Source of the DNA: an uncultured Alphaproteobacteria bacterium
GTDB taxonomy: Bacteria > Pseudomonadota > Alphaproteobacteria > Micropepsales > Micropepsaceae
Reading direction: 5' to 3'
Assembly: GCA_937865685.1 (NCBI GenBank)
Contig: CALMGU010000120.1
Location: forward strand, 62,001-126,000
Length of the DNA stretch: 64,000 nt
How positions within the stretch are numbered: position 1 is the first letter of the stretch; the number at the start of each line of letters is the position of its first letter. The notes under the pieces were generated by a model. That model was not told the DNA's origin. It made no database searches and was given only the letters and a program-made list of their open reading frames with translations. The position numbers were made by a program, and so were the translations under genes. Positions 1 through 64,000 of this stretch are shown in pieces.

Positions 1-1004
1 TCGCGGCGGGAAACACCTTTGTCCTCAAGCCCAGCCCCATCGATCCCACGCCGTCCCTCATGGTGGCCGAACTGATGCGCGAGGCGGGCTTCCCCAAAGG
101 CGTGTTCAATGTGGTTCAGGGCGACAAGGAAGCTGTCGACGCCTTGCTGGCGCATGAGGATGTGCAGGCGGTCTCGTTCGTGGGATCGACTCCCATTGCC
201 AATTATATTTACGAGACCGGCGCGCGGGCCGGAAAGCGCGTGCAGGCGCTGGGCGGCGCCAAGAACCATCTGGTGGCGATGCCCGATGCCGATCCCGAAA
301 AAGTGGTCGATGCCTTGATGGGCGCGGCTTACGGTTCCGCCGGCGAGCGTTGCATGGCGATCTCGGTGGCGGTGCTGGTGGGATCGGCGGCGGATGCGGT
401 CATTCCCCTGCTGATGAAGCGGGCCAAGGAATTGAACATCGGCAATGGCATGAATGACGCCACCGAAATGGGTCCGATCGTCACCAATGTGGCCCGGCAG
501 CGGATCGTGGGCTACATCGACAAGGGCGTGGCGGAAGGCGCATCCTTGCTGATGGATGGCCGCGAATATGTGGTGCCTGGTCACGAGGAAGGGTTCTTCC
601 TGGGCCCCACGCTGTTCGATCACGTCAAGCCGGGAATGACGATCCACCGGGAAGAGATATTCGGGCCGGTGCTTTGCTGCATGCGCGTCGCGACCATGGA
701 AGAAGCGATCAACCTGATCAACGCCCACGAATTCGCCAACGGCGTGAGCTGCTTTACCAGCGATGGCCATGCGGCGCGCGAGTTCGGTCGCAACATCCAT
801 TGCGGCATGGTCGGCATCAATGTCCCCATTCCCGTGCCGATGGCCTGGCACGGCTTTGGCGGCTGGAAGCGCAGCCTGTTCGGCGACATGCATATCTATG
901 GCGAAGAAGGCGTGCGCTTTTACACCCGCCAGAAATCGATCATGCAGCGCTGGCCGGACAGCATCGCAAAGGGTGCCGAATTCCAGATGCCGGTTTCGCG
1001 TTAA
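1..1004 (+). CDS. mmsA: CoA-acylating methylmalonate-semialdehyde dehydrogenase, 3' part
   Basis: The gene enters from the left edge already in frame (first full codon at position 3), so the start and about a third of the protein are missing. The remaining 330 or so residues carry the ALDH catalytic cysteine in [11 protein letters not shown], the EEIFGPVL motif, and the family-typical C-terminus with [10 protein letters not shown] and GVRFYTRQK. Members oxidise methylmalonate or malonate semialdehyde to propionyl- or acetyl-CoA in valine and inositol breakdown. It lies 25 bp before the CoA-transferase gene, so it probably shares that operon; with such neighbours it may act on another semialdehyde. 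Confidence 0.9.
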
Positions 1005-1029
1005 AAACAAGAGTTCCTGGGAGGGAGCG

Positions 1030-2241
1030 ATGCAGACGGAAGAGCTCCGAAAGGGGCCTCTGGAAGGTATTACGGTTCTGGACTTCTCGCGGGTGCTGGC
1101 AGGACCTTATTGCACCATGATCCTGGCCGATTTGGGCGCCCGGGTGATCAAGATCGAGAAGTTCGGAACCGGCGACGACACGCGCGCCTTCGGGCCGTTC
1201 GTGGATGGCGAGTCCGCCTATTTCATGTGCTTCAACCGGGGCAAGGAAAGCATCGTCCTGGACATCAAATCGCCGCGCGACCGCGAACTGCTGGAGCGGC
1301 TGTTGGACGAAGCCGATGTGGTGGTGGAGAATTTCCGTCCCGGCGTGATGGACCGGTTGGGCTACGGCGCTGAGCGTCTGGCGAAAACCCATCCGCATAT
1401 CATCTATGCCTCCGTCTCCGGCTTCGGCCATAGCGGCCCTTTCAGCGATCTTCCGGGCTACGACATGGTGGTGCAGGCAATGGGCGGCATCATGAGCCTG
1501 ACGGGCTGGCCGGATGGGCCGCCGTCGCGGGTGGGCACCAGCTTCGGCGATCTGGGCGCGGCGTTGTTCGCCACCGTGGGCATTTTGGCGTCGCTTTATA
1601 AGCGAAACCAGAATGCGCAGGGCGCGCGCGTGGATATCGGCATGTTGGATTGCCAGGCGGCGCTGATGGAGACGGCCCTGGCCCGCTATGACGCGGAAGG
1701 CAAAGTCCCCAACCGGACCGGGGACAGCCATCCCTCGCTGGCGCCGTTCGAGAGCTTCGCGGCCAAGGACGGGCGGATCGTGATTGCCGCGGGCAATGAC
1801 ACGCTGTTCGTGTTGATGGCCGATGCTTTGGGCGCGCCGGAACTGGCGTTGCAGGCGCCCTTCGCCACCAACGATCTGCGCTGCCAGAACCGGCCGCAGA
1901 TGGTGAAGGCGATTGAGGCGGTGACCAGAACCCAGAATGTCCAGCATTGGGTGGACAGGCTGAACGAGGCAGGCGTGCCCTGTTCGCCGATCAACACCAT
2001 CGACAAGCTGTTCGATCATCCCCAGCTTTTGGCGCGCGACATGTTCATCAAAGTGAAAAGCGGCGAAACCGGCCGCGCCGTCCGCACCGCCGGAAATCCG
2101 ATCCGCATCAGCGGCTATAAGGGCAACAATATCGTGGACCCCATCATGGCGCCGAAGCTGAACCAGAACCGCGAGCAGATTCTGCACGAATTCATGGCCC
2201 CGCGGGACGCCTATGTTCCGTCCCATGGCGGCGAGGAATAA
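1030..2241 (+). CDS. CaiB/BaiF (class III) CoA-transferase
   Basis: A 403-residue protein of normal family length. ATG 1030 follows a GGGAGGGAG ribosome site; the frame is open further upstream but only inside mmsA. The N-terminus LEGITVLDFSRVLAGP is the family hallmark, and Asp174 in SFGDLG matches the catalytic aspartate that forms the mixed anhydride/thioester in formyl-CoA transferase-type enzymes. It should move CoA from a donor such as succinyl-CoA to a carboxylic acid, priming it for the crotonase and thiolase encoded next. The substrate cannot be read from the sequence. Confidence 0.9.
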   Translation: MQTEELRKGPLEGITVLDFSRVLAGPYCTMILADLGARVIKIEKFGTGDDTRAFGPFVDGESAYFMCFNRGKESIVLDIKSPRDRELLERLLDEADVVVENFRPGVMDRLGYGAERLAKTHPHIIYASVSGFGHSGPFSDLPGYDMVVQAMGGIMSLTGWPDGPPSRVGTSFGDLGAALFATVGILASLYKRNQNAQGARVDIGMLDCQAALMETALARYDAEGKVPNRTGDSHPSLAPFESFAAKDGRIVIAAGNDTLFVLMADALGAPELALQAPFATNDLRCQNRPQMVKAIEAVTRTQNVQHWVDRLNEAGVPCSPINTIDKLFDHPQLLARDMFIKVKSGETGRAVRTAGNPIRISGYKGNNIVDPIMAPKLNQNREQILHEFMAPRDAYVPSHGGEE

Positions 2242-2286
2242 CAGTCCATTCCAAATAACGATCATCCGCAGTGTCAGGAGAAATTC

Positions 2287-3099
2287 ATGAGCGATGACAG
2301 CAAACCGGACGCCGGCGGCAAAGGCGCCAAATGGGAAACCATTCTGGTGGAGCGGCGCGAGCGGGTCGGCCTGATCACTTTGAATCGCCCCAAATCTCTC
2401 AACGCCTTGAACCGGCAACTGGCGCAGGAAACGCTCAAGGCATTGCGGGAATTCGATGCCGATGACCGGGTGGGCGCGATTGTGATCGCGGGAAGTCCGC
2501 GTGCCTTCGCGGCGGGCGCCGACATCGCCGAAATGGCGGAAAAATCCTTTACCCAATTTTACATGGACGACTTCCTGGGTTCCTGGGACCAGGTCCGGCT
2601 GATTGCAAAGCCCATCATCGCGGCGGTCAGCGGCTTTGCCTTGGGCGGAGGCTGCGAGCTGGCCTTGCTGTGCGACTTCATCATCGCCTCCGAGGACGCC
2701 CAGTTCGGCCAGCCGGAAATCAAGCTGGGTGTATTGCCGGGCATCGGCGGATCGCAGCGACTGACCCGCGCGGTCGGCAAATCGCTGGCGATGGACATGA
2801 TCCTCACCGGCCGGTCCATCAACGCCGCTGAAGCCAAGGCCGCCGGCATGGTGGCGCGCGTGGTCGCCCCGGCGGATCTGCTGCAGACCGCTCTGGAGGC
2901 GGCTCATACCATCGCGGCCTATAATGCGCCGGCCGTGAAGATGGCCAAACAGGCCGTCAATCAGGCTTTCGAAAGCTCGCTGGCGGAAGGACTGCGTCAC
3001 GAACGCCTGCTGTTCCAGGCCGCTTTCGCCACCGAAGGGCAGAAGGAAGGCATGAACGCCTTTGTCGCCAAACGGGCGCCCGTTTTCCGGAACCGATAG
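2287..3099 (+). CDS. Enoyl-CoA hydratase (crotonase family)
   Basis: A 270-residue crotonase with both catalytic glutamates of genuine hydratases: Glu124 in [11 protein letters not shown] and Glu144 in [15 protein letters not shown]. The oxyanion-hole region AFAAGADI is also intact. It should hydrate a 2-enoyl-CoA to a 3-hydroxyacyl-CoA. The ATG follows a CAGGAG ribosome site. The gene sits between a CoA-transferase and a GMC alcohol oxidoreductase, consistent with a beta-oxidation-like route. PaaF-like activity on short or dicarboxylic enoyl-CoA is a reasonable guess. Confidence 0.9.
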
Positions 3100-3112
3100 T
3101 CGAGGCTTGTTG

Positions 3113-4753
3113 GTGGACCAGGTTCAATTGCTCGACGGCGAATATGATTACATCGTCGCCGGTGCCGGTTCGGCCGGCTGCGTGGTGGCCAATCGCCTGT
3201 CGGCCGATCCCAAAAACCGCGTTCTGCTGCTGGAGGCGGGCGGAAAGGACAATTGGATCTGGTTTCACATTCCGGTGGGATATCTTTTCGCCATCGGCAA
3301 TCCCCGAAGCGACTGGATGTTCCAGACCGAACCGGAACCCGGTTTGAACGGCCGTTCCTTGAAATATCCCCGCGGCAAGGTGATCGGCGGATCGTCGGCG
3401 ATCAATGCCATGATCTCCATGCGGGGGCAGCGCCAGGACTATGACAATTGGCGGCAGCTGGGGCTGACCGGATGGAGCGCGGATGAAGTCTTTGCCGCGT
3501 TCAAGCGTCTGGACAATCACTTCCTCGGCGAAACCGAGCATCACAGCGCCAAAGGCGAATGGCGGGTCGAAGAGCCGCGGCTGCGCTGGGATATCCTGGA
3601 CGCGGTTCGCGATGCGGCGGTCGAGATGGGCGTTCCCCAGACGCCGGACTTCAATACCGGAAACAATGAGGGTGTGGGCTATTTCCATGTAAACCAGAAG
3701 CGCGGGCTGCGCTGGTCGGCGGCGCGCGGATTCCTCAAGCCCGCATTGCGCCGCCCCAATCTGCGTCTGGAAACCCACGCCAATATCGACAAGCTGGTCT
3801 TCGAGGGCCGCCGGGCCAGGGGCATCCGCTTTGTCCGCGGCGGAAAAACCTATGAAGCGCGGGCCAAACGCGAAGTCATATTGTGCGCGGGCTCGATCGG
3901 TTCGATCGAAATCCTGCAGCGGTCAGGCGTGGGCGATCCCGCCTTCCTGCAATCGTTGGGCATTCCGGTCCAACTGGCGCGCGAAGGGGTGGGAAAGAAT
4001 CTGCAAGACCATCTCCAGCAGCGGATGATCTACAAAGTCTCAGGCGTCAAAACCCTCAACGAGACCTATCACTCGCTGGTCGGCAGAGCCTTGATGGGCG
4101 CCGAATATGCCATGTTCCAGACCGGGCCCTTGACCATGGCGCCATCCCAGCTGGGCATATTCACCCGGTCGAACAGCCTGCACGACCGCGCCAATATCCA
4201 ATTTCATGTCCAACCGCTGTCGCTGGATAAATTCGGCGATCCGCTGCACAAATTCCGCGCCATCACCGTCAGCGCCTGCAATCTTCGGCCCACCTCGCGC
4301 GGTATAATCCATGTCCGCTCCGCCGATTTCCACGACAGGCCGGTGATCAAGCCCAATTACCTGTCCACCGAAGAGGACCGGCAGGTCGCCGCCGACGCTA
4401 TCCGGGTGACGCGGCGCCTGATGGGACAAAAAGCGCTTTCGAAATATGCGCCGGAAGAATATGTGCCCGGGCCAAAAATCTCGAACGATACGGCCGACCT
4501 GGCTAAGGCCGCGGGCGATATCGGCACAACGATCTTTCATCCCGTGGGCACGGCGAAGATGGGTCTTTCCACCGATCCCATGGCCGTGGTGGATGAGCGG
4601 CTCAGGGTCCATGGCGCGGAAGGGCTTCGGGTGGTGGACGCCTCGGTGATGCCCAGCATCACGTCGGGCAACACCAACACTCCCACCATCATGATCGCGG
4701 AAAAAGGCGCCGCCTGCATCATCGAGGACGGCCGGAGTTCTTTTAACGCTTAA
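3113..4753 (+). CDS. GMC-family FAD alcohol oxidoreductase
   Basis: A 546-residue glucose-methanol-choline oxidoreductase, close to choline and alkanol dehydrogenases. The FAD-binding GAGSAG motif is about 17 residues in. PRGKVIGGSSAINAM is the first GMC signature, the catalytic His lies in HPVGTAKMG near residue 475, and the C-terminal NTPTIMIAEKGA is typical. I chose GTG 3113 because it follows GAGG by a normal distance and does not overlap the crotonase gene; an in-frame ATG at 3062 would lie inside that gene. It should oxidise a primary alcohol to an aldehyde. No signal peptide is seen, so it is probably cytoplasmic or membrane-peripheral. Confidence 0.87.
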   Translation: MDQVQLLDGEYDYIVAGAGSAGCVVANRLSADPKNRVLLLEAGGKDNWIWFHIPVGYLFAIGNPRSDWMFQTEPEPGLNGRSLKYPRGKVIGGSSAINAMISMRGQRQDYDNWRQLGLTGWSADEVFAAFKRLDNHFLGETEHHSAKGEWRVEEPRLRWDILDAVRDAAVEMGVPQTPDFNTGNNEGVGYFHVNQKRGLRWSAARGFLKPALRRPNLRLETHANIDKLVFEGRRARGIRFVRGGKTYEARAKREVILCAGSIGSIEILQRSGVGDPAFLQSLGIPVQLAREGVGKNLQDHLQQRMIYKVSGVKTLNETYHSLVGRALMGAEYAMFQTGPLTMAPSQLGIFTRSNSLHDRANIQFHVQPLSLDKFGDPLHKFRAITVSACNLRPTSRGIIHVRSADFHDRPVIKPNYLSTEEDRQVAADAIRVTRRLMGQKALSKYAPEEYVPGPKISNDTADLAKAAGDIGTTIFHPVGTAKMGLSTDPMAVVDERLRVHGAEGLRVVDASVMPSITSGNTNTPTIMIAEKGAACIIEDGRSSFNA

Positions 4754-4804
4754 ATAAATGCGCTAGGCATGGCGCGCCGGGGCGTTCAGCCGCGGCATAG
4801 ATGG

Positions 4805-6016
4805 ATGAATGCCATGCCCGCCGCCTTTATATGCGATGGCCTGAGAACGCCCATCGGGCGCTACAATGGTGCTTTGGCCAAGATTCGTTCCGACGATCTG
4901 GCGGCGCTGACGATCAAGGCCTTGCTGGAACGGCATAAGGGACTGGACCCCAAGGCCATCGATGACGTGATCCTGGGCTGCGCCAACCAGGCCGGCGAGG
5001 ACAGCCGCAATGTCGCCCGCATGGCCGCGCTGCTGGCGGGCCTGCCGGACAGCGTTCCGGGCGTGACCGTCAACCGGCTTTGCGCGTCCGGCCTGGACGC
5101 GGTGGGGCAAGCAGCCCGCGCCGTCATGTCCGGCGATGCCGAGTTGATCGTGGCGGGTGGCGTGGAAAGCATGACGCGGGCGCCCTTCGTGATGGGCAAG
5201 GCCGATACCGCTTTCTCGCGCACGGCGAAAATCGAAGACACCACCATCGGCTGGCGTTTCGTCAATCCGGCGATGGCGAAAGCCCATGGCGTCGAATCCA
5301 TGCCCGAAACCGCCGAGAATGTCGCGGCGGAGTTCGGCATCGGCCGCGCCGATCAGGATGCGTTTGCCTGGCGCAGCCAGCAGCGCGCCGGAGCAGCCCA
5401 GGCGCGGGGCTTTTTCCAAGGCGAACTTGCGCCGGTGCCGGTGCCTGGAAAGGCGGGTCTCGTGCTTATCGATCGTGACGAACATCCGCGCCCGGAAACC
5501 ACGCTGGAAGGGTTGGCGAAATTAAAGCCCATCGTTCGCGAAGACGGCACGGTGACGGCGGGCAATGCCTCCGGCGTGAATGACGGGGCAGCCGCGTTGA
5601 TCATTGCGTCGGAGGATGCCGCCCGGCGTCACGGCCTGATCCCGCGCGCCAGAATCCTGGGCTATGCCACAGCCGGCGTGCCGCCAAGAGTGATGGGGAT
5701 CGGGCCGGTGCCCGCGACGCAGAAGCTGATGGCGAAGACGGGATTGTCGATCCGGGATTTCGATATCATCGAATTGAACGAAGCGTTTGCCGCCCAGGCG
5801 CTCGCGGTGCTGCGCCGGATGGGCCTTCCCGACGACGCCGAACAGGTCAATCCCAATGGCGGGGCCATCGCCCTTGGCCACCCTCTGGGTGCATCGGGTG
5901 CCAGGCTGGCGCTGACGGCCCTGCGGGCGCTGGAAGAAAAGAAAGGCCGCTTTGCACTGGCCACACTCTGTGTCGGCGTCGGTCAGGGCGCCTCCTTGGC
6001 CATGGAAGCGGTTTGA
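4805..6016 (+). CDS. Thiolase (acetyl-CoA acyltransferase, 3-oxoadipyl-CoA thiolase-like)
   Basis: A 403-residue degradative thiolase. The acyl-accepting Cys lies in NRLCASGLDAV, the catalytic His in NGGAIALGHPLGASGAR, and the second Cys in LCVGVGQG. The N-terminus (DGLRTPIGRYNGALA, SDDLAALTIKALL) resembles PcaF/PaaJ enzymes, which split 3-oxoadipyl-CoA to succinyl-CoA and acetyl-CoA. ATG 4805 is preferred, with 4814 or 4769 possible; none has a strong ribosome site. Last gene of the CoA-dependent set, about 50 bp after the GMC gene. Confidence 0.88.
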   Translation: MNAMPAAFICDGLRTPIGRYNGALAKIRSDDLAALTIKALLERHKGLDPKAIDDVILGCANQAGEDSRNVARMAALLAGLPDSVPGVTVNRLCASGLDAVGQAARAVMSGDAELIVAGGVESMTRAPFVMGKADTAFSRTAKIEDTTIGWRFVNPAMAKAHGVESMPETAENVAAEFGIGRADQDAFAWRSQQRAGAAQARGFFQGELAPVPVPGKAGLVLIDRDEHPRPETTLEGLAKLKPIVREDGTVTAGNASGVNDGAAALIIASEDAARRHGLIPRARILGYATAGVPPRVMGIGPVPATQKLMAKTGLSIRDFDIIELNEAFAAQALAVLRRMGLPDDAEQVNPNGGAIALGHPLGASGARLALTALRALEEKKGRFALATLCVGVGQGASLAMEAV

Positions 6017-6150
6017 GCCGCATATGACGGTTTGTCGATGCCGCCGCCTGCGGATCGGACTTTCGGGTTTGTGAAGAACCTTTTATCATCCGTTCATGGT
6101 GGCGGGGTCTTGCGAGGTGCGGGGGCCCCCGATCAAGCTAAGAGGAAACA

Positions 6151-7233
6151 ATGCGATATTTTGTCTATGCCTTGACGGCTGCTTTGGCGATCACGCCCGC
6201 GATGGCTCAGAACGCCATGACCCCCGATATGACGGCGCCGACCAATGACGCGCCCAACCCGTATCAAACCGTGAAAGACTATTTCAAGCTGCCCGCCGGG
6301 CGGACCTGGGGTTCGACCAGCGCGGTCGAAATCGATCGCGACGGCAAGTCGATCTGGGTCGCCGAACGCTGCGGCCAGAATGGGTGCCTCGACCGCAAGA
6401 CCGGCAAGATGTCGGATCTGCCCAGCGTGTTGAAATTCGACTCGACCGGCAAGCTGGTGAAGTCGTTTGGCGCGGGCCTGATGATCTTCCCGCACGGCAT
6501 TTATGTCGATCGCGACGGCAATGTCTGGGTGACGGACGGCCAGGACAATGGCAAGCGCCGCGAGCGTGGCGCCACCGGCCCGATCGGGCCGGATGGCGCG
6601 ACTTTGGGCAACCAAGTCATCAAGTTCAGCCCGGACGGCAAGGTGCTGCTCACTTTGGGCAAGAAGGGCGGCGCCGCCGCGCCGGATTATTTCTATCAGC
6701 CCAATGATGTGGTCACGTCCGCCAATGGCGACATCTTCGTCGCCGAAGGCCATGGCGCGGGCAACAACCGCATCCTGAAATTCGACAAGACCGGCAAGTT
6801 CATCAAGGAATGGGGCAAGTTGGGCACCGGGCCGGGCGAATTCGACCAGCCGCATGCATTGGCCATCGATTCCAAGAACCGCCTTCTGGTCGGCGATCGC
6901 AACAACAACCGGGTTCAGATTTTCGACCTGGACGGCAAGTTCATCCAGCAGTTGCACCAGTTCAGCCGGCCGAGCGGCATCTGGCTGACCAAGGATGACG
7001 TTCTGTATGTGACCGATTCCGAATCGGAATCGGTTTCGCGCAATCACAATGGCTGGAAGCGCGGTATCCGCTGGGGCAGCCTGAAGGACGGCAAGATCGT
7101 CGGCTTCATTCCCGATCCGGTCGAGAAAGCCTCCGATACCAGTGCCGGTGAAGGCGTTGCGGTCGATGCGGCCGGCAATATCTATGGCGCCGAAGTGGGT
7201 CCGAAGGCGCTCAACAAGTATGTGAAGAAATAA
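6151..7233 (+). CDS. Exported NHL-repeat beta-propeller protein
   Basis: A 360-residue protein with a cleavable Sec signal (cleavage after about residue 20, AMA-QN). Repeated strands such as VEIDRDGKSIWVAE, IYVDRDGNVWVTDG, ALAIDSKNRLLVGDRNNNRVQIFD and VAVDAAGNIYGAEV form an NHL-type six-bladed propeller, as in peptidyl-alpha-hydroxyglycine lyases and related periplasmic proteins. The enzyme activity, if any, is unknown. A GAGGAAA ribosome site precedes ATG 6151, and the 134-bp gap before it suggests its own promoter. It ends at the terminator at 7261-7297. Confidence 0.8.
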   Translation: MRYFVYALTAALAITPAMAQNAMTPDMTAPTNDAPNPYQTVKDYFKLPAGRTWGSTSAVEIDRDGKSIWVAERCGQNGCLDRKTGKMSDLPSVLKFDSTGKLVKSFGAGLMIFPHGIYVDRDGNVWVTDGQDNGKRRERGATGPIGPDGATLGNQVIKFSPDGKVLLTLGKKGGAAAPDYFYQPNDVVTSANGDIFVAEGHGAGNNRILKFDKTGKFIKEWGKLGTGPGEFDQPHALAIDSKNRLLVGDRNNNRVQIFDLDGKFIQQLHQFSRPSGIWLTKDDVLYVTDSESESVSRNHNGWKRGIRWGSLKDGKIVGFIPDPVEKASDTSAGEGVAVDAAGNIYGAEVGPKALNKYVKK

Positions 7234-7260
7234 ATCCGCGCTCCGGCACGGATCTAACAG

Positions 7261-7297
7261 CGGCCCGGTCCCGTCAGGGACCGGGCCGTCGCTTTTT
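7261..7297 (+). terminator. Rho-independent terminator
   Basis: A perfect 12-bp stem, CGGCCCGGTCCC then GTCA loop then GGGACCGGGCCG, followed within four bases by a run of five T. It lies between the convergent NHL gene and the aldehyde dehydrogenase gene and is oriented to stop the rightward transcript. Confidence 0.85.
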
Positions 7298-8779
7298 CTA
7301 AAGATCGAATTTCACGCCCTGGGCCAGCGGCAGGCTGCTGCCGTAATTGATGCTCTGGGTCTGGCGGCGCATATAGGCCTTCCAGGCATCCGATCCGCTC
7401 TCGCGGCCGCCACCGGTTTCCTTCTCGCCGCCAAAGGCGCCGCCGATCTCCGCGCCTGACGGGCCCATATTCACATTGGCGATGCCGCAATCCGATCCTT
7501 TGGCGGAAAGGAATTTCTCCGCTTCGGAGAGGTCGCGGGTGATGATGGACGACGACAATCCTTGCGGCACATCGCGCAGCATCGCCACCGCTTCGTCGAA
7601 GGCCGAATAGCGCATCACATAAAGGATGGGTGCGAAGGTTTCTTCCCGCACGATATCGGTCTGGGCCTTCATTTCCGCGATGGCGGGCCGGACGTAAAGA
7701 TCGCGCACGACCTCGCCGCCCGTGACCGCGCCGCCCGCGGCGCGGGCGGCGGCAAGCGCACGGGTCATGCAATCCAGCGCCTGTTTGTCGATCAGCGGGC
7801 CGATCAGATTGCTCGCCTCGCGGGGATCGCCGATGGAAATGCTGGCGAAGGCGCTTTTCAACCGACCCACCAGCCGGTCATAGACATCCGTATGCACGAT
7901 CAAGCGCCGCAAGGTGGTGCAGCGCTGACCGGATGTGCCCGCGGCGCCGAAGGCGATGGCGCGGAGCGCCAGATCCAGATCGGCCGACGGGGTCACGATG
8001 GTGGCGGCGTTGCCGCCCAATTCCAGCAGCGAACGGCCAAAGCGGGCTGCAACCACCGTGCCCACCGCGCGGCCCATGCGGGTGCTGCCGGTGGCCGAGA
8101 TCAGCGGTACCCGCGCATCCTTCACCAGCGCTTCGCCGATATCGGCGCCTCCGATCAAAAGCGCGGAAAGCCCTTCCGGCGCGGGCTCGAAATCGCTGAT
8201 GACCTTCTGAAGCAGGGCTTCGGCGGCGAACGCCGAAAGCGGCGTCTTTTCCGATGGCTTCCACAGCACCGGATCGCCGCAGACCAACGCCAGGGCCGCG
8301 TTCCAGGCCCACACCGCCACGGGAAAATTGAAGGCCGAGATGATGCCCACGGGGCCCAGCGGATGCCACATCTCCCGCATGTGATGATCGGGCCGCTCGG
8401 AAGCGATGGTGAGGCCGTAAAGCTGGCGGGAAAGGCCGACCGCGAAATCGCAGATGTCGATCATCTCCTGCACTTCGCCCAGGCCTTCGGACAAGGGCTT
8501 GCCGGATTCGAGCGTCACTAGGCGGCCGAGCGGCTCCTTGTTGGCGCGCAGGATTTCCCCCAACCGTCGCACCAATTCGCCGCGCACCGGCGCGGGCGTG
8601 CCGCGCCAGGTTTGAAAGGCGTGGGTAGAAGCCGCGATGGCTTTTTCCACCCCCGCCGCATCGCAGTCCGCCAGGCCGGGCAGGATGGAGCCATCGACCG
8701 GTGAAGCCCGGCCTTCATTTTTTGCGGCAAGCCCGAAGCCGTCCAAAATCGCGCGCGCATCTTTCGCTGCCTGGATCAT
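7298..8779 (-). CDS. amaB: L-aminoadipate-semialdehyde dehydrogenase (ALDH7 type)
   Basis: A 493-residue NAD-dependent aldehyde dehydrogenase of the ALDH7/antiquitin type, with FNFPVAVWAWN, the WKPSEKTPL cofactor segment, ELGGNAATIV, the catalytic Cys near 287 in GTSGQRCTTLRRL, and EETFAPILYV. It should oxidise 2-aminoadipate 6-semialdehyde to 2-aminoadipate in lysine breakdown. The assignment is supported by upstream genes for a saccharopine dehydrogenase and a 2-oxoadipate dioxygenase. The start overlaps the stop of the upstream gene by 4 nt, indicating translational coupling. AmaB is the Pseudomonas name for this activity. Confidence 0.87.
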   Translation of the reverse strand: MIQAAKDARAILDGFGLAAKNEGRASPVDGSILPGLADCDAAGVEKAIAASTHAFQTWRGTPAPVRGELVRRLGEILRANKEPLGRLVTLESGKPLSEGLGEVQEMIDICDFAVGLSRQLYGLTIASERPDHHMREMWHPLGPVGIISAFNFPVAVWAWNAALALVCGDPVLWKPSEKTPLSAFAAEALLQKVISDFEPAPEGLSALLIGGADIGEALVKDARVPLISATGSTRMGRAVGTVVAARFGRSLLELGGNAATIVTPSADLDLALRAIAFGAAGTSGQRCTTLRRLIVHTDVYDRLVGRLKSAFASISIGDPREASNLIGPLIDKQALDCMTRALAAARAAGGAVTGGEVVRDLYVRPAIAEMKAQTDIVREETFAPILYVMRYSAFDEAVAMLRDVPQGLSSSIITRDLSEAEKFLSAKGSDCGIANVNMGPSGAEIGGAFGGEKETGGGRESGSDAWKAYMRRQTQSINYGSSLPLAQGVKFDL

Positions 8780-9771
8780 GCTGCCGTCATCTTGAAGATG
8801 CCCTGGGCGTTGTTGGTATCGAAAGCGAGATCGAGCCGGTCTTCATCCGGCATCGCCGCGCGGGTGATGAATTCGAAGAAGGAGCCCGGCACCTCGTGCA
8901 GGATCAAGGCGCCATCCGCGTCGCGGAATTCGCGCAGCACCGGATCGGCATGGAGCGCGGTCTGGCGCACCCGGCCCGACGCCGAGACTTCGATCCGGTC
9001 CTTCACCCGGCGGCCCCGCGCGGCCTGTTCCTCCACCACCAGATGCAGGTCGGGCACGCGGTCGGTGGCATGGTTGAACGCGTTGCCTTCGGTGGCGATC
9101 CAGGCCATCTCGGCGGATTCGGCTTTCAGGATTTCATAATCGGCCAGGCTGGGCGCCTCGTGACGGCGGGTGAAGCAAAGCGCAAGCTTGGGCAACAGCG
9201 CCCGCGCCTCGGCAAAGGGCAGGCTGCCTTCCCCCGCCAGCCGCGCCAGCCGCACCAGATCGACGGCGGTCAGCGGATCGCTGGACTCTTCAGTCACCCG
9301 CAGCGCCGCGGCCTGGAAGTCCGGCGAGAATTGTTCGGGATGAAGCTCGCTGACGAAGAATTGCGGCAAGTCTTCCGGCAGGTCGCGATGGGTGAAGGAG
9401 CGGCCCGTCATTTTCAGCCGCGCCATGGGATAGAGGTTGGTGGCGTGATAGCCCAAGGGCTCCAGCACGCGGGAAATGGCGGCGAGGCCAGCGGGCAGGG
9501 TGCCCATATTCTCCATCGCCACGGTGCGCATGGCGCCATGGTCGAACACCAACTTGCGTCCGGCTTCTTCCAGATCGTCCATATAGGCGCGGCCGCTAGG
9601 CACCCGTTCCAGAAGTCCGGCCAGCAAATGCAGATTGAGCGCGGCGGCCAGGGTGGCTCTGGAAACCTCGCCGCCATTTTCGTGCAGAACCGAACCGGGA
9701 AGCGCCACGCGGTCGCGCAAGGCCAACGCGGCCCCGGTCAGCAAAAGGCCGAGATGATTTTGTTCAGGCAT
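8776..9771 (-). CDS. hglS: 2-oxoadipate dioxygenase/decarboxylase, short HglS/DUF1338 form
   Basis: A DUF1338 protein of 331 residues from ATG 9771 (a GTG at 9783 is an alternative). HglS of Pseudomonas putida converts 2-oxoadipate to D-2-hydroxyglutarate and CO2 with Fe(II) and O2. The expected metal ligands are visible: His78 and the substrate-binding Arg82 in DHGAMRTV, His234 in EGNAFNHATDR, and Glu300 in GSFFEFITR. The protein is shorter than the better-known, roughly 460-residue HglS proteins. It lies between saccharopine dehydrogenase and aminoadipate-semialdehyde dehydrogenase genes, which fits lysine catabolism. Confidence 0.85.
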   Translation of the reverse strand: MPEQNHLGLLLTGAALALRDRVALPGSVLHENGGEVSRATLAAALNLHLLAGLLERVPSGRAYMDDLEEAGRKLVFDHGAMRTVAMENMGTLPAGLAAISRVLEPLGYHATNLYPMARLKMTGRSFTHRDLPEDLPQFFVSELHPEQFSPDFQAAALRVTEESSDPLTAVDLVRLARLAGEGSLPFAEARALLPKLALCFTRRHEAPSLADYEILKAESAEMAWIATEGNAFNHATDRVPDLHLVVEEQAARGRRVKDRIEVSASGRVRQTALHADPVLREFRDADGALILHEVPGSFFEFITRAAMPDEDRLDLAFDTNNAQGIFKMTAA

Positions 9772-9807
9772 GATGAGTGACACGATACCGGCGGTGAAAA
9801 TGGAATC

Positions 9808-10914
9808 TCAAGCGGCCCGGCTGGCGGGCCTGGGCTTGGGTCCACCATAGGCGCAGCCGAAGCGGTTGGAAAGGAAGGTGGCAAGGCTCACTTCTTCCTG
9901 CCGCACAAAACCCTTTTGCGGCAGCGCGCCCGTGGCCAAGAGGTCCAGCATGGCGCAGATGCCCGCCGCGGTGGTGATCTGGATGCCGCTATGGGTCACG
10001 CCGTTCACTTCGGTGCCGTATACCTTGTTGGTATAGGTCTCCTGCAGATACTGCCCGTCGCGGTGGCCGGAGACGGTGACGAAGATCAGCACCACGTCCT
10101 GGTGGGTGGCGGGTAGTGCCTGCTCCAGAATGTCTTTCAGTACCTCGCGGCGCTCGCCCAAGCGCAGATCCTGGATCAGCGCCTTCATGATGTCGCGATG
10201 GCCGGGATAGCGCACGGTCTTGTAGTTCAACTGGCGGACCTTGCCCGCCAAGGTCTCGCACAAGGTGCCCAGGCCACCTGACGTGTTGAAGGCTTCATAG
10301 CGCACCCCATCGAGAGAGAATTCCTCCAGCTCTTCCAGGGGCGAAGCTTCGCGCAAGGTGCCGTCGACGATGGCCTCGCAAGGCTCGTCATATTCGTTGA
10401 TCACGCCGTCGGTGGACCAGGTGAGATTGTAGCCCAGCGCATTGGAAGGATAGAGCGGCAGCGCGCCCACGCGCAGACGCACGCTGTCCAGCGTTTCGAA
10501 GCGGCGGGCCAGATCGTTTGCCACGATGGAGATAAAGCCCGGTGCCAATCCGCACTGGGGAATGAAAGTCGACTTCGCCGTTTCGGCGAGTTTTTTGACC
10601 AGCCGCGTGTTGGCCACGTCTTCGGTGAGATCCAGATAATGCACCCCGGCTTTATGCGCCGCGATGGCGATCTTGCCGGTGACGGAATAGGGCGCGGCGC
10701 TGAGGACGGCGAAGCGGCCTTTCATGGCGGCGGCCAGGGCGGCTTCATCCGACACATCCAGAACCAGGGTCTTCATATGGGCGCGCTTGGGGAGGCGCTG
10801 CAGCTGCAGGTCCGAACGGTCGGCCACGGTCACCCGGTAATCGCCCGAACCGCACAGAAGCTCGGCAATGGTTTCGCCGATCTTGCCCGCCCCGATGAGA
10901 AGAATGTCGCGCAT
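9808..10914 (-). CDS. Saccharopine dehydrogenase
   Basis: A 368-residue protein with an N-terminal Rossmann fold (ILLIGAGKIGETIAELL) and the family segments SAAPYSVTGKIAIAAHKAGVHYLDLTED (in part) and CGLAPGFISIVANDLA. In the degradative direction it would release glutamate from saccharopine to give 2-aminoadipate semialdehyde, the substrate of the dehydrogenase two genes downstream. I chose ATG 10914 because the Rossmann motif starts three residues later; a start at 10986 would add 24 unrelated residues and nearly fill the regulatory gap. First gene of the leftward lysine operon. No lysine-ketoglutarate reductase is in the window. Confidence 0.83.
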   Translation of the reverse strand: MRDILLIGAGKIGETIAELLCGSGDYRVTVADRSDLQLQRLPKRAHMKTLVLDVSDEAALAAAMKGRFAVLSAAPYSVTGKIAIAAHKAGVHYLDLTEDVANTRLVKKLAETAKSTFIPQCGLAPGFISIVANDLARRFETLDSVRLRVGALPLYPSNALGYNLTWSTDGVINEYDEPCEAIVDGTLREASPLEELEEFSLDGVRYEAFNTSGGLGTLCETLAGKVRQLNYKTVRYPGHRDIMKALIQDLRLGERREVLKDILEQALPATHQDVVLIFVTVSGHRDGQYLQETYTNKVYGTEVNGVTHSGIQITTAAGICAMLDLLATGALPQKGFVRQEEVSLATFLSNRFGCAYGGPKPRPASRAA

Positions 10915-10986
10915 GGCCGTTTTCCCTAGACTTCGAGGGCTATTTTGCGCCCTGAGACTATCCAGTTTGAAGTTGAAAACCGTCAT

Positions 10987-11001
10987 ATTTGATGGTCAAA
11001 T
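10987..11001. promoter_or_regulatory. Candidate Lrp/AsnC operator
   Basis: A perfect inverted repeat ATTTGA-TGG-TCAAAT sits in the 95-bp gap between the divergent saccharopine dehydrogenase and Lrp-family genes, ending 8 bp before the regulator start. Position, AT-richness and symmetry fit an Lrp/AsnC-family site for autoregulation and control of the lysine operon. Binding is inferred. Confidence 0.55.
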
Positions 11002-11009
11002 GAGACAAA

Positions 11010-11462
11010 ATGGCTAGAAAAAGTGACAATTCGACATTGGATGCGACCGATGAGCGGCTTCTGGCGCTGTTGCGGGAAGACGCGCGCATGCCGGTCACCG
11101 GACTGGCCAAGGCCCTGAAACTGTCACGCGCCGCCGTTTACACACGGCTGAACCGTCTGCAAAAGCAGGGGCCGATCCAAAGCTTCACCGTCAAGCTCAG
11201 CCCCGATCACGACCGCCGCCGGATTCGCGCCCATGTGATGATCAAGGTCCTGCCCAAATTGTCCCGCGCCACGGAGCGGCAGCTGGCCGCGATGCCCGCG
11301 CTCACCGCGCTCTACACGGTGAGCGGCGAGCATGACCTGATCGCGATGGCGGAGGCCGAGGATGTGGGCAAGCTGGACAGTTTGATCGACGCTATCGGCT
11401 CGCTCGAGGGGGTCGAGAAGACTGTGTCCTCCATTCTTCTGTCGTCCAAGCTTCAACGCTGA
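11010..11462 (+). CDS. Lrp/AsnC-family transcriptional regulator
   Basis: A 150-residue regulator with an N-terminal winged helix-turn-helix (LDATDERLLALLREDARMPVTGLAKALKLSRAAVYTRLNRL, given in part) and a C-terminal RAM ligand-binding domain with the GEHDLIAM segment. It is transcribed divergently from the saccharopine dehydrogenase/HglS/ALDH7 operon, so it is the likely local regulator, with lysine or a pathway intermediate as probable effector. No good ribosome site is seen upstream of ATG 11010. Confidence 0.88.
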   Translation: MARKSDNSTLDATDERLLALLREDARMPVTGLAKALKLSRAAVYTRLNRLQKQGPIQSFTVKLSPDHDRRRIRAHVMIKVLPKLSRATERQLAAMPALTALYTVSGEHDLIAMAEAEDVGKLDSLIDAIGSLEGVEKTVSSILLSSKLQR

Positions 11463-11548
11463 TCGCCATCCCAATATTGACCTGACCGGGCCGCGCCATA
11501 AGATCGGGCGGTCATCAAACTGTCGCAAATCAGAATATGAGGCCGGCG

Positions 11549-13174
11549 ATGTCCAAACGCGCCCCGAGGCGGAAGCGCCCTGCATTGTCCGCCCGCAGGC
11601 CGGATCGCCGGCAGATGCTGGGCGGGCTGGCCGGCCTCGGCATCACGGCGGCCAGCGGCCTCGACGTCGCCGCGCGGCCGCACGGCAATGGCGGTTTCGA
11701 CGCCAAGCTGCGCGATCAGATCCGCAATGTGGTGGTGATCTATGCGGAGAATCGCAGCTTCAACAATCTGTTCTCCAACTTTCCCGGTCTTCAGCATCCT
11801 TTGTCGGCCGTGCCGCCGGAACGGTTTCAGCAACGCGACCGCGACGGCTCGGTCTTGGCGGGCCTGCCGCCAATCTGGGGCGGGCTGGTGCCGAACGAGC
11901 AGACCTTGGGCGCGGCGCATTATCAAATCGGCGAAGATGCGATCACCGCGCTGCCCAACAGCCATTTTCCGCTTCTGATGCCGGGCGGCGATCCTCTGCC
12001 GCATGGGCTGGTGACGCGCGATCTGGCGCATCTGTTTTATCACAACCAGATGCAGATCAATGGCGGGCGCAATGACAGTTTCGTCGCCTGGGGCGACAGC
12101 GGCGCGCTGGTGATGGGCCATTATGCCGACACCGCCTCGGGCCTCAGGATCGCCGAGCTCGCGCGGCGCTATACGCTTTGCGATAATTTCTTCATGGGCG
12201 CGTTCGGCGGCTCTTTCCTCAACCACCAATATCTGATCGCGGCGCAGCCGCCTTTCTATCCGGGTGCCGACAAGACGGCAGCCGCGCAATATATCGCAGA
12301 ACTGGAAGGCAGCGATCCCAAAGGCACCCGGCTGAAGCGCCGCGCCGGCACGCCGGACAGCGCGCTCGCCGGTCCGCCGAAATTCGGACCCAGCAATCTC
12401 ACGCCGGATTTCTGGGCGGTGAACACCATGTTTCCGCCTTATCCGCCCACCGCGCGCGACAATTCCAGTCCGCTGCTTCTTCCGCCGCAGAGCCACAAGA
12501 CCATCGGTGACGTGCTGTCGGACAAGAAAGTGGACTGGGCCTGGTATGCGGGCGCATGGCAGGCGGCGCTGGATGGGCAGGCGGGGCAGGTCGGCAGTTT
12601 TCCGCCCAAGCCCAATTTCCAGATCCACCATCAGCCACTCAATTATTTCGCCAGCTTCGCGCCGGGCGCCGAACGGCGCCGGCATTTGCGCGACGGCGGG
12701 CTGGGCAGCGAGCCCGGCACCAATCGCTTCATGGCCGATGCGCTGGAGGGGCGATTGCCCGCGGTCAGCTTCTACAAGCCCGAAGGCGACCTCAACATGC
12801 ATGCGGGTTATTCGGATGTGGAAGATGGCGACCGGCACATCGCGGCGGTGGTCGAAGCGCTGCAAAAGAGCCCGCAATGGGAGCACATGTTGGTCGTAGT
12901 CACCTTCGACGAGAATGGCGGCTGGTGGGATCACGTCGCGCCGCCCCGCGCCGACCGCTGGGGACCGGGCACGCGCATTCCCGCCATCCTGATTTCGCCG
13001 CATGTGAAGGCGGGGCATGTCGAGCATACGGTTTATGATACCGGCTCGATCCTGCGTTTCATCACCCGCCGGTTCGGGTTGGAAAAACTGCCCGGTCTTG
13101 AAATGCGTGAACGGGAGATGATGCGCCAGGAACGCTTTGCGCCGGGCGACCTCACCGAAGCATTGGCGATCTGA
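11549..13174 (+). CDS. Tat-exported phosphoesterase (acid phosphatase/phospholipase C family)
   Basis: About 541 residues of the phosphoesterase family that includes AcpA acid phosphatases and phospholipases C. A twin-arginine signal (RRPDRRQMLGGLAGLGI) predicts folded export. The nucleophile region IYAENRSFNNLFSNFPG, the GGSFLNHQYLIAA segment and the C-terminal TFDENGGWWDHVAPP metal-binding motif are all present. ATG 11549 gives MSKRAPRRK; ATG 11537 is four codons upstream. It probably hydrolyses phosphate esters or phospholipids in the periplasm. The gene follows the Lrp gene on the same strand but is functionally unrelated to it. Confidence 0.85.
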   Translation: MSKRAPRRKRPALSARRPDRRQMLGGLAGLGITAASGLDVAARPHGNGGFDAKLRDQIRNVVVIYAENRSFNNLFSNFPGLQHPLSAVPPERFQQRDRDGSVLAGLPPIWGGLVPNEQTLGAAHYQIGEDAITALPNSHFPLLMPGGDPLPHGLVTRDLAHLFYHNQMQINGGRNDSFVAWGDSGALVMGHYADTASGLRIAELARRYTLCDNFFMGAFGGSFLNHQYLIAAQPPFYPGADKTAAAQYIAELEGSDPKGTRLKRRAGTPDSALAGPPKFGPSNLTPDFWAVNTMFPPYPPTARDNSSPLLLPPQSHKTIGDVLSDKKVDWAWYAGAWQAALDGQAGQVGSFPPKPNFQIHHQPLNYFASFAPGAERRRHLRDGGLGSEPGTNRFMADALEGRLPAVSFYKPEGDLNMHAGYSDVEDGDRHIAAVVEALQKSPQWEHMLVVVTFDENGGWWDHVAPPRADRWGPGTRIPAILISPHVKAGHVEHTVYDTGSILRFITRRFGLEKLPGLEMREREMMRQERFAPGDLTEALAI

Positions 13175-13241
13175 CGCGGCTCGTCTGGCAAACCCGCTTT
13201 ATTGACGCTAACGTCGAGCCATTACGGAGTCGGGGGGCGCC

Positions 13242-14246
13242 ATGAAGAAATTCGCGATCGGGATTCTTGTTGCCGGATGCCTGTCGTCCGGCGCCTTGGC
13301 GCAAGGCGCGAGCCCAGATGCGGCTGCGGGCAAATCGCTCTGGGAAGGCTCCCAAACCCAGTGCCGCAGCTGCCACGGCCGGTTGGGCGAAGGCGCGTTC
13401 GGCCCTCCGCTGTCGGGACGCAGCCTCTCGGCCGCGGAATTCCGCCAGGCGGTCAGAAAGCCATGGGGCATCATGCCGGCCTTCACCCAGGATCAGGTGA
13501 GCGACGCCGATCTGGCCAATTTCGCCGCTTATTTCGCCAGCCTGCCGAAAGTGGCCGAGCCGGGACCGTGGCGCTTTCCCGTTCCGGAAGGCGGGCGGCC
13601 GGGGCAGCGGGTGGCGATTTCCTTGGGCTGCGCGCAATGCCATGGCGCGACCTTCGATGTGGCGCGGGGGATTTTCGGCGGCACGGCCCTGGGTTTCGCC
13701 CAGTTCAAGGATCTGGTCTATGACCACACGGTTGCGATGCCCAAGCTGGGAATCGCGGAAGGCAACACGCCGGGTCAGCGGCTGCATATGGGCAATTACG
13801 ATCCCTTGCGCATCTCCGAACAGCAGCTCAGGGAAATCTACGACTGGACCAAGAACGATCTGGGCTTCCGTCCTTTCATGGAAGCGCGCCTGACTTCAGG
13901 AAGCGCCGCGACCTATACATTGAAGGTGGAAAATTCCGGCTTCAAGCAGAAGGGGCCATCCGCCGACGATGTGACGGTCAACATTGTCCTGCCCGCCGGC
14001 GTGCGCGTCGTTCGCGCATCGGGCGAAGGTTATAAAGGCGTTCGTTCCGATCCGGCCGCCAAGGCCGATGTCGCGGAATGGAAGCTGGCCAAGATCGCGC
14101 CCACGGAAGAGCGCGTTTTTGAAGTCACTTTGTCGGCGCCGGTCGAACCGGGTGGGCTGAAAGGAACGCTGAGCTGGGCCAAGCCTGCGCCGAAGACCGG
14201 CGCCAAGCTTGACGTGATGAATTTCGTCTTGCGCGCGCCCGGCTGA
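13242..14246 (+). CDS. Exported diheme cytochrome c with C-terminal beta domain
   Basis: A 334-residue protein with a Sec signal (cleavage about residue 21, ALA-QG) and two class I c-heme sites, CRSCH near residue 44 and CAQCH near 131. The first domain has an axial Met candidate in KPWGIMPAF; the second has KLGIAEGNTPGQRLHMGNYDPL. The last 110 or so residues (TYTLKVENSGFKQKGPSADDVTVNIVLP, in part) look like a DUF11/immunoglobulin-like beta domain, an unusual addition. It likely carries electrons in the periplasm; the partner is unknown. Confidence 0.82.
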   Translation: MKKFAIGILVAGCLSSGALAQGASPDAAAGKSLWEGSQTQCRSCHGRLGEGAFGPPLSGRSLSAAEFRQAVRKPWGIMPAFTQDQVSDADLANFAAYFASLPKVAEPGPWRFPVPEGGRPGQRVAISLGCAQCHGATFDVARGIFGGTALGFAQFKDLVYDHTVAMPKLGIAEGNTPGQRLHMGNYDPLRISEQQLREIYDWTKNDLGFRPFMEARLTSGSAATYTLKVENSGFKQKGPSADDVTVNIVLPAGVRVVRASGEGYKGVRSDPAAKADVAEWKLAKIAPTEERVFEVTLSAPVEPGGLKGTLSWAKPAPKTGAKLDVMNFVLRAPG

Positions 14247-14263
14247 GCGCGGCTGCCTGACGG

Positions 14264-15934
14264 TCAGGGCGCCGTGCGCTTTGCCGTCAGAGCCGCCATG
14301 CCTCGCTCCACTTTCTGCGCGTAAATATTGCAGGCAGCGGTGCGAAGGCCGGCCTTGGGGGCCGCGCCATCCGAGGTGAAGTCCATATAGGCATCCGCCG
14401 GCCCGCTTTTCGACCAGGCGGGCAGGCCTGAGCCGTTGGGATCGCCCTTGGTGACGAAATTCACCAGATAGCGTTGCTCCTGATCCACCAGCTTGGCGTC
14501 GCGCGGCTGATCGGCGGGCGCCTGGGTCCAGCCAAAGACATACATCATGTCCCATAGATGCACGCCGCCCAGCGGCTGATAGCCGTGGGAGAATTGGTAA
14601 CGCCAGGTGGGAGCGGTGCGGGCATGCCAATGGGCGGTGATGCCGGCACCGCAGCGGAAGAAAATGTCGGTGCTGAAGGCGGTGAGGACATCGCCATCGG
14701 CGGGATCAACCGCACTCTTGTCGCTATAGAGTTTCACGGCCTGGCGCGCCAGATCGGTGTTGGGCGCGTAATAAGCCTCAATCTGCTTGACGCCTTCCGG
14801 CCCCAGAGCTGCGACCTTGTGGGTGTCAGCGAGCGGGCGTGATTTGTCGGCCAGGGTCGCCGCCGCCTTGGGCGTGCCCGACACGCCCATGCTGTCGACA
14901 TCGCCGTCGCGGGCCGTGTTGCCGATGATGAAAGGCACCTGCGCCTCATGGCCTTGTTTGAAGGCCAGCGAAGGCTGTTCGGGGAAGGCATAACCGTCAA
15001 CCACCGGGCCGCGCGGCTCGATGCCATGCACTTTCTCGCTGGCCATCATGATCTTGAACAATTCGGCCGCCGATTTCTTGCGCAACGCCTCGATGCCGCC
15101 CTTGTTTGGAGCGCCCAGGGCTTTGGTGAATTGGGCGCCGCCATTTTCGGCGTCCTTCAACTCGCTCGCGCCCAGCCGGAAATCGGCCACCGTGCCGCTG
15201 AAGCCGATGGCTTTGGCGAACAGTCCCTTGGCGAGCGGCGAGGTCATCAGGAAGCCCACGCTGTAGGAGCCCGCCGATTGGCCGGAAATGGTGACATTGG
15301 CGGGATCGCCGCCGAATTTGCCGATATTGGCCTTGACCCAGCCCAGCGCCGCGATCTGGTCCAGCAAGGCATAATTGCCGGACACGTGATGCGGCGATTC
15401 GGCGGAAAGTTCGGGATGCGCCAGGAAGCCGAACATGCCCAGGCGATAATTGGCGGTCACCACGATGATGCCGCGCGCCGCCAATTTGCCGCCGTCATAA
15501 GAAGGCTCGATCTCGTTCGCTCCTTGCGAGCCGCCGCCATGATAGGCGCCGCCGGGAAAGAAGATCATCACCGGCAACGCCTTGTCGCGCTTGACCGGCG
15601 ACCAGACATTGAGGGTGAGGCAATCCTCGCTGCTCTTGGCGGCGGTGCTTTTGTTCCATTCCAAATTGGCCTGGGCGCAGGGCGCGCCGAATTCCAGCGC
15701 GTTGCGGATACCCGCCCAGGGCTTGACCGGCTGAGGTTCGCGCCAGCGCAGCGCGCCGAGGGGCGGGGCCGCATAGGGCACGGCCTTGAAGCTCACCACA
15801 TCGCCCGCGATCTTGCCCTGCAATTGTCCGCCGGCAACGCTTACCAGCGCCGATGGCGGCGTCGCGCTCATCGCCGCCGGCACCGCCAGCAAGGCGCAGA
15901 TCGCCGCGCAGGCGATCAGGATTTTCCGTTGCAT
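14264..15934 (-). CDS. Exported carboxylesterase type B
   Basis: A 556-residue alpha/beta-hydrolase of the para-nitrobenzyl/cholinesterase-like family. A Sec signal ends near residue 23 (AMSA). The nucleophile Ser220 lies in TISGQSAGSYSVG, the oxyanion hole in FFPGGAYHGG, and the family signature SEDCLTLNVWSP is present. ATG 15934 is chosen because it follows a GGGGGAAGGCGG ribosome site and begins the signal peptide. The frame stays open for 77 more codons upstream, but into sequence without signal character. Encoded downstream of the M28 peptidase gene on the same strand. Confidence 0.88.
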   Translation of the reverse strand: MQRKILIACAAICALLAVPAAMSATPPSALVSVAGGQLQGKIAGDVVSFKAVPYAAPPLGALRWREPQPVKPWAGIRNALEFGAPCAQANLEWNKSTAAKSSEDCLTLNVWSPVKRDKALPVMIFFPGGAYHGGGSQGANEIEPSYDGGKLAARGIIVVTANYRLGMFGFLAHPELSAESPHHVSGNYALLDQIAALGWVKANIGKFGGDPANVTISGQSAGSYSVGFLMTSPLAKGLFAKAIGFSGTVADFRLGASELKDAENGGAQFTKALGAPNKGGIEALRKKSAAELFKIMMASEKVHGIEPRGPVVDGYAFPEQPSLAFKQGHEAQVPFIIGNTARDGDVDSMGVSGTPKAAATLADKSRPLADTHKVAALGPEGVKQIEAYYAPNTDLARQAVKLYSDKSAVDPADGDVLTAFSTDIFFRCGAGITAHWHARTAPTWRYQFSHGYQPLGGVHLWDMMYVFGWTQAPADQPRDAKLVDQEQRYLVNFVTKGDPNGSGLPAWSKSGPADAYMDFTSDGAAPKAGLRTAACNIYAQKVERGMAALTAKRTAP

Positions 15935-16022
15935 CCGCCTTCCCCCCTCAAACGCTTTAGGCTTCAACCATATCCGCAATCCGGAGTAACCCGCAAAGAC
16001 AGGACGGGCGTTTCGCGCCTTT

Positions 16023-17696
16023 TTAGTGTCGCTGTTTGTCGCGAGCCGCCCGGAATTCGCTGTCGGGATACCAGTTGGGCCATTGCGTGCTGTTGGCCAG
16101 CGCCGCGCCCGCGATATAGACCGCCTTGGTGTCCTCCGTGGGATTGGTGAGATCCCAATCCGCACGCCACTCGTCGCTCACCTGATGGTAGCGATGCGCA
16201 TCGTAATCATCCGCCAGTTTCAGGCCGGCCACCGTGCCGCCCTTGACCAGATCATGTCCGCCATTGGGCGAGATCGCGGGGATGCCCTGCTTCGCCAGGC
16301 TGAAATGGTCCGAGCGGAAGAAATGACCTTTCTCCGGCTCGCGGTCCGGCGACAGCACGCGGTGCTGGGTTGCCAGGGCCTTCTTTAAAACATCTTCCAG
16401 TTCGGATTGCCCGGTGCCGGGCGCTTCCATGTCGCGGGCGAGGGGGCTGGGGCCATCGGCGTCGATGTTGAACACGCCCACGATATGGCTTTTCGGCCAA
16501 AGCGGGTGTTCCGCGAAATATTCCGATCCCAATAGCCCCTGCTCCTCCAAGGTCCAGAAGGCGAACGCGATGGAGCGCTGAGGCTGCTTGTCATGGGCGA
16601 ATTTTTCCGCCAGCTCCAATGTCTGTGCCACGCCCGTGCCGTTATCGACGGCGCCATTGAAAATCTTGTCGGGCCCGGACGCGGCATCGTTGCGGCCCAG
16701 ATGATCCCAATGGCCCGAGAAGATCACCACATCGTCCGGATTCTGTGCGCCACGGATCATACCCACCACATTGCGGGTCTTAAGGCCGGTGACGGTCGAA
16801 TGGGCGCTCACGTCCAGACTTTCGCCTTTCATGGCCACGGCCTTGAATCCGGGCTTGTTGGCGGCGGCCTTGAGCGCGGCATAGTCGAGCCCGGAACGCG
16901 AAAATAAATTCTTGGCGGTATCCAGGGTCATCCAGCCCTGAATCGGCACCATGGACTTGTTCTTGTCGGCGGCGTCCAGCCACAATTTGGCGCCGGAGTT
17001 GGAGCTGCGCACCACCTGCCAGCCATACGCGGCAGGCTTTGTCTCATGCACGATAATGGCCGCGGCGGCACCCTGGCGGGCGGCTTCTTCATATTTATAG
17101 GTCCAGCGGCCGTAATAGGTCATGGCGCTGCCCTTGAAGAATTTCGGATCGGACTTGGCGTCTTCATTTCCCGGATCGTTGATCAGGATGACGACCGTCT
17201 TTCCCTTCACATCGACGCCGGCATAATCGTTCCATTTATATTCCGGCGCGACCACGCCATAGCCGACGAACACCAGATCGGAATTCTTCACCGCAACGTC
17301 GGGACCGGAAAATTGCGGTGTCCAATACACCACATCATCGGCGAATTTCGGGGTGAGCTTTCCTTTCGGCGTGGAAAAGGCGAACTGGGACTTGCCGCTT
17401 TCCACCGCGATCGAGACGGCGGGCACGGTCTGGAAATAGCTGTCCTTGCTGGCGGGCTGGATGCCCAGGCGCTTGAGTTCGTCGGCGATCCAGGCGGCCG
17501 CGGCTTCGCCTTTCACCGTGCCGGGGCCCCGGCCCTCGAACGCATCATCGGAAATCGCACGCACCCGCGCCGAAATGTCCGCCGCCGATATCTCCGGCGA
17601 GGTCTGGGGATGGGCGGGATAGGGTGCGCTTTGAGCCGCACCCGCGAGCAACAGGGCGGTCAACGAAAGGATGGTGACTTTCACGATGGACCTCAT
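16023..17696 (-). CDS. Exported M28-family metallopeptidase
   Basis: A 557-residue Zn aminopeptidase-like protein with a Sec signal (residues 1 to about 22, ending AQSA). The cocatalytic zinc ligands are seen in order: SGHWDHLG, GAVDNGTGVAQTLE, WTLEEQGLLGSEYF, FNIDADGP and RSDHFSLAKQGIPA. A PA-domain-like insertion sits between the signal and the catalytic core. ATG 17696 starts the signal peptide. It probably removes N-terminal residues from peptides in the periplasm and may share a transcript with the esterase gene 88 bp downstream. Confidence 0.88.
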   Translation of the reverse strand: MRSIVKVTILSLTALLLAGAAQSAPYPAHPQTSPEISAADISARVRAISDDAFEGRGPGTVKGEAAAAWIADELKRLGIQPASKDSYFQTVPAVSIAVESGKSQFAFSTPKGKLTPKFADDVVYWTPQFSGPDVAVKNSDLVFVGYGVVAPEYKWNDYAGVDVKGKTVVILINDPGNEDAKSDPKFFKGSAMTYYGRWTYKYEEAARQGAAAAIIVHETKPAAYGWQVVRSSNSGAKLWLDAADKNKSMVPIQGWMTLDTAKNLFSRSGLDYAALKAAANKPGFKAVAMKGESLDVSAHSTVTGLKTRNVVGMIRGAQNPDDVVIFSGHWDHLGRNDAASGPDKIFNGAVDNGTGVAQTLELAEKFAHDKQPQRSIAFAFWTLEEQGLLGSEYFAEHPLWPKSHIVGVFNIDADGPSPLARDMEAPGTGQSELEDVLKKALATQHRVLSPDREPEKGHFFRSDHFSLAKQGIPAISPNGGHDLVKGGTVAGLKLADDYDAHRYHQVSDEWRADWDLTNPTEDTKAVYIAGAALANSTQWPNWYPDSEFRAARDKQRH

Positions 17697-17754
17697 TTCC
17701 GGCGGCAGCCCAGCATAGCAAAACACATCGCCCTATCCAGGGCCCCGTGCGGGT

Positions 17755-18408
17755 TCAGTGCGGCTGGGCCATCAATTCGGTCCAGCCGGTCCAGATGATC
17801 TGAAGGCCGATGCACAAAAGGATGAAGGCGGACAGGCGCACCACCACATTGGTGCCGCTGGGCCCCAGCTTGGAGACCGTGCCTTCGGCGAAGCGATAGC
17901 AAAGATAGACCGTCACCGAGATGGCGATGATGCCGGCGACCGCGGCCGAGCCGAGTTCCAGCAGTTGCGGCAGGTGGGCGGAACTGGGCCGCTGACTTCC
18001 CAGCGCGATCGCCGCGGAGATGGAGCCCGGACCGACGGTGAGCGGCATGGTGTAGGGATAGAATGTGTCGAGCGGCTTCGAAGGCGAACTGGTCGCGGCG
18101 GCGGCATCGCCGTCGGCACTGGCCCCGGAATTCAGCAATTGCCAACCGAACGCGGCCACCACCAATCCGCCGCCGATCCGCACGACCGGCAGGCTGATGC
18201 CGAAGAACTCCAGCACATGCGATCCCACCAGCAGGGAGGCCAAGAGCAGAAAGAAGCTGTTGACCGCCACGCGCCCGGCAAGCGCGTTGCGCTCCTTTTC
18301 GGTGCGAAACCGGGTGAGGCCCAGAAAGAGCGGCGCGCAACCGACCGGATTGATGATGGGAAACAGAGTGGCAAAGCAGAGCAGGAACGTGTTGGCGAAA
18401 CTGTTCAT
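17755..18408 (-). CDS. MarC-family integral membrane protein
   Basis: A 217-residue inner-membrane protein with six predicted membrane segments. The N-terminal NTFLLCFATLFPIINPVGCAPLFLGLT and the middle YPYTMPLTVGPGSISAAIAL are MarC (UPF0056) hallmarks (quoted in part). The family function is unsettled; despite the name it is not the multiple-antibiotic-resistance determinant. ATG 18408 matches family N-termini; ATG 18444 would add 12 residues. Divergent from sodC. Confidence 0.87.
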   Translation of the reverse strand: MNSFANTFLLCFATLFPIINPVGCAPLFLGLTRFRTEKERNALAGRVAVNSFFLLLASLLVGSHVLEFFGISLPVVRIGGGLVVAAFGWQLLNSGASADGDAAAATSSPSKPLDTFYPYTMPLTVGPGSISAAIALGSQRPSSAHLPQLLELGSAAVAGIIAISVTVYLCYRFAEGTVSKLGPSGTNVVVRLSAFILLCIGLQIIWTGWTELMAQPH

Positions 18409-18566
18409 CGGGACCCCGTTCGTGCCTTTCGAGCCTAACGCCATGGGGAAGGTCCGGCAAACAGGGTCTTGCCGCCGGATCGTAAAAATTGCGAACCGCC
18501 CATGCCTTGTTTAGGGTGCCGCCTGTTCCATCGCTCCCTGCTCGATTTTGGCCGAAAGGAAACTCC

Positions 18567-19088
18567 ATGCCGCATCTTCTTCGCACTGCATTCGCCGGAA
18601 TTGCCGTCGGCGCGCTGACCTTGGCTCCGGTCCAGGCCGCGACCGGCAATCTGATCGGGACCGGGGGTGCCGCGCGGGGCACCATCACGGTGACGGCCGC
18701 GCCCAAGGGCGTGATCCTCAGGGTCGAAGCCACGGGATTGTCGCCGGGCTGGCATGGCGTGCATTTCCATGAAAAAGGCGATTGCAGCGATCCGAAATTC
18801 ACCAGCGCGGGCGCGCATGTCCATTCCGCGACACCTGTCACCCATGGCTTGCTGAACGCGGCGGCCAATGACGCGGGCGATCTGCCCAACATCCATGTCG
18901 GCGCGGATGGCACCGCCACTGTGGAGCTTTATTCGACCCTGGTTTCGCTCAGCGGTGGCGATGCCGCGCGTCCTGCCCTGATGGATGCCGACGGCGCGGC
19001 ACTGGTGATCCATGCCAACCCCGACGATTACAGCACCCAGCCGATCGGTGGCGCCGGTGATCGCGTCGCCTGCGCGGTGATCCGCTGA
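18567..19088 (+). CDS. sodC: Periplasmic Cu/Zn superoxide dismutase-family protein
   Basis: A 173-residue protein with a Sec signal (residues 1-24, VQA-AT) and the SodC fold. Copper ligands His66, His68, His84 and His149 are present, as are the disulfide pair Cys73/Cys169 and the conserved Arg before Cys169. In the zinc loop His84 and His93 (VTHG) are kept, but the usual GHxGD histidine is Asp102 (ANDAGDLP). Zinc binding may therefore differ from canonical enzymes. ATG 18567 follows a GAAAGGA ribosome site. It removes periplasmic superoxide; msrC begins 4 bp downstream, suggesting a joint oxidative-stress role. Confidence 0.85.
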   Translation: MPHLLRTAFAGIAVGALTLAPVQAATGNLIGTGGAARGTITVTAAPKGVILRVEATGLSPGWHGVHFHEKGDCSDPKFTSAGAHVHSATPVTHGLLNAAANDAGDLPNIHVGADGTATVELYSTLVSLSGGDAARPALMDADGAALVIHANPDDYSTQPIGGAGDRVACAVIR

Positions 19089-19092
19089 GAAG

Positions 19093-19584
19093 ATGTTCGA
19101 TCTCAAGCCGATATCGTCCGCAAACGCCGATCAGCTTTATGACGAGGTGGCTCAGCAATTGGCGGGCTTGCTGGCGGGCGAGCGCGACCGGATCGCCAAT
19201 GCCGCCAATATGTCGGCCTTGATCTTCACGTCGCTGCCGGATCTCAACTGGGCGGGGTTTTATTTTCTGCAAGGCGACACGCTGGTGCTGGGGCCGTTCC
19301 AGGGGCGGCCCGCCTGCGTGCGGATCGCGGTGGGAAAAGGCGTCTGCGGCACGGCGGCGGCGGAGCGCAAGACCCAGCGCGTGATGGACGTCAATGACTT
19401 TCCCGGCCATATCGCCTGCGATGCGGCCTCCCGGTCCGAGCTGGTGGTGCCGCTGATCCATCAGGGACGGGTGATCGGCGTGCTGGACCTGGACAGCCCG
19501 CTGCCGGGCCGCTTTACCCAAACCGACCAGGACGGCATCGAGCGCCTGGCTGGGATTTTCATGGCGGGCAGCAGCTTTGCATAA
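19093..19584 (+). CDS. msrC: Free methionine-(R)-sulfoxide reductase (GAF domain)
   Basis: A 163-residue single GAF-domain protein. Three cysteines, Cys75 (RPACVRI), Cys85 (GKGVCGTAA) and Cys109 (GHIACDAAS), have exactly the 10/24 spacing of the catalytic cysteines of E. coli fRMsr (84, 94, 118). It reduces free methionine-R-sulfoxide in the cytoplasm using thioredoxin. It starts 4 bp after the sodC stop, so it is co-transcribed with it. Confidence 0.9.
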   Translation: MFDLKPISSANADQLYDEVAQQLAGLLAGERDRIANAANMSALIFTSLPDLNWAGFYFLQGDTLVLGPFQGRPACVRIAVGKGVCGTAAAERKTQRVMDVNDFPGHIACDAASRSELVVPLIHQGRVIGVLDLDSPLPGRFTQTDQDGIERLAGIFMAGSSFA

Positions 19585-19661
19585 AACGCGCTTGGTTGGC
19601 GGGCTTCGGTCCGGGATCATCCGCCGAGGGCCGATTACAGTATCATAAGGCGGGGCGGATA

Positions 19662-20360
19662 GTGTCGCAGAAAGTCATCGGATTGATCGGCGGCATGAGC
19701 TGGGAAAGCTCGTCCGAATATTATCGCATCATCAATCAGGCCGTGCGGGAGAAGCTGGGTGGATTGCGTTCGGCGCGCTGCCTGATGTGGTCGTTCGATT
19801 TCGGCGAGATCGAAGCCTTGCAGCATGCCGGCCGCTGGGATGACGCCACGACGCTGATGATCGATGCGGCGCAGCGGCTGGAACGGGGCGGCGCCGATTT
19901 TTTCCTGATTTGCACCAACACCATGCACCGCATGGCCGATCAGGTGCAGGCGGCCGTCGGCATTCCCTTGCTGCATATCGCCGATCCGACGGCGGAACGC
20001 ATCAAGGTGCGCGGCATAAAGCGCGTGGGTCTGTTGGGTACTGCCTTCACCATGGAGCAGGATTTCTACAAGGGCCGGCTCAAGGACAAGTTCGGTCTGG
20101 ATGTGCTGGTACCGGACGCCGAAGACCGCGCCACCGTCCATCGCATTATATATGACGAGCTGGTGCAGGGCCGGGTCGAGGCCCGGTCGCGTGAGGCCTA
20201 TCGCAAAGTCATTGCCCGCCTGATCGAACGGGGGGCCGAAGCGGTGATTCTGGGCTGCACCGAAATCATGCTTTTGGTGAAGCCGGAAGACAGTAGTGTT
20301 CCTTTGTTCGACACCACCTTCATTCATGCCGAAGCGGCGGTCGAGCGCGCGCTTTCATAG
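19662..20360 (+). CDS. Aspartate/glutamate racemase family protein
   Basis: About 232 residues. The N-terminal KVIGLIGGMSWESS and the two catalytic cysteines, Cys84 in ICTNTMH and Cys199 in GCTEI, define a PLP-independent Asp/Glu racemase (YgeA-like). GTG 19662 is chosen because it begins just before the conserved core and follows an AAGGCGGGG segment; an ATG at 19596 would add 22 residues of poor character. It interconverts D- and L-amino acids; the true substrate is unknown. It may be the third gene of the sodC-msrC transcript. Confidence 0.83.
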   Translation: MSQKVIGLIGGMSWESSSEYYRIINQAVREKLGGLRSARCLMWSFDFGEIEALQHAGRWDDATTLMIDAAQRLERGGADFFLICTNTMHRMADQVQAAVGIPLLHIADPTAERIKVRGIKRVGLLGTAFTMEQDFYKGRLKDKFGLDVLVPDAEDRATVHRIIYDELVQGRVEARSREAYRKVIARLIERGAEAVILGCTEIMLLVKPEDSSVPLFDTTFIHAEAAVERALS

Positions 20361-20392
20361 CCCTGCAGTTCATCGATAATCCCGGACCGTTC

Positions 20393-20425
20393 GTCGGAAA
20401 ATCGGCCGCAGGTGGTATTTCCGAC
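20393..20425. repeat. Inverted repeat upstream of desaturase gene
   Basis: Perfect 8-bp arms GTCGGAAA and TTTCCGAC are separated by 17 bases, about 75 bp before the desaturase start and just after the racemase stop. It could be a weak terminator stem or a regulator site. It has no T-run, so I favour neither strongly. Confidence 0.35.
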
Positions 20426-20499
20426 AAATTGTCTGCGAGTCCGATATTTTTGCCGCTTTGGCGACGAATCCACGCTATAGCGGGTCTCTTCCTTCCAAG

Positions 20500-21525
20500 A
20501 TGGCCATCGTGAACGCACCTTTCATTTTGCCCAAATCGACGGAAAGCTGGCAGCAAAAGCTGAGCCGGTACCGCAAGCCGGATATTTCACGCGCGATTTT
20601 TGAACTCCTGGTCACGGCGGTCCCTTTCGCGCTTGCCTGGCTGGCGATGTTTTATGCGTTCCATAACGGCCATGCCTGGCTCTATGCCTTGCTTCTGTTG
20701 CCCGCTTCGTTGCTGCTGGTACGCCTTTTCATGATCCAGCATGATTGCGGACATGGGGCTTTTCTTCCGGGCAAGCGGAGCAACGACTGGACCGGCCGCC
20801 TGATCAGCATTCTCACGCTCGCGCCTTACGATCACTGGCGGCGGTGCCATGCCGCGCACCACGCGACTTCCGGGAATCTGAGCCGGCGCGGGATGGGCGA
20901 TATCGACACGCTGACGGTCGCGGAATATCGGGGGCGTTCACGCTGGGGACGGTTCTGGTATCGTCTTTACCGCAATCCCCTGGTGATGTTCGGCATCGGG
21001 CCCCTGTATTTCTTCGGCTTCAAGAGCCGGTTGCCATTCGGGTTCATGCGCGACGGCTGGAAGCCCTGGGTCAGCACCATGGCGACAAATGTCGGCATCA
21101 TCGCATTTGCCGCCATGGCCATCTCGATCATGGGATTCTGGACTTTCCTGTCGGTCCATCTTCCCATTGTCATCGTCGCCGCCACGATCGGGGTGTGGCT
21201 CTTTTACGTTCAGCATCAATTCGAGGAGACCTATTGGGCGTTCGATGGCGGCTGGAACATCCAGGAGGCGGCGCTGCAGGGCAGCTCCTATTACGACCTG
21301 CCCGGCGTCCTGCGCTGGTTCACCGCCAATATCGGCGTGCACCATGTCCATCATCTCTCGAGCCGCGTTCCTTATTACCGGTTGCAGGACGTAATGCGGG
21401 ATCATCCGGAACTGAAGAAACTCGGGCGCCTGACCTTGCCGGAGAGTCTGAAGTCGGTTCGCCTTGCGCTATGGGACGAAAAGACCCGGCGGCTGGTCTC
21501 CTTCAAGGATGCGCGGCGCGACTGA
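20500..21525 (+). CDS. Membrane fatty-acid desaturase
   Basis: A 341-residue integral-membrane di-iron desaturase. Three histidine boxes are visible: HDCGH (81-85), HAAHH (117-121) and HHVHH (about 281-285). Several hydrophobic segments lie between them. It resembles acyl-lipid omega-6/delta-12 type enzymes that place a double bond in membrane acyl chains using ferredoxin or cytochrome b5-like donors; regioselectivity cannot be read from sequence. ATG 20500 is preferred over ATG 20458 on alignment grounds, though its ribosome site is weak. Confidence 0.85.
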   Translation: MAIVNAPFILPKSTESWQQKLSRYRKPDISRAIFELLVTAVPFALAWLAMFYAFHNGHAWLYALLLLPASLLLVRLFMIQHDCGHGAFLPGKRSNDWTGRLISILTLAPYDHWRRCHAAHHATSGNLSRRGMGDIDTLTVAEYRGRSRWGRFWYRLYRNPLVMFGIGPLYFFGFKSRLPFGFMRDGWKPWVSTMATNVGIIAFAAMAISIMGFWTFLSVHLPIVIVAATIGVWLFYVQHQFEETYWAFDGGWNIQEAALQGSSYYDLPGVLRWFTANIGVHHVHHLSSRVPYYRLQDVMRDHPELKKLGRLTLPESLKSVRLALWDEKTRRLVSFKDARRD

Positions 21526-21733
21526 CGGCATGACGGTTCCGCGGGAAATACCTTGCCTCGATCGCTGTGTTTTCCTATCGGAGGCCGTGCCGTAAGTGTT
21601 TGCCCTTGTTTGCGAATGTCGCGCGGCAGACGGCACCTGGGATATCCGCCGGCTCCCGCCGGTGGCGCCGGCTGGCGCCATGACAATCCGCCGGGGCCAT
21701 GTTTAGATCGTCCCCTTTCCGGAAGAGGGCGTC

Positions 21734-24544
21734 GTGGCAAACATCGAAATATTGCGGTCGGCCATCCGGTTCTTTGTTTTTCTGGGTCTTCTGACCGGAG
21801 CGGCGGCGCACGCCACCGAATGGCCCAAGAGCGACATCCCGCCCGATCCCGCCGTCACCTTCGGCACTCTGGGGAACGGCATGCGCTATGCCATCATGCG
21901 CAATGCCACGCCCAGCGAACAGGTGTCGGTCCGTTTCCGGATCGCGGCGGGTTCGATGCAGGAAACAGCGGCCCAGCGAGGGCTGGCGCATTTCCTGGAA
22001 CATATGGCGTTCCGCGGTTCGGTTCATATGGCCGACGGCGAAATCAACAAGACCTTGGAACGGTTGGGTGCAAAGTTTGGAGCGGACACCAACGCTTCGA
22101 CCGGACAGGAAGAGACGATCTATCAGTTTGACATTCCCAAATCCGACGATGAGTCCATCGCCAAAGCGCTGGCCATCACCCGCGAAATTGCCGGCAACCT
22201 CAATCTCGACCCCGCGGCGGCCGCGACCGAGGCTGGCGTGGTGCTCTCCGAACTGAAGCTGCGTGATTCCCCGGCGCTGCGGGCCTTGCAGGTGCAGTTG
22301 AATTTCTTGTTGAAGGACGCGCATGCCACCGCGTTGCCCAACGGCGATCCTGCGGTGATCGCAAAAGCGCCGGTTGCCGAAATGCGCGCTTATTATCAAG
22401 CCTATTACCGGCCGGAGCGCGCCACATTGGTCATCGTGGGCGATTTTGATGCCGCCAAAGTCGAAACCATGATCAAGCAAAGCTTTGCCGATTGGCGGGG
22501 CGCGGGCGCGAAGGGCAGCGATCCCAGCCTGGCCATATCCCGTGCCCGCGGCCTGGAGAGCGAGATCTTTGTGGAACCCCGGGCGACCAACCGGATTTTG
22601 CTGGCCTGGATGCGGCCGCCGGAGCGCACGCCCGAACGCAAGCGGGACGAGAAAGCATCCTTGATCCAGGATATCGGCCTTAGCGTGATCAATCGAAGGC
22701 TCAGGGATTATGACGTGCCCGCGCGCCCTTACACGCGGGCGGGTATGAGCCGCGAAACTGTCTTCAAGGATGCGGAGATCACCAGCTTCTCCATCGGCTT
22801 CGAACCGGACCAGTGGCGGGCGGCGCTGGAGACGGCGGAGCGCATTCGCATGCGCGTACTGCATTCGGGCGTCACCCAGGATGAAGTCGACCGGGTGGCG
22901 GCGGAGCTGCGCAATGCGAGCGAGAATTCCAGCAGCGCGGCCGACACAAGACCTAGCCGCAGTATCGCAGGCGCGATTCTCAGGGAGGTCAGCGCCGACA
23001 ATGTCTATACCAGCCCGGCGCGCGACCTGACCGCGCTGAACGAAGATGTCGCCGGCCTGACCGCCGCCGATGTGGATCGGGCATTGCGTCCCTTGTTCCA
23101 GGGCGGCGGACCGTTGATTTTCCTGTCCAGCACCTCCGAGATCGAAGGTGGAAAGTCCGCCGTCCGAACCGCATTCCAGGAGGTCGAGAAGGCCATTGCC
23201 GCGGAACCGCCGCCGGCTGCCGAAGGTGGATCGAAAGCGGTCTGGTCCTTCACCAATTTCGGGACGCCGGGAACGGTGGCCGAACGGCGCGAGATTGCGG
23301 ATCTGGGCACCACCTTCATACGCTTCGCCAATGGCGTGCGGCTTACCGTTCGCCCGTCCAAACTGCGTACCAATGAAGTGCTGGTTTCGGTCAAAGTGGG
23401 CGGCGGGCGGCTGGATTTGCCCAAGGACCGCATGACGGCGGCATGGGCCGTGGGGTCTTTCGCGGAAGGCGGGCTCGCCACCATGTCCTATGCCGACATG
23501 CAGCGCGCCTTGACGGGCAAGAATTACCGCACGTCATTCGGCGTCGGCGAAGATGGTTTCAATTTCTCCGGCCAGACCACGCCGCGCGATATCGATACCC
23601 AGCTCCAGGTGTTCGCCGCCTATATGCAATCGCCTGGCTTCAGGCCCGAAGCGTTCGAGCGGGGCAAGAGCGCTTATACCGCCCAACTGCTTCGTGCCGG
23701 CGCCAACCCGGCCGCCACTATGCGCCTGATGGCGCCCCAATTCCTCCATGACGGTGACAAGCGCTGGGCCTTGCCGTCGGCCGAGGAGGCGGAGCACACC
23801 AAGCTGGAGGATCTGCGTGCGCTTCTCACACCGGCACTTTCCAGCGGCGCCATCGATGTCACTATCGTGGGCGATATCACGGTGGAGCGGGCGGTGGAAT
23901 CCGTGGCCGCGACTTTCGGCGCTTTCGCGCCGCGCCCCGATGCGCGGGTGCAGCATGGACCGGACAATGCCACCCATTTCCCCACGGAAAACGATGTGGC
24001 GATCAAGATCATCACGGCTGGTCAGAGCGAGCAGCAGATCGCCAGCGTGATCTGGCCCACGCATGGGCGCTTTCCCGATATCAAGGAACAGGCAGTCTTG
24101 CAGCTCTTGAGCGACATGATGGAGCAGCGGCTGTTCGACCGGTTGCGCGGCATCGGCACGGTCTATGTTGCGCAGGTGGGCAGTGCGGCGTCGGAGGTGT
24201 TCGATTACGGCTATATCCAGGCGCTGGCTCAATTGTCGCCGGGCGAATCCCAAAAATTCCACGATGCGCTGGACCAGCTTGTGGGCGAGATGGCGAAAGG
24301 CGATTGGACCGAGGACGACCTGGCGCGGGCGAAGATTCCCGCCTTGCAGACCTTGCGCAAGACCCGCGAAACCAACGGCTATTGGCTGTCGGTACTGGAC
24401 CGGGCCCAGGACGATCCCAACAAGCTGGCTCTGGCGCGCGATTACGCCGCCGATCTGGAAGCCGTCGCCAAGCCCGATATCGTGGCGGCGGCGCGCCGCT
24501 ATCTCGACGCCAAACGTGCCGTCAAGCTGACCGTGGGGCCTTGA
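21734..24544 (+). CDS. M16-family zinc metallopeptidase
   Basis: A 936-residue pitrilysin/insulinase-family protein with a signal peptide (residues 1 to about 27). The inverted zinc motif HFLEH at 86-90 carries the Zn ligands and catalytic Glu. A second M16-like half follows, without the motif, as is usual for fused two-domain members. It probably degrades peptides in the periplasm. GTG 21734 follows AAGAGGG. The 208-bp gap before it holds only GCC/GGC-rich inverted repeats of uncertain meaning. Confidence 0.9.
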   Translation: MANIEILRSAIRFFVFLGLLTGAAAHATEWPKSDIPPDPAVTFGTLGNGMRYAIMRNATPSEQVSVRFRIAAGSMQETAAQRGLAHFLEHMAFRGSVHMADGEINKTLERLGAKFGADTNASTGQEETIYQFDIPKSDDESIAKALAITREIAGNLNLDPAAAATEAGVVLSELKLRDSPALRALQVQLNFLLKDAHATALPNGDPAVIAKAPVAEMRAYYQAYYRPERATLVIVGDFDAAKVETMIKQSFADWRGAGAKGSDPSLAISRARGLESEIFVEPRATNRILLAWMRPPERTPERKRDEKASLIQDIGLSVINRRLRDYDVPARPYTRAGMSRETVFKDAEITSFSIGFEPDQWRAALETAERIRMRVLHSGVTQDEVDRVAAELRNASENSSSAADTRPSRSIAGAILREVSADNVYTSPARDLTALNEDVAGLTAADVDRALRPLFQGGGPLIFLSSTSEIEGGKSAVRTAFQEVEKAIAAEPPPAAEGGSKAVWSFTNFGTPGTVAERREIADLGTTFIRFANGVRLTVRPSKLRTNEVLVSVKVGGGRLDLPKDRMTAAWAVGSFAEGGLATMSYADMQRALTGKNYRTSFGVGEDGFNFSGQTTPRDIDTQLQVFAAYMQSPGFRPEAFERGKSAYTAQLLRAGANPAATMRLMAPQFLHDGDKRWALPSAEEAEHTKLEDLRALLTPALSSGAIDVTIVGDITVERAVESVAATFGAFAPRPDARVQHGPDNATHFPTENDVAIKIITAGQSEQQIASVIWPTHGRFPDIKEQAVLQLLSDMMEQRLFDRLRGIGTVYVAQVGSAASEVFDYGYIQALAQLSPGESQKFHDALDQLVGEMAKGDWTEDDLARAKIPALQTLRKTRETNGYWLSVLDRAQDDPNKLALARDYAADLEAVAKPDIVAAARRYLDAKRAVKLTVGP

Positions 24545-24547
24545 AAG

Positions 24548-26122
24548 TCAGTTCTCCGCCGCTCGGGTGAAGTGCAGGTCCTGATAGTCAAAGCTGAAAT
24601 CCGCCAAAGGCGAGATTGCCGCCATGGTGGCGCCCGCGACTTTTCCGCCACTGACGGAAAAGTCCACATAGGCGTTTTCGATGGCGCTCTGGGTCCAGCG
24701 GGTGCGGAATTTGTCACCGGAGACGGGCTCCAGCGCGCCTTCCATACCGGGCGTGCGATCGAAGCGGATCGCGAGCTTGCCCTGGCCCGCATCGCGAACG
24801 GTCATGCTGCCATACCAGGGGTCGATATATTTGCCGATATAGGCCGAAACCGCGAGTGAGGGCTTGGCACCATTGACCGGATCGGCCGCGGGCTGGGTCT
24901 TCATCTTGGTCTGGGCCTTGGCGATGGTTTCGGCCTGGGATTTCTGCAGTACGGAAACCCAGTCGCTCGGCGGCACGGCCAGATAATGGTCGAGCAGGTG
25001 ATAAAGCACGGCGATCATCGCCATGCCGTCTTCCGAATTGATGGTGACGGCGACGCCGGTGTTCCTTTCCGGGATGAGATAAAGCGCGGCCAGGGCGCCG
25101 CCCACGGCGCCGGTGTGCCGGACGATCTTGTGGCCGCGATACATTTCCACATACCAGCCCAGCGCGTAATTTTGCATGTCCGGCTTCAGCAGCGCCACGT
25201 TACGCGGACCTTGCGGCGGCACCACCACCACAGGCTCCCACATCACGCGCGCTTGTTCTTCGCTGAAGAGGCGTTTGCCGTTCGGCAATTTGCCGTGCGC
25301 CAGTTGCACGGCCATCCAGCGCGCCAGGTCGGTGGCGCTCGCGTTGATGCCGCCTGCGGGTGCCAGCACTTCAGCCTCGCCATGCGGCAGGATGCTTTGC
25401 TGCGAGATGCCTTGAATGGGGCCGCCGCTGCGCACATGCAGTGCCACTTTGTTGGCGGCGTTCGGATCATAGCTGGTGTGGGCGTCCGCCATGCCCACGG
25501 GCCGGAAAATGTTCTGTTTGACGAAATCTTCCCAGCTCTGTCCCGAGACGGCTTCGACCAGGGCGCCCGCCACGATGTAGAGGATATTGTCGTAGGCATA
25601 CGATTCGCGGAATCCCGTGGCCGGCTTCAGATAGCGCAGCGCATGCACCAATTCCGCCCGGCTGCGGTCAGTGTTGGGAAACAACATCAGGTCACCTTCG
25701 CCGAGACCCAACCCGCTGCGATGGGTGAGAAGGTCGCGCACCGTCATATGGGCGGTGACATAAGGATCGTACATCTGAAAGCCGGGCAGCCTGTCTTTGA
25801 CCAGATCGCTCCATTTCAGTTTCTTACGGTCCACCAGGATGGCGAGCGCCGCCGAGGTGAAGGCCTTGGATTCCGATCCGATGGGAATGGCGGTATGGGC
25901 ATCCACTTTCATCGCCGTACCGATCTGCCGCAAGCCATAGCCTTTGGTCAGCACCGGCTTTCCGTCTTCGACCACGGCCAATGACAGGCCGGGCGCGCCG
26001 AATGCGGCCATGGCTTTTCCCGCATAAGCATCCGTGTCGGCTGGAGGCGCGGCCAGGGCAGGTGACGTGGCCGCTCCCAAAAGGCCGGCGATCAGTGTCA
26101 GCGTTGCGGTTTGTTGCTTCAT
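24548..26122 (-). CDS. Exported serine hydrolase (class C beta-lactamase fold)
   Basis: A 524-residue penicillin-binding-protein-like hydrolase with a Sec signal (residues 1-25, ALA-AP). The nucleophile motif is Ser83-Glu-Ser-Lys86, the second motif is Tyr177-Asp-Asn179, and RHTGAVGG serves as the third. A C-terminal DUF3471-like beta domain follows from about residue 420. Such proteins are usually esterases or D-amino-acid peptidases rather than true beta-lactamases. Convergent with the M16 gene, with a gap of only 3 bp. Confidence 0.87.
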   Translation of the reverse strand: MKQQTATLTLIAGLLGAATSPALAAPPADTDAYAGKAMAAFGAPGLSLAVVEDGKPVLTKGYGLRQIGTAMKVDAHTAIPIGSESKAFTSAALAILVDRKKLKWSDLVKDRLPGFQMYDPYVTAHMTVRDLLTHRSGLGLGEGDLMLFPNTDRSRAELVHALRYLKPATGFRESYAYDNILYIVAGALVEAVSGQSWEDFVKQNIFRPVGMADAHTSYDPNAANKVALHVRSGGPIQGISQQSILPHGEAEVLAPAGGINASATDLARWMAVQLAHGKLPNGKRLFSEEQARVMWEPVVVVPPQGPRNVALLKPDMQNYALGWYVEMYRGHKIVRHTGAVGGALAALYLIPERNTGVAVTINSEDGMAMIAVLYHLLDHYLAVPPSDWVSVLQKSQAETIAKAQTKMKTQPAADPVNGAKPSLAVSAYIGKYIDPWYGSMTVRDAGQGKLAIRFDRTPGMEGALEPVSGDKFRTRWTQSAIENAYVDFSVSGGKVAGATMAAISPLADFSFDYQDLHFTRAAEN

Positions 26123-26148
26123 GAAACCATTCCCCCTTGCCTGAATGC

Positions 26149-27810
26149 TTACGCGGATTGCGGCTCAGCGATATCCGGCATTGCCCAATCGATCATGGCA
26201 TGGGCGATTTCCCGTTCGCCCATGATCACTTTGTCGGCGCCGCGGGCGAGGAGATGATCGCCTTCGGCGTCATAATGGGCCCGCGCCACGATCCTGAGCG
26301 CGGGATTGGCCCTGCGCGCCTGTTCCACGATCTGGCCCGCCTCGAAGGCTTCGGGGATCGCCACGAACAGCATCGTGGCGCCCGCGATATTGGCGGCGGC
26401 CAGCACATCGCTCTGCGCGGCATTGCCGGTGATATGTTCGATTCCCGCGGCGCGCAATTTCTCGGTTGCGTCCTGGGCTTCCTCGATCACCAACAAGGGC
26501 CTGCCTTTCATCTCCTGCGCCACCAGCCGTCCCACCCGGCCAAAACCCACCAGCACCGCGTGATCGGTCAAGGTCGTGGGCTTGAGTACGGGCTTTTTTG
26601 GCATTTTGGGTTCTGGCGCCTTGGCGGGTTCCTGCACCCGGTCGCGGGTTGCCAGCCAGAACAGCAGAGGATTCAAAAGAATCGAAAGGATCGAGGTACC
26701 CAGGATCAGGTCCCGCGCCTCGACCGGCAAGACACGCAGACCGATGCCGAGATCGGCCAGGATGAAAGAAAATTCGCCGATCTGCGCCAGGCTGACGGCG
26801 ATCACCAGGGCCGGGCCAGTCTTCTGGCCCAGAAGGCGCAGCAGCAGGAACGCGATGCCGCCGCCGCCCACCGTCACAACGGCGAAAGTCAGCGCGATCA
26901 TGCCCGGTTCGCGCAGCAGGATCGAGGGATTGAACAGCATGCCGACGGAAACGAAGAATAGCACCGCGAAGGCGTCGCGCAGGGGCAGGGATTCTTCCGC
27001 CGCCCGTTGGCTGAGCGGCGATCCGGACAGGATCATGCCCGCGAAGAAGGCGCCCAGCGCGATGGAGACGCCGAACAATTCCGCTGCCGCAAACGCCACG
27101 CCCAGCGCCACCGACAAGACGGCCAGCCGGAACAGTTCGCGGCTTCCGGTATGGGCGATGTAATGCAGCACCGCGGGAATGACGCGCCGTCCCACCACCA
27201 GCATCAAGGCGGCGAAGATCGCCAGCTTGCCGAAAGTGAGTGCCAGTGCCTTGGCCACCAGCAGGGGTTGGACATCGCCACCCTTGATCGCGCTCGCCAG
27301 GGGCGGAAGCACCACCAGGGCCAGAACGGTGAGCAGGTCCTGCACCACCAGCCAGCCGATGGCGATGCGGCCCCGTTCGCTTTCCATCAGGCGGCGGTCT
27401 TGCAGTGCCCGCAGCACCACCACGGTACTGGCCACGGAAAGGCAGAGGCCGAACACCAGACCCGACGCCAGAGGCCAATCGAACAGCCAGGCCGTCCCCA
27501 AGCCCAGGACCGTGACCGCCGCCATCTGCAGGATTGCGCCCGGTGCCGCGATCGCGCGCACCGACATCAGGTCCTTCATGGAAAAATGCAGGCCCACGCC
27601 GAACATCAGGAGGATGACGCCAATCTCCGCCAGCTGCAGCGTCAGATGCTGGTCGGCGACAAAACCGGGCGTGAAAGGACCGACCGCGACCCCCGCCAAC
27701 AAATATCCCACCAGAGGCGGAAGCTTGAGCCGCTGGGCCGTCGTGCCCAGGACAAAGGCCAGGGCAAGGCCGACAACGATCACGGCAATCAGGGGAGAGG
27801 TTTCGAGCAT
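26149..27810 (-). CDS. CPA2-family cation:proton antiporter with TrkA-N domain
   Basis: A 553-residue protein with about 12 membrane segments forming the Na+/H+ exchanger core (LKLPPLVGYLLAGVAVGP, GLCLSVASTVVVLRAL). A cytoplasmic TrkA-N/RCK nucleotide-binding domain follows from about residue 405 (HAVLVGFGRVGRLVAQEM). The arrangement matches YbaL/KefB-type antiporters that export K+ or Na+. ATG 27810 starts the first membrane segment; an upstream in-frame start at 27852 adds 14 residues without support. Confidence 0.88.
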   Translation of the reverse strand: MLETSPLIAVIVVGLALAFVLGTTAQRLKLPPLVGYLLAGVAVGPFTPGFVADQHLTLQLAEIGVILLMFGVGLHFSMKDLMSVRAIAAPGAILQMAAVTVLGLGTAWLFDWPLASGLVFGLCLSVASTVVVLRALQDRRLMESERGRIAIGWLVVQDLLTVLALVVLPPLASAIKGGDVQPLLVAKALALTFGKLAIFAALMLVVGRRVIPAVLHYIAHTGSRELFRLAVLSVALGVAFAAAELFGVSIALGAFFAGMILSGSPLSQRAAEESLPLRDAFAVLFFVSVGMLFNPSILLREPGMIALTFAVVTVGGGGIAFLLLRLLGQKTGPALVIAVSLAQIGEFSFILADLGIGLRVLPVEARDLILGTSILSILLNPLLFWLATRDRVQEPAKAPEPKMPKKPVLKPTTLTDHAVLVGFGRVGRLVAQEMKGRPLLVIEEAQDATEKLRAAGIEHITGNAAQSDVLAAANIAGATMLFVAIPEAFEAGQIVEQARRANPALRIVARAHYDAEGDHLLARGADKVIMGEREIAHAMIDWAMPDIAEPQSA

Positions 27811-27874
27811 GGTCCCACTATAGGGACAGCGCCCGCGCCAGGTTAACCCCAAAAACGGAATCGAAAGCCGGATC

Positions 27875-27901
27875 GCCGGGCAATATCATGGATTGCCCGG
27901 C
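27875..27901 (-). terminator. Hairpin downstream of the TPR gene
   Basis: A perfect 10-bp stem, GCCGGGCAAT and ATTGCCCGGC, with a 7-base loop lies just past the leftward TPR gene stop. A T-rich stretch (GTTTTTGG on the minus strand) follows about 20 bases later, so termination is plausible but not textbook. Confidence 0.5.
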
Positions 27902-27911
27902 ATCGCTTCGG

Positions 27912-28916
27912 TTATTTCGGTGCGTCGGCGACCGGAGCCGGCATCTCGTTGGGATAGAGCAGCTTCCAATCCGCTTCCGCCTGGATGCGCGCGAAATAGC
28001 CCCAGCCTTTGACCTGGATGGCGCGCGCCAGCCAGGGCTTGGCTTTGTCGCGCTGGCCCATCAGCAGATAATATTGAGCGATGCTGTAGCTGGTCGAGGC
28101 GGTCACGCCGTCCGATGTGGCGAAAGGCTGGCCGCCGTCACTGGCGCTGAACATGGAACTGACCGGCCGGTTGCCCTTGAAGAGCTGGATGCCGTCGAAA
28201 TAGGTGTCGGAATCGCCCTTGGGATGGGTCTCGAAAAGCGTCTGCTGAAAACCGTCCAGGATCTTCCGGGCTTCCGCCGTCCGTCCGGCGCGCGCGGCGC
28301 AGAGGAACATCCAATAGACGGTGGAGGATTCGGTTTCATAATCGCGGCTGAAGGCGCCGATCTCGCGGGCCCGGGCGAAGGATTTCAGCGCATTGTCGTA
28401 ATCATGCTTGCCGAAATAGGCCTGGCCCAGATGATAATGCAGATACATCTGCACCATGTCGGGATCGCCAGGGAAATAGGCCGGGCCCGGCTTTTCCCGC
28501 TCGATCGGTTGGCCTTCATAATATTTGACGCCGGCCAGGCCGTCCGCGATCGATTTGTCGAATTCGCGCAAAGTCAGATAGCGCTGGGCCCGGTGCCGCA
28601 GCAATTTTCCCGATGTGGGATATTGCTTCAGGCCCTGATCCAGCACCGCGATCGAATCCAGAATATGGTTCTGGTACATCAGAAGCCGGCCATACCAGGT
28701 GGCGTTGTCGATGGTGACGGATTTCTCGAAATCGGCTTTGGCTTCCGCGGTCGCCTTGACCAGATTCTCCATCTGGGCGGGGGGAAAGCCGATCTGCTGG
28801 GTGATGTAAAGCGGCTCGCCCAAAAGCGATTTGCCTTGCAGCTCGGCGGCCGATGCCGGCGCGCTCAAGGCCAGAGCCCCGGCCAGGATCAAGGCCGCGA
28901 TGCATGACTGATTCAT
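27912..28916 (-). CDS. Exported TPR-repeat protein, function unknown
   Basis: A 334-residue protein with a Sec signal (residues 1-23, ASA-AE). Helical repeats with TPR character run through the middle, for example QMYLHYHLGQAYFGKHDYDNALKSFARAREI (in part) and YSIAQYYLLMGQRDKAKPWLARAI. It is probably a periplasmic protein-protein interaction factor. I recognise no specific family. It is 34 bp upstream of, and on the same strand as, the gap before the CPA2 gene, and is not obviously linked to the hpa genes on its other side. Confidence 0.7.
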   Translation of the reverse strand: MNQSCIAALILAGALALSAPASAAELQGKSLLGEPLYITQQIGFPPAQMENLVKATAEAKADFEKSVTIDNATWYGRLLMYQNHILDSIAVLDQGLKQYPTSGKLLRHRAQRYLTLREFDKSIADGLAGVKYYEGQPIEREKPGPAYFPGDPDMVQMYLHYHLGQAYFGKHDYDNALKSFARAREIGAFSRDYETESSTVYWMFLCAARAGRTAEARKILDGFQQTLFETHPKGDSDTYFDGIQLFKGNRPVSSMFSASDGGQPFATSDGVTASTSYSIAQYYLLMGQRDKAKPWLARAIQVKGWGYFARIQAEADWKLLYPNEMPAPVADAPK

Positions 28917-28950
28917 TATGTCCCCCCGATTGGCCGATGCCGGCGTCTGC

Positions 28951-29706
28951 TTACAGTTTCACGCTTTTGCGCAAATCCGAAGCGCCATTAAAGAGCAAAC
29001 CCGTGTCCGTGCCTATGGAAACGAAAGAAGCCCCGGCCTGGATATAGCGGCCGGCCGCATCGGCGGAGGTCGCGAAAATGCCCGCGGCTTTTCCCGCCGA
29101 GCGGATCCGGGTGAGCGCCTCTGAAATCGCTGACACCACGTCAGGATGTGTGGAGTTGCCCAGATGGCCAAGGCCGCCGGCCAGATCGCCCGGGCCGATG
29201 AAAAGACCGTCCACGCCTTCGATGGCGGCGATGTCTTCTATGGCGGAAAGGCCCGCGGCGCTTTCGATCTGCACCACCAGGCAGATATCGGCATGGGTGT
29301 TTTCGAGATATTTGGCGTTCACGCCGAAACCGGAAGCGCGGCTGGTGGCGCTGGCGACGCCCCGCATGCCATGGGGCGGAAAGCGGGTGGCGGCGACCAG
29401 CATCTTGGCCTGGGCCGCGCTTTCGACCATGGGAATGAGCAGCGAACGGAAACCGATATCGAGATATTGCTTGATGAGGACCGGATCGCCCACCGGCGGA
29501 CGGGCCACGGCTTCCACCGGATAGGCTTTCACGGCCTGGAGCTGCGCCAGCAACGTCTGGATGGTGTTGGGCGCATGTTCGCCATCGAACAAGAGCCAGT
29601 CATAGCCGGCGCCGGCGCAGAGTTCGGCCGTATAGGCATTGGCCAGGGCCTGCCAGAGGCCGATCTGCGGGCGGTGGACGGCGAGTGCCTGCTTGAGCTT
29701 GTTCAT
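28951..29706 (-). CDS. hpaI: 4-hydroxy-2-oxoheptanedioate aldolase
   Basis: A 251-residue class II (metal-dependent) HpcH/HpaI aldolase. [36 protein letters not shown] (in part) and [20 protein letters not shown] match HpaI closely, including the base His in DGEHAPN and the metal-binding Glu/Asp. It splits 4-hydroxy-2-oxoheptanedioate to pyruvate and succinate semialdehyde, the last step of the homoprotocatechuate pathway. ATG 29706 overlaps the hpaH stop (ATGA), which decides the start; the longer frame upstream is inside hpaH. Final gene of the operon. Confidence 0.93.
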
Positions 29707-30506
29707 GCGAACCGTACCGAGATGTTGCCGTGAGGACCGAAATCGATGTGGAATTGATCGCCGGCGGCCGCGAAGACCGGCGCGGTGAAGCTGCCGCAGA
29801 GCACGATCTCGCCGGGCTGCAGGGTTTCGTCCCATTCCCACAATTTGTTCGCCAGCCACGCCACGCCGAGAGCCGGATGACCCAGCACCGCCGCCGACAC
29901 GCCGGAATCCTCGATCACGCCATTGCGCGAGATCAGTGCCGATACCCAGCGCAGATCGGTGGCGGCGGGGATGGCCTGGTCCGAAATGACCAGCCCGGCG
30001 TTGGCGGCATTGTCGGATATGGTGTCGAACACTTTGCGCGTGGCGCCGGTTTCCGGATCGATGCGGCGGATTCGGGCATCGATAATCTCGATGGCGGGAA
30101 CGATGCGGCCGGTCGCGTTCAACACGTCCTGCACGGTGCAGCCGGGTCCCGACAGCCGGTCTTTCAGGATGAAAGCAAGTTCCACTTCCACCCGTGGCTC
30201 GATGAAACGGGAAATGGGGATGTCGCCATTATTTGCGAACAGCATATCGTCCAACAGGGCGCCATAATCCGGCTCGTTGATGTTGGAGGAGCGCTGCATG
30301 GCCCGGCTGGTAAGGCCGATCTTGTGCCCGATCAGTTTCCGGCCACCGGCCAGCTTGTTCGCGACCCAGGCGCGCTGCACCCGATAGCCATCGGCGATAT
30401 CCATGTCCGGATGCTCGCGCGAAAAATGACCGATCTGCTGGCCGCTTTTTTCCGCGGCATCCAGCCGGGCGGCCATCCCCGCGAGCTCCCCCTCCGACAA
30501 CGGCAT
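29703..30506 (-). CDS. hpaH: 2-oxo-hept-4-ene-1,7-dioate hydratase
   Basis: A 267-residue hydratase whose motifs follow HpaH throughout: [49 protein letters not shown] and [12 protein letters not shown]-like. It adds water to 2-oxohept-4-ene-1,7-dioate with Mg2+ to give the HpaI substrate. It lies 2 bp after hpaF and overlaps hpaI by 4 nt, in an unbroken leftward operon. Confidence 0.94.
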
Positions 30507-30508
30507 TA

Positions 30509-30898
30509 TCAGTCCTTTTTGAAGCGCTTATGGATATTGTTGTGCTTGAAGCTTCCCGCTTCGTCGGCTTCCTCGACATACAGCGACAAGGCCAGATAGC
30601 GGCGGCCATAGAGTTCGGCGAAATGGGCTTTGATCTGCTCGAACAGGTCGGTGAAGAAGGCTTTCTTGAACTCGGCGGTGCGGCCCGCGGCCATTTTGAC
30701 CGTGACATTGACAAAGGCGTCGTCCGCCTTGCCGTCGGCGATCACATAATCATCCAGCCGGATGGCGCGCACCCGGATGCCGCCCCAGGGAAAGATCCCG
30801 CCGGAATTGCGCATCGCGGCCGCGATCAGTTCCAGCAGGCCGTGAATGTCGGCTTCGCCTTCCAGATTGGACGTCCATTCGACGACGGCATGCGCCAT
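30509..30898 (-). CDS. hpaF: 5-carboxymethyl-2-hydroxymuconate isomerase, atypical N-terminus
   Basis: A 129-residue protein matching CHMI along its length ([59 protein letters not shown], each partial). CHMI belongs to the tautomerase superfamily, where the amino-terminal Pro, exposed after Met removal, is the catalytic base. Here the second codon is GCG, giving Met-Ala-His instead of the usual Met-Pro-His. The neighbouring residues align, so this is not a start error. The enzyme may be weak, use another base, or be dispensable. The ATG overlaps the upstream stop (TAATG). Confidence 0.85.
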
Positions 30899-31716
30899 TA
30901 GACGATCTCCATGGTGGCGACGGTGCAGCCGACGGCGAAGATGGGGATCGGCGCATAGAAATGAATTGTGCCTCTGCCCCGCGCGGCGGCGGCGGCGGCG
31001 ATGAAGGTGCGGATTTCGAAACCGCCCTGGCCCGCGTCACGATAAGTCTCCGCGTCGGTATAGGAGAGCATGGCGTCCTTGTCCTGATGCGCCCAGCGGT
31101 TCAGGAAATCCTTGTCCCAATCGACATTGATCATGCCGCTGTCGGGCGTGGCGGGCCAATGCGAGATGCCGCCGGTACAGACCAGGGCAATCCTCTCCGG
31201 CACCGCATCGCAGGCATGGCGCAAAGCTTCGCCGAACGCCCAGGCGCGGCGCAGCGGCGTCAAAGGCGGCCCCTGGCAATTGATGTTGCCTGGAATGATC
31301 GTGAGCTTGTTGTCGGGATCCAGGAAATGCAGCGGCACCATGATGCCGTGATCGAAGCGCCATTCCTCGGCATAGGCGACATCGACGCTTTTCTGCACCT
31401 CCACGATCAGGCGGCGGGAAAGGTCCGGATTGCCGCGCACGGTCCGGTGGGGGATGCGCAGCCATTCGGCATCCTCGATCGGTCCGTCATAGGCGTCCGC
31501 CATGCCTAGCGCATAAGCGGGCATATTGTTCATGAAGAAATTGGCGAAATGCTCGGCGGCGACAACGATCAGGGCGTCGGGCCGCGCGGCATTGAGGGCA
31601 TCGCGCATCTTGCCGAATGCCTTATAGAGTGGATCGCGCAACGCCGGATCGGCGCGCTCCGCCCGTCCGGTGATGCCGGGGGCATGGCTGCAGATGCCGC
31701 TGAATACCAGGCTCAT
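30898..31716 (-). CDS. LigB-type extradiol dioxygenase catalytic subunit (HpaD role)
   Basis: A 272-residue class III extradiol dioxygenase. Iron ligands His11 (ICSHAPG), His56 (AAEHFANFF) and Glu234 (GFEIRT) are present, with catalytic His123 (RFDHGIMVP) and His186 (GGISHWPATP). It opens catecholic rings next to the hydroxyls with O2. Its place between hpaG2 and hpaF points to 3,4-dihydroxyphenylacetate 2,3-cleavage. The sequence is closer in pattern to LigB/MhpB than to the E. coli HpaD, and a LigA-like subunit is encoded upstream with a 4-nt overlap. A protocatechuate-like substrate is possible. Confidence 0.85.
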   Translation of the reverse strand: MSLVFSGICSHAPGITGRAERADPALRDPLYKAFGKMRDALNAARPDALIVVAAEHFANFFMNNMPAYALGMADAYDGPIEDAEWLRIPHRTVRGNPDLSRRLIVEVQKSVDVAYAEEWRFDHGIMVPLHFLDPDNKLTIIPGNINCQGPPLTPLRRAWAFGEALRHACDAVPERIALVCTGGISHWPATPDSGMINVDWDKDFLNRWAHQDKDAMLSYTDAETYRDAGQGGFEIRTFIAAAAAARGRGTIHFYAPIPIFAVGCTVATMEIV

Positions 31717-32039
31717 GCTCCCGCCACCTTTTCATCCACGCCGGACAGCATGGCATAGATGCCAGCCCGGACCGGCCCATGCCGTTTGACCCCGTCGCGC
31801 ATGCGCTGAAGATAATCGGACCATTCGATGCCGCAGAAAGCGGCGAAGTGCATCAAAATCTGTCCGTTGACGCCCAAGACATAGAGCAGGCCGATATCCG
31901 GCTCCAGCACGGCGCGCCGTTCATCCTCGCTGAGTCCGAAGGGCGCGATCGCGTCTTGGGGTGCGCTCTTGAATTTCCGCTTCAGGTCTTCGTCGCGGTT
32001 GAGCTGAAACAGCAATTTGGAAAGCTGGTAGAGGCTCAC
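31713..32039 (-). CDS. LigA-like small subunit of extradiol dioxygenase
   Basis: A 108-residue helical protein resembling the alpha subunit of protocatechuate 4,5-dioxygenase (KSAPQDAIAPFGLSEDERRAVLEPDIGLLYVLGVNGQILMHFAAFCG, in part). In LigAB the alpha subunit caps the active site of the catalytic beta subunit. It overlaps the LigB-like gene by 4 nt, so the two products should form one heteromeric enzyme. The E. coli type HpaD has no such partner, so the pairing marks a different ring-cleavage enzyme in an otherwise standard hpa operon. Confidence 0.82.
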   Translation of the reverse strand: MSLYQLSKLLFQLNRDEDLKRKFKSAPQDAIAPFGLSEDERRAVLEPDIGLLYVLGVNGQILMHFAAFCGIEWSDYLQRMRDGVKRHGPVRAGIYAMLSGVDEKVAGA

Positions 32040-32794
32040 GGTTTCGGCTCCGCAATGAGGCGGTTCGACAGCCGCCCGATGCCTTCGATCTCACAGATCA
32101 CTTCATCACCCGCCGCGCAGAAATGAACGCCTTGCGGCGTTCCCGTCAGAATCATGTCGCCGGGCAACAGGGTCATGGTCTGGGAAAGATAGGCGATCAG
32201 GCCCGCCACATCGAGCACCATGTCCTGGGTCGTGCCCTCCTGGACCGTGTTGCCATTCACCAGGGTGCGCAAGCGAAGGGCCTGGGGATCGGAAATATCG
32301 GCGGCATCGACGATCCAGGGGCCCAGGGGGGTGGTCCCGTCGCGGTTCTTCACCCTGAGGTTGGGGCGATAATAATTCTCCAGATATTCGCGGATGGCAT
32401 AGTCGCAGGCGATGGTGTAGCCGCCGACAAGGTCCAGGGCCTGATCGGCCGTCACATGGCGCGCGGGCTTGCCGATGATGGCGACGAGCTCGCATTCCGG
32501 ATGCATCTGATTGGCGTCGTCCGGCCGCACTGTCGTGCCCCGATGACCCGCCAGCGTATTCATGCCTTTCAAGAAAATGAGCGGCGGCTCCTTGGTCTTG
32601 AAGCCCAGTTCTTTGACATGGTCGGCATAGTTGAGGCCCAGGGCAAAGATCGAAGCGCCCGGCGTGACCGGTGCCAGCCAATGCGCGTCGGCGGCAGGAA
32701 TTGTCTCGCCATTGCCGAGGCGCAGCGTGTTGTCCTGATCGACAAGCTCGGCCCAGACGGCGGATCCATGGTGAGCGATGCGGGCGCGCTTCAT
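32036..32794 (-). CDS. hpaG2: HpaG2: homoprotocatechuate pathway isomerase/decarboxylase subunit
   Basis: A 252-residue fumarylacetoacetate-hydrolase-family protein. The active-site signature is clear: ALGLNYADHVKELG, PECELVAIIGKPARHV, GYTIACDYAIRE and DMILTGTPQGVHF. With HpaG1 it performs decarboxylation of 5-oxopent-3-ene-1,2,5-tricarboxylate and isomerisation of 2-hydroxyhepta-2,4-dienedioate. In E. coli both halves are one fused protein; here they are two adjacent genes overlapping by 4 nt. Confidence 0.9.
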   Translation of the reverse strand: MKRARIAHHGSAVWAELVDQDNTLRLGNGETIPAADAHWLAPVTPGASIFALGLNYADHVKELGFKTKEPPLIFLKGMNTLAGHRGTTVRPDDANQMHPECELVAIIGKPARHVTADQALDLVGGYTIACDYAIREYLENYYRPNLRVKNRDGTTPLGPWIVDAADISDPQALRLRTLVNGNTVQEGTTQDMVLDVAGLIAYLSQTMTLLPGDMILTGTPQGVHFCAAGDEVICEIEGIGRLSNRLIAEPKP

Positions 32795-33429
32795 GCGGCC
32801 CTCCCGGATTTAAAGCGGATGGCAAGCGGGGAGAGGCCATCGCATGTCACATCCACCCGGTCGCCGGGATCCGCGCGGGGCGCATCATGGGGCAGCCCGA
32901 TCAGCAGCAGGTCTCCAGCCGCCAATGTCATGAAGCTGCTGATGTCGGCGATCAAGGTCGCGGCATCCCGCGCCAGTCTCTCCGGCGACCAGGCATGGAC
33001 GGCCGCACCATTGACCGAGGTGCCGATACTGGCGCCGAGACGTTTGGGATCAAAGGCGCTGAAATCTCCCAGCGGCAAGAACCCGTCGCGGCAGCGCTGC
33101 CGCACGGCGGGGCGGTAATAGCTGGCTTCCGGCTCGCTGATGTCCAGCGCCAGGCAAATGCCCGACACACAGTCCAGCGCGTTCTCACGCGATATCTGCG
33201 TGGCGGCGCGGCCAAACAGCAGCCCAAGGGTCGCCGCGACTTCAACTTGAACGAGCCCGGTGTCCAGCGCGATATCGCCGCCGCCGGACGCCAGGCAATT
33301 GCGCGTCTTGATATAGAGAACCGGCGCTTCGGGCGGCTTCTTGTAAGGCGGCATTGCAAAATCGCCCGCCATTTGCGCAAGCTGCGGGCGGTCGTTCAGG
33401 ACAACACCATAGATGTTTCCTGCGATCAT
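32791..33429 (-). CDS. hpaG1: HpaG1: homoprotocatechuate pathway isomerase/decarboxylase subunit
   Basis: A 212-residue FAH-family protein corresponding to the N-terminal half of E. coli HpaG (IYGVVLNDRPQL, PPYKKPPEAPVLYIKTRN, EASYYRPAVRQRCRDGFLPLG). First gene of the leftward hpa operon. ATG 33429 follows a strong GGGGGAGAGGTGG ribosome site. The promoter lies in the gap shared with hpaR, with a palindromic operator candidate 31 bp upstream of the start. Confidence 0.9.
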   Translation of the reverse strand: MIAGNIYGVVLNDRPQLAQMAGDFAMPPYKKPPEAPVLYIKTRNCLASGGGDIALDTGLVQVEVAATLGLLFGRAATQISRENALDCVSGICLALDISEPEASYYRPAVRQRCRDGFLPLGDFSAFDPKRLGASIGTSVNGAAVHAWSPERLARDAATLIADISSFMTLAAGDLLLIGLPHDAPRADPGDRVDVTCDGLSPLAIRFKSGRAA

Positions 33430-33459
33430 CGGTTGCCACCTCTCCCCCGCTTGGGGATA

Positions 33460-33477
33460 TATTTAACACGTTAAATA
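33460..33477. promoter_or_regulatory. HpaR operator candidate 1 (hpaG1/hpaR divergent promoter)
   Basis: TATTTAAC-AC-GTTAAATA is an 18-bp inverted repeat with perfect 8-bp arms, placed between hpaG1 and hpaR. Its half-site GTTAAATA recurs as GTTAAGTA and GTTAAATT in the hpaE/Rieske promoter region. A dyad between a MarR-family gene and its catabolic operon is the classical arrangement for repression by that regulator. Confidence 0.72.
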
Positions 33478-33539
33478 GAAAAAGTGATCCCTTGACCCGA
33501 AGAATCCGCAATGCTTCGACGCCGGAAAAGGCAAGAAAG

Positions 33540-33968
33540 TTGCTGCCCTACCGGCAGTCTCTGGCGGGCACTCTGCTGGCGGCCCGCGAAGCGGTTATGG
33601 CGCCGATCCGCCCCATGCTGAACGAGGCGGGGGTCACCGAGCAGCAATGGCGCGTGCTGCGCGTGCTGGACGGGGCGGGGCCCATGGATCTGAAGGGTCT
33701 GGCGGCATCCTCGCTTCTCTTCGGTCCCAGCCTGTCGCGGATCATTAAGGATTTGGCTGACCGCGGCCTGGTGCAGCGCAAGGACAATCCCAAGGATGGC
33801 CGCGGCTCCATCGTGTCGGTGACCGCGCCAGGCCGGGCGTTGATTCAAGGGACCGCGCGCCGCACCATGCGGCAGCTGGACGGCTATGCGCTCAAATTCG
33901 GCGATGAGCGGCTGAAAAAGCTGATCTCCGAGCTTCAAGCTTTCACCGGCGCCATTCGCGAGGATTGA
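33540..33968 (+). CDS. hpaR: HpaR, MarR-family repressor of homoprotocatechuate catabolism
   Basis: About 142 residues from TTG 33540, which follows GGAAAAGG by about ten bases; TTG 33492 is an alternative adding 16 residues. SLAGTLLAAREAVMAPIRPML, VTEQQWRVLRVLDGAGP, GPSLSRIIKDLADRGLVQRK and KDGRGSIVSVT follow the HpaR pattern of a winged-helix MarR protein. In E. coli HpaR represses the meta-cleavage operon and is released by 4-hydroxyphenylacetate or homoprotocatechuate. The dyads at 33460, 35498 and 35566 are its likely targets. Confidence 0.87.
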   Translation: MLPYRQSLAGTLLAAREAVMAPIRPMLNEAGVTEQQWRVLRVLDGAGPMDLKGLAASSLLFGPSLSRIIKDLADRGLVQRKDNPKDGRGSIVSVTAPGRALIQGTARRTMRQLDGYALKFGDERLKKLISELQAFTGAIRED

Positions 33969-33970
33969 AA

Positions 33971-35470
33971 TCACGCGCCCAAGCGCTGGATCTTGTGGCT
34001 GCCCCGCGCCAGGGCGACGTTTTTCGTTTCCATATAGAAATCGAAACTCCAATCGCCGCCGTCGCGTCCGATGCCGCTGGCCTTGGTGCCGCCGAACGGC
34101 GTGGGCAAATGGCGGACATTTTCGCTGTTGACCCAGATCATGCCGGCTTCCAGCGCGTCGGACACGCGCAGCGCCCGGCCGACATCGCCGGTCCACAGAT
34201 AAGCGGCGAGGCCATAAACCACATCATTGGCCTTGGCGATGGCATCGGCCTCGTCGGTGAACGAGATCACGGTGAGAACCGGCCCGAAAATCTCTTCCTT
34301 GGCGATCCGCATCGACTGATGGGCTCCGGTGAACAAGGTGGGCTGCACGAAATAGCCTTTGCCCGCCACCGCTTCGCCGCCCACCGCGATGGTGGCGCCG
34401 TCGCTGCGCGCGATGTCCATGTAACTCAGCACCTTCGAACAATGGCGCGGGTGGATCAGAGGGCCGACTTCCGTGACCGGGTCGAAGGGATCGCCCACTT
34501 TCAGGTTGCGTACCCGCGCGGCCAGCTTTTCCACGAAACGGTCATGGATCGAGGCCTGGACCAAGACACGGGACGAGGATGTGCAGCGCTCGCCGTTGAG
34601 CGAATAGATCATGAAGATCGCCGCATCCAACGCCCGCTCGAAATCCGCATCGTCGAACACGATGACGGGATTCTTGCCGCCCAATTCGAAATGCACCCGT
34701 TTCAAGGTGTCGGCGCCCTGGCGCATGATCGCCGAGCCGGTCTTGGATTCGCCGACAAAAGCCACGGCCTTGATGTCGGGATGCTCGGTCAGGCGCTTGC
34801 CGGTGGTTTCGCCCAATCCGTTGATCGAATTGTAGACGCCGTCCGGAAGGCCCGCCGCCTGCGCGATCTCCACCAACAGGCGCGCGGAATAGGGCGACCA
34901 TTCCGCGGGCTTGTGCACCACCGTGCAGCCCGCCGCCAAAGCCGGCGCGATCTTCCAGGTCGACAGCATGAATGGCGTGTTCCAGGGCGTGATCACCGCC
35001 ACCGGACCGATGGGCGCGCGAGTGGTGTAGTTGAGATGATCCTGGGTGGGGAGGGCTTGGCCGTCATTGGCCATCGGCGCCCGGTCGGCAAAGAAGCGGA
35101 AATTTTCCGCGCCGCGAATGGCGGCCTTCGACATGAAGCGCCAGCACTGGCCGGCGTCCAGGCATTCGACCGCCGCGATTTCCTCGGCCCGCGCTTCGAT
35201 GATGTCGGCGACCTTGTGCAGGATGGCCTTGCGCTTGTCGCCGGGCGTGGCGGCCCATTGGGGAAAGGCCGCTTTTGCCGCGGCGACGGCGGAATTGAGC
35301 TCGGCTTCGGTGGCGTCGCAGACCGTGCCGATGATTTCGCCGGTGGCGGGTTCGGTCACCGCGAAGCCTTCGCCGGCGCCCGAGAGCGAGCGGCCGTTCA
35401 CGAAATGGCCCAGAGGGGCCGGCATTTGCCCGATGGCGGCCAAGGCCGCGGCGCGGCGCGCATTCGTCAT
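33971..35470 (-). CDS. hpaE: 5-carboxymethyl-2-hydroxymuconate-semialdehyde dehydrogenase
   Basis: A 499-residue aldehyde dehydrogenase. ITPWNTPFMLSTWKIAPALA, ELGGKNPVIVFDDADFERALDA (in part), the catalytic Cys in NGERCTSSSRV, and WVNSENVRHLPTPFGG match HpaE. It oxidises the ring-cleavage product semialdehyde to the tricarboxylate used by HpaG. ATG 35470 is chosen because GGAG lies six bases ahead; the ATG at 35482 has no ribosome site. Convergent with hpaR (stops 2 bp apart) and so transcribed apart from the main operon, under its own promoter with two dyads. Confidence 0.92.
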   Translation of the reverse strand: MTNARRAAALAAIGQMPAPLGHFVNGRSLSGAGEGFAVTEPATGEIIGTVCDATEAELNSAVAAAKAAFPQWAATPGDKRKAILHKVADIIEARAEEIAAVECLDAGQCWRFMSKAAIRGAENFRFFADRAPMANDGQALPTQDHLNYTTRAPIGPVAVITPWNTPFMLSTWKIAPALAAGCTVVHKPAEWSPYSARLLVEIAQAAGLPDGVYNSINGLGETTGKRLTEHPDIKAVAFVGESKTGSAIMRQGADTLKRVHFELGGKNPVIVFDDADFERALDAAIFMIYSLNGERCTSSSRVLVQASIHDRFVEKLAARVRNLKVGDPFDPVTEVGPLIHPRHCSKVLSYMDIARSDGATIAVGGEAVAGKGYFVQPTLFTGAHQSMRIAKEEIFGPVLTVISFTDEADAIAKANDVVYGLAAYLWTGDVGRALRVSDALEAGMIWVNSENVRHLPTPFGGTKASGIGRDGGDWSFDFYMETKNVALARGSHKIQRLGA

Positions 35471-35497
35471 GACGATCTCCATCGCAAGGCAGTGATG

Positions 35498-35517
35498 ATA
35501 GTAAACATGTTAAGTAT
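35498..35517. promoter_or_regulatory. HpaR operator candidate 2 (upstream of hpaE)
   Basis: A 20-bp dyad centred on AACATGTT, with outer ATA/TAT matches and two mismatched pairs; its right half-site GTTAAGTA matches site 1. It ends 28 bp before the hpaE start and overlaps where its promoter should lie. The 231-bp gap 35471-35701 between hpaE and the Rieske gene contains this site, site 3 and nothing else I can identify. Confidence 0.62.
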
Positions 35518-35565
35518 TTCAAGTGGGCCTGTATTCAGTGGGGCGCCCCGCTTGTCAGAAAAAGA

Positions 35566-35575
35566 TAACATGTTA
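35566..35575. promoter_or_regulatory. HpaR operator candidate 3 (hpaE/Rieske divergent region)
   Basis: A perfect 10-bp palindrome TAACATGTTA followed by AATT, so that the right arm reads GTTAAATT as in site 1. It lies in the middle of the divergent gap, 126 bp before the Rieske gene, and could place the Rieske-ALDH-ThDP genes under the same regulator. Confidence 0.58.
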
Positions 35576-35701
35576 AATTAATCCGCGGTAGCGGAGCCGG
35601 ATATTTCAAATTTGCGGCACCTGCGAAAAGGGCCTCTGTCGGACGGTCTTTTTTCAGGATTATGATGCCGGTCCGGCCGGCAACGCGTGGAGGGAAAGAG
35701 C

Positions 35702-36886
35702 ATGCTTCATCAATCCACTGCTTATGGTCGCAAGCCGCCCAAATCCCTTGATGAATTGACGCGCGTGGGCGCGGGCACGCCCATGGGCGAATTGTTGCGC
35801 CGCTACTGGCATCCGGTGGGGCTTGCGAAGGACGCCGGCCAGACGCCGCGCCCGGTCCGGGTGCTGGGCGAGGATCTCATTCTGTTTCGCGACGGCAAGG
35901 GCCGGCCTGGGCTGCTGCATCATCGCTGCGCCCATCGCGGCTCATCCCTTTATTATGGCCGGGTGGAGGAGGAGGGCATCCGCTGCTGTTATCATGGCTG
36001 GATGTTCGCGGTGGACGGTACGTGTGTCGACCAGCCTTGCGAGCCGGACAATGGCGCGAAGACCCGCAAGAATATCCGCCAGCCATATTACGTGGTGCAG
36101 GAGCGGTATGGGCTGATCTTCGCCTATATGGGGCCACCCGACAAACAGCCGGTCTTGCCGCGGTACAATATCCTGGAGGAGCTGGGCCCGGGCGAATTCC
36201 TCGAGGCCGATGACAGCAGCATCGGCAGCGGCGGCGCGACCATCGTGCCCTGCAACTGGCTGCAGCATTTCGAGAATGTGATGGATCCGTTTCACGTTCC
36301 CATCCTGCACGGCAACTTCAGCGGCAACCAGTTCGTGGCCAAGATGTCGATAATGCCGAAAGTGAAATTCGACTATACCGATCGGGGCGTCCGTTCCGTG
36401 CAGCTGCGCGAAATCGAAGCCGGTACCCACCGGCGCATCACCGAGGCCGTGCTTCCCACCATCCGGGCCGTGGCCAGTCCCCGTGCCGAAGGCGAAGGAT
36501 CGTGCAGCCTCTTGGGCTGGGTCTTGCCCATCGACGATACCAGCTTTCGCATCTATTCGGCGGGCCGGGTCTCGCAAGCCGGCGCGCTGTCCAAGATCCG
36601 CTCGCATTTCAACGGCAAGCTCTGGCACGAATTGAGTGAGGAAGAGCACCGCAAATATCCCGGCGATTTCGAAGCCCAGGTCAGCCAGGGCCCTATCACG
36701 ATTCATTCGGAGGAGCATCTGGCCTCCACCGACATGGGCGTGTCGAAGCTTCGGCATGTGTTCCGCCGTCAGCTCGAGGCCATCGCCGCTGGCAAGGATC
36801 CGATGGGTGTGAATTTCGACGCGGACAAGGAACTGGTCCTGCTGGAAGCCGGCACCAGCGTGGACGCGAAAGTATCCCCGCCGTGA
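35702..36886 (+). CDS. Rieske non-heme iron oxygenase, alpha subunit
   Basis: A 394-residue oxygenase. The Rieske [2Fe-2S] ligands Cys76-x-His78 and Cys95-x2-His98 have the standard 16-residue spacing. The mononuclear iron region NWLQHFENVMDPFHVPILHG (residues 185-204) supplies Asp195, His198 and His203. It resembles phenoxybenzoate/vanillate-type single-subunit oxygenases that hydroxylate or O-demethylate aromatics. No reductase is encoded nearby, so electrons must come from elsewhere. ATG 35702 follows GGAGGGAAAG; GTG 35687 is less likely. Next to hpa genes, homovanillate-like O-demethylation is conceivable, but the substrate is unproven. Confidence 0.87.
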   Translation: MLHQSTAYGRKPPKSLDELTRVGAGTPMGELLRRYWHPVGLAKDAGQTPRPVRVLGEDLILFRDGKGRPGLLHHRCAHRGSSLYYGRVEEEGIRCCYHGWMFAVDGTCVDQPCEPDNGAKTRKNIRQPYYVVQERYGLIFAYMGPPDKQPVLPRYNILEELGPGEFLEADDSSIGSGGATIVPCNWLQHFENVMDPFHVPILHGNFSGNQFVAKMSIMPKVKFDYTDRGVRSVQLREIEAGTHRRITEAVLPTIRAVASPRAEGEGSCSLLGWVLPIDDTSFRIYSAGRVSQAGALSKIRSHFNGKLWHELSEEEHRKYPGDFEAQVSQGPITIHSEEHLASTDMGVSKLRHVFRRQLEAIAAGKDPMGVNFDADKELVLLEAGTSVDAKVSPP

Positions 36887-38313
36887 GCGAAGGGCGGGGG
36901 CGGCAGAATTATATCGACGGCGCCTGGCAGGCTTCGGCATCGCCGGCGACAATTCCGGTAGTGAATCCCGCCACCGAAATTGTCATCGCCGAAGCCGCTG
37001 CCAGCTCGGAGCTGGATGCGGCGCGGGCAGCATCGGCGGCGCGCAAGGCATTCGACCGCTGGTCGCAAACCCCGGTCTCAGAGCGGATCGCGCTATTGGA
37101 ACGGGTGCGGGCTGGGATCGAAGCCCGTGCCGACGAACTGGCGGGCCTGATCACATCAGAGATGGGCTGCCCCATCGGCTTTTCCCGCGCGGCGCAGATC
37201 GGCCTGGCGGTGGGCGATATCCGCGCCACCTTGGCCGTGGCGGCGGAACTGAATGACCGCGTGCTGGGCCGTTCCATCGTGCAGAACGACCCAGTGGGTG
37301 TGGTGGTGGCGATCACGCCGTGGAATTTTCCCCTGCATCAGATTCTGGCCAAGATCGCGCCTGCGCTCGCCGCCGGCTGCACGGTGATCTTGAAACCCAG
37401 CGAAGTAACGCCGCTCGATGCCGTCATCCTGGCGGAAATCTTTCATGCCGCGGGATCGCCGCCAGGCGTGTTCAACATGGTCCTGGGCGGCCGCGAAACC
37501 GGCGCGGCGCTGGTGGCGCGGCCGGAAGTGGACATGGTGTCCTTCACCGGCTCGACGCGGGGTGGGCGAGCCGTGGCGGAAATCGCCGGCCGCGGATTGA
37601 AAAAAGCGGCCCTGGAGCTGGGCGGAAAGTCCGCCAATATCATTCTGGACGATGCCGATCTGGAAAAAGTCATCCCGGCGGCGCTGGGCCAGTCCTTCAT
37701 CAATTCCGGCCAGGTCTGCGCGGCGCTGTCGCGCCTGATCGTGCCGGAGGCGCGCCGCGCAGACATCGAAGCCATCGCGGTGGAGGCCGCGAAGAGCTGG
37801 ACCTTGGGCGATCCCACCGATCCGGCAAACCGCCTGGGGCCGCTGGCCAACCGGGCGCAACAGGAAAAAGTGCGCCAGGCGATTTCCGGCGCGATGGAGG
37901 AAGGCGCCAGCCTTCTGTGCGGCGGACCGGACCAGCCGGCGGGATTGTCCAAGGGCGCTTATGTGTCGCCGACGATCCTGTCCAATGTCACGCAAGGCAT
38001 GACGATTTTCCGGGAAGAGACATTCGGGCCGGTATTGTCGGTGATCGGATATGCCGATGAGGGAGATGCGATCCGGATCGCCAATGACAGCCAATATGGC
38101 CTGTCCGGTGGTGTATGGTCGCAAAGTCTGGAGCGGGCCGAAGGCGTGGCGCGGCGGATGCGGACCGGGCAGGTGATCCTCAATGGAGCGTCCCTGGATC
38201 TGGCGGCCCCATTCGGTGGCGTGAAGCAATCGGGCCTGGGCCGCGAGAATGGCCGCTACGGCCTGGAAGAATATTGTTCGCCCAAGGCGATCACCCGCCC
38301 GATAAGCGCATGA
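36883..38313 (+). CDS. Aldehyde dehydrogenase (NAD(P)-dependent)
   Basis: A 476-residue enzyme with ITPWNFPLHQILAKIAPALA, LKPSEVTPLD, ELGGKSANIILDDADL, the catalytic Cys279 in NSGQVCAALS, and EETFGPVLSV. The GTG start overlaps the Rieske stop (GTGA), so the two are coupled. It would oxidise an aromatic or other aldehyde to the acid. Placed between an oxygenase and a ThDP enzyme, an arylaldehyde or arylacetaldehyde substrate is a reasonable inference only. Confidence 0.88.
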   Translation: MSEGRGRQNYIDGAWQASASPATIPVVNPATEIVIAEAAASSELDAARAASAARKAFDRWSQTPVSERIALLERVRAGIEARADELAGLITSEMGCPIGFSRAAQIGLAVGDIRATLAVAAELNDRVLGRSIVQNDPVGVVVAITPWNFPLHQILAKIAPALAAGCTVILKPSEVTPLDAVILAEIFHAAGSPPGVFNMVLGGRETGAALVARPEVDMVSFTGSTRGGRAVAEIAGRGLKKAALELGGKSANIILDDADLEKVIPAALGQSFINSGQVCAALSRLIVPEARRADIEAIAVEAAKSWTLGDPTDPANRLGPLANRAQQEKVRQAISGAMEEGASLLCGGPDQPAGLSKGAYVSPTILSNVTQGMTIFREETFGPVLSVIGYADEGDAIRIANDSQYGLSGGVWSQSLERAEGVARRMRTGQVILNGASLDLAAPFGGVKQSGLGRENGRYGLEEYCSPKAITRPISA

Positions 38314-38329
38314 CGATAAAGGAACAGGC

Positions 38330-39982
38330 ATGACCACCGGAGGCCAGGCGCTGGTCGAGCAGCTGCGCCGCGAAGGCGTGGAGATCGTGTTCGGCATTCC
38401 CGGCGTGCAGCTGGATTGGGCGGTCGATGCGCTGTGCGACGCCTCCGACATCCGCTTCATCGTGCCACGGCATGAGCAAGCCACATCGTATATGGCGGAC
38501 GGCTATGCCCGCACCACCGGCAAGGAAGGCGTCTGCATGGTGGTGCCGGGCCCGGGCATGTTGAATGCGCTGGCGGGCCTGGCGACATCCTGGGCCTGCA
38601 ATGCGCGGGTGCTGTTCATCGCCGGGCAGATTCCGTCGCCGACCATCGGCAAGGGCTTCGGCATGCTGCACGAGATTGCCGACCAGTCGGGTATTTTGAA
38701 ATCCCTGACCAAATGGCATGGCATCGCCCGCACGCCATCCGAGATTCCCGCTTTGGTTCATGAGGCATTTGCGCAGTTGCGCTCCGGCCGTCCCCGGCCG
38801 GTGGCGATCGAGCTTCCGCCGGATGTCCTGCAGGGCGTTGCCGATGAGATGCGATATTTCGATGCGGCGCCTTTCACACCGACGCCGGTCGATACGGCGA
38901 GTGCAAAACGCGCCGCCGAGATGTTGGCGTCGGCGAAGTTTCCCGTGATCTATGCCGGCGGCGGCGCTCGTGAGGCTGGCGAAGCTCTGAAATCGCTGGC
39001 CGAGACATTGCAGGCGCCCATCGTGATGACGGAAGGCGCGCGCGGCGCTGTTTCCGCCCGCCATCCCTTGGCGCTTTCCACCTTGGGTGGCCGGTGCGTG
39101 TTGCCCCATGCCGATGTGGTGCTGGTGGCGGGCAGCCGCTTCCTGGATGGCATGGCCAAGCCGGTCTTTGCGTCGCCGAATTGCCGGCTGATCTATCTTA
39201 ACATCGATGAAGCGGCTTTTGCCGCGCCGCGCCAGGCCGGTCTCAATCTTCATGGCGATGTGCGCCTGGGATTGGAAGCGATCGGTGCGGCATTGGATAA
39301 GGGCATGCAGCGCGCCTCGCGCGCGGATGATGTCGCCAAGGTGAAAGCCTGGGAGGACAGGCAGACCGGGGCGATCCAGCCCCAGTCGGATTATGTGTCG
39401 GTGCTGCGCGAACATATCGCCGACGATGCCACCTTGGTCAGCGAACTGACCCAGGTGGGGTATTTCGCCAACATCGCCTACAGGGTTCATGCGCCGCATG
39501 GTCTGGTGACGCCGGGCTTTCAGGGCACTTTGGGGTACGGCTTTCCCACCGCGCTGGGGGTGGCGGCGGGCGCGCCGGCCAAGCGCACCGTGTCGGTCAC
39601 TGGCGACGGCGGTTTCGGCTGGGCGCTTCAGGAATTGGCGACGGCCGCGAAATACCGGCTCAATCTCACCACCATTGTTTTCGCGGATGGGCGTTTCGGC
39701 AATGTGCAGCGCATTCAAAAACGCGTCTTCGGGCGCACCTTCGCGGTCGAATTGCAGAATCCGGATTTCCAGCTCTTGGCGGGCTCCTTCGGCGTCAGGT
39801 CGAAACGGGTGGATTCGCCGGCCGGACTTGCTGCCGCGCTGAAAGCCGCCGAGATGGCGGGCGGCCCATCATTGATCGAAGTGCAGGTGGGCGAAATGCC
39901 AAGTCCATGGGCGCTGATCCACCCCTTTGTGCCGCCGTTAAATCCGCCCCCGCCCAATCCCCTGGGCGAACCGAATATATAA
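38330..39982 (+). CDS. Thiamine-diphosphate enzyme (acetolactate synthase-like)
   Basis: A 550-residue ThDP enzyme with N-terminal Pyr domain (catalytic Glu in PRHEQATSYMADGYAR), central domain and C-terminal PP domain. The cofactor motif begins with GDG at about 425-427, but the usual Asn-Asn some 25 residues on reads Ala-Asp (VFADGRFGN); Asp could still bind Mg2+. Substrate-determining residues do not match classical acetolactate synthase, and no regulatory subunit is encoded. Next to an ALDH gene, decarboxylation of a 2-oxo acid to an aldehyde is plausible. Confidence 0.82.
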   Translation: MTTGGQALVEQLRREGVEIVFGIPGVQLDWAVDALCDASDIRFIVPRHEQATSYMADGYARTTGKEGVCMVVPGPGMLNALAGLATSWACNARVLFIAGQIPSPTIGKGFGMLHEIADQSGILKSLTKWHGIARTPSEIPALVHEAFAQLRSGRPRPVAIELPPDVLQGVADEMRYFDAAPFTPTPVDTASAKRAAEMLASAKFPVIYAGGGAREAGEALKSLAETLQAPIVMTEGARGAVSARHPLALSTLGGRCVLPHADVVLVAGSRFLDGMAKPVFASPNCRLIYLNIDEAAFAAPRQAGLNLHGDVRLGLEAIGAALDKGMQRASRADDVAKVKAWEDRQTGAIQPQSDYVSVLREHIADDATLVSELTQVGYFANIAYRVHAPHGLVTPGFQGTLGYGFPTALGVAAGAPAKRTVSVTGDGGFGWALQELATAAKYRLNLTTIVFADGRFGNVQRIQKRVFGRTFAVELQNPDFQLLAGSFGVRSKRVDSPAGLAAALKAAEMAGGPSLIEVQVGEMPSPWALIHPFVPPLNPPPPNPLGEPNI

Positions 39983-40034
39983 GTGAAGCCTGACGATTGC
40001 CGGAACCGCTTTTGTAACGGAAGGAATTTCCACC

Positions 40035-41402
40035 GTGCATGCAGATCCCGCCGCTGGCGATGCGCCGGCCGCCGCGCCCGCCACCGGCTGGCGCCGCCAT
40101 TATCCCTGGTATGTCGCCGGCGTCCTGATGGTGGCCTATGTACTGTCGTTCCTGGACCGCCAGATTCTGTATCTGATGGTCGGTCCGATCCGCCGCGACC
40201 TGCACATCACCGATTTCGAGTTCTCGCTTCTGACGGGCGGTGCGCTGGGTATTTTCTATACCTTGATGGGGCTGCCGATCGGCTATCTGGCGGATCGCTA
40301 TAACCGCAAGAATCTGATCGCCATCGGCATTACCATGTGGAGCCTGATGACCGTGTTGTGCGGCCTGGCGCGCACCTATCCCATTCTGTTCCTGGGCCGG
40401 ATCGGCGTGGGGGTGGGCGAGGCGACCTTGTCGCCTTCCGCCTATTCCCTGATTTCGGATTCCTTCGACAAGACGCGCCTGCCGCGCGCCATGAGCCTTT
40501 ACGTGTTGGGCCTGTTCATTGGCGCGGGTCTTGCCCTCATCCTGGGCGGCGAAGTGATCGGCCTGCTGCAGAAGACCCCTGAAGTCGTCCTGCCCTATTT
40601 CGGCGCGGTGCGGTCCTGGAATCTGGTTTTCATCGTGATCGGCCTGCCGGGCCTTCTGATCGCGCTCTGGGTTTCCACATTGAAGGAACCGGCGCGCACC
40701 GGCGCGGTGAAATCGGCGATGGCGAACGGACGATTTCCTTTCGAAGAAGTGTTCGCCTTTCTGCGGCGCTATCCGCTGATGGCCCTGTCCTTGTTCGTGG
40801 GTTCGGCGATGTTCTCGGTGATCGCCTATACCGATTCCTGGTACCCGGAACTGTTCGTCCGGACCTGGGGATGGACCGCGCGCGAAACCGGCCGCATGAA
40901 CGGAATATCGTCCGTGATCGGTGGCCCGCTGGGCCTTTTGTTCGTGGGCTGGTATTCCAGCCGCGCGCTGGCGCGGGGTGAAAGCGATGCCTGCCTGAAG
41001 CTCACCGCCTGGGCGGCGCTGGGCATCATGATACCGGCCTGTCTGCTTCCCATCGCGCCCAGCGCCACCATCATGGCGGGGCTGCTGATCCCCTATAAAT
41101 TCTTCATCGCTTTCACCCCGGTTCTGATTCCTTCCGCCATCCAGATGGTGGCACCCAATCACTTGCGGGCGCAGCTGGGCGCGACTTTCCTTTTGGCCAC
41201 CGGCTTGTTCGGGGTCAGCATGGGGCCGATCCTGCCCGCCTTCCTCAGCGATTTCGTCTTCACCGGCGCGCGGGCGCTCCCCCATGCCCTGTCGACCACG
41301 GCCCTGGTGCTGGGGCCGCTCACCTTCTGCATCACCTGGCTGGGCCTGAAACAGTATCGCCAGCGTTATGCCGAGATGGCGCAGACCCGCCATTCCGGTT
41401 GA
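40035..41402 (+). CDS. MFS transporter (spinster-like family)
   Basis: A 455-residue protein with about 12 membrane helices. The N-terminal MVAYVLSFLDRQILYLMVGPIRRDL (in part), the loop motif GYLADRYNRKNLI and the helix motif GRIGVGVGEATLSPSAYSLISD (in part) resemble the spinster-type MFS members common in alphaproteobacterial aromatic clusters. It probably takes up an organic acid. GTG 40035 follows AAGGAA. The gene follows the ThDP gene by 52 bp on the same strand. Confidence 0.85.
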   Translation: MHADPAAGDAPAAAPATGWRRHYPWYVAGVLMVAYVLSFLDRQILYLMVGPIRRDLHITDFEFSLLTGGALGIFYTLMGLPIGYLADRYNRKNLIAIGITMWSLMTVLCGLARTYPILFLGRIGVGVGEATLSPSAYSLISDSFDKTRLPRAMSLYVLGLFIGAGLALILGGEVIGLLQKTPEVVLPYFGAVRSWNLVFIVIGLPGLLIALWVSTLKEPARTGAVKSAMANGRFPFEEVFAFLRRYPLMALSLFVGSAMFSVIAYTDSWYPELFVRTWGWTARETGRMNGISSVIGGPLGLLFVGWYSSRALARGESDACLKLTAWAALGIMIPACLLPIAPSATIMAGLLIPYKFFIAFTPVLIPSAIQMVAPNHLRAQLGATFLLATGLFGVSMGPILPAFLSDFVFTGARALPHALSTTALVLGPLTFCITWLGLKQYRQRYAEMAQTRHSG

Positions 41403-41486
41403 ATGGTTGCGGATTGCACACCCAGCCGATAGGACAATTCCCGCTTGTGACAAAAGGCCGGGGAAGCATCCGGCCAGGGAAATAAA

Positions 41487-42755
41487 ATGTCTGGAATTTC
41501 GGAAAGCCACGACGCCGGCATGGGTAAGGCGCAGATCCGGAGCAATATGATCCGGTTTGCGGTGGCGCAGGCTTTCGGCAGCGCCAACTCCGTCATCGTC
41601 TATGCCACCGGCGCCATCGTGGGCGACATGCTGGCGCCCAACAAGGCGCTGGCGACCTTTCCGATCTCCGTCTTCGTGGTGGGCATGGCGGCCTGCACCT
41701 TGCCCACCGGCGCCATCGCGCGGCGCTGGGGACGGCAGGCGGCTTTCCGCACCGGCACCATGGCGGGCATGACGGCGGGACTGATCTCGGCCTTGGCCGT
41801 GCTTCTGGGATCCTTCTGGCTGTTCACGGGGGCGATGTTCTTGGGCGGCGCCTATGCGGCGGCTGTGCTGTCGTTCCGCTTCGCCGCGGCCGATTGCGTG
41901 CCGCAGGAGCAGCGGGCGCGCGCGCTTTCCATCGTGATGATCGGCGGCGTGTTCGCGGGCGTGCTGGGTCCGCAAATCGTGACCCATACGATGAAGCTTC
42001 TGCCGCCTTATCTGTTTCTTGCCAGCTATCTGGCGCAGGCGGCGCTGGCGGTCCTGTGCGGGCTGATCCTGTCCGGCATCTCGATCCCCAAGCTGGCCGA
42101 TGAAAATACCAATGCCGGCCGTCCGCTGATCGAGATCGTGCGCCAGCGCAAATTCGTGGCCGCGATCATCTGCGGCGTGATCAGCTATCTCTTGATGAAC
42201 TTCATCATGACCGCGGCACCGCTGGCGATGAAGATCTGCGGCCTTTCCCTGGAATCGTCGGACCTGGGACTGCAATGGCATGTGATCGCCATGTATCTGC
42301 CCAGCTTGATCACTGGCAGCCTGATCACGCGCTTCGGGGCCGGCCGCATCGTGCTCGCGGGACTGGCACTGACGGTTTGCGCCATCGCGACCGGGCTTTC
42401 CGGGATCACCCAGACGCATTTCTGGGTCTTGTTGATCTTCCTGGGCCTGGGTTGGAATTTCGCATTCCTGGGCGCTTCGTCGCTGGTGCTGGAATGCTAC
42501 CGGCCGGAAGAGCGCACGCGGGTGCAGGCCTTCAACGATTTCGTGGTGTTCGGCTTTGTCGCGGTGGGCTCCTTCATTTCGGGCGGCCTCCTGGAAACCT
42601 ATGGCTGGCGGACGGTCTGCTGGGTGGCGCTGCCGCCCCTGTTCATCGCGGCGATCTCGCTGGCCGCGACCGGCACCTTCCGCCGCAAGGTTCACGAGCA
42701 TCTGGATGCGATGGACCCGCTGATGGCGGACGCCGTGCCGTCCGACCAAAGATAA
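41487..42755 (+). CDS. MFS transporter
   Basis: A 422-residue protein with about 12 helices, distinct from the preceding transporter. ARRWGRQAAFRTGTMAG is the loop 2-3 motif, and the second half has ERTRVQAFNDFVVFG. It resembles drug or metabolite exporters of the MFS. Substrate unknown; it could import or export a pathway compound. The 84-bp gap before it shows no clear promoter. Confidence 0.83.
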   Translation: MSGISESHDAGMGKAQIRSNMIRFAVAQAFGSANSVIVYATGAIVGDMLAPNKALATFPISVFVVGMAACTLPTGAIARRWGRQAAFRTGTMAGMTAGLISALAVLLGSFWLFTGAMFLGGAYAAAVLSFRFAAADCVPQEQRARALSIVMIGGVFAGVLGPQIVTHTMKLLPPYLFLASYLAQAALAVLCGLILSGISIPKLADENTNAGRPLIEIVRQRKFVAAIICGVISYLLMNFIMTAAPLAMKICGLSLESSDLGLQWHVIAMYLPSLITGSLITRFGAGRIVLAGLALTVCAIATGLSGITQTHFWVLLIFLGLGWNFAFLGASSLVLECYRPEERTRVQAFNDFVVFGFVAVGSFISGGLLETYGWRTVCWVALPPLFIAAISLAATGTFRRKVHEHLDAMDPLMADAVPSDQR

Positions 42756-42901
42756 GTTGCATCGAACGGAAAGTTCGTTCGCCGGGCAGGGCGCGGACGC
42801 CGCTCCATTGGCGAAATTTATAGCGGGCGGCAGGCGCGCCGCACCGAATGAGACATGCGGATATGGCAAAGTTGCCGCCGGAAACGGCCGGAGGTGGCAT
42901 C

Positions 42902-43918
42902 ATGTCTCGTGCGATGATCTTGCTTCTCAGCGCCGCGCTCTGCCTTGCAGGTGGAGCTGTGGCCGGTCCATCCGGCTATCATATCGCCAAGACGGTCACC
43001 TTGGGCGGAGACGGCGGATGGGACTATCTCAATCAGGACCCGGCCACGGGGAATCTTTTCATCACGCGCGGAACGCATGTGATGGTGGTCGATGCCGATG
43101 GAAAAGCCTTGGCGGATATCGGCAATCTTCAAGGCGTTCATGGCACCGTCTTTGCCGGCGGCCGCGCCTATGTGAGCGAGGGCGGCGCCGACCGGATCGC
43201 GGTGATTGATAAAAAGAGCTTTGCCAAGGTGGGCGAGATCGCGGTTGGTACAAAGCCGGACGGCATTCTCTATGAGCCGCGCACCAACCGGATTTTCACT
43301 TTCAATGCCGGAAGCGGCGATGCCACGGCGGTGGATGCGGCCACCGGCAAAGTGGTCGGTACAGTGGCCCTGGGCGGCAAGCCGGAAGCGGCGGCGGCCG
43401 ATCGCGCCGGAACCATTTACGTCAATATCGAAGACAAGAGCGAATTGGCGGTCTTCGATGCCAGGACGCTCCGTGTCCGGGGGCACTATGCCCTGGCCCC
43501 CTGTGAATCGCCGTCGGGCATGGCGGCGGATGTCGCGCATGGGCGAATTTTCTCAGGGTGCAGCAACCAGATGACATCCGTGGAGGATATGAAGACCGGC
43601 AAAGTCGTGGGACATTTCCCGATTGGGCGCGGCGTGGATGCGGACCGCTTCGATTCTGCCACCGGGCTCATCTTCAGTTCGAACGGGGAAAGTGGCACAT
43701 TGACGGTCGCGCGTGAGGACAATCCCGGCAAGTTCACGGTGCTTGAAGACATTGAAACCGCAGATGGTGCCCGTACCATGGAGCTGGATCCCAAGACGCA
43801 TCGCGTTTTCCTGGTGACGGCGGATCGCCGTCCCGGCACGCCGACGGACGCCCAGCCGCATCCGCGACCGGTTCCGGTTCCCGGCACGTTCCGTCTTATC
43901 ATTCTGGATCGCGGATGA
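42902..43918 (+). CDS. Exported YncE/YVTN-type beta-propeller protein
   Basis: A 338-residue protein with a Sec signal (residues 1 to about 22, AVA-GP) and repeated YVTN-like blades, for example AYVSEGGADRIAVIDKKSF, IFTFNAGSGDATAVDAATG and RIFSGCSNQMTSVEDMKTG. It should fold as a seven-bladed periplasmic propeller. ATG 42902 follows GGAGGTGG, better than ATG 42848. The stop overlaps the adaptor start (ATGA), so it is the first gene of the efflux operon. Ligand or enzymatic role unknown. Confidence 0.85.
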   Translation: MSRAMILLLSAALCLAGGAVAGPSGYHIAKTVTLGGDGGWDYLNQDPATGNLFITRGTHVMVVDADGKALADIGNLQGVHGTVFAGGRAYVSEGGADRIAVIDKKSFAKVGEIAVGTKPDGILYEPRTNRIFTFNAGSGDATAVDAATGKVVGTVALGGKPEAAAADRAGTIYVNIEDKSELAVFDARTLRVRGHYALAPCESPSGMAADVAHGRIFSGCSNQMTSVEDMKTGKVVGHFPIGRGVDADRFDSATGLIFSSNGESGTLTVAREDNPGKFTVLEDIETADGARTMELDPKTHRVFLVTADRRPGTPTDAQPHPRPVPVPGTFRLIILDRG

Positions 43919-44859
43919 AGAAAATCATTTTTGCCTTGTCTCTGCTGCTGGCCGCTTGCGGACCGGGCACCGCGCCAGACAAGAAGGAAGACAAGGGCGC
44001 GGGGCCGGGCGTGAGCCTGAGCGCCGAAGAGGTTAAGGGCCTGGGAATAGAAACAGCGGCGGCTTCGGCGGCCAGGTTTCAAAAAGAGGTCACGGGCTAC
44101 GGCATCGTGACCGCCCTGGATTCCATCGCCCAGACCGATGCGGACTTTATGACCGCCTCAGCCGCGGCTTCGCAGAGCGAAGCGGCGGCGGCGCGGGCGC
44201 GCGCGCTGGGCGCAGGCGATGAAGCGGCGGTGTCCCGCGAAGTGGTTGAAGCGGCGGCCAGCAAGGCTGCGGCGGACCAGGCGGCGCTGGCGCTGGCGCG
44301 CCGCAAGGCTGATGCGGTTTTCGGCATTCATGCGCCTTGGCAAAATCCGGCGGAACGCGCGGCGATCATGGCGCGGCTGGCCAGTGGAAAAACCATCCTG
44401 GTTCATGTCACGTTTCCGCTGGGCGCTTTGGGCCGCGCCGCGCCAGCCGCGATCAAGATCACGCGGCTGGGCGCCGATGGGCAAAGCTGGATGTCCGCGA
44501 AGGCGTGGGACGCGCCTTCGGATCCCGCGTTTCCCGGCCGGGGATTCTATGCCCTGGTTGACGGCAGCGACCTGGCGCAGAATGAACATGTAATCGCCGC
44601 GATTCCGGCCGGTGCGTCCGAGAGCGGGATATTGGTGCCGGCGTCCGCGTTGCTGATGGGCGAGGGCGAGGCCTCCGTCTATGTCGAAATCGGCGGCAAT
44701 CACTTCCTCAGGACACGGATCGATATCGGCAAGCCGATGGCAAATGGCTATTTCGTGCGGCCCGGCGGCGGCATCGCGCCCGGCCAGAAGGTCGTGACCC
44801 AGGGGGCCGGTCTTCTTCTGTCCCATGAGATCAATCCCAGCAGCGCTGCCGAGGATTGA
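43915..44859 (+). CDS. RND efflux periplasmic adaptor lipoprotein
   Basis: A 314-residue lipoprotein with lipobox LLAAC (Cys at about 16). An alanine-rich helical section (residues 75-135) and the beta-barrel/membrane-proximal part (GILVPASALLMGEGEASVYVEIGGN, in part) fit a membrane-fusion protein of the HlyD/CusB class. It is shorter than typical adaptors and lacks an obvious full lipoyl domain pair, so it may be a reduced form. Coupled to the propeller upstream and the pump downstream. Confidence 0.78.
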   Translation: MKKIIFALSLLLAACGPGTAPDKKEDKGAGPGVSLSAEEVKGLGIETAAASAARFQKEVTGYGIVTALDSIAQTDADFMTASAAASQSEAAAARARALGAGDEAAVSREVVEAAASKAAADQAALALARRKADAVFGIHAPWQNPAERAAIMARLASGKTILVHVTFPLGALGRAAPAAIKITRLGADGQSWMSAKAWDAPSDPAFPGRGFYALVDGSDLAQNEHVIAAIPAGASESGILVPASALLMGEGEASVYVEIGGNHFLRTRIDIGKPMANGYFVRPGGGIAPGQKVVTQGAGLLLSHEINPSSAAED

Positions 44860-44861
44860 CG

Positions 44862-47800
44862 ATGCGCTGGCTCGTCGACCTCTGTGTGCGCTATGCCGGC
44901 GCGATCGCGACTTTGACCCTGGTCGCCCTGCTCGTCGGCCTGTGGTCGGCGCGCACCGCGCCATTGGATGTTTTTCCCGACTTCGTGCCCACCACGGTGG
45001 ACATTCAGACCGAAGCACCGGGATTCACCGCGCAGCAGGTCGAGCAGCTCGTCACCAAGCCGATCGAGAACGCCGTCAACGGCGCCACCGGCCTGGCGAC
45101 CATCCGTTCGGAATCCATTCCCGGATTGTCCGTCATCAAGATTCAGTTCGCGGACAACATCGATCTCTACAATGCCCGCCAGGGCATTTCCGAGCGGCTG
45201 GGCGAGCTGGGTTCCAGCCTGCCGCTGGGCGTGGGGACGCCGAAATTGTCGCCTCTCACGTCCAGCACTTTCGACCTTCTGAAGATCGGTCTGGTTTCCG
45301 ACAAGCTTGATGCCTTTGCGTTGCGCGACCAGGCCGACTGGGTGATGAAGCCGGCGCTCTTGGCGGTGCCGGGCGTGGCGCATGTGATCGTCTTTGGCGG
45401 CGCGGTGCGCCAGATTCAGATTCAGCCCGACTTGCCGCGGATGACGTCTTATGGACTGACCCTCACCGATCTGGCGGATGCCGCCCGGCAGGCTCTGGCG
45501 TTGCACGGCGCGGGATTCGTGGATCTTGCCCATCAGCGTGTGCTGATCCAGACGCCGGTTCCCCTTCCCGATCCCTCGGCCATCGCCCATGCGGTGATGA
45601 CGGTGCGGTCGGGGCGGCCCATCACCATCGGCGATGTGGCGGACGTAACCGAAGCGCCGGCTTTGAAATCGGGCGATGCCCAGATCATGGGACGGCCGGG
45701 CGTCCTGCTCGCTCTCGCCAGTCAATATGGCGCCAATACGCTGGATGCGACCCGCGCGGTCGAAGCGGCAATCGCGCAGCTCAGGCCTGCGTTGGAAGCC
45801 CAAGGTGTGAAGGTCTATCCGGCAATACATCGCCCCGCCAACTTCATCGAGCAGGCGCTGAATTCGCTCGAACAATCCCTGGTGATTGCCGCAATTCTAA
45901 TTTTGGCGATCCTCTATCTGTTCCTGCGGGACTGGCGCTCCGCCTTCATCACCTTCCTTGCGATTCCGCTTTCCTTGCTGGCGGCAACAGTGGTGCTGGA
46001 CCGGATGGGGCAATCGCTCAACACCATGACCTTGGGCGGCTTTGCCGTGGCGCTGGGCGTGTTGGTGGACGATGCGATCATCGGCATCGAGAATGTCCTC
46101 CGGCGGCTCAGCGAAAACGCCAAGCTGGCCGATCCCAGGCCCCGCCTGTCGGTGATCCGCGACGCCACTTTGGAAGTGCGGGGGCCGGTGGTTTACGCCA
46201 CCCTGGTGGTGATCGCGGTTTTCCTGCCGCAGCTTTTCTCGACAAGCGTGCAGGGCCATTTCGTGGGACCACTGGCGCTGGCCTTCATCCTGGCGGTGCT
46301 GGCGTCCTTGGGCGTGGCCCTGACGGCGGCGCCGGCGCTTTCGGCGCTGATGTTGAACGCCCGCGACGCCCATGCGGATTTCGGCTGGATTATCCGCCTC
46401 AAGGATTGGCAGCGACGCGGGATAGAGGCTGTGCAGCGGAATTTCCGGCTGGTCCTGATCGTGCTGGGCATTCTCACGGTGGCGGCCATCGCGCTTCTGC
46501 CCTTCCTGCAATCCACTTTCATGCCCGATTTCCGCGAAGGCCATTTCGTGATGCAGGCCGATGCCTCGACGCCGGGCATGTCGCTGGAAGAGATGGCCGC
46601 TGTCGGCCGGCGCATCAGCGCCGAGATCCTGGCGCTGCCGTATATCGCGACCGCGTCCCAGCAGATCGGCCGCGCCGAGATGGGCGAAGACACCAGCGGT
46701 CCGCATCAAAGCGAATTCCATATCGAAATGAAACCCGATGCCCAGGTGGATCAGAAAGAGGCGGAAGACGCCTTGCGGGAAATCGGCTCTCATTATCCGG
46801 GCCTTCAGATCGATGTCCGCACTTTTCTGGGCGACCGCATCGACGAAAGCCTGACGGGCGCCACCGCCGACATTTCCGTGAAGATATTCGGCGATCAGCT
46901 CGATACTTTGGACGGCACCGCCCATCAGATCGTGGGCGCATTGGGTGGCATCGCGGGCATCAAGGATCTGCAATTCAAGCCTCAGAGTGGCACGCCGACA
47001 TTGGCGATCCAGCTTGATCCGGCTGCCTTGGCCGCGAACGGCCTCAAGGCCGGAGATGTGCTGGATGCGGTGCAAAGCGATTATGCGGGCGCTACCGTGG
47101 GCCAGACTTATGCCGGCGTGCGCGCCGTGAATGTGGTTCTGCTGTTGCCGCCGGGCGCACGGGGTCGGCCTGAGCTTTTGTCGTCGCTGCTGATCGCCGG
47201 CCCTTTGGGACCGGTTCCCCTCAATCAAGTTGCGCGGATCATGCCCACCGACACGCGCTATACCATTACCCATGATGGAGGGCAGCGTTTCGATGCCGTC
47301 ACCTTCAACGTGTCCGGCCGCTCGCTGCAGGCGACCGTGAATGAAGCCAAAGGCCGGGTCGCGGCCCTTAAGCTGCCCGCGGGCGTTTATGTCGAATTCA
47401 CCGGCGAGGCCGCGGCCCAAGAGGCGGCACAGCTTCAGATGCTGCTCTATACCGGCTTCGCGTTGATCCTGATCGGCCTGATCCTGTTCGTCTGTTTCCG
47501 TTGGCGAGTCCATACCTGGCTGGTGCTGGTCAATCTGCCGTTCAGCCTGATCGGCAGCGTTGCTGCGATCGCGGTCACCGGAGTGGGACTTTCGCTGGGC
47601 GCGACGGTGGGCCTGGTGACGGTGTTCGGTGTCAGCGCCCGCAATGCGATCCTGCTCCTGGCCCATTACGAACATCTGGTCGACAATGAAGCTGCGGATT
47701 GGTCGGCGGTAACGGTCCTGCGGGGCGCCCAGGAGCGGCTCATTCCCATTCTGATGACGGCGGCCGTCACCGCACTCGGCTTGATGCCGCTTGCGTTGGG

Positions 47801-47948
47801 CATGAACCGGCCGGGTCAGGAAATCGAAGGGCCGATGGCGGTCACGGTGCTGGGCGGCCTGGTCAGCTCGACCTTGCTCAATCTGGTCGTCCTGCCCGCC
47901 TTGGCCGAGCGCTTCGGCGGCCGCAAGGGGAGGGCGCCGGATGCGTAG
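44862..47948 (+). CDS. RND-superfamily efflux pump (CusA/CzcA-like)
   Basis: A 1028-residue inner-membrane pump with the RND duplicated fold. PLDVFPDFVPTTVDIQTEAPG (in part) and the periplasmic porter segments resemble the heavy-metal subgroup. Helix 4, however, reads VALGVLVDDAIIGIEN, closer to the drug-type subgroup than to CzcA's DFG-containing helix, so metal export is not certain. ATG 44862 follows GAGG; a TTG at 44856 is possible. Forms a tripartite system with the adaptor and the outer-membrane protein. Confidence 0.9.
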   Translation: MRWLVDLCVRYAGAIATLTLVALLVGLWSARTAPLDVFPDFVPTTVDIQTEAPGFTAQQVEQLVTKPIENAVNGATGLATIRSESIPGLSVIKIQFADNIDLYNARQGISERLGELGSSLPLGVGTPKLSPLTSSTFDLLKIGLVSDKLDAFALRDQADWVMKPALLAVPGVAHVIVFGGAVRQIQIQPDLPRMTSYGLTLTDLADAARQALALHGAGFVDLAHQRVLIQTPVPLPDPSAIAHAVMTVRSGRPITIGDVADVTEAPALKSGDAQIMGRPGVLLALASQYGANTLDATRAVEAAIAQLRPALEAQGVKVYPAIHRPANFIEQALNSLEQSLVIAAILILAILYLFLRDWRSAFITFLAIPLSLLAATVVLDRMGQSLNTMTLGGFAVALGVLVDDAIIGIENVLRRLSENAKLADPRPRLSVIRDATLEVRGPVVYATLVVIAVFLPQLFSTSVQGHFVGPLALAFILAVLASLGVALTAAPALSALMLNARDAHADFGWIIRLKDWQRRGIEAVQRNFRLVLIVLGILTVAAIALLPFLQSTFMPDFREGHFVMQADASTPGMSLEEMAAVGRRISAEILALPYIATASQQIGRAEMGEDTSGPHQSEFHIEMKPDAQVDQKEAEDALREIGSHYPGLQIDVRTFLGDRIDESLTGATADISVKIFGDQLDTLDGTAHQIVGALGGIAGIKDLQFKPQSGTPTLAIQLDPAALAANGLKAGDVLDAVQSDYAGATVGQTYAGVRAVNVVLLLPPGARGRPELLSSLLIAGPLGPVPLNQVARIMPTDTRYTITHDGGQRFDAVTFNVSGRSLQATVNEAKGRVAALKLPAGVYVEFTGEAAAQEAAQLQMLLYTGFALILIGLILFVCFRWRVHTWLVLVNLPFSLIGSVAAIAVTGVGLSLGATVGLVTVFGVSARNAILLLAHYEHLVDNEAADWSAVTVLRGAQERLIPILMTAAVTALGLMPLALGMNRPGQEIEGPMAVTVLGGLVSSTLLNLVVLPALAERFGGRKGRAPDA

Positions 47949-49341
47949 GGTCCTTCTCTCCACGGCCGCCGCCATCTGTCTTGCCGGTTGCGCGGATGTG
48001 CCGCCGCCGCAATTGCCCGTGAGCGACATTCCCCCGGCCTTCGAGCAGGCGGGCGGCAAAAATGTGCCGCTCTGGCCCGCTCAGGACTGGTGGAACGGTT
48101 TTGGCGACGCGCAGCTATCCGCTTTGATGACGACCGCCAGGGCCAACAATCTGGATGTCGCCCAGGCATCGGCCCGGCTGCGGCAAGCCGATGCCCGGGC
48201 CAGGCAAGCGGGCGCGCCACTGCTTCCCGGCCTGGGGCTGAATGCCAATCTGAACACGCTGTATGGCCAGGCGAAAGGCACTTCGCTCCACGAGACCGAT
48301 TGGGGCGCCGCGCTGGGCGCAAGCTATGAACTCGATTTCTGGGGCAAGAATCGCGACGCGCTTCAGTCGGCTGAGGCGGCACGCGCCGCCAGCGCGGCGG
48401 ATCGCGCAACCGTCGGTCTCACCGTTTCCGCCGGCGTGGCCGACACATATTTCCAGCTTCTGTCTCTTCGCGAGCGGATGGACATCGCTCGCGCCAGTCT
48501 TGCCGCGTCGGAAGACACGCTGCGCGTGGTGCAGCGACGCGTGAATGCCGGATACGCACCCACATCGGATCTGGCGCAGGAGCGCGCGAACATCGCCGCC
48601 CAGCGCGCCATTCTTCCCAGCCTTGCGCAGCAGGAGTTGGAAACGCGCAATGCGCTGGCCCTGCTTCTGGGCCGTCCACCTGAAGGACTTGAGGTGACGG
48701 GCGCCAGCCTGGCCGGCCTGTCGGGCCCGGCGGTGATGCCCGGCCTTCCATCCGAACTTCTGGCGCGGCGGCCTGATGTGATGGCGGCCGAAGCCAATCT
48801 GCTGGCGGCGCATGCCGATCTGGCCGCTGCCCGCACTGCGTTCCTGCCCGACATCACGCTGACCGCCAATGGCGGCGTGGCTTATCCGGCCCTGGCGGCT
48901 GCCGTCGACACCTTGCCGGGAACGGGCCTTGCGGCCGGCATCGGCGCGGCGCTGGTGCAGTCGATTTTCGACAATGGAAAAATCCAAGGCCGCATCGACG
49001 AAACCCAGGCGCGTGAGGAAGAATTGCTTGCCGCCTACCGAACCGCCGCCATCGCCGCTTTTTCCGACGTGGAAAATGCACTGGGCAATATTTCGCACCT
49101 GGCGGATCAGGAAGGGGCGCTCAGCGAGCAGGTCGTCCAGGGGGAAAAAGTTTTAGCGGCAGCGCGCCGCAAATATGGCGCGGGCTATGTCGATTTCCTG
49201 ATCGTGACCGATGCCGAGCGGACCCTCAATGCCGCCAGGGATCAGCGCGCGGATGTCCACCGCGCCCGCCTCACCGCGCTGGTCGCGCTCTACAAGGCGC
49301 TGGGCGGCGGCTGGACGCGCTCCGCCGCGAATGCGCCCTAA
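47941..49341 (+). CDS. Outer-membrane efflux lipoprotein (NodT family)
   Basis: A 466-residue TolC-like outer-membrane factor. The lipobox LAGC puts the lipidated Cys near residue 17. The two repeated alpha-barrel halves are visible, including WWNGFGDAQL, SYELDFWGKNRDAL, DTYFQLLSLRERMDIAR and PSELLARRPDVMAAEANL. It overlaps the pump gene by 8 nt. It provides the outer-membrane channel of the efflux complex. Confidence 0.9.
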   Translation: MRRVLLSTAAAICLAGCADVPPPQLPVSDIPPAFEQAGGKNVPLWPAQDWWNGFGDAQLSALMTTARANNLDVAQASARLRQADARARQAGAPLLPGLGLNANLNTLYGQAKGTSLHETDWGAALGASYELDFWGKNRDALQSAEAARAASAADRATVGLTVSAGVADTYFQLLSLRERMDIARASLAASEDTLRVVQRRVNAGYAPTSDLAQERANIAAQRAILPSLAQQELETRNALALLLGRPPEGLEVTGASLAGLSGPAVMPGLPSELLARRPDVMAAEANLLAAHADLAAARTAFLPDITLTANGGVAYPALAAAVDTLPGTGLAAGIGAALVQSIFDNGKIQGRIDETQAREEELLAAYRTAAIAAFSDVENALGNISHLADQEGALSEQVVQGEKVLAAARRKYGAGYVDFLIVTDAERTLNAARDQRADVHRARLTALVALYKALGGGWTRSAANAP

Positions 49342-49363
49342 GACTATTCCGCATGAACGCGCC

Positions 49364-50722
49364 TTAAGTGCCGTCGGGATTGCCGGGAAAACGGAGCGAA
49401 ATCGCGAATCCGCGCCCGGTCTGCGATTCGACGGTGATCGAGGCACCGTGCAATTCCGCGATCGCGGCCACCAGCGCCAAGCCCAGCCCATAACCGGGCC
49501 GGGTCCGGCTGGCCTCCAGACGGTAGAAGCGTTGAAACAGCTTGGGATGTTCGTCCGGCGGAACGCCGGGGCCATCATCGCTGATCGTCACCACCGCGTC
49601 TCCATTCCGGTTGGCGAGGCCGACCGTCACGGTTGTCCCCGCGGGTGTGTGCAGGATCGCGTTTTCGATCAGGTTGGAGAAAGCCTGGGTGAGAAGCTCC
49701 CGGTCGCCCAGGATGGTGACGGGACCGCCCGGCGGCAGGCTTAAATGGTGGCGCGCGTCTTCCGCCACCGGACCGAACACATCGCCCAGCCGCGCCAGAA
49801 GCGCGGAAAGATCCAGGGACGCGAAATTCGCCCGCCTTGCGCCGCCTTCGATCTGGGCGATGCGGAGCAGGGCGCTGAACAAAGCCAGGATATCGTCCGA
49901 TGCGGCGATGGCGGTTTCCAGCGCCTGATCGTAATCCTCGATCTTGCTGGACTGATCGCGGGCCCGCTCCAGGCGGTGGCGCAGATGCGTCACCGGCGTG
50001 CGCAGATCGTGGGCGATGTCGCTGGTGATCTGCTTCAGATTGTCCATCAGCGCCGCGATGCGGTCCAGCATGGCGTTGATGGTTTCCGAAAGCCGGTCGA
50101 GTTCGTCTTCGGTGCCGCGCATGGGAATTCGGCTGGCCAGATTGCCCGCCATGATGGCGCGGCAGGTGGTGACAATCTCGTCCGTGCGGCGCAGGAAGGA
50201 GCGGCTGACGACCAGACCTCCCAAGAGCGCCAAGGCCAGCGCGCCGGCGAAAATCCAGATCAGCGTTCGCACGATGCGCCGGCGCGCCATCTCCGCGGCG
50301 CGAAGATCGCTGCCGGCGAAGGCATAAAGATCCGGCGCGATGAAAGCCCCCACACCCAGGACGGATCTGGTTTCGGCGCCCTTCGGGCCAGGCAATGTGA
50401 CAATGCCGGTTCGCGGCGCCATCGGTGCCAGATTGCCCGCCAGCTTTTCCGATGACCCGCGCTGAAGCAGGAAGAAATCGGAGGCACCTGGCGATGCCAT
50501 GCGCTGCCCGACCACTTCGCTCGCCTCTCTTATTCCCTGGGTGCGGTAGCCGTCCTTGACTGAGCCGATATCGGCATTGGCGAATTGCACGATCTGGCTG
50601 CGCAGCTCCTGATCGACGACCGCAAGCGTGACGATGGCCAAAGCCGCCGCGGAGACGGCGAAAATGGCGACGAAAATCGCCGCGATACGGAATCCTTCGG
50701 TATGGAAGAGCCTAATCCGCAC
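49364..50722 (-). CDS. Sensor histidine kinase
   Basis: A 452-residue EnvZ-type kinase: membrane helix at about 10-35, periplasmic sensor to about 150, second helix 152-172, HAMP, HisKA with phospho-acceptor His238 (SDIAHDLRTPVTHLRHR), and HATPase with NLIENAILHTP and ISDDGPGVP. GTG 50722 overlaps the response-regulator stop by 11 nt. It converges with the RND operon, 22 bp between stops, so it may sense the efflux substrate. Confidence 0.9.
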   Translation of the reverse strand: MRIRLFHTEGFRIAAIFVAIFAVSAAALAIVTLAVVDQELRSQIVQFANADIGSVKDGYRTQGIREASEVVGQRMASPGASDFFLLQRGSSEKLAGNLAPMAPRTGIVTLPGPKGAETRSVLGVGAFIAPDLYAFAGSDLRAAEMARRRIVRTLIWIFAGALALALLGGLVVSRSFLRRTDEIVTTCRAIMAGNLASRIPMRGTEDELDRLSETINAMLDRIAALMDNLKQITSDIAHDLRTPVTHLRHRLERARDQSSKIEDYDQALETAIAASDDILALFSALLRIAQIEGGARRANFASLDLSALLARLGDVFGPVAEDARHHLSLPPGGPVTILGDRELLTQAFSNLIENAILHTPAGTTVTVGLANRNGDAVVTISDDGPGVPPDEHPKLFQRFYRLEASRTRPGYGLGLALVAAIAELHGASITVESQTGRGFAISLRFPGNPDGT

Positions 50723-51383
50723 GCAATATATATCCGTTGCCGCGAATGGTATGGATCAGTTCGCGCGCATAGCCCCGGTCCATCTTGCCGCGCAGCCGGC
50801 TCATATGGGTTTCCACGATATTGGTGCGTGGATCGAAATGCAGGTCCCAGACATTTTCCAGGAGCATGCTGCGGGTGACCACGCGTCCGGCGTTGCGCAG
50901 CATATATTCCAGCAGCCGGAATTCCTGGGGTTGAAGCTCCACCGGCTTGTCGCCGCGATGCACGGTGCGGCGGATCAGATCCATTTCCAGGTCGCCGGCG
51001 CGCAAGGTCACGGGCGGCCCCGCCTCGCCGCGCCGGGTGATGGCGTTGATCCGCGCCACAAGCTCGGCGAGGGCGAAAGGCTTGGTGAGATAATCGTCGC
51101 CGCCGACATTCAATCCCGCGACCCGGTCGTCGATCCCGCTCATGGTGGTGAGGAACAGGACGGGGGTCTGACAGCCTTCGGTCCTGAGCTGACGCACCAG
51201 ACTCAAACCATCCAGGCCCGGCAGCATCCGGTCCACGATCAGGGCCGCATGCTGGCCGCTCAGCGCCGCGGCAAGGCCGTCCGGCCCATTGCGGATTTCC
51301 TCCACGTCATGACCATGGGCGCCAAGGGCATGACAGATATGATCGGCGGTTTCCGGATCGTCTTCGATCAACAATATTTTCAT
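50712..51383 (-). CDS. OmpR-family response regulator
   Basis: A 223-residue regulator with a receiver domain (phospho-acceptor Asp51 in LIVDRMLPGLDG; acidic pair in IEDDP; Lys in YLTKPF) and a C-terminal winged helix (RAGDLEMDLIRRTVHRGD, EFRLLEYMLRNAGRVVTRSMLLENVW, in part). ATG 51383 starts the receiver fold exactly; an upstream ATG at 51419 adds 12 residues. Partner of the downstream kinase, which overlaps it. Confidence 0.91.
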   Translation of the reverse strand: MKILLIEDDPETADHICHALGAHGHDVEEIRNGPDGLAAALSGQHAALIVDRMLPGLDGLSLVRQLRTEGCQTPVLFLTTMSGIDDRVAGLNVGGDDYLTKPFALAELVARINAITRRGEAGPPVTLRAGDLEMDLIRRTVHRGDKPVELQPQEFRLLEYMLRNAGRVVTRSMLLENVWDLHFDPRTNIVETHMSRLRGKMDRGYARELIHTIRGNGYILRAD

Positions 51384-51541
51384 GGCGCCATTGTCCTGGA
51401 CGGGCGCGGCCGCTGGCAAGGCATTAGACTGGCCGGCAGAGGTCTTTCCAGGCGCCGAAAATTGATTTTCCGTATAGAGAGATAAGCCGAACCGGCCGTT
51501 TCGGCCGCTAATGCATCCAGACAGGGGAAGACGGAGCGAGC

Positions 51542-52171
51542 ATGTCCAGAAAATTGTGGGATATCTCCCAGCCCTTGCGCCCGGCGCTGCCGGTCTGGCC
51601 GGGCGATACGGTTTTCTCGGCGCGGCCGCGCTGGACCTATGGCGATGGCAGCCCCGTGAATGTGACCGCCATCCAGCTTTCCACCCATTCGGGTGCTCAT
51701 GCCGACGCGCCCCTGCATTATGATCCTGCCGGACTGCCGATCGATGCGGTGTCGCTTGAGCCTTATCTGGGACCGTGCCGGGTGGTGGATGCGCGCGGAT
51801 GCGGCGATGTCATAGGCGCCGATCTGGTGGATGCCCATTGGAGCCCCGGCGTCACCCGCATGCTGTTTCGCACCTTCGACCGCTTTCCCATGGAGCGCTG
51901 GCCGGAGCGTTTCACTACCGTAAGTGCCGGGGCCATTCAGGCTCTGAGTGCCCATGGCGTGATCCTGGTGGGCCTGGATTCCCCATCGCTCGACCCGGAA
52001 ACCTCCAAGACCATGGACGCCCATTTGTCGGTGCCGCGCGACATGCGGATTCTGGAAGGGCTGGTCCTGGACCATGTCCCGCCCGGCGACTATGAGCTGA
52101 TCGCGCTGCCGCTCCCCCTGGCGGGCCTGGATGCTTCACCGGTGCGGGCGGTCCTCAGGGAGCTGGACTGA
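51542..52171 (+). CDS. kynB: Kynurenine formamidase
   Basis: A 209-residue cyclase-family hydrolase. The metal-binding signature HSGAHADAPLHY places His49, His53 and Asp55, with further matches in DISQPLRPALPVWPGD and GLDSPSLDPETSKTMDAHL. It hydrolyses N-formylkynurenine to kynurenine in tryptophan breakdown. ATG 51542 follows GGAG. The permease and kynureninase genes lie 118 bp downstream on the same strand. No tryptophan 2,3-dioxygenase gene is in the window. Confidence 0.92.
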   Translation: MSRKLWDISQPLRPALPVWPGDTVFSARPRWTYGDGSPVNVTAIQLSTHSGAHADAPLHYDPAGLPIDAVSLEPYLGPCRVVDARGCGDVIGADLVDAHWSPGVTRMLFRTFDRFPMERWPERFTTVSAGAIQALSAHGVILVGLDSPSLDPETSKTMDAHLSVPRDMRILEGLVLDHVPPGDYELIALPLPLAGLDASPVRAVLRELD

Positions 52172-52229
52172 TGCGGCCCGGCGCTGTTCACATTGCCCGC
52201 CGAGGGGGCTAGGCTCGCCAGCCAGATAG

Positions 52230-52242
52230 TTTAAGCTTCGAA
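52230..52242. promoter_or_regulatory. Candidate operator upstream of permease-kynU operon
   Basis: TTTAAGCTTCGAA, an imperfect dyad around AAGCTT, lies 47 bp before the permease start. The reverse complement of the site before the anthraniloyl-CoA monooxygenase gene reads TTTAAGCTTGAAA, agreeing at 11 of 13 positions. The AAGCTT core alone is common, so the link is tentative. Confidence 0.35.
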
Positions 52243-52289
52243 TATATCGGGGCAGCGCCGGCGTCCGAACAGGCCTTGGGGAGGAAACC

Positions 52290-53711
52290 GTGTCGATCAA
52301 AGACGTGGCTGAGGGGACCGGTCCGGTCCTGAATTCCGTTTCCGGCGAAGTCAGTGCAGGCGGGGCATTGCGGCGGGCGCTGACCGGCCGGCATCTGCAA
52401 TTCATCGCCATCGGCGGGGCGATCGGCTCCGGCCTGTTCCTGGGGTCCGCGGCGGGCATCCGCAGCGCGGGACCCGCGCTTCTGGTCGCCTATATCGTGG
52501 GCGGGGCGATGATCTTCTTCATCGCGCGCGCCTTGGGCGAGCTGGCGCTGGCCCATCCCAAGGCCACCACCATGGATGCCTTCGCGGAAGATTATATCCA
52601 TCCGGCTTTCGGTTTCATGGTCGGCTGGAATTATTGGATGAGCTGGATCCTGGTCGGCATGGTCGACATCACGGCGATGGCGATCTTCGTCAAATTCTGG
52701 CTGCCCGACCTGCCGCAATGGGTTCCGGCGCTGGTGAGCCTGATGGTCCTTTACGGCATCAATATGCTGGGCGTGCGCCGGTTCGGGGAAACGGAATTCT
52801 GGATGGCCTTGATCAAAGTGGTCACCATTGTCGGCATGATGCTGGCCGGCATCTTTCTTTTGTATCAAGGGATCGGGCTCACCGGCGCCCATGCCAGCCT
52901 GGCCAATATCTGGAACGATGGCGGGATATTTCCCACTGGGTTGACGGGTTTCCTGACCGCCCTGCCGATCGCCTTCTTCGCCTTTGGCGGCAGCGAGCTT
53001 GTTGGTCTCGCGGCAGCCGAGGCGGAGAATCCGGAAAAGAACTTGCCGCGCGCGATCAACGGCGTGGTGGCGCGGATTCTGATTTTCTATATCGGCTCAC
53101 TCACCGTGATCATGGCATTGGTGCCTTGGCGGCTGATCGTGCCTACGGAAAGCCCCTTTGTCCTGGTCTTTACCCGCGTGGGTTTGCCCGCCACTGCCAG
53201 CATCATCAATCTGGTTTTGATTTCCGCGGTCCTGTCGTCCTGCAACAGCGGCGTCTTTGCTGGCGCCCGCACCTTGCAATCGCTGGCCGCCAAACGGCAT
53301 GCGCCCGCCATACTGGCGCGCATCAATGACCGCGGCGTGCCGGTGACGGGCATCACCATGTCGGCCGCTATCATGTTCCTTGGCGTGGTCCTGAACTATT
53401 TCGTGCCGGGAAAGGTGATGGAATATATCATTTCGGCCTCGGCGATCCTTTTGATGGGGACCTGGACCAGCATCATCGTCAGCCATATGGGCTTTCGCAG
53501 CCGGGCTCCCAAAGACGCGCCCCGCAAATTTCCCATGCCGCTCTATCCTTTGGCGAGTTGGATCGTTCTGGTCTTCATCGTCGGCATCGCCCTGATCATG
53601 GCGACCTATCTGGGGATGTATATTCCCATCGGCTTCGCGGCAGGATTTTATCTGTTGCTGGGGTTGATCTATGCCCTTTCGGGCGAACAACGCCGCAGGA
53701 CTCCCGCATGA
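52290..53711 (+). CDS. Amino-acid permease (APC superfamily, AroP-like)
   Basis: A 473-residue permease with about 12 helices. LTGRHLQFIAIGGAIGSGLFLGSA (in part), the second helix GELALAHP region and FAFGGSELVGLAAAEAENPEKNLPRAI (in part) are standard AroP/GabP/ProY features. Encoded just before kynU with a 4-nt overlap, so uptake of tryptophan, kynurenine or anthranilate-type amino acids is likely. GTG 52290 follows GGGGAGGA. Confidence 0.88.
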   Translation: MSIKDVAEGTGPVLNSVSGEVSAGGALRRALTGRHLQFIAIGGAIGSGLFLGSAAGIRSAGPALLVAYIVGGAMIFFIARALGELALAHPKATTMDAFAEDYIHPAFGFMVGWNYWMSWILVGMVDITAMAIFVKFWLPDLPQWVPALVSLMVLYGINMLGVRRFGETEFWMALIKVVTIVGMMLAGIFLLYQGIGLTGAHASLANIWNDGGIFPTGLTGFLTALPIAFFAFGGSELVGLAAAEAENPEKNLPRAINGVVARILIFYIGSLTVIMALVPWRLIVPTESPFVLVFTRVGLPATASIINLVLISAVLSSCNSGVFAGARTLQSLAAKRHAPAILARINDRGVPVTGITMSAAIMFLGVVLNYFVPGKVMEYIISASAILLMGTWTSIIVSHMGFRSRAPKDAPRKFPMPLYPLASWIVLVFIVGIALIMATYLGMYIPIGFAAGFYLLLGLIYALSGEQRRRTPA

Positions 53712-54946
53712 CGCGCGAATTACCTCATTCCATTCGGGCGTTGGACGACGCCGATCCGATCCGCGATTTCCGGCGGAAATTCTTGCTGCCTTCCGATGTG
53801 ATCTATCTGGATGGCAATTCGCTGGGCGCCTTGCCGGCGGCGACCGCGCCCCGGCTGGAAGAGGTGGTGCGCCAGGAATGGGGCATGGGTCTGATCCGCA
53901 GCTGGAACACTCATGACTGGATTGGCGCTTCCCGGCGGGTGGGCGACAAGATTGCCGCCCTGATCGGGGCAAAGGCCGCTGAGGTGGTGGTCGCGGACTC
54001 CACTTCGGTCAATATCTTCAAGCTCCTGATGGCGGCGCTGGCGGCCCGGCCCGGCCGCAAGGTCATTCTTTCGGAAGCGGGCAATTTTCCCACCGACCTC
54101 TATGTCGCCCAGGGCATCGCCGCGTTCCTGCCGCAGGTCTCCGTTCGCGCGGTCGCGCCAGGGCAAATATTGGACGCGATCGATGACGATGTCGCGGCGG
54201 TTCTGCTCACCCATGTTCATTACAAGACCGGCGACAAATACGACATGGCCAAGATCACGCGCCGTGCCCATGACCGTGGCGCGTTGATGATCTGGGATCT
54301 CTGCCATAGCGCCGGCGCGGTCGAAGTCGATCTTGGCGCGGCGGATGCCGATCTGGCCCTGGGCTGCGGCTACAAATATCTCAATGGTGGCCCCGGAGCC
54401 CCAGCCTTTCTGTATGTCGCCAAGCGCTTGCAGGGAGAGTTGGCGTCTCCCATCACCGGATGGCTGGGCCATGCCGCGCCGTTCGCCTTCACGGGCGATT
54501 ACAGCCCGGCGCCCGATATCGGCCGTTTCCTCAGCGGCACGCCACCGATCCTGGGCCTTACGGCGCTGGAAACCGGTGTCGATCTTCTGGCGGAGGCGCC
54601 GCGCAAGGCGTTGTTCGAGAAGGGGCAGAAACTATGTTCGCTCTTCATCGATCTGGTCGAACAGAATTGCGCCGGCTACGGCATCGAAATCGCCACCTCG
54701 CGCGACCCCAAGGTGCGAGGCAGTCATGTGTCCCTGCGCCATGTTGAGGGCTATCCCATCGTGCAGGCCCTGATTGCCGAAGGCGTGATCGGGGACTTCC
54801 GGGCGCCCGACATTCTGCGCTTCGGTTTCACGCCGCTCTATCTCAGCTATGCGGATGTCTGGAGGGCGGCGGAGATCCTGCGAGACGTTTTGGCCACCGG
54901 ACGTTGGGACGATGCGCGTTTCAAGGCGCGCGCCAAGGTCACGTGA
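53708..54946 (+). CDS. kynU: Kynureninase
   Basis: A 412-residue PLP enzyme of fold type I. YLDGNSLGALP, the phosphate-binding region ADSTSVNIFKLL, the Asp in MIWDLCHSAGAVEVDL, and Lys223 in GCGYKYLNGGPGAP, which forms the internal aldimine, are present. It cleaves kynurenine to anthranilate and alanine. The ATG overlaps the permease stop, which fixes the start. Its product is the expected substrate of the anthraniloyl-CoA pathway encoded about 3 to 9 kb downstream. Confidence 0.93.
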   Translation: MTRELPHSIRALDDADPIRDFRRKFLLPSDVIYLDGNSLGALPAATAPRLEEVVRQEWGMGLIRSWNTHDWIGASRRVGDKIAALIGAKAAEVVVADSTSVNIFKLLMAALAARPGRKVILSEAGNFPTDLYVAQGIAAFLPQVSVRAVAPGQILDAIDDDVAAVLLTHVHYKTGDKYDMAKITRRAHDRGALMIWDLCHSAGAVEVDLGAADADLALGCGYKYLNGGPGAPAFLYVAKRLQGELASPITGWLGHAAPFAFTGDYSPAPDIGRFLSGTPPILGLTALETGVDLLAEAPRKALFEKGQKLCSLFIDLVEQNCAGYGIEIATSRDPKVRGSHVSLRHVEGYPIVQALIAEGVIGDFRAPDILRFGFTPLYLSYADVWRAAEILRDVLATGRWDDARFKARAKVT

Positions 54947-54950
54947 GACT

Positions 54951-55259
54951 TTAGTCTTTCCGGATGCGTCCGGTCATGTCTTCCGCCCTGGGCTCGAATT
55001 CGGGCTTGGGTTCGGGATTCCAGCGGAATTTGAAGGCGACAATCGAATAGGTATCGCGGATGCCCGGAACGGTCTGCAGCTTCTTGGTGACGAATTCGCC
55101 ATAACTTCTTTCGTCGGGAAGCTCGAATTTCGCCAGAAGGTCATAGGTGCCGGAGGTGGAGTAGACTTCCGCCGTTTCCGGGAAATTGTCGACCAGATAA
55201 GCGGCAACGTCGAATGCCTTGGTCAGCTCGCATTTGATCTGGCAGAAAATGGCCTTCAT
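54951..55259 (-). CDS. Stand-alone Lrp/AsnC ligand-binding (RAM) domain protein
   Basis: A 102-residue protein consisting only of the RAM domain of Lrp-type regulators (GTYDLLAKFELPDERSYGEFV, VPGIRDTYSIVAFKF), with no DNA-binding part before it. Such proteins may bind amino acids or mix with full-length Lrp proteins. It converges with kynU (stops 4 bp apart), in the place where an Lrp-type KynR would be expected in other bacteria. No frameshifted HTH is evident in the 152 bp upstream. Confidence 0.8.
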   Translation of the reverse strand: MKAIFCQIKCELTKAFDVAAYLVDNFPETAEVYSTSGTYDLLAKFELPDERSYGEFVTKKLQTVPGIRDTYSIVAFKFRWNPEPKPEFEPRAEDMTGRIRKD

Positions 55260-55411
55260 CGAAAAGTCTCCCGGCGCGTTTGAAGTGGTGAGTTTAGACG
55301 GCTTCGCGGGTCAGGAGGAGACAAAATTCGTGCCCGCCCGCATCCTCGCTTCTTGACTCCGCCCCCCAAACCCCACGAGCTTTACACCTAAAATATCGCC
55401 GGGGAGGCCCC

Positions 55412-57097
55412 ATGCGCGTCAAGGCCGTCAGCATTGTCCTGGTCATGCTGGCCATGGCGTCCGGCACAGCCTCGGGCGCGCCCCGGGCCGATACGGTCTA
55501 TATCAACGGCAAGATCTTCACAGCCGACGCCAAGGACCGGGTGGTGCAGGCATTTGCCGTTGCCGGGAGCCGGTTTCTGGCGGTGGGGGACAATGCTGCG
55601 ATCCGGAATTTTGCCGGCAAGGGCACCCGCACGGTGGACCTTAAAGGTCATTTCGTCAGTCCCGGCCTGGCGGACGATCATTTTCACAATGAAGGGGGCG
55701 GCAGCGGCATCGACCTGTCCCATGTCCGCACCATGGCCGAATTGCTGACCACGGTTGCCAACGCCGCCGCGCAGACGGCGCCGGGAACGCTTCTGGTCTC
55801 CAATTCCGACTGGCACGAAGCCCAGCTCAAGGAGCAGCGCCTGCCGACAGCCCAGGAATTGGACCAGGCCGCGCCCGGCAATCCCGTGGTGCTGGTGCGG
55901 GGCGGCCATTCCTACATTCTCAACGGCGCCGCATTCCGCAAATACAACATCACCAAGGACACACCGGTGCCGGCGGGCGGCCAGATCAGCCGGGACGCGG
56001 CCGGCATTCTGACCGGCGAATTGTTCGACAACGCAAAGGCGCTGGTGCCGTTGCCTCCGCCCAAGGCGCTGACCATGGACGACATCATCGCGACCCAGAA
56101 GGCGCTCAATCCCTACGGCATCACGGCGGTCAGGATCGCCGGGTCCTATAAGGGCGACATGCTGCACGCCTTGCAACTGTGGAAGGACGCGGCGGCGGCG
56201 AGCACCCTCAGTCTCCGTTACACGGTCTATATGCCCGGCTTTGACTTCCGCACGCCGCAGCAAGTGGACCAGGCCATCGCGCGCTGGGGCGTCAAACAGG
56301 ACGAGGGCGATGATTTCGTCCGCGTCGGCGGGATCAAGCTGATCGTCGATGGCGGCTTTGAGGGCGGCCATATTTCAAGGCCGTATCAAGAGCCCTATGG
56401 GCGCGGCGGCACCTATTCCGGCCTCACCGTGTCGCCGCCGGACGCCTATAATTCGGTGGTGCGCGAAATCAACCGCAAGGGCTGGCGCGCCGCCACCCAT
56501 GCGGTGGGCGATGCCGCCGTCGATCAGGTGCTGAGGGCATATGAGTTGGCCAACAAGGACATCTCCATCATCGGCAAGCGTTGGGCGGTCGAGCATGCGT
56601 TCGTCGCCCGGCCCGACCTGGTCAAGCGGATGCAGGGCCTGAAGCTGATGGTGTCGGCCCAGGATCATCTCTATCTCGCCGCGCCGGCGCTGAAGAAATA
56701 TTGGGGCATGGATCTGGCGAGCGAGGTGACGCCGGTCAAGACCTATCTCGATGCCGGCCTCTTGGTGGCGGGGGGTACGGATTCGCCCGTGATCCCGTTC
56801 AATCCCTTCTGGGAGCTTTATCACTTCGCCAGCCGCGACACGATTTCCGATGGGATCTATGGCGCGGATCAGAAGATTGCATCGCGCACGCTTCTGCTCC
56901 GGCTGGATACCATCAATTATGCCAAGCTGATCGGCGAGGACGATCATCGCGGCTCGATCGAGCCGGGCAAGCTGGCGGATTTCGCGATTCTGACGGACGA
57001 TTTCCTGACGGTGCCAGCCCAGAAGATTCCCGGCATCAAGGCGCTTGCCACCATCATCAGCGGGCGGGAAGTCTATCGCGATCCGGATTATCGCTGA
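55412..57097 (+). CDS. Exported YtcJ-type amidohydrolase
   Basis: A 561-residue metal-dependent hydrolase of the amidohydrolase superfamily with a Sec signal (residues 1 to about 23). The first strand motif reads PGLADDHFHN (HxH), a mid-chain His appears in AATHAVGDAAVDQV and EHAFVARPD, and the late Asp in GGTDSPVIPFNPF. YtcJ-like members hydrolyse amides or related bonds; substrate unknown. Its stop is 10 bp before the acyl-CoA dehydrogenase start, so they form a pair. Confidence 0.85.
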   Translation: MRVKAVSIVLVMLAMASGTASGAPRADTVYINGKIFTADAKDRVVQAFAVAGSRFLAVGDNAAIRNFAGKGTRTVDLKGHFVSPGLADDHFHNEGGGSGIDLSHVRTMAELLTTVANAAAQTAPGTLLVSNSDWHEAQLKEQRLPTAQELDQAAPGNPVVLVRGGHSYILNGAAFRKYNITKDTPVPAGGQISRDAAGILTGELFDNAKALVPLPPPKALTMDDIIATQKALNPYGITAVRIAGSYKGDMLHALQLWKDAAAASTLSLRYTVYMPGFDFRTPQQVDQAIARWGVKQDEGDDFVRVGGIKLIVDGGFEGGHISRPYQEPYGRGGTYSGLTVSPPDAYNSVVREINRKGWRAATHAVGDAAVDQVLRAYELANKDISIIGKRWAVEHAFVARPDLVKRMQGLKLMVSAQDHLYLAAPALKKYWGMDLASEVTPVKTYLDAGLLVAGGTDSPVIPFNPFWELYHFASRDTISDGIYGADQKIASRTLLLRLDTINYAKLIGEDDHRGSIEPGKLADFAILTDDFLTVPAQKIPGIKALATIISGREVYRDPDYR

Positions 57098-57107
57098 GGG
57101 AGGCTGA

Positions 57108-58250
57108 GTGAGCGACACAAGCTATCGAGCATGGCCCTGGTTCGACGACGGGCATCGCCGCTTTGCCGATCGCCTGGAGGAATGGGCGAGGGCCGAATTG
57201 CCAGTGTTGCTGGGCGATCACAAGGATGTGGATGCGATTTGCCGCCGGCTTGTCTCGGCGCTGGGCAAGGCGGGCTGGCTCAATCCGGCCGTGCCCAAGG
57301 ACGGCGATGATTTCGACCTGCGTTCGATTTGCCTGGCGCGCGAGATTCTGGCGCGCCATGGCGCGCTGGCGGATTTCGCCTTTGCCATGCAGGGACTGGG
57401 GACGGGTGCCATCACCTTGTTCGGTACACCGGAGCAGCGCGGGCGATGGCTGCCGGGCCCGCGTACCGGCCGCCACCTGACCGGCTTCGCGCTGTCCGAG
57501 CCGGAAGCGGGATCGGATGTGGCCGCCATGCAGATGACCGCCGAGCAAGTCTCCGGCGGCTTTCGTCTCGACGGCGTCAAGACCTGGATCTCCAATGGCG
57601 GCATCGCCGACCAATATGTGGTGTTCGCCAAGGATGGTCCCAAATACACGGCCTTTGTGCTGGCCGCCGACACACCCGGCCTCAGCGTGGCGGAGCGCAT
57701 CGATGTCATCGCGCCCCATCCCCTGGCGACCTTGCGCTTCGACAATTGCCTGGTTCCCCCGGATGCGGTGATCGCGGAGCGCGGCGCGGGCATGCGGGTG
57801 GCGCTGGCAAGTTTGGACATATTCCGTCCCAGCGTCGGGGCGGCGGCGTTGGGCCTGGCGCGGCGGGCATTGGAAGAATCCCTGGCGCGGGCCGCCGCCC
57901 GGCCCATGTTCGGCGGCCGGCTGGCCGATCTGCAACTGATCCAAGCCAAGATCGCCGGCATGGCGCTGAAAATCGACGCGGCGGCGCTTCTGGTCTATCG
58001 CGCCGCCTGGGCACGCGATTGCGGCGGTGGGACGCGCATCACCCGCGAAGCCGCCATGGCAAAGCTGTTCGCCACCGAAGCGGCGCAGGAGATCATCGAC
58101 GATGCGGTGCAGATCTGGGGCGCCGCCGGCCTGGTTTCGGGCGCGGTGGCGGAGAACCTCTACCGGGAAATCCGCGCCATGCGGATCTATGAAGGCGCTT
58201 CGGATGTTCAGAAGATCGTGATCGCGCGATCCCTGCTGGCGCCAGGTTGA
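57108..58250 (+). CDS. Acyl-CoA dehydrogenase
   Basis: A 380-residue flavoprotein: [16 protein letters not shown], the FAD-contacting [26 protein letters not shown] and [11 protein letters not shown] are family signatures. It introduces a 2,3-double bond into an acyl-CoA, passing electrons to ETF. Encoded convergent with the anthraniloyl-CoA operon; related clusters contain such a gene for beta-oxidation of the ring-reduced product. GTG 57108 is preceded by GAGGGAGG. Confidence 0.88.
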
Positions 58251-58265
58251 TTAATACAAGCCTGA

Positions 58266-58664
58266 TCAATCCGGAATGACGGCAGTGGCTTCGATCTCCA
58301 CCAGCGCGTCCGGCTCGACCAGGCCCGCGACGGCCACCAGGGTCATGGCGGGATAATGGGGGCCCAGCACGTCGCGATAGACCCTGCCGATTTCCTTGAG
58401 GTTGCCCCTATAGGCGGCAAGGTCGGTGACAAACCAGTTGAGGCGCACCAGGCTTTCCGGCGTGGCCCCGGCGTCCGCCAGCAGGCGGGCGATGTTTTCC
58501 AGCGCCTGGCGGACCTGGCCGACAAAGCCGCTCGCGAAGACGCCCTTTTCGTTCCAGCCGATCTGGCCGCCCAAAAAAACCGTGGTGCCTTTGGCGGCAA
58601 TGCCATTGGCATAGCCTTTCGGGCGCGGCCAGCCTTCCGGCAACAGGATGCGATGCGCCCTCAT
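58266..58664 (-). CDS. Rid/YjgF-family protein lacking the catalytic arginine
   Basis: A 132-residue trimer-forming Rid protein (GQIGWNEKGVFA, QVRQALENIARLLADAGA, VEIEATAVI). In RidA the catalytic arginine lies in a YPARSC-type motif; here the position is Met107 (YPAMTLVAV). Subfamilies without this Arg did not show the standard imine deaminase activity. It may still act on the enamine intermediate of the anthraniloyl-CoA pathway, as 2-aminomuconate deaminases are also Rid proteins. ATG 58664 overlaps the thioesterase stop. Last gene of a five-gene operon. Confidence 0.86.
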   Translation of the reverse strand: MRAHRILLPEGWPRPKGYANGIAAKGTTVFLGGQIGWNEKGVFASGFVGQVRQALENIARLLADAGATPESLVRLNWFVTDLAAYRGNLKEIGRVYRDVLGPHYPAMTLVAVAGLVEPDALVEIEATAVIPD

Positions 58665-59146
58665 CGGCAGTTGTCCCGGTAGGCGATCAGCGCGTCCTTG
58701 AGATCCGGCGGAATGTTGATCGCGTTGTTGGTGTTCAAGGATGTCGTGACCATCACCAGGCGGCAGCGCATGATCTCTTCGAGTTCCCGCACGCAATGGA
58801 TCACGAAGATGACCGAGGTGCGCCCGATATGCTCCATCACCACCGTGAAGTTGAGGCGGTCGCCCATGAAGGCGGGCTTGAAGAAATCGGTATCGACGCT
58901 TTTGTAACCCAGGCCCACCCGGTCCTTCTGGATCAGGGCGTGATAATCGATGCGCAGCCGGTCGATGAAGAAATCCTCGATCACGCCATTGGCCATGTCG
59001 ATGTAACGGGGCGTATAGACGATGCCGGCCGGATCGCAATCGGAAAAGCGGACATTGCGCTTCGTGGTCCAGGCATCGTCCGGCAGATAGCGGGGATGCA
59101 GCGGCATGGGGCGTTCGCGCCCTTTGGGAAGCGGCGGCCGTTCCAT
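58661..59146 (-). CDS. Hot-dog-fold acyl-CoA thioesterase (4HBT type)
   Basis: A 161-residue single hot-dog protein with the 4-hydroxybenzoyl-CoA thioesterase signature VRFSDCDPAGIVYTPRYIDMAN (in part), including the catalytic Asp. It hydrolyses an acyl- or aroyl-CoA, perhaps to recover CoA from stalled intermediates. ATG 59146 lies 2 bp after the crotonase stop; longer reading of the frame upstream runs inside that gene. Overlaps the Rid gene by 4 nt. Confidence 0.86.
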   Translation of the reverse strand: MERPPLPKGRERPMPLHPRYLPDDAWTTKRNVRFSDCDPAGIVYTPRYIDMANGVIEDFFIDRLRIDYHALIQKDRVGLGYKSVDTDFFKPAFMGDRLNFTVVMEHIGRTSVIFVIHCVRELEEIMRCRLVMVTTSLNTNNAINIPPDLKDALIAYRDNCR

Positions 59147-59148
59147 AA

Positions 59149-59973
59149 TCAGTTTCCCTGGAATTGGGGTTTTTCCCGCGCCGCGAAGGCGCGATAGGCG
59201 CGGGCAAAATCTTCGGTCGTCATGCAAAGGGCCTGTGCCACCGCTTCGGCGTCGATGGCCGCGTCCAGGCCCATCGCCCATTCCATCGCCAGCATCTTCT
59301 TGGTCATGCCATGGGCGAAGCCGGGACCCGCCGCGATCTCCTCGGCCAGGGCGGTCGCGGCCTGTATCAGGGCGTCGGCCGCGGCGAGGCGGTTGAAGAA
59401 GCCCCAGCCATAGCCTTCCTCGCCGCTCATGGAGCGGCCCAGGAACAGAAGCTCCGAGGCACGGCCCAGGCCGATCAGGCGCGGCAGCATCGCGCATGCT
59501 CCCATATCGCAGCCCGCAAGGCCGACGCGATTGAAAAGGAAAGCCACCTTGGCGCCTGGGGTTGCAACGCGAAGATCGGACGCCATCGCCAGGATAGCGC
59601 CCGCGCCGGCACAGACGCCGTCCACCGCGGCGATGATAGGCTGGGGGCAGGCGCGCATCGCCTTGACCAAATCGCCCGTCATCTGGGTGAAATTCAAAAG
59701 ACCCTTGGTGTCCTTTTCCAGGAGCGGCCCGATGATCTCGAACACATCGCCGCCGGAACAGAAATTGCCGCCTTCGCCGCTGAGCAGGAAGGCCTTGACG
59801 GTATCGTCCCCCGTCGCGGCGCGAAACAGCTGCACCAGCTCGGCATAAGAGTCGAAGGTGAGGGGATTCTTCTTCTCCGGCCGCGCCAGAGTGACATGCG
59901 CCACCGCACCCGCAACGCGCAGCTTGAAATGCCGGGGCCGCCATTCGCGCAAGGCCGGGATCGTGGCGTTCAC
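59149..59973 (-). CDS. Crotonase-family protein without hydratase glutamates
   Basis: A 274-residue crotonase fold protein (oxyanion region [33 protein letters not shown]). The two glutamates of enoyl-CoA hydratases are replaced by Ile127 and Asn148. An Asp156 in [19 protein letters not shown] resembles the aspartate of MenB/BadI-type crotonases, which make or break C-C bonds. Hydration is therefore unlikely by the usual mechanism; ring opening of a cyclic acyl-CoA would fit the pathway. ATG overlaps the MarR stop. Confidence 0.85.
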
Positions 59974-60479
59974 GGTTCCGGCGCTCCATTGATGGATTTG
60001 ACCGAATCCTTGAGCTTGCCCAGCGACTGGATCAACCCGTCGATATCCTTGGGCGACAGCTGGGCGAAGAATTCGGCGATCCAGCCTTCATGCGCGCAGG
60101 CGATGCGGTTGAAGCTGGCCTGGCCTTTGGCGGTGAGCTTGACGATCTGCACCCGCCGGTCGTTGGGCAGGGAGAAGCGCTTGATATAGCCGGCCTGCAC
60201 CAGGCGTTCCACCAGGCCGGTGACATTGCCATTGGTCACCATCATGCGCCGCGACAGGTCGCCCAAGGTCATGCCCTTGGGCGCGCGTTCCAGCTGCGCC
60301 AGGAGATCGAAGCGCGGCAGGGTGATGTCGAATTGCTCGGCCAGGCGCTTGCGGATGCTGGCCTCGACCAGATTCGTGCAGGTGAGAAGCCGCAGCCACA
60401 GGCGCAGCTCGTCCTTGTGCGCGTGTGGAGACTCGCTGACCTTGGTCTCGGAATCCAGGTGGGCAAGCTTCGAACTCAT
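59970..60479 (-). CDS. MarR-family transcriptional regulator
   Basis: A 169-residue winged-helix regulator ([44 protein letters not shown] in part, then [14 protein letters not shown] with the wing). Second gene of the SDR-MarR-crotonase-thioesterase-Rid operon and overlapping both neighbours by 4 nt, so it likely senses anthraniloyl-CoA or a related ligand and controls this operon and the divergent monooxygenase gene. Confidence 0.88.
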
Positions 60480-61234
60480 ACTTCTCCCCCCGCTACCGTG
60501 ACCGCGGAGCCGGTGATGGCTCCTGATTCACGCCGGGCGAGAAAGCATACCGCGTCCGCGACATCTTCGGGAGCGATCATGCGGCCCATGGGGTTGGTCC
60601 TGGTCAGTTCGGCGCGGGCCGCTTCCACCGTGCGGCCCGTTTTTGCCACGATGGTCTGGATGCTGGCCTCGGCCATGTCCGTGTCGGTGAAGCCGGGGCA
60701 AACCGCATTGACGGTGACGCCTGTGCTGGCAACTTCGATCGCCACGGCGCGGGTGAGGCCCAGAAGGCCGTGCTTGGCCGCAGCATAAGCGCTGGTATAG
60801 GGATAACCCTTGAGCGCCGCCGTGGATGCGATGTTGACGATCCGCCCGAACTTTCGCGCCACCATGCCCGGCAGCAAGGCCCGCATGGCGATCACCGGGC
60901 CCAGCAGATGGACATCCAGCATGCGCTGGAAATCGGCAGTGCCGGTTTTCAGGAATGGTGCGGAGAGGGCGGTTCCCGCATTGTTGACCAGAATGTCGAT
61001 GGCTCCGGCGGCGGCGATTCCGGTCATCGCCTTTTCGAAGCTGTGGGCATCGGTCACATCGGCGACAATATAGTCGGCGGCGTCGCCGCGCGCGACCGCC
61101 GCCGTCAGCACCGTTTCGGTGCGCCCCAGGATCGTGACGCGCGCGCCCTTACGGGTCATGGCCGCGGCGATCGCGGCGCCGATGCCCCGTCCGCCGCCCG
61201 TCACCAGGGCATTGAGACCTTTAACGTCCGTCAT
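60476..61234 (-). CDS. Short-chain dehydrogenase/reductase
   Basis: A 252-residue classical SDR: cofactor motif TGGGRGIG, VADVTD, NNAG, catalytic Ser in NIAS and Tyr/Lys in SAYAAAKHG, and C-terminal GSAVTVAGG. In this operon a 3-hydroxyacyl-CoA dehydrogenase or a ring-carbonyl/alcohol oxidoreductase role is likely. First gene of the leftward operon; the 121-bp gap to the monooxygenase gene holds both promoters. Confidence 0.88.
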   Translation of the reverse strand: MTDVKGLNALVTGGGRGIGAAIAAAMTRKGARVTILGRTETVLTAAVARGDAADYIVADVTDAHSFEKAMTGIAAAGAIDILVNNAGTALSAPFLKTGTADFQRMLDVHLLGPVIAMRALLPGMVARKFGRIVNIASTAALKGYPYTSAYAAAKHGLLGLTRAVAIEVASTGVTVNAVCPGFTDTDMAEASIQTIVAKTGRTVEAARAELTRTNPMGRMIAPEDVADAVCFLARRESGAITGSAVTVAGGEV

Positions 61235-61283
61235 CTGTCCCGCTTTGGCGATCCGGTCTAACCTTGACTCCGTCCCGGAGATA

Positions 61284-61297
61284 TTTCAAGCTTAAAG
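61284..61297. promoter_or_regulatory. Candidate MarR-type operator in divergent promoter
   Basis: TTTCAAGCTTAAAG is an imperfect dyad centred on AAGCTT in the gap between the SDR operon and the monooxygenase gene, 58 bp before the latter's start. A TTGACT lies 15 bp upstream as a possible -35 element. Its complement resembles the site at 52230. Confidence 0.42.
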
Positions 61298-61355
61298 TAA
61301 CTTCCCGATTGCGATCTTCCGAAAAGATGGGAGAGGCTGTGGATCTGTTACGCAC

Positions 61356-63677
61356 ATGAAGATCTCCATTCTCGGCGGCGGCCCGGCCGGGCTTTACTTT
61401 GCCATCCTGATCAAGAAAGCCCACCCGGACTATGAGGTCGCGCTGTTCGAGCGCAATCGGCCCGACGATACGTTCGGCTTCGGCGTGGTCTTTTCCGATC
61501 AGACCTTGGATATCTTCCGGCGCTACGATCCGGTCAGTCACGCGGCGATCCTGGCGAATTTCGCCTATTGGGACGATATCGAGATCCATTTCAAGACTGA
61601 GACGGTCCGGGTGGGAGGCAACGGCTTTTGCGGCTGCTCGCGCCAGACCTTGCTCCGGCTGCTTCAGGAACGGGCCGGAGGACTGGGCGTCGCGCTTCAT
61701 TTCGAACGGGAGATCGAAGACCTGGCGGCCTTCGCGGGCAGCGACCTGATCGTGGCCGCCGACGGCATCAACAGCCGGGTGCGGACCCAATATGCCGATC
61801 ATTTCCAGCCGGCCACGGATTTGAGGCCCAACAAATTCGTCTGGCTGGGTTCGACCCGGCCCTTCGACGCCTTCACATTCTTCTTCCGCGAAACCGAACA
61901 CGGCATCTTCATTGCCCATTGCTATCAATATGAAGAAGGCCATTCGACCTGGGTGATCGAGACCGATCCCAAGACCTGGGCGCGAGCCGGCCTGGACAAG
62001 ATGGACGAAGCGCAGTCCGCCCGCTTTCTGGAAACTGTCTTCGTCAAGGAGTTGGACGGGCATGGCCTGATCACCAACCGCTCCCTGTGGCGCAATTTTC
62101 CCATGATCCGCAACGCGCGCTGGGTGAAGGACAATATCGTCCTTCTGGGCGACGCCAAGGCCACGGCGCATTTTTCCATCGGCGCCGGCACCAAGCTGGC
62201 CATGGAAGACGCCATCGCGCTGTTCGAAGCGTTCAAAGCCCATGGCGCGGATGTAAAGGCCGCGCTCTCCGGCTTCGAACGGGACCGGCGCGAGGATGTC
62301 GAAAAGACCCAGCACGCCGCCAATGTCTCGCTGGTCTGGTTCGAGCATCTGGCCCGCTTCTGGAATTACGATCCCATCAAATTCGCTTTCGGCCTGATGA
62401 CGCGGTCCAAATCCATCACCTATGACAATCTGGCGATGCGGGCGCCCCAGTTCGTGCGCGCGGTGACGGAGAATTTCGCGCGCGAGCAGCAAGCGGCGGG
62501 TCTTTCCATTCGCGGTCTTGACGTGCCGCCCATGTTCCAGCCTTTCCGGCTCCGGGACATGGAGCTGGACAACCGCGTGGTGTTGTCGCCCATGTGCATG
62601 TATTCGGCCGACGAAGGGATGCCGGACGATTGGCATCTTGTGCATCTGGGCGCGCGGGCCCTGGGGGGCGCGGGCCTGATCTTCACCGAAATGACCAATG
62701 TTTCGTCTGAGGCGCGGATCACCCATGGCTGCGCCGGGCTCTATACCGACGAACAGGAAGCGGCCTGGAAACGGGTGGTGGAATTCGTGCACGGCCATAG
62801 CCGGGCAAAGATCTGCATGCAGCTGGGTCATGCCGGGCGCAAGGGCGCGACCAAGCTGATCTGGGAGGGTATGGATGAGCCGCTGGAGGACGGTGGCTGG
62901 CCGCTGATCGCCGCCTCCGCGGTGCCCTATTACCCGCATAGCCAAATCCCGCGTGCAATGACGCGCGCCGACATGGACCAGGTGAAGGATGACTTTGTCC
63001 GTGCCGCCCGCCGTGCTGAGCGGACCGGGTTCGATATGCTGGAACTGCATTGCGGCCATGGCTATCTGCTCGCCTCCTTCATTTCGCCGTTGACCAATCT
63101 TCGCACCGACGAATATGGCGGCAGCCTGGAGAACAGGCTTCGCTATCCGCTGGAAGTGTTCGCCGCCTTGCGCGACGCCTGGCCTATCGGCAAGCCGATC
63201 TCGGTGCGCATCTCCGCCACCGATTGGAAGGAAGGCGGGCTGACGGGCGAGGAATCCGTCGAAGTGGCGCGGCTATTTTCCCGGGCAGGGTGTGACCTGA
63301 TTGACGTGTCCACCGGCCAGACCGTGCATGATGCCGAGCCCGTGTTTGGCCGCATGTTCCAGACACCGTTCTCCGACAAGATCCGCAATGAAGCCGGCAT
63401 TGCCACTATGGCGGTGGGCGCGATCACGTCTGCCGATCAGATCAACACCATCCTGGCGGCGGGCCGCGCCGATCTGGTGGCGATCGGGCGGGGACATCTG
63501 GTCGATCCGTCGCTGACCTTGCGCGCCGCGGCCTGGTACGGGATCGACATGTCCGTGGCGCCCCAATATGCGCTGGGTTATCGCGCCCAGCTCTCGCTCG
63601 CCCGCCGCGAACGCCAGGAGCTGGCGGATCTGCGCCAGCGCGCGCGCCCCCTGGGCGGTCAGTTGGCGGATAAATAG
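61356..63677 (+). CDS. Anthraniloyl-CoA (2-aminobenzoyl-CoA) monooxygenase/reductase
   Basis: A 773-residue two-domain flavoprotein. Residues 1 to about 380 form a FAD monooxygenase ([35 protein letters not shown] in part). From about 390 an Old-Yellow-Enzyme domain follows ([21 protein letters not shown] in part, [18 protein letters not shown]). This fusion is typical of 2-aminobenzoyl-CoA monooxygenase/reductase and of enzymes named salicylyl-CoA 5-hydroxylase. Kynureninase and a CoA-ligase gene nearby favour anthraniloyl-CoA. The enzyme hydroxylates and then reduces the ring without dioxygenation. Divergent from the SDR operon. Confidence 0.88.
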
Positions 63678-63684
63678 AGCGGGC

Positions 63685-64000
63685 TTATTTCGGGCGAAGG
63701 GCGCTGCGCAGCAATTTGCCCGTCATGGTCTTGGGCAAGGCGTCGCGGAATTCGACGGCGCGGGGATATTTGTAAGGCGCCAGGGTCTGCTTGACATGAT
63801 CCTGAAGCGCCTTGGCGAGATCGGGCCCCGGCACGGCGCCTTGCTTCGGCACCACCACGGCCTTGACGATCTGCCCCCGTTCGGGATCCGGCCAGCCGAT
63901 CACGGCGCATTCCTCGACATCGGGATGCAGCAGCAAGGCTGCTTCCACTTCCGGCCCGGCGATATTGTAACCGCCGGAGACGATCATGTCGTCTGCGCGG
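63685..64000 (-). CDS. abmG: AMP-forming CoA ligase, 3' part (probable 2-aminobenzoate-CoA ligase)
   Basis: Only the last 104 or so residues lie in the window; the gene runs off the right edge. RADDMIVSGGYNIAGPEVEAALL is the hinge and start of the C-terminal domain of acyl-adenylate ligases (given in part), and LPKTMTGKLLRSALRP carries the catalytic Lys. Aromatic acid CoA ligases share this. Convergent with the monooxygenase gene (gap 7 bp), it should make anthraniloyl-CoA. The substrate assignment rests on context. Confidence 0.75.
   Translation of the reverse strand, partial: RADDMIVSGGYNIAGPEVEAALLLHPDVEECAVIGWPDPERGQIVKAVVVPKQGAVPGPDLAKALQDHVKQTLAPYKYPRAVEFRDALPKTMTGKLLRSALRPK

Follow-up and report, generated by a model that had tools for sequence, protein, structure and literature searches.

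A Rieske oxygenase gene set divergent from an hpa operon as a putative peripheral route into homoprotocatechuate catabolism

The five genes that diverge from hpaE in the window (the whole stretch of 64,000 nucleotides that was analysed, from an uncultured alphaproteobacterium) may well constitute an HpaR-controlled peripheral operon that makes homoprotocatechuate (HPC) from an aromatic amino acid resembling tyrosine, or from the corresponding oxo-acid, a reading that we hold with moderate confidence. From gene content, conservation, operators and kinship, all documented below, we infer every reaction and the order of the steps. A preliminary description had placed a Rieske oxygenase, an aldehyde dehydrogenase (ALDH), a ThDP-dependent enzyme and two MFS transporters in series at 35702-42755, pointing away from a shared HpaR-box region, and this layout is confirmed: all five ORFs lie there on the forward strand according to the ORF list and Pfam, separated from the divergent hpaE by a 220-bp gap that holds two HpaR-type operators (Table 1). 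The Rieske and ALDH ORFs overlap by 4 bases, and the oxygenase consists of an alpha subunit only, with no beta-subunit gene adjacent to it in the ORF list.

Table 1. Positions of the features in the window, with the evidence for each (profile scores in bits)
Feature	Position	Strand	Evidence or remark
Rieske non-heme iron oxygenase alpha subunit, PobA/phthalate-dioxygenase type, 394 aa	35702..36886	+	Pfam PF00355
Aldehyde dehydrogenase, BADH/ALDH family, 476 aa	36883..38313	+	PF00171, 534
ThDP-dependent enzyme, PRK08266 subfamily, 550 aa	38330..39982	+	NF006122, 700 (cut-off 571)
MFS transporter 1, anion-symporter type	40035..41402	+	PF07690, 130; 2A0114 match
MFS transporter 2, Bcr/MdtL-like	41487..42755	+	PF07690
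HpaE, 5-carboxymethyl-2-hydroxymuconate semialdehyde dehydrogenase	33971..35482	-	TIGR02299, 767 (cut-off 638)
HpaR-like MarR regulator, exact start uncertain	33459..33968	+	TIGR02337, 115 (just below cut-off 121)
HpaG1-like	32791..33429	-	ORF; hpa operon order kept in relatives
HpaG2-like	32036..32794	-	ORF; hpa operon order kept in relatives
LigA-type small subunit of ring-cleavage dioxygenase	31713..32039	-	PF07746
LigB-type catalytic subunit, in the HpaD operon position	30898..31716	-	Class III extradiol family
HpaF-like isomerase	30509..30898	-	ORF; conserved in hpa operon
HpaH hydratase	29703..30506	-	TIGR02312, 404 (cut-off 351)
HpaI-like aldolase	28951..29859	-	ORF; 47-65% homologues in relatives' hpa operons
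HpaR-type operator TAAACATGTTAA	35502..35513	.	Between hpaE and the Rieske gene
HpaR-type operator ATAACATGTTAA	35565..35576	.	In the hpaE-Rieske gap; rare genome-wide
HpaR-type operator TTAACACGTTAA	33463..33474	.	Upstream of hpaG1

The receiving pathway is recognisable as HPC meta-cleavage by HpaE and HpaH, both of which score above their equivalog cut-offs, while the regulator remains slightly under the HpaR threshold and its operators are conserved. The LigB-type subunit reaches 28 bits against HpaD_Fe, far from the cut-off of 316 for the HpaD equivalog, and the same ring-cleavage slot is occupied in relatives by HpaD (L164) or by LigAB (L165); a search of plasmids for LigB gave no match. 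The HpaI-like aldolase probably starts internally, near 29709. The cluster shares HpaE, HpaF, HpaG, HpaH, HpaI and an HpaR-type regulator with the hpaBC-hpaGEDFHI system of E. coli W, from which it differs in having no HpaBC, a LigAB pair for HpaD, and the additional Rieske-ALDH-ThDP-MFS arm.

Common regulation of this arm and the hpa genes is suggested by the operators. Sequences matching AACATGTTAA with at most one mismatch occur six times in the window against 0.6 expected, a number reached in none of 100 shuffles, and the exact operator WTAACRYGTTAW is found at only 13 sites in about 29 Mb of six genomes carrying the Rieske and hpa genes, 12 of them in front of hpa, Rieske, ThDP or TonB-receptor genes. 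On contig C9, a third operator lies at the contig edge near RND genes, and no tie to the pathway was found for it.

The link of the Rieske set to HPC is made much firmer by comparative genomics. The Rieske gene is conserved beside hpa genes in Caulobacter, Sphingomonas, Novosphingobium and Sphingopyxis, that is, in at least four genera and in differing gene orders, for which rough estimates of a chance origin, with lineages collapsed, are below 1e-5, and HpaE scores above its cut-off in 27 of the 36 carriers of a related Rieske protein. The order Rieske-ALDH-ThDP-MFS is retained in L023 and L024 (Rieske identity of 94% and 74%) and, with insertions, in L025 and L062, the ALDH occupying the equivalent position in all four loci, so the five-gene set is not a chance arrangement. 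Homologues of MFS transporter 1 (54-71%) lie near the Rieske gene in L024-L030, L040, L042 and L062; MFS transporter 2 is at the locus only in the near relatives L023 and L024. The ThDP gene accompanies the Rieske gene in several lineages; many Burkholderiales, however, have the Rieske gene without it, a point against the proposed route. A carboligase or lyase role for the ThDP enzyme, with the five genes serving another pathway and lying beside hpa by chance, is very improbable, since the linkage is recurrent and the common operator rare genome-wide, even though NCBIfam lists PRK08266 as an uncharacterised subfamily within the acetolactate synthase superfamily.

Regarding the oxygenase itself, the Rieske C-x-H / C-x2-H motif and the 2-His-1-carboxylate iron site expected of type I-alpha are present, and the residues C76-x-H78, C95-x2-H98, N192, D195, H198, H203 and D344 are invariant in 21 relatives. 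Its AF2 model (pLDDT 80.6) finds its best PDB folds among phthalate and isophthalate dioxygenases (7v25, 9ina, 7fhr). The nearest characterised protein is Sca of S. baderi SC-1, with an identity of 50% over 97% of the length that leaves the substrate of the window protein unfixed, and both group with PobA in one well-supported clade (49 rows). Sca has been reported to be 96% identical to PobA, which splits diaryl ethers and dihydroxylates the carboxylated ring; such chemistry on a para-O-substituted phenylacetate would yield HPC. The window protein resembles the 3- and 4-carboxydiphenyl ether dioxygenases PobAB/Sca (P. pseudoalcaligenes POB310 and S. baderi SC-1) in being a type I-alpha Rieske enzyme of the phthalate 4,5-dioxygenase kind, whereas it is tied to the HPC pathway instead of to protocatechuate and has other operon partners. 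A dedicated FNR-C reductase of the PDR/VanB type belongs to the type I-alpha pattern; its gene adjoins the Rieske gene in PobAB/Sca and in several relatives (Caulobacter, Variovorax, Actinomadura and Aminobacter) but not in the window, and no orthologue was found at E<1e-20 in the window or in its genome, a MAG that is 87% complete.

The ThDP enzyme and the ALDH are best read as shortening the side chain of an aromatic amino acid, because the clusters of relatives additionally hold an aromatic aminotransferase, peptidases and an N-acyl deacylase. In S. colocasiae the genes hpaG-LigAB-hpaF-H-I-ALDH-aromatic aminotransferase-ThDP all run in one direction (the aminotransferase with 507 bits for PRK09257, cut-off 377), a HisC-like aminotransferase adjoins the ThDP gene in Caulobacter, Novosphingobium and one gamma MAG, and in Roseateles it adjoins both ALDH and ThDP. 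The window operon contains no aminotransferase gene. The ThDP enzyme, whose next-best family is AruI (PRK07524, 374 bits, cut-off 500), is proposed to be an aryl-2-oxo-acid decarboxylase. An aminotransferase, a ThDP-dependent 2-oxo-acid decarboxylase and an ALDH also follow one another in the arginine transaminase pathway AruH-AruI-KauB, which is alike in the logic of its steps and differs from the window in the score below the AruI cut-off and in the aromatic context.

In the proposed route, MFS transporter 1, the proposed uptake protein, would bring the compound into the cell; an aminotransferase, whose gene lies at another site in this genome but inside the cluster in relatives, would form the arylpyruvate, which would be decarboxylated to the arylacetaldehyde by the ThDP enzyme and oxidised to the arylacetate by the ALDH. 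The Rieske enzyme would then oxygenate the CH2COOH-bearing ring at carbons 3 and 4, yielding HPC with loss of the 4-O-substituent, and the hpa operon with its LigAB-type ring cleavage would carry HPC to central metabolism. The earlier suggestion of a peripheral pathway into HPC, with operators common to hpa, a 2-oxo-acid step and uptake, is supported, and arylpyruvates fit as intermediates in view of the aromatic aminotransferases that the clusters of relatives contain. The 4-O-substituent could be aryl (of the isodityrosine or thyronine type), hydrogen (4-hydroxyphenylacetate) or methyl, with aryl weakly favoured; relatives also carry a TonB receptor and peptidases, a sign of a larger substrate resembling an amino acid, and isodityrosine-type ethers are plausible.

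If the substituent is hydrogen, the Rieske protein would be a 4-hydroxyphenylacetate 3-hydroxylase in place of HpaBC, fed from tyrosine or tyrosine peptides via 4-hydroxyphenylpyruvate, 4-hydroxyphenylacetaldehyde and 4-hydroxyphenylacetate. This alternative needs no unusual substrate; 4-hydroxyphenylacetate would come from the successive action of the aromatic aminotransferase, the ThDP enzyme and the ALDH, and PF03241 (HpaB) is absent from nine Rieske carriers with HpaE, among them Sphingomonas sp. QA11, whose genome is complete. It nevertheless appears rather unlikely: HppD is present in 11 of the 13 carriers checked (all 11 alphaproteobacterial ones, eight of these also with HmgA) and HmgA is above cut-off in nine, therefore tyrosine already has a route, and the HpaR-type operators that precede TonB receptors in relatives suggest a bulky or scarce substrate. 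To our knowledge, no Rieske enzyme has 4-hydroxyphenylacetate 3-hydroxylase activity. The absence of hpaBC noted in the preliminary description is true of the window, where neither gene adjoins the cluster, and of the nine relatives, but not of the window's genome, in which contig C156 carries, in a separate cluster, an HpaB-1-like gene (430 bits, under the cut-off of 480) and an HpaC-like flavin reductase; for this genome, missing HpaBC was consequently ruled out as an argument for the Rieske enzyme.

With a methyl substituent, the Rieske protein would feed HPC as an O-demethylase of homovanillate, or of 3- or 4-methoxyphenylacetates. O-demethylation is common across the superfamily, the model has guaiacol O-demethylase (7qwt) as one of its structural neighbours, and a more distant relative in R. 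erythropolis (Rieske identity of 43%) lies near purU, which suggests demethylation there. The proposal is nonetheless improbable, since the closest characterised relative is of the PobA type, no C1-handling genes were recognised in the hpa-linked clusters inspected, and the aminotransferase and peptidases would be left unexplained. Homovanillate, the example substrate offered previously, is weakened on the first two of these grounds and by the TonB receptor and peptidases of relatives, and its O-demethylation was set aside as the main reading because no C1 genes were recognised in the clusters; Rhodococcus strains with VanAB-type enzymes have been reported not to grow on it.

Within the preferred reading of a tyrosine-like substrate, a tentative and rather doubtful extension is that the regulon breaks down cross-linked tyrosines, isodityrosine via the PobA-like Rieske enzyme and dityrosine via a companion module B. 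With both side chains of isodityrosine shortened, the Rieske split would give two molecules of HPC, because the attacked ring gains the 3,4-hydroxyls and the released ring has them already. Module B comprises a 2-hydroxybiphenyl-monooxygenase-like enzyme, a LigB-type dioxygenase, two FAH enzymes, and an HpaB-like or second Rieske enzyme, and may handle the biphenyl dityrosine. It resembles, with different genes, LigXZY of Sphingobium SYK-6, a route for the biaryl 5,5'-dehydrodivanillate with a Rieske oxygenase, a LigB-type dioxygenase and a TonB receptor. Isodityrosine occurs in plant extensins and nematode cuticle, and no route for bacterial catabolism of isodityrosine or dityrosine was found described in the literature searched.

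The gene set thus offers a testable feeder into HPC, without a need for HpaBC, in several bacterial genera and with a regulon legible from sequence. Should the substrate be of the kind that the nearest known enzyme suggests, this would be a first degradation route for ether-linked tyrosines; an ether substrate would explain how soil bacteria mineralise cross-linked tyrosines from plant cell walls and animal cuticles, and would hint at the natural setting of those PobA enzymes with which pollutant degraders attack pyrethroid residues. As a minor observation, two conserved ORFs without Pfam match, c7 and c21, were rejected as novel genes after GC3-based gene re-calling, which replaced both, the former by a reductase-like gene on the opposite strand (Variovorax, Actinomadura) and the latter by hpa genes.

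The placement of a Rieske-ALDH-ThDP-MFS-MFS gene set adjoining hpaE, advanced in the preliminary description as a possible peripheral pathway, is borne out by the open reading frames, the Pfam-type assignments, the hpa operon for homoprotocatechuate (HPC) meta-cleavage and the palindromes present at the locus in the source genome, an incomplete alphaproteobacterial MAG (3.26 Mb, 87% complete). The ALDH and Rieske genes overlap by 4 bases; two palindromes lie in the hpaE/Rieske gap and a third upstream of hpaG1. An HpaR-like MarR gene separates hpaE from the hpa operon, which runs HpaG1, HpaG2, LigA, LigB, HpaF, HpaH and HpaI on the - strand. Within the operon, the LigA-LigB pair takes the position that belongs to HpaD, the HPC dioxygenase. 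Burkholderiales have both versions in identical gene order (HpaD in L164, LigAB in L165), suggesting non-orthologous replacement.

Coordinates of the features in the window and on other contigs of its genome
Feature	Sequence	Position	Strand	Locus
Rieske oxygenase, ALDH, ThDP enzyme, MFS, MFS (five genes)	window	35702-42755	+	
hpaE	window	begins 35482	-	
LigA-LigB pair, in hpa operon	window	30898-32039	-	
YVTN-type beta-propeller gene, then RND efflux set	window	42848-49341		
Companion catabolic module	C156	6000-24000		L088
Companion catabolic module	C156	1-8000		L172
Third exact HpaR-type operator	C9	88-99		L175

A single scan of public genomes yielded 66 loci encoding relatives of the Rieske protein, in which the gene calls were our own, by GC3. 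Among loci related at ~57% or more, hpa genes lie ≤10 kb from the Rieske gene in near relatives of the window (L022-L024), Caulobacter sp. RHG1 (L025), Sphingomonas (L026-L029), Sphingopyxis (L058) and Novosphingobium (L062), in differing gene orders; in Curvibacter (L047), hpaG genes are 8 kb away. HpaE exceeds the cut-off in 27/36 carrier genomes, and a rough calculation, assuming independence, gives a very small chance of the linkage. The ThDP gene accompanies the Rieske gene in many of those same alphaproteobacteria. Two gamma MAGs (L040, L042), Roseateles and a Burkholderiaceae MAG (L039, L041) show the same association, as do six Aminobacter plasmids; on the one plasmid annotated, ThDP, PDR/VanB reductase and Rieske genes are adjacent, with a divergent aminotransferase gene. 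The beta-propeller/RND stretch recurs in L023, a near relative, up to the end of that locus; it was not seen beside the Rieske gene in relatives further removed.

The exact operator WTAACRYGTTAW occurs 21 times across the 969 kb of loci collected and 13 times in ~29 Mb (six whole genomes), 12 of the latter at the pathway; the reversed pattern, as a control, has 6 in the same genomes. Pathway sites precede the Rieske operon and hpaG/hpaR; they also stand before the ThDP gene in QA11 and S. colocasiae, and before a TonB receptor gene in QA11, Novosphingobium and S. colocasiae. On sequence alone, this rare predicted operator links the Rieske operon and the ThDP gene with hpa, and we infer that HpaR itself would bind it. 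The operator on C9 lies at a contig edge with no recognised pathway genes beside it.

In the Rieske protein both the Rieske motif and the set of iron ligands are complete, and the AlphaFold2 model (mean pLDDT 80.6) matches phthalate and isophthalate dioxygenases best in the PDB. The nearest characterised relative of the protein (50% identity) is the diaryl-ether dioxygenase Sca, encoded on a Sphingobium baderi SC-1 plasmid by a gene annotated at the published 1,230 bp; the two fall, along with a few sequences found on other plasmids, in one well-supported clade with several long branches. Sca and the PobA of strain POB310 reportedly share 96% identity; Sca-expressing cells degraded 3-phenoxybenzoate, with phenol among the products, and hydroxylated phenoxybenzoates but not the tested monophenyl compounds; PobAB places two hydroxyls on the carboxylated ring, the other leaving as a phenol (PMC11026547). 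Closely related PobA-type Rieske and reductase genes occur on plasmids of SC-1 (L148) and Rhodococcus pyridinivorans Y6 (L149; pair duplicated), flanked on either side by transposase genes, of IS6100 in SC-1 and of IS3-family elements and IS1071 in Y6. Such a setting in two phyla suggests that the genes were mobilised recently.

The ThDP enzyme belongs to PRK08266, with the 2-oxo-acid decarboxylase AruI as next best family, and clusters of relatives contain an aromatic (PRK09257) or HisC-like aminotransferase; some of these clusters also encode an ArgE-type deacylase, S10-like peptidases and a TonB receptor. These associations point to a first stage in which aminotransferase, ThDP enzyme and ALDH would shorten the side chain of an aromatic amino acid; the Rieske enzyme would then oxygenate the arylacetate, attack on carbons 3 and 4 giving HPC alike whether the 4-oxygen bears H, methyl or aryl. 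The simplest rival, a Rieske enzyme hydroxylating 4-hydroxyphenylacetate, is favoured by nine carriers that have HpaE and no HpaB at all. Plain tyrosine is disfavoured, since most carriers, the window's genome included, already have HppD (11/13) and HmgA over the cut-off (9/13). Simple O-demethylation, as for the homovanillate named in the preliminary description, is opposed by hpa-linked clusters in which no C1 genes were recognised. For the side-chain-shortening route, the TonB receptor and peptidases would favour a larger substrate, and Rieske kinship with PobA an ether; isodityrosine, which would yield two HPC, is a speculative and rather unlikely candidate.

The companion module on C156 contains a second ThDP gene (75% identical), an ALDH, a LigB-type dioxygenase, an aromatic aminotransferase, a flavin monooxygenase with PDB relatives including 2-hydroxybiphenyl 3-monooxygenase and RebC, two FAH proteins and an HpaB-like/HpaC-like pair. 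Related modules adjoin the Rieske cluster in Sphingomonas, Sphingopyxis and Aminobacter and lie near it in Roseateles; in Sphingopyxis (L058), an operator site also precedes the module's second Rieske gene. A biphenyl such as dityrosine would suit the module as a putative substrate.
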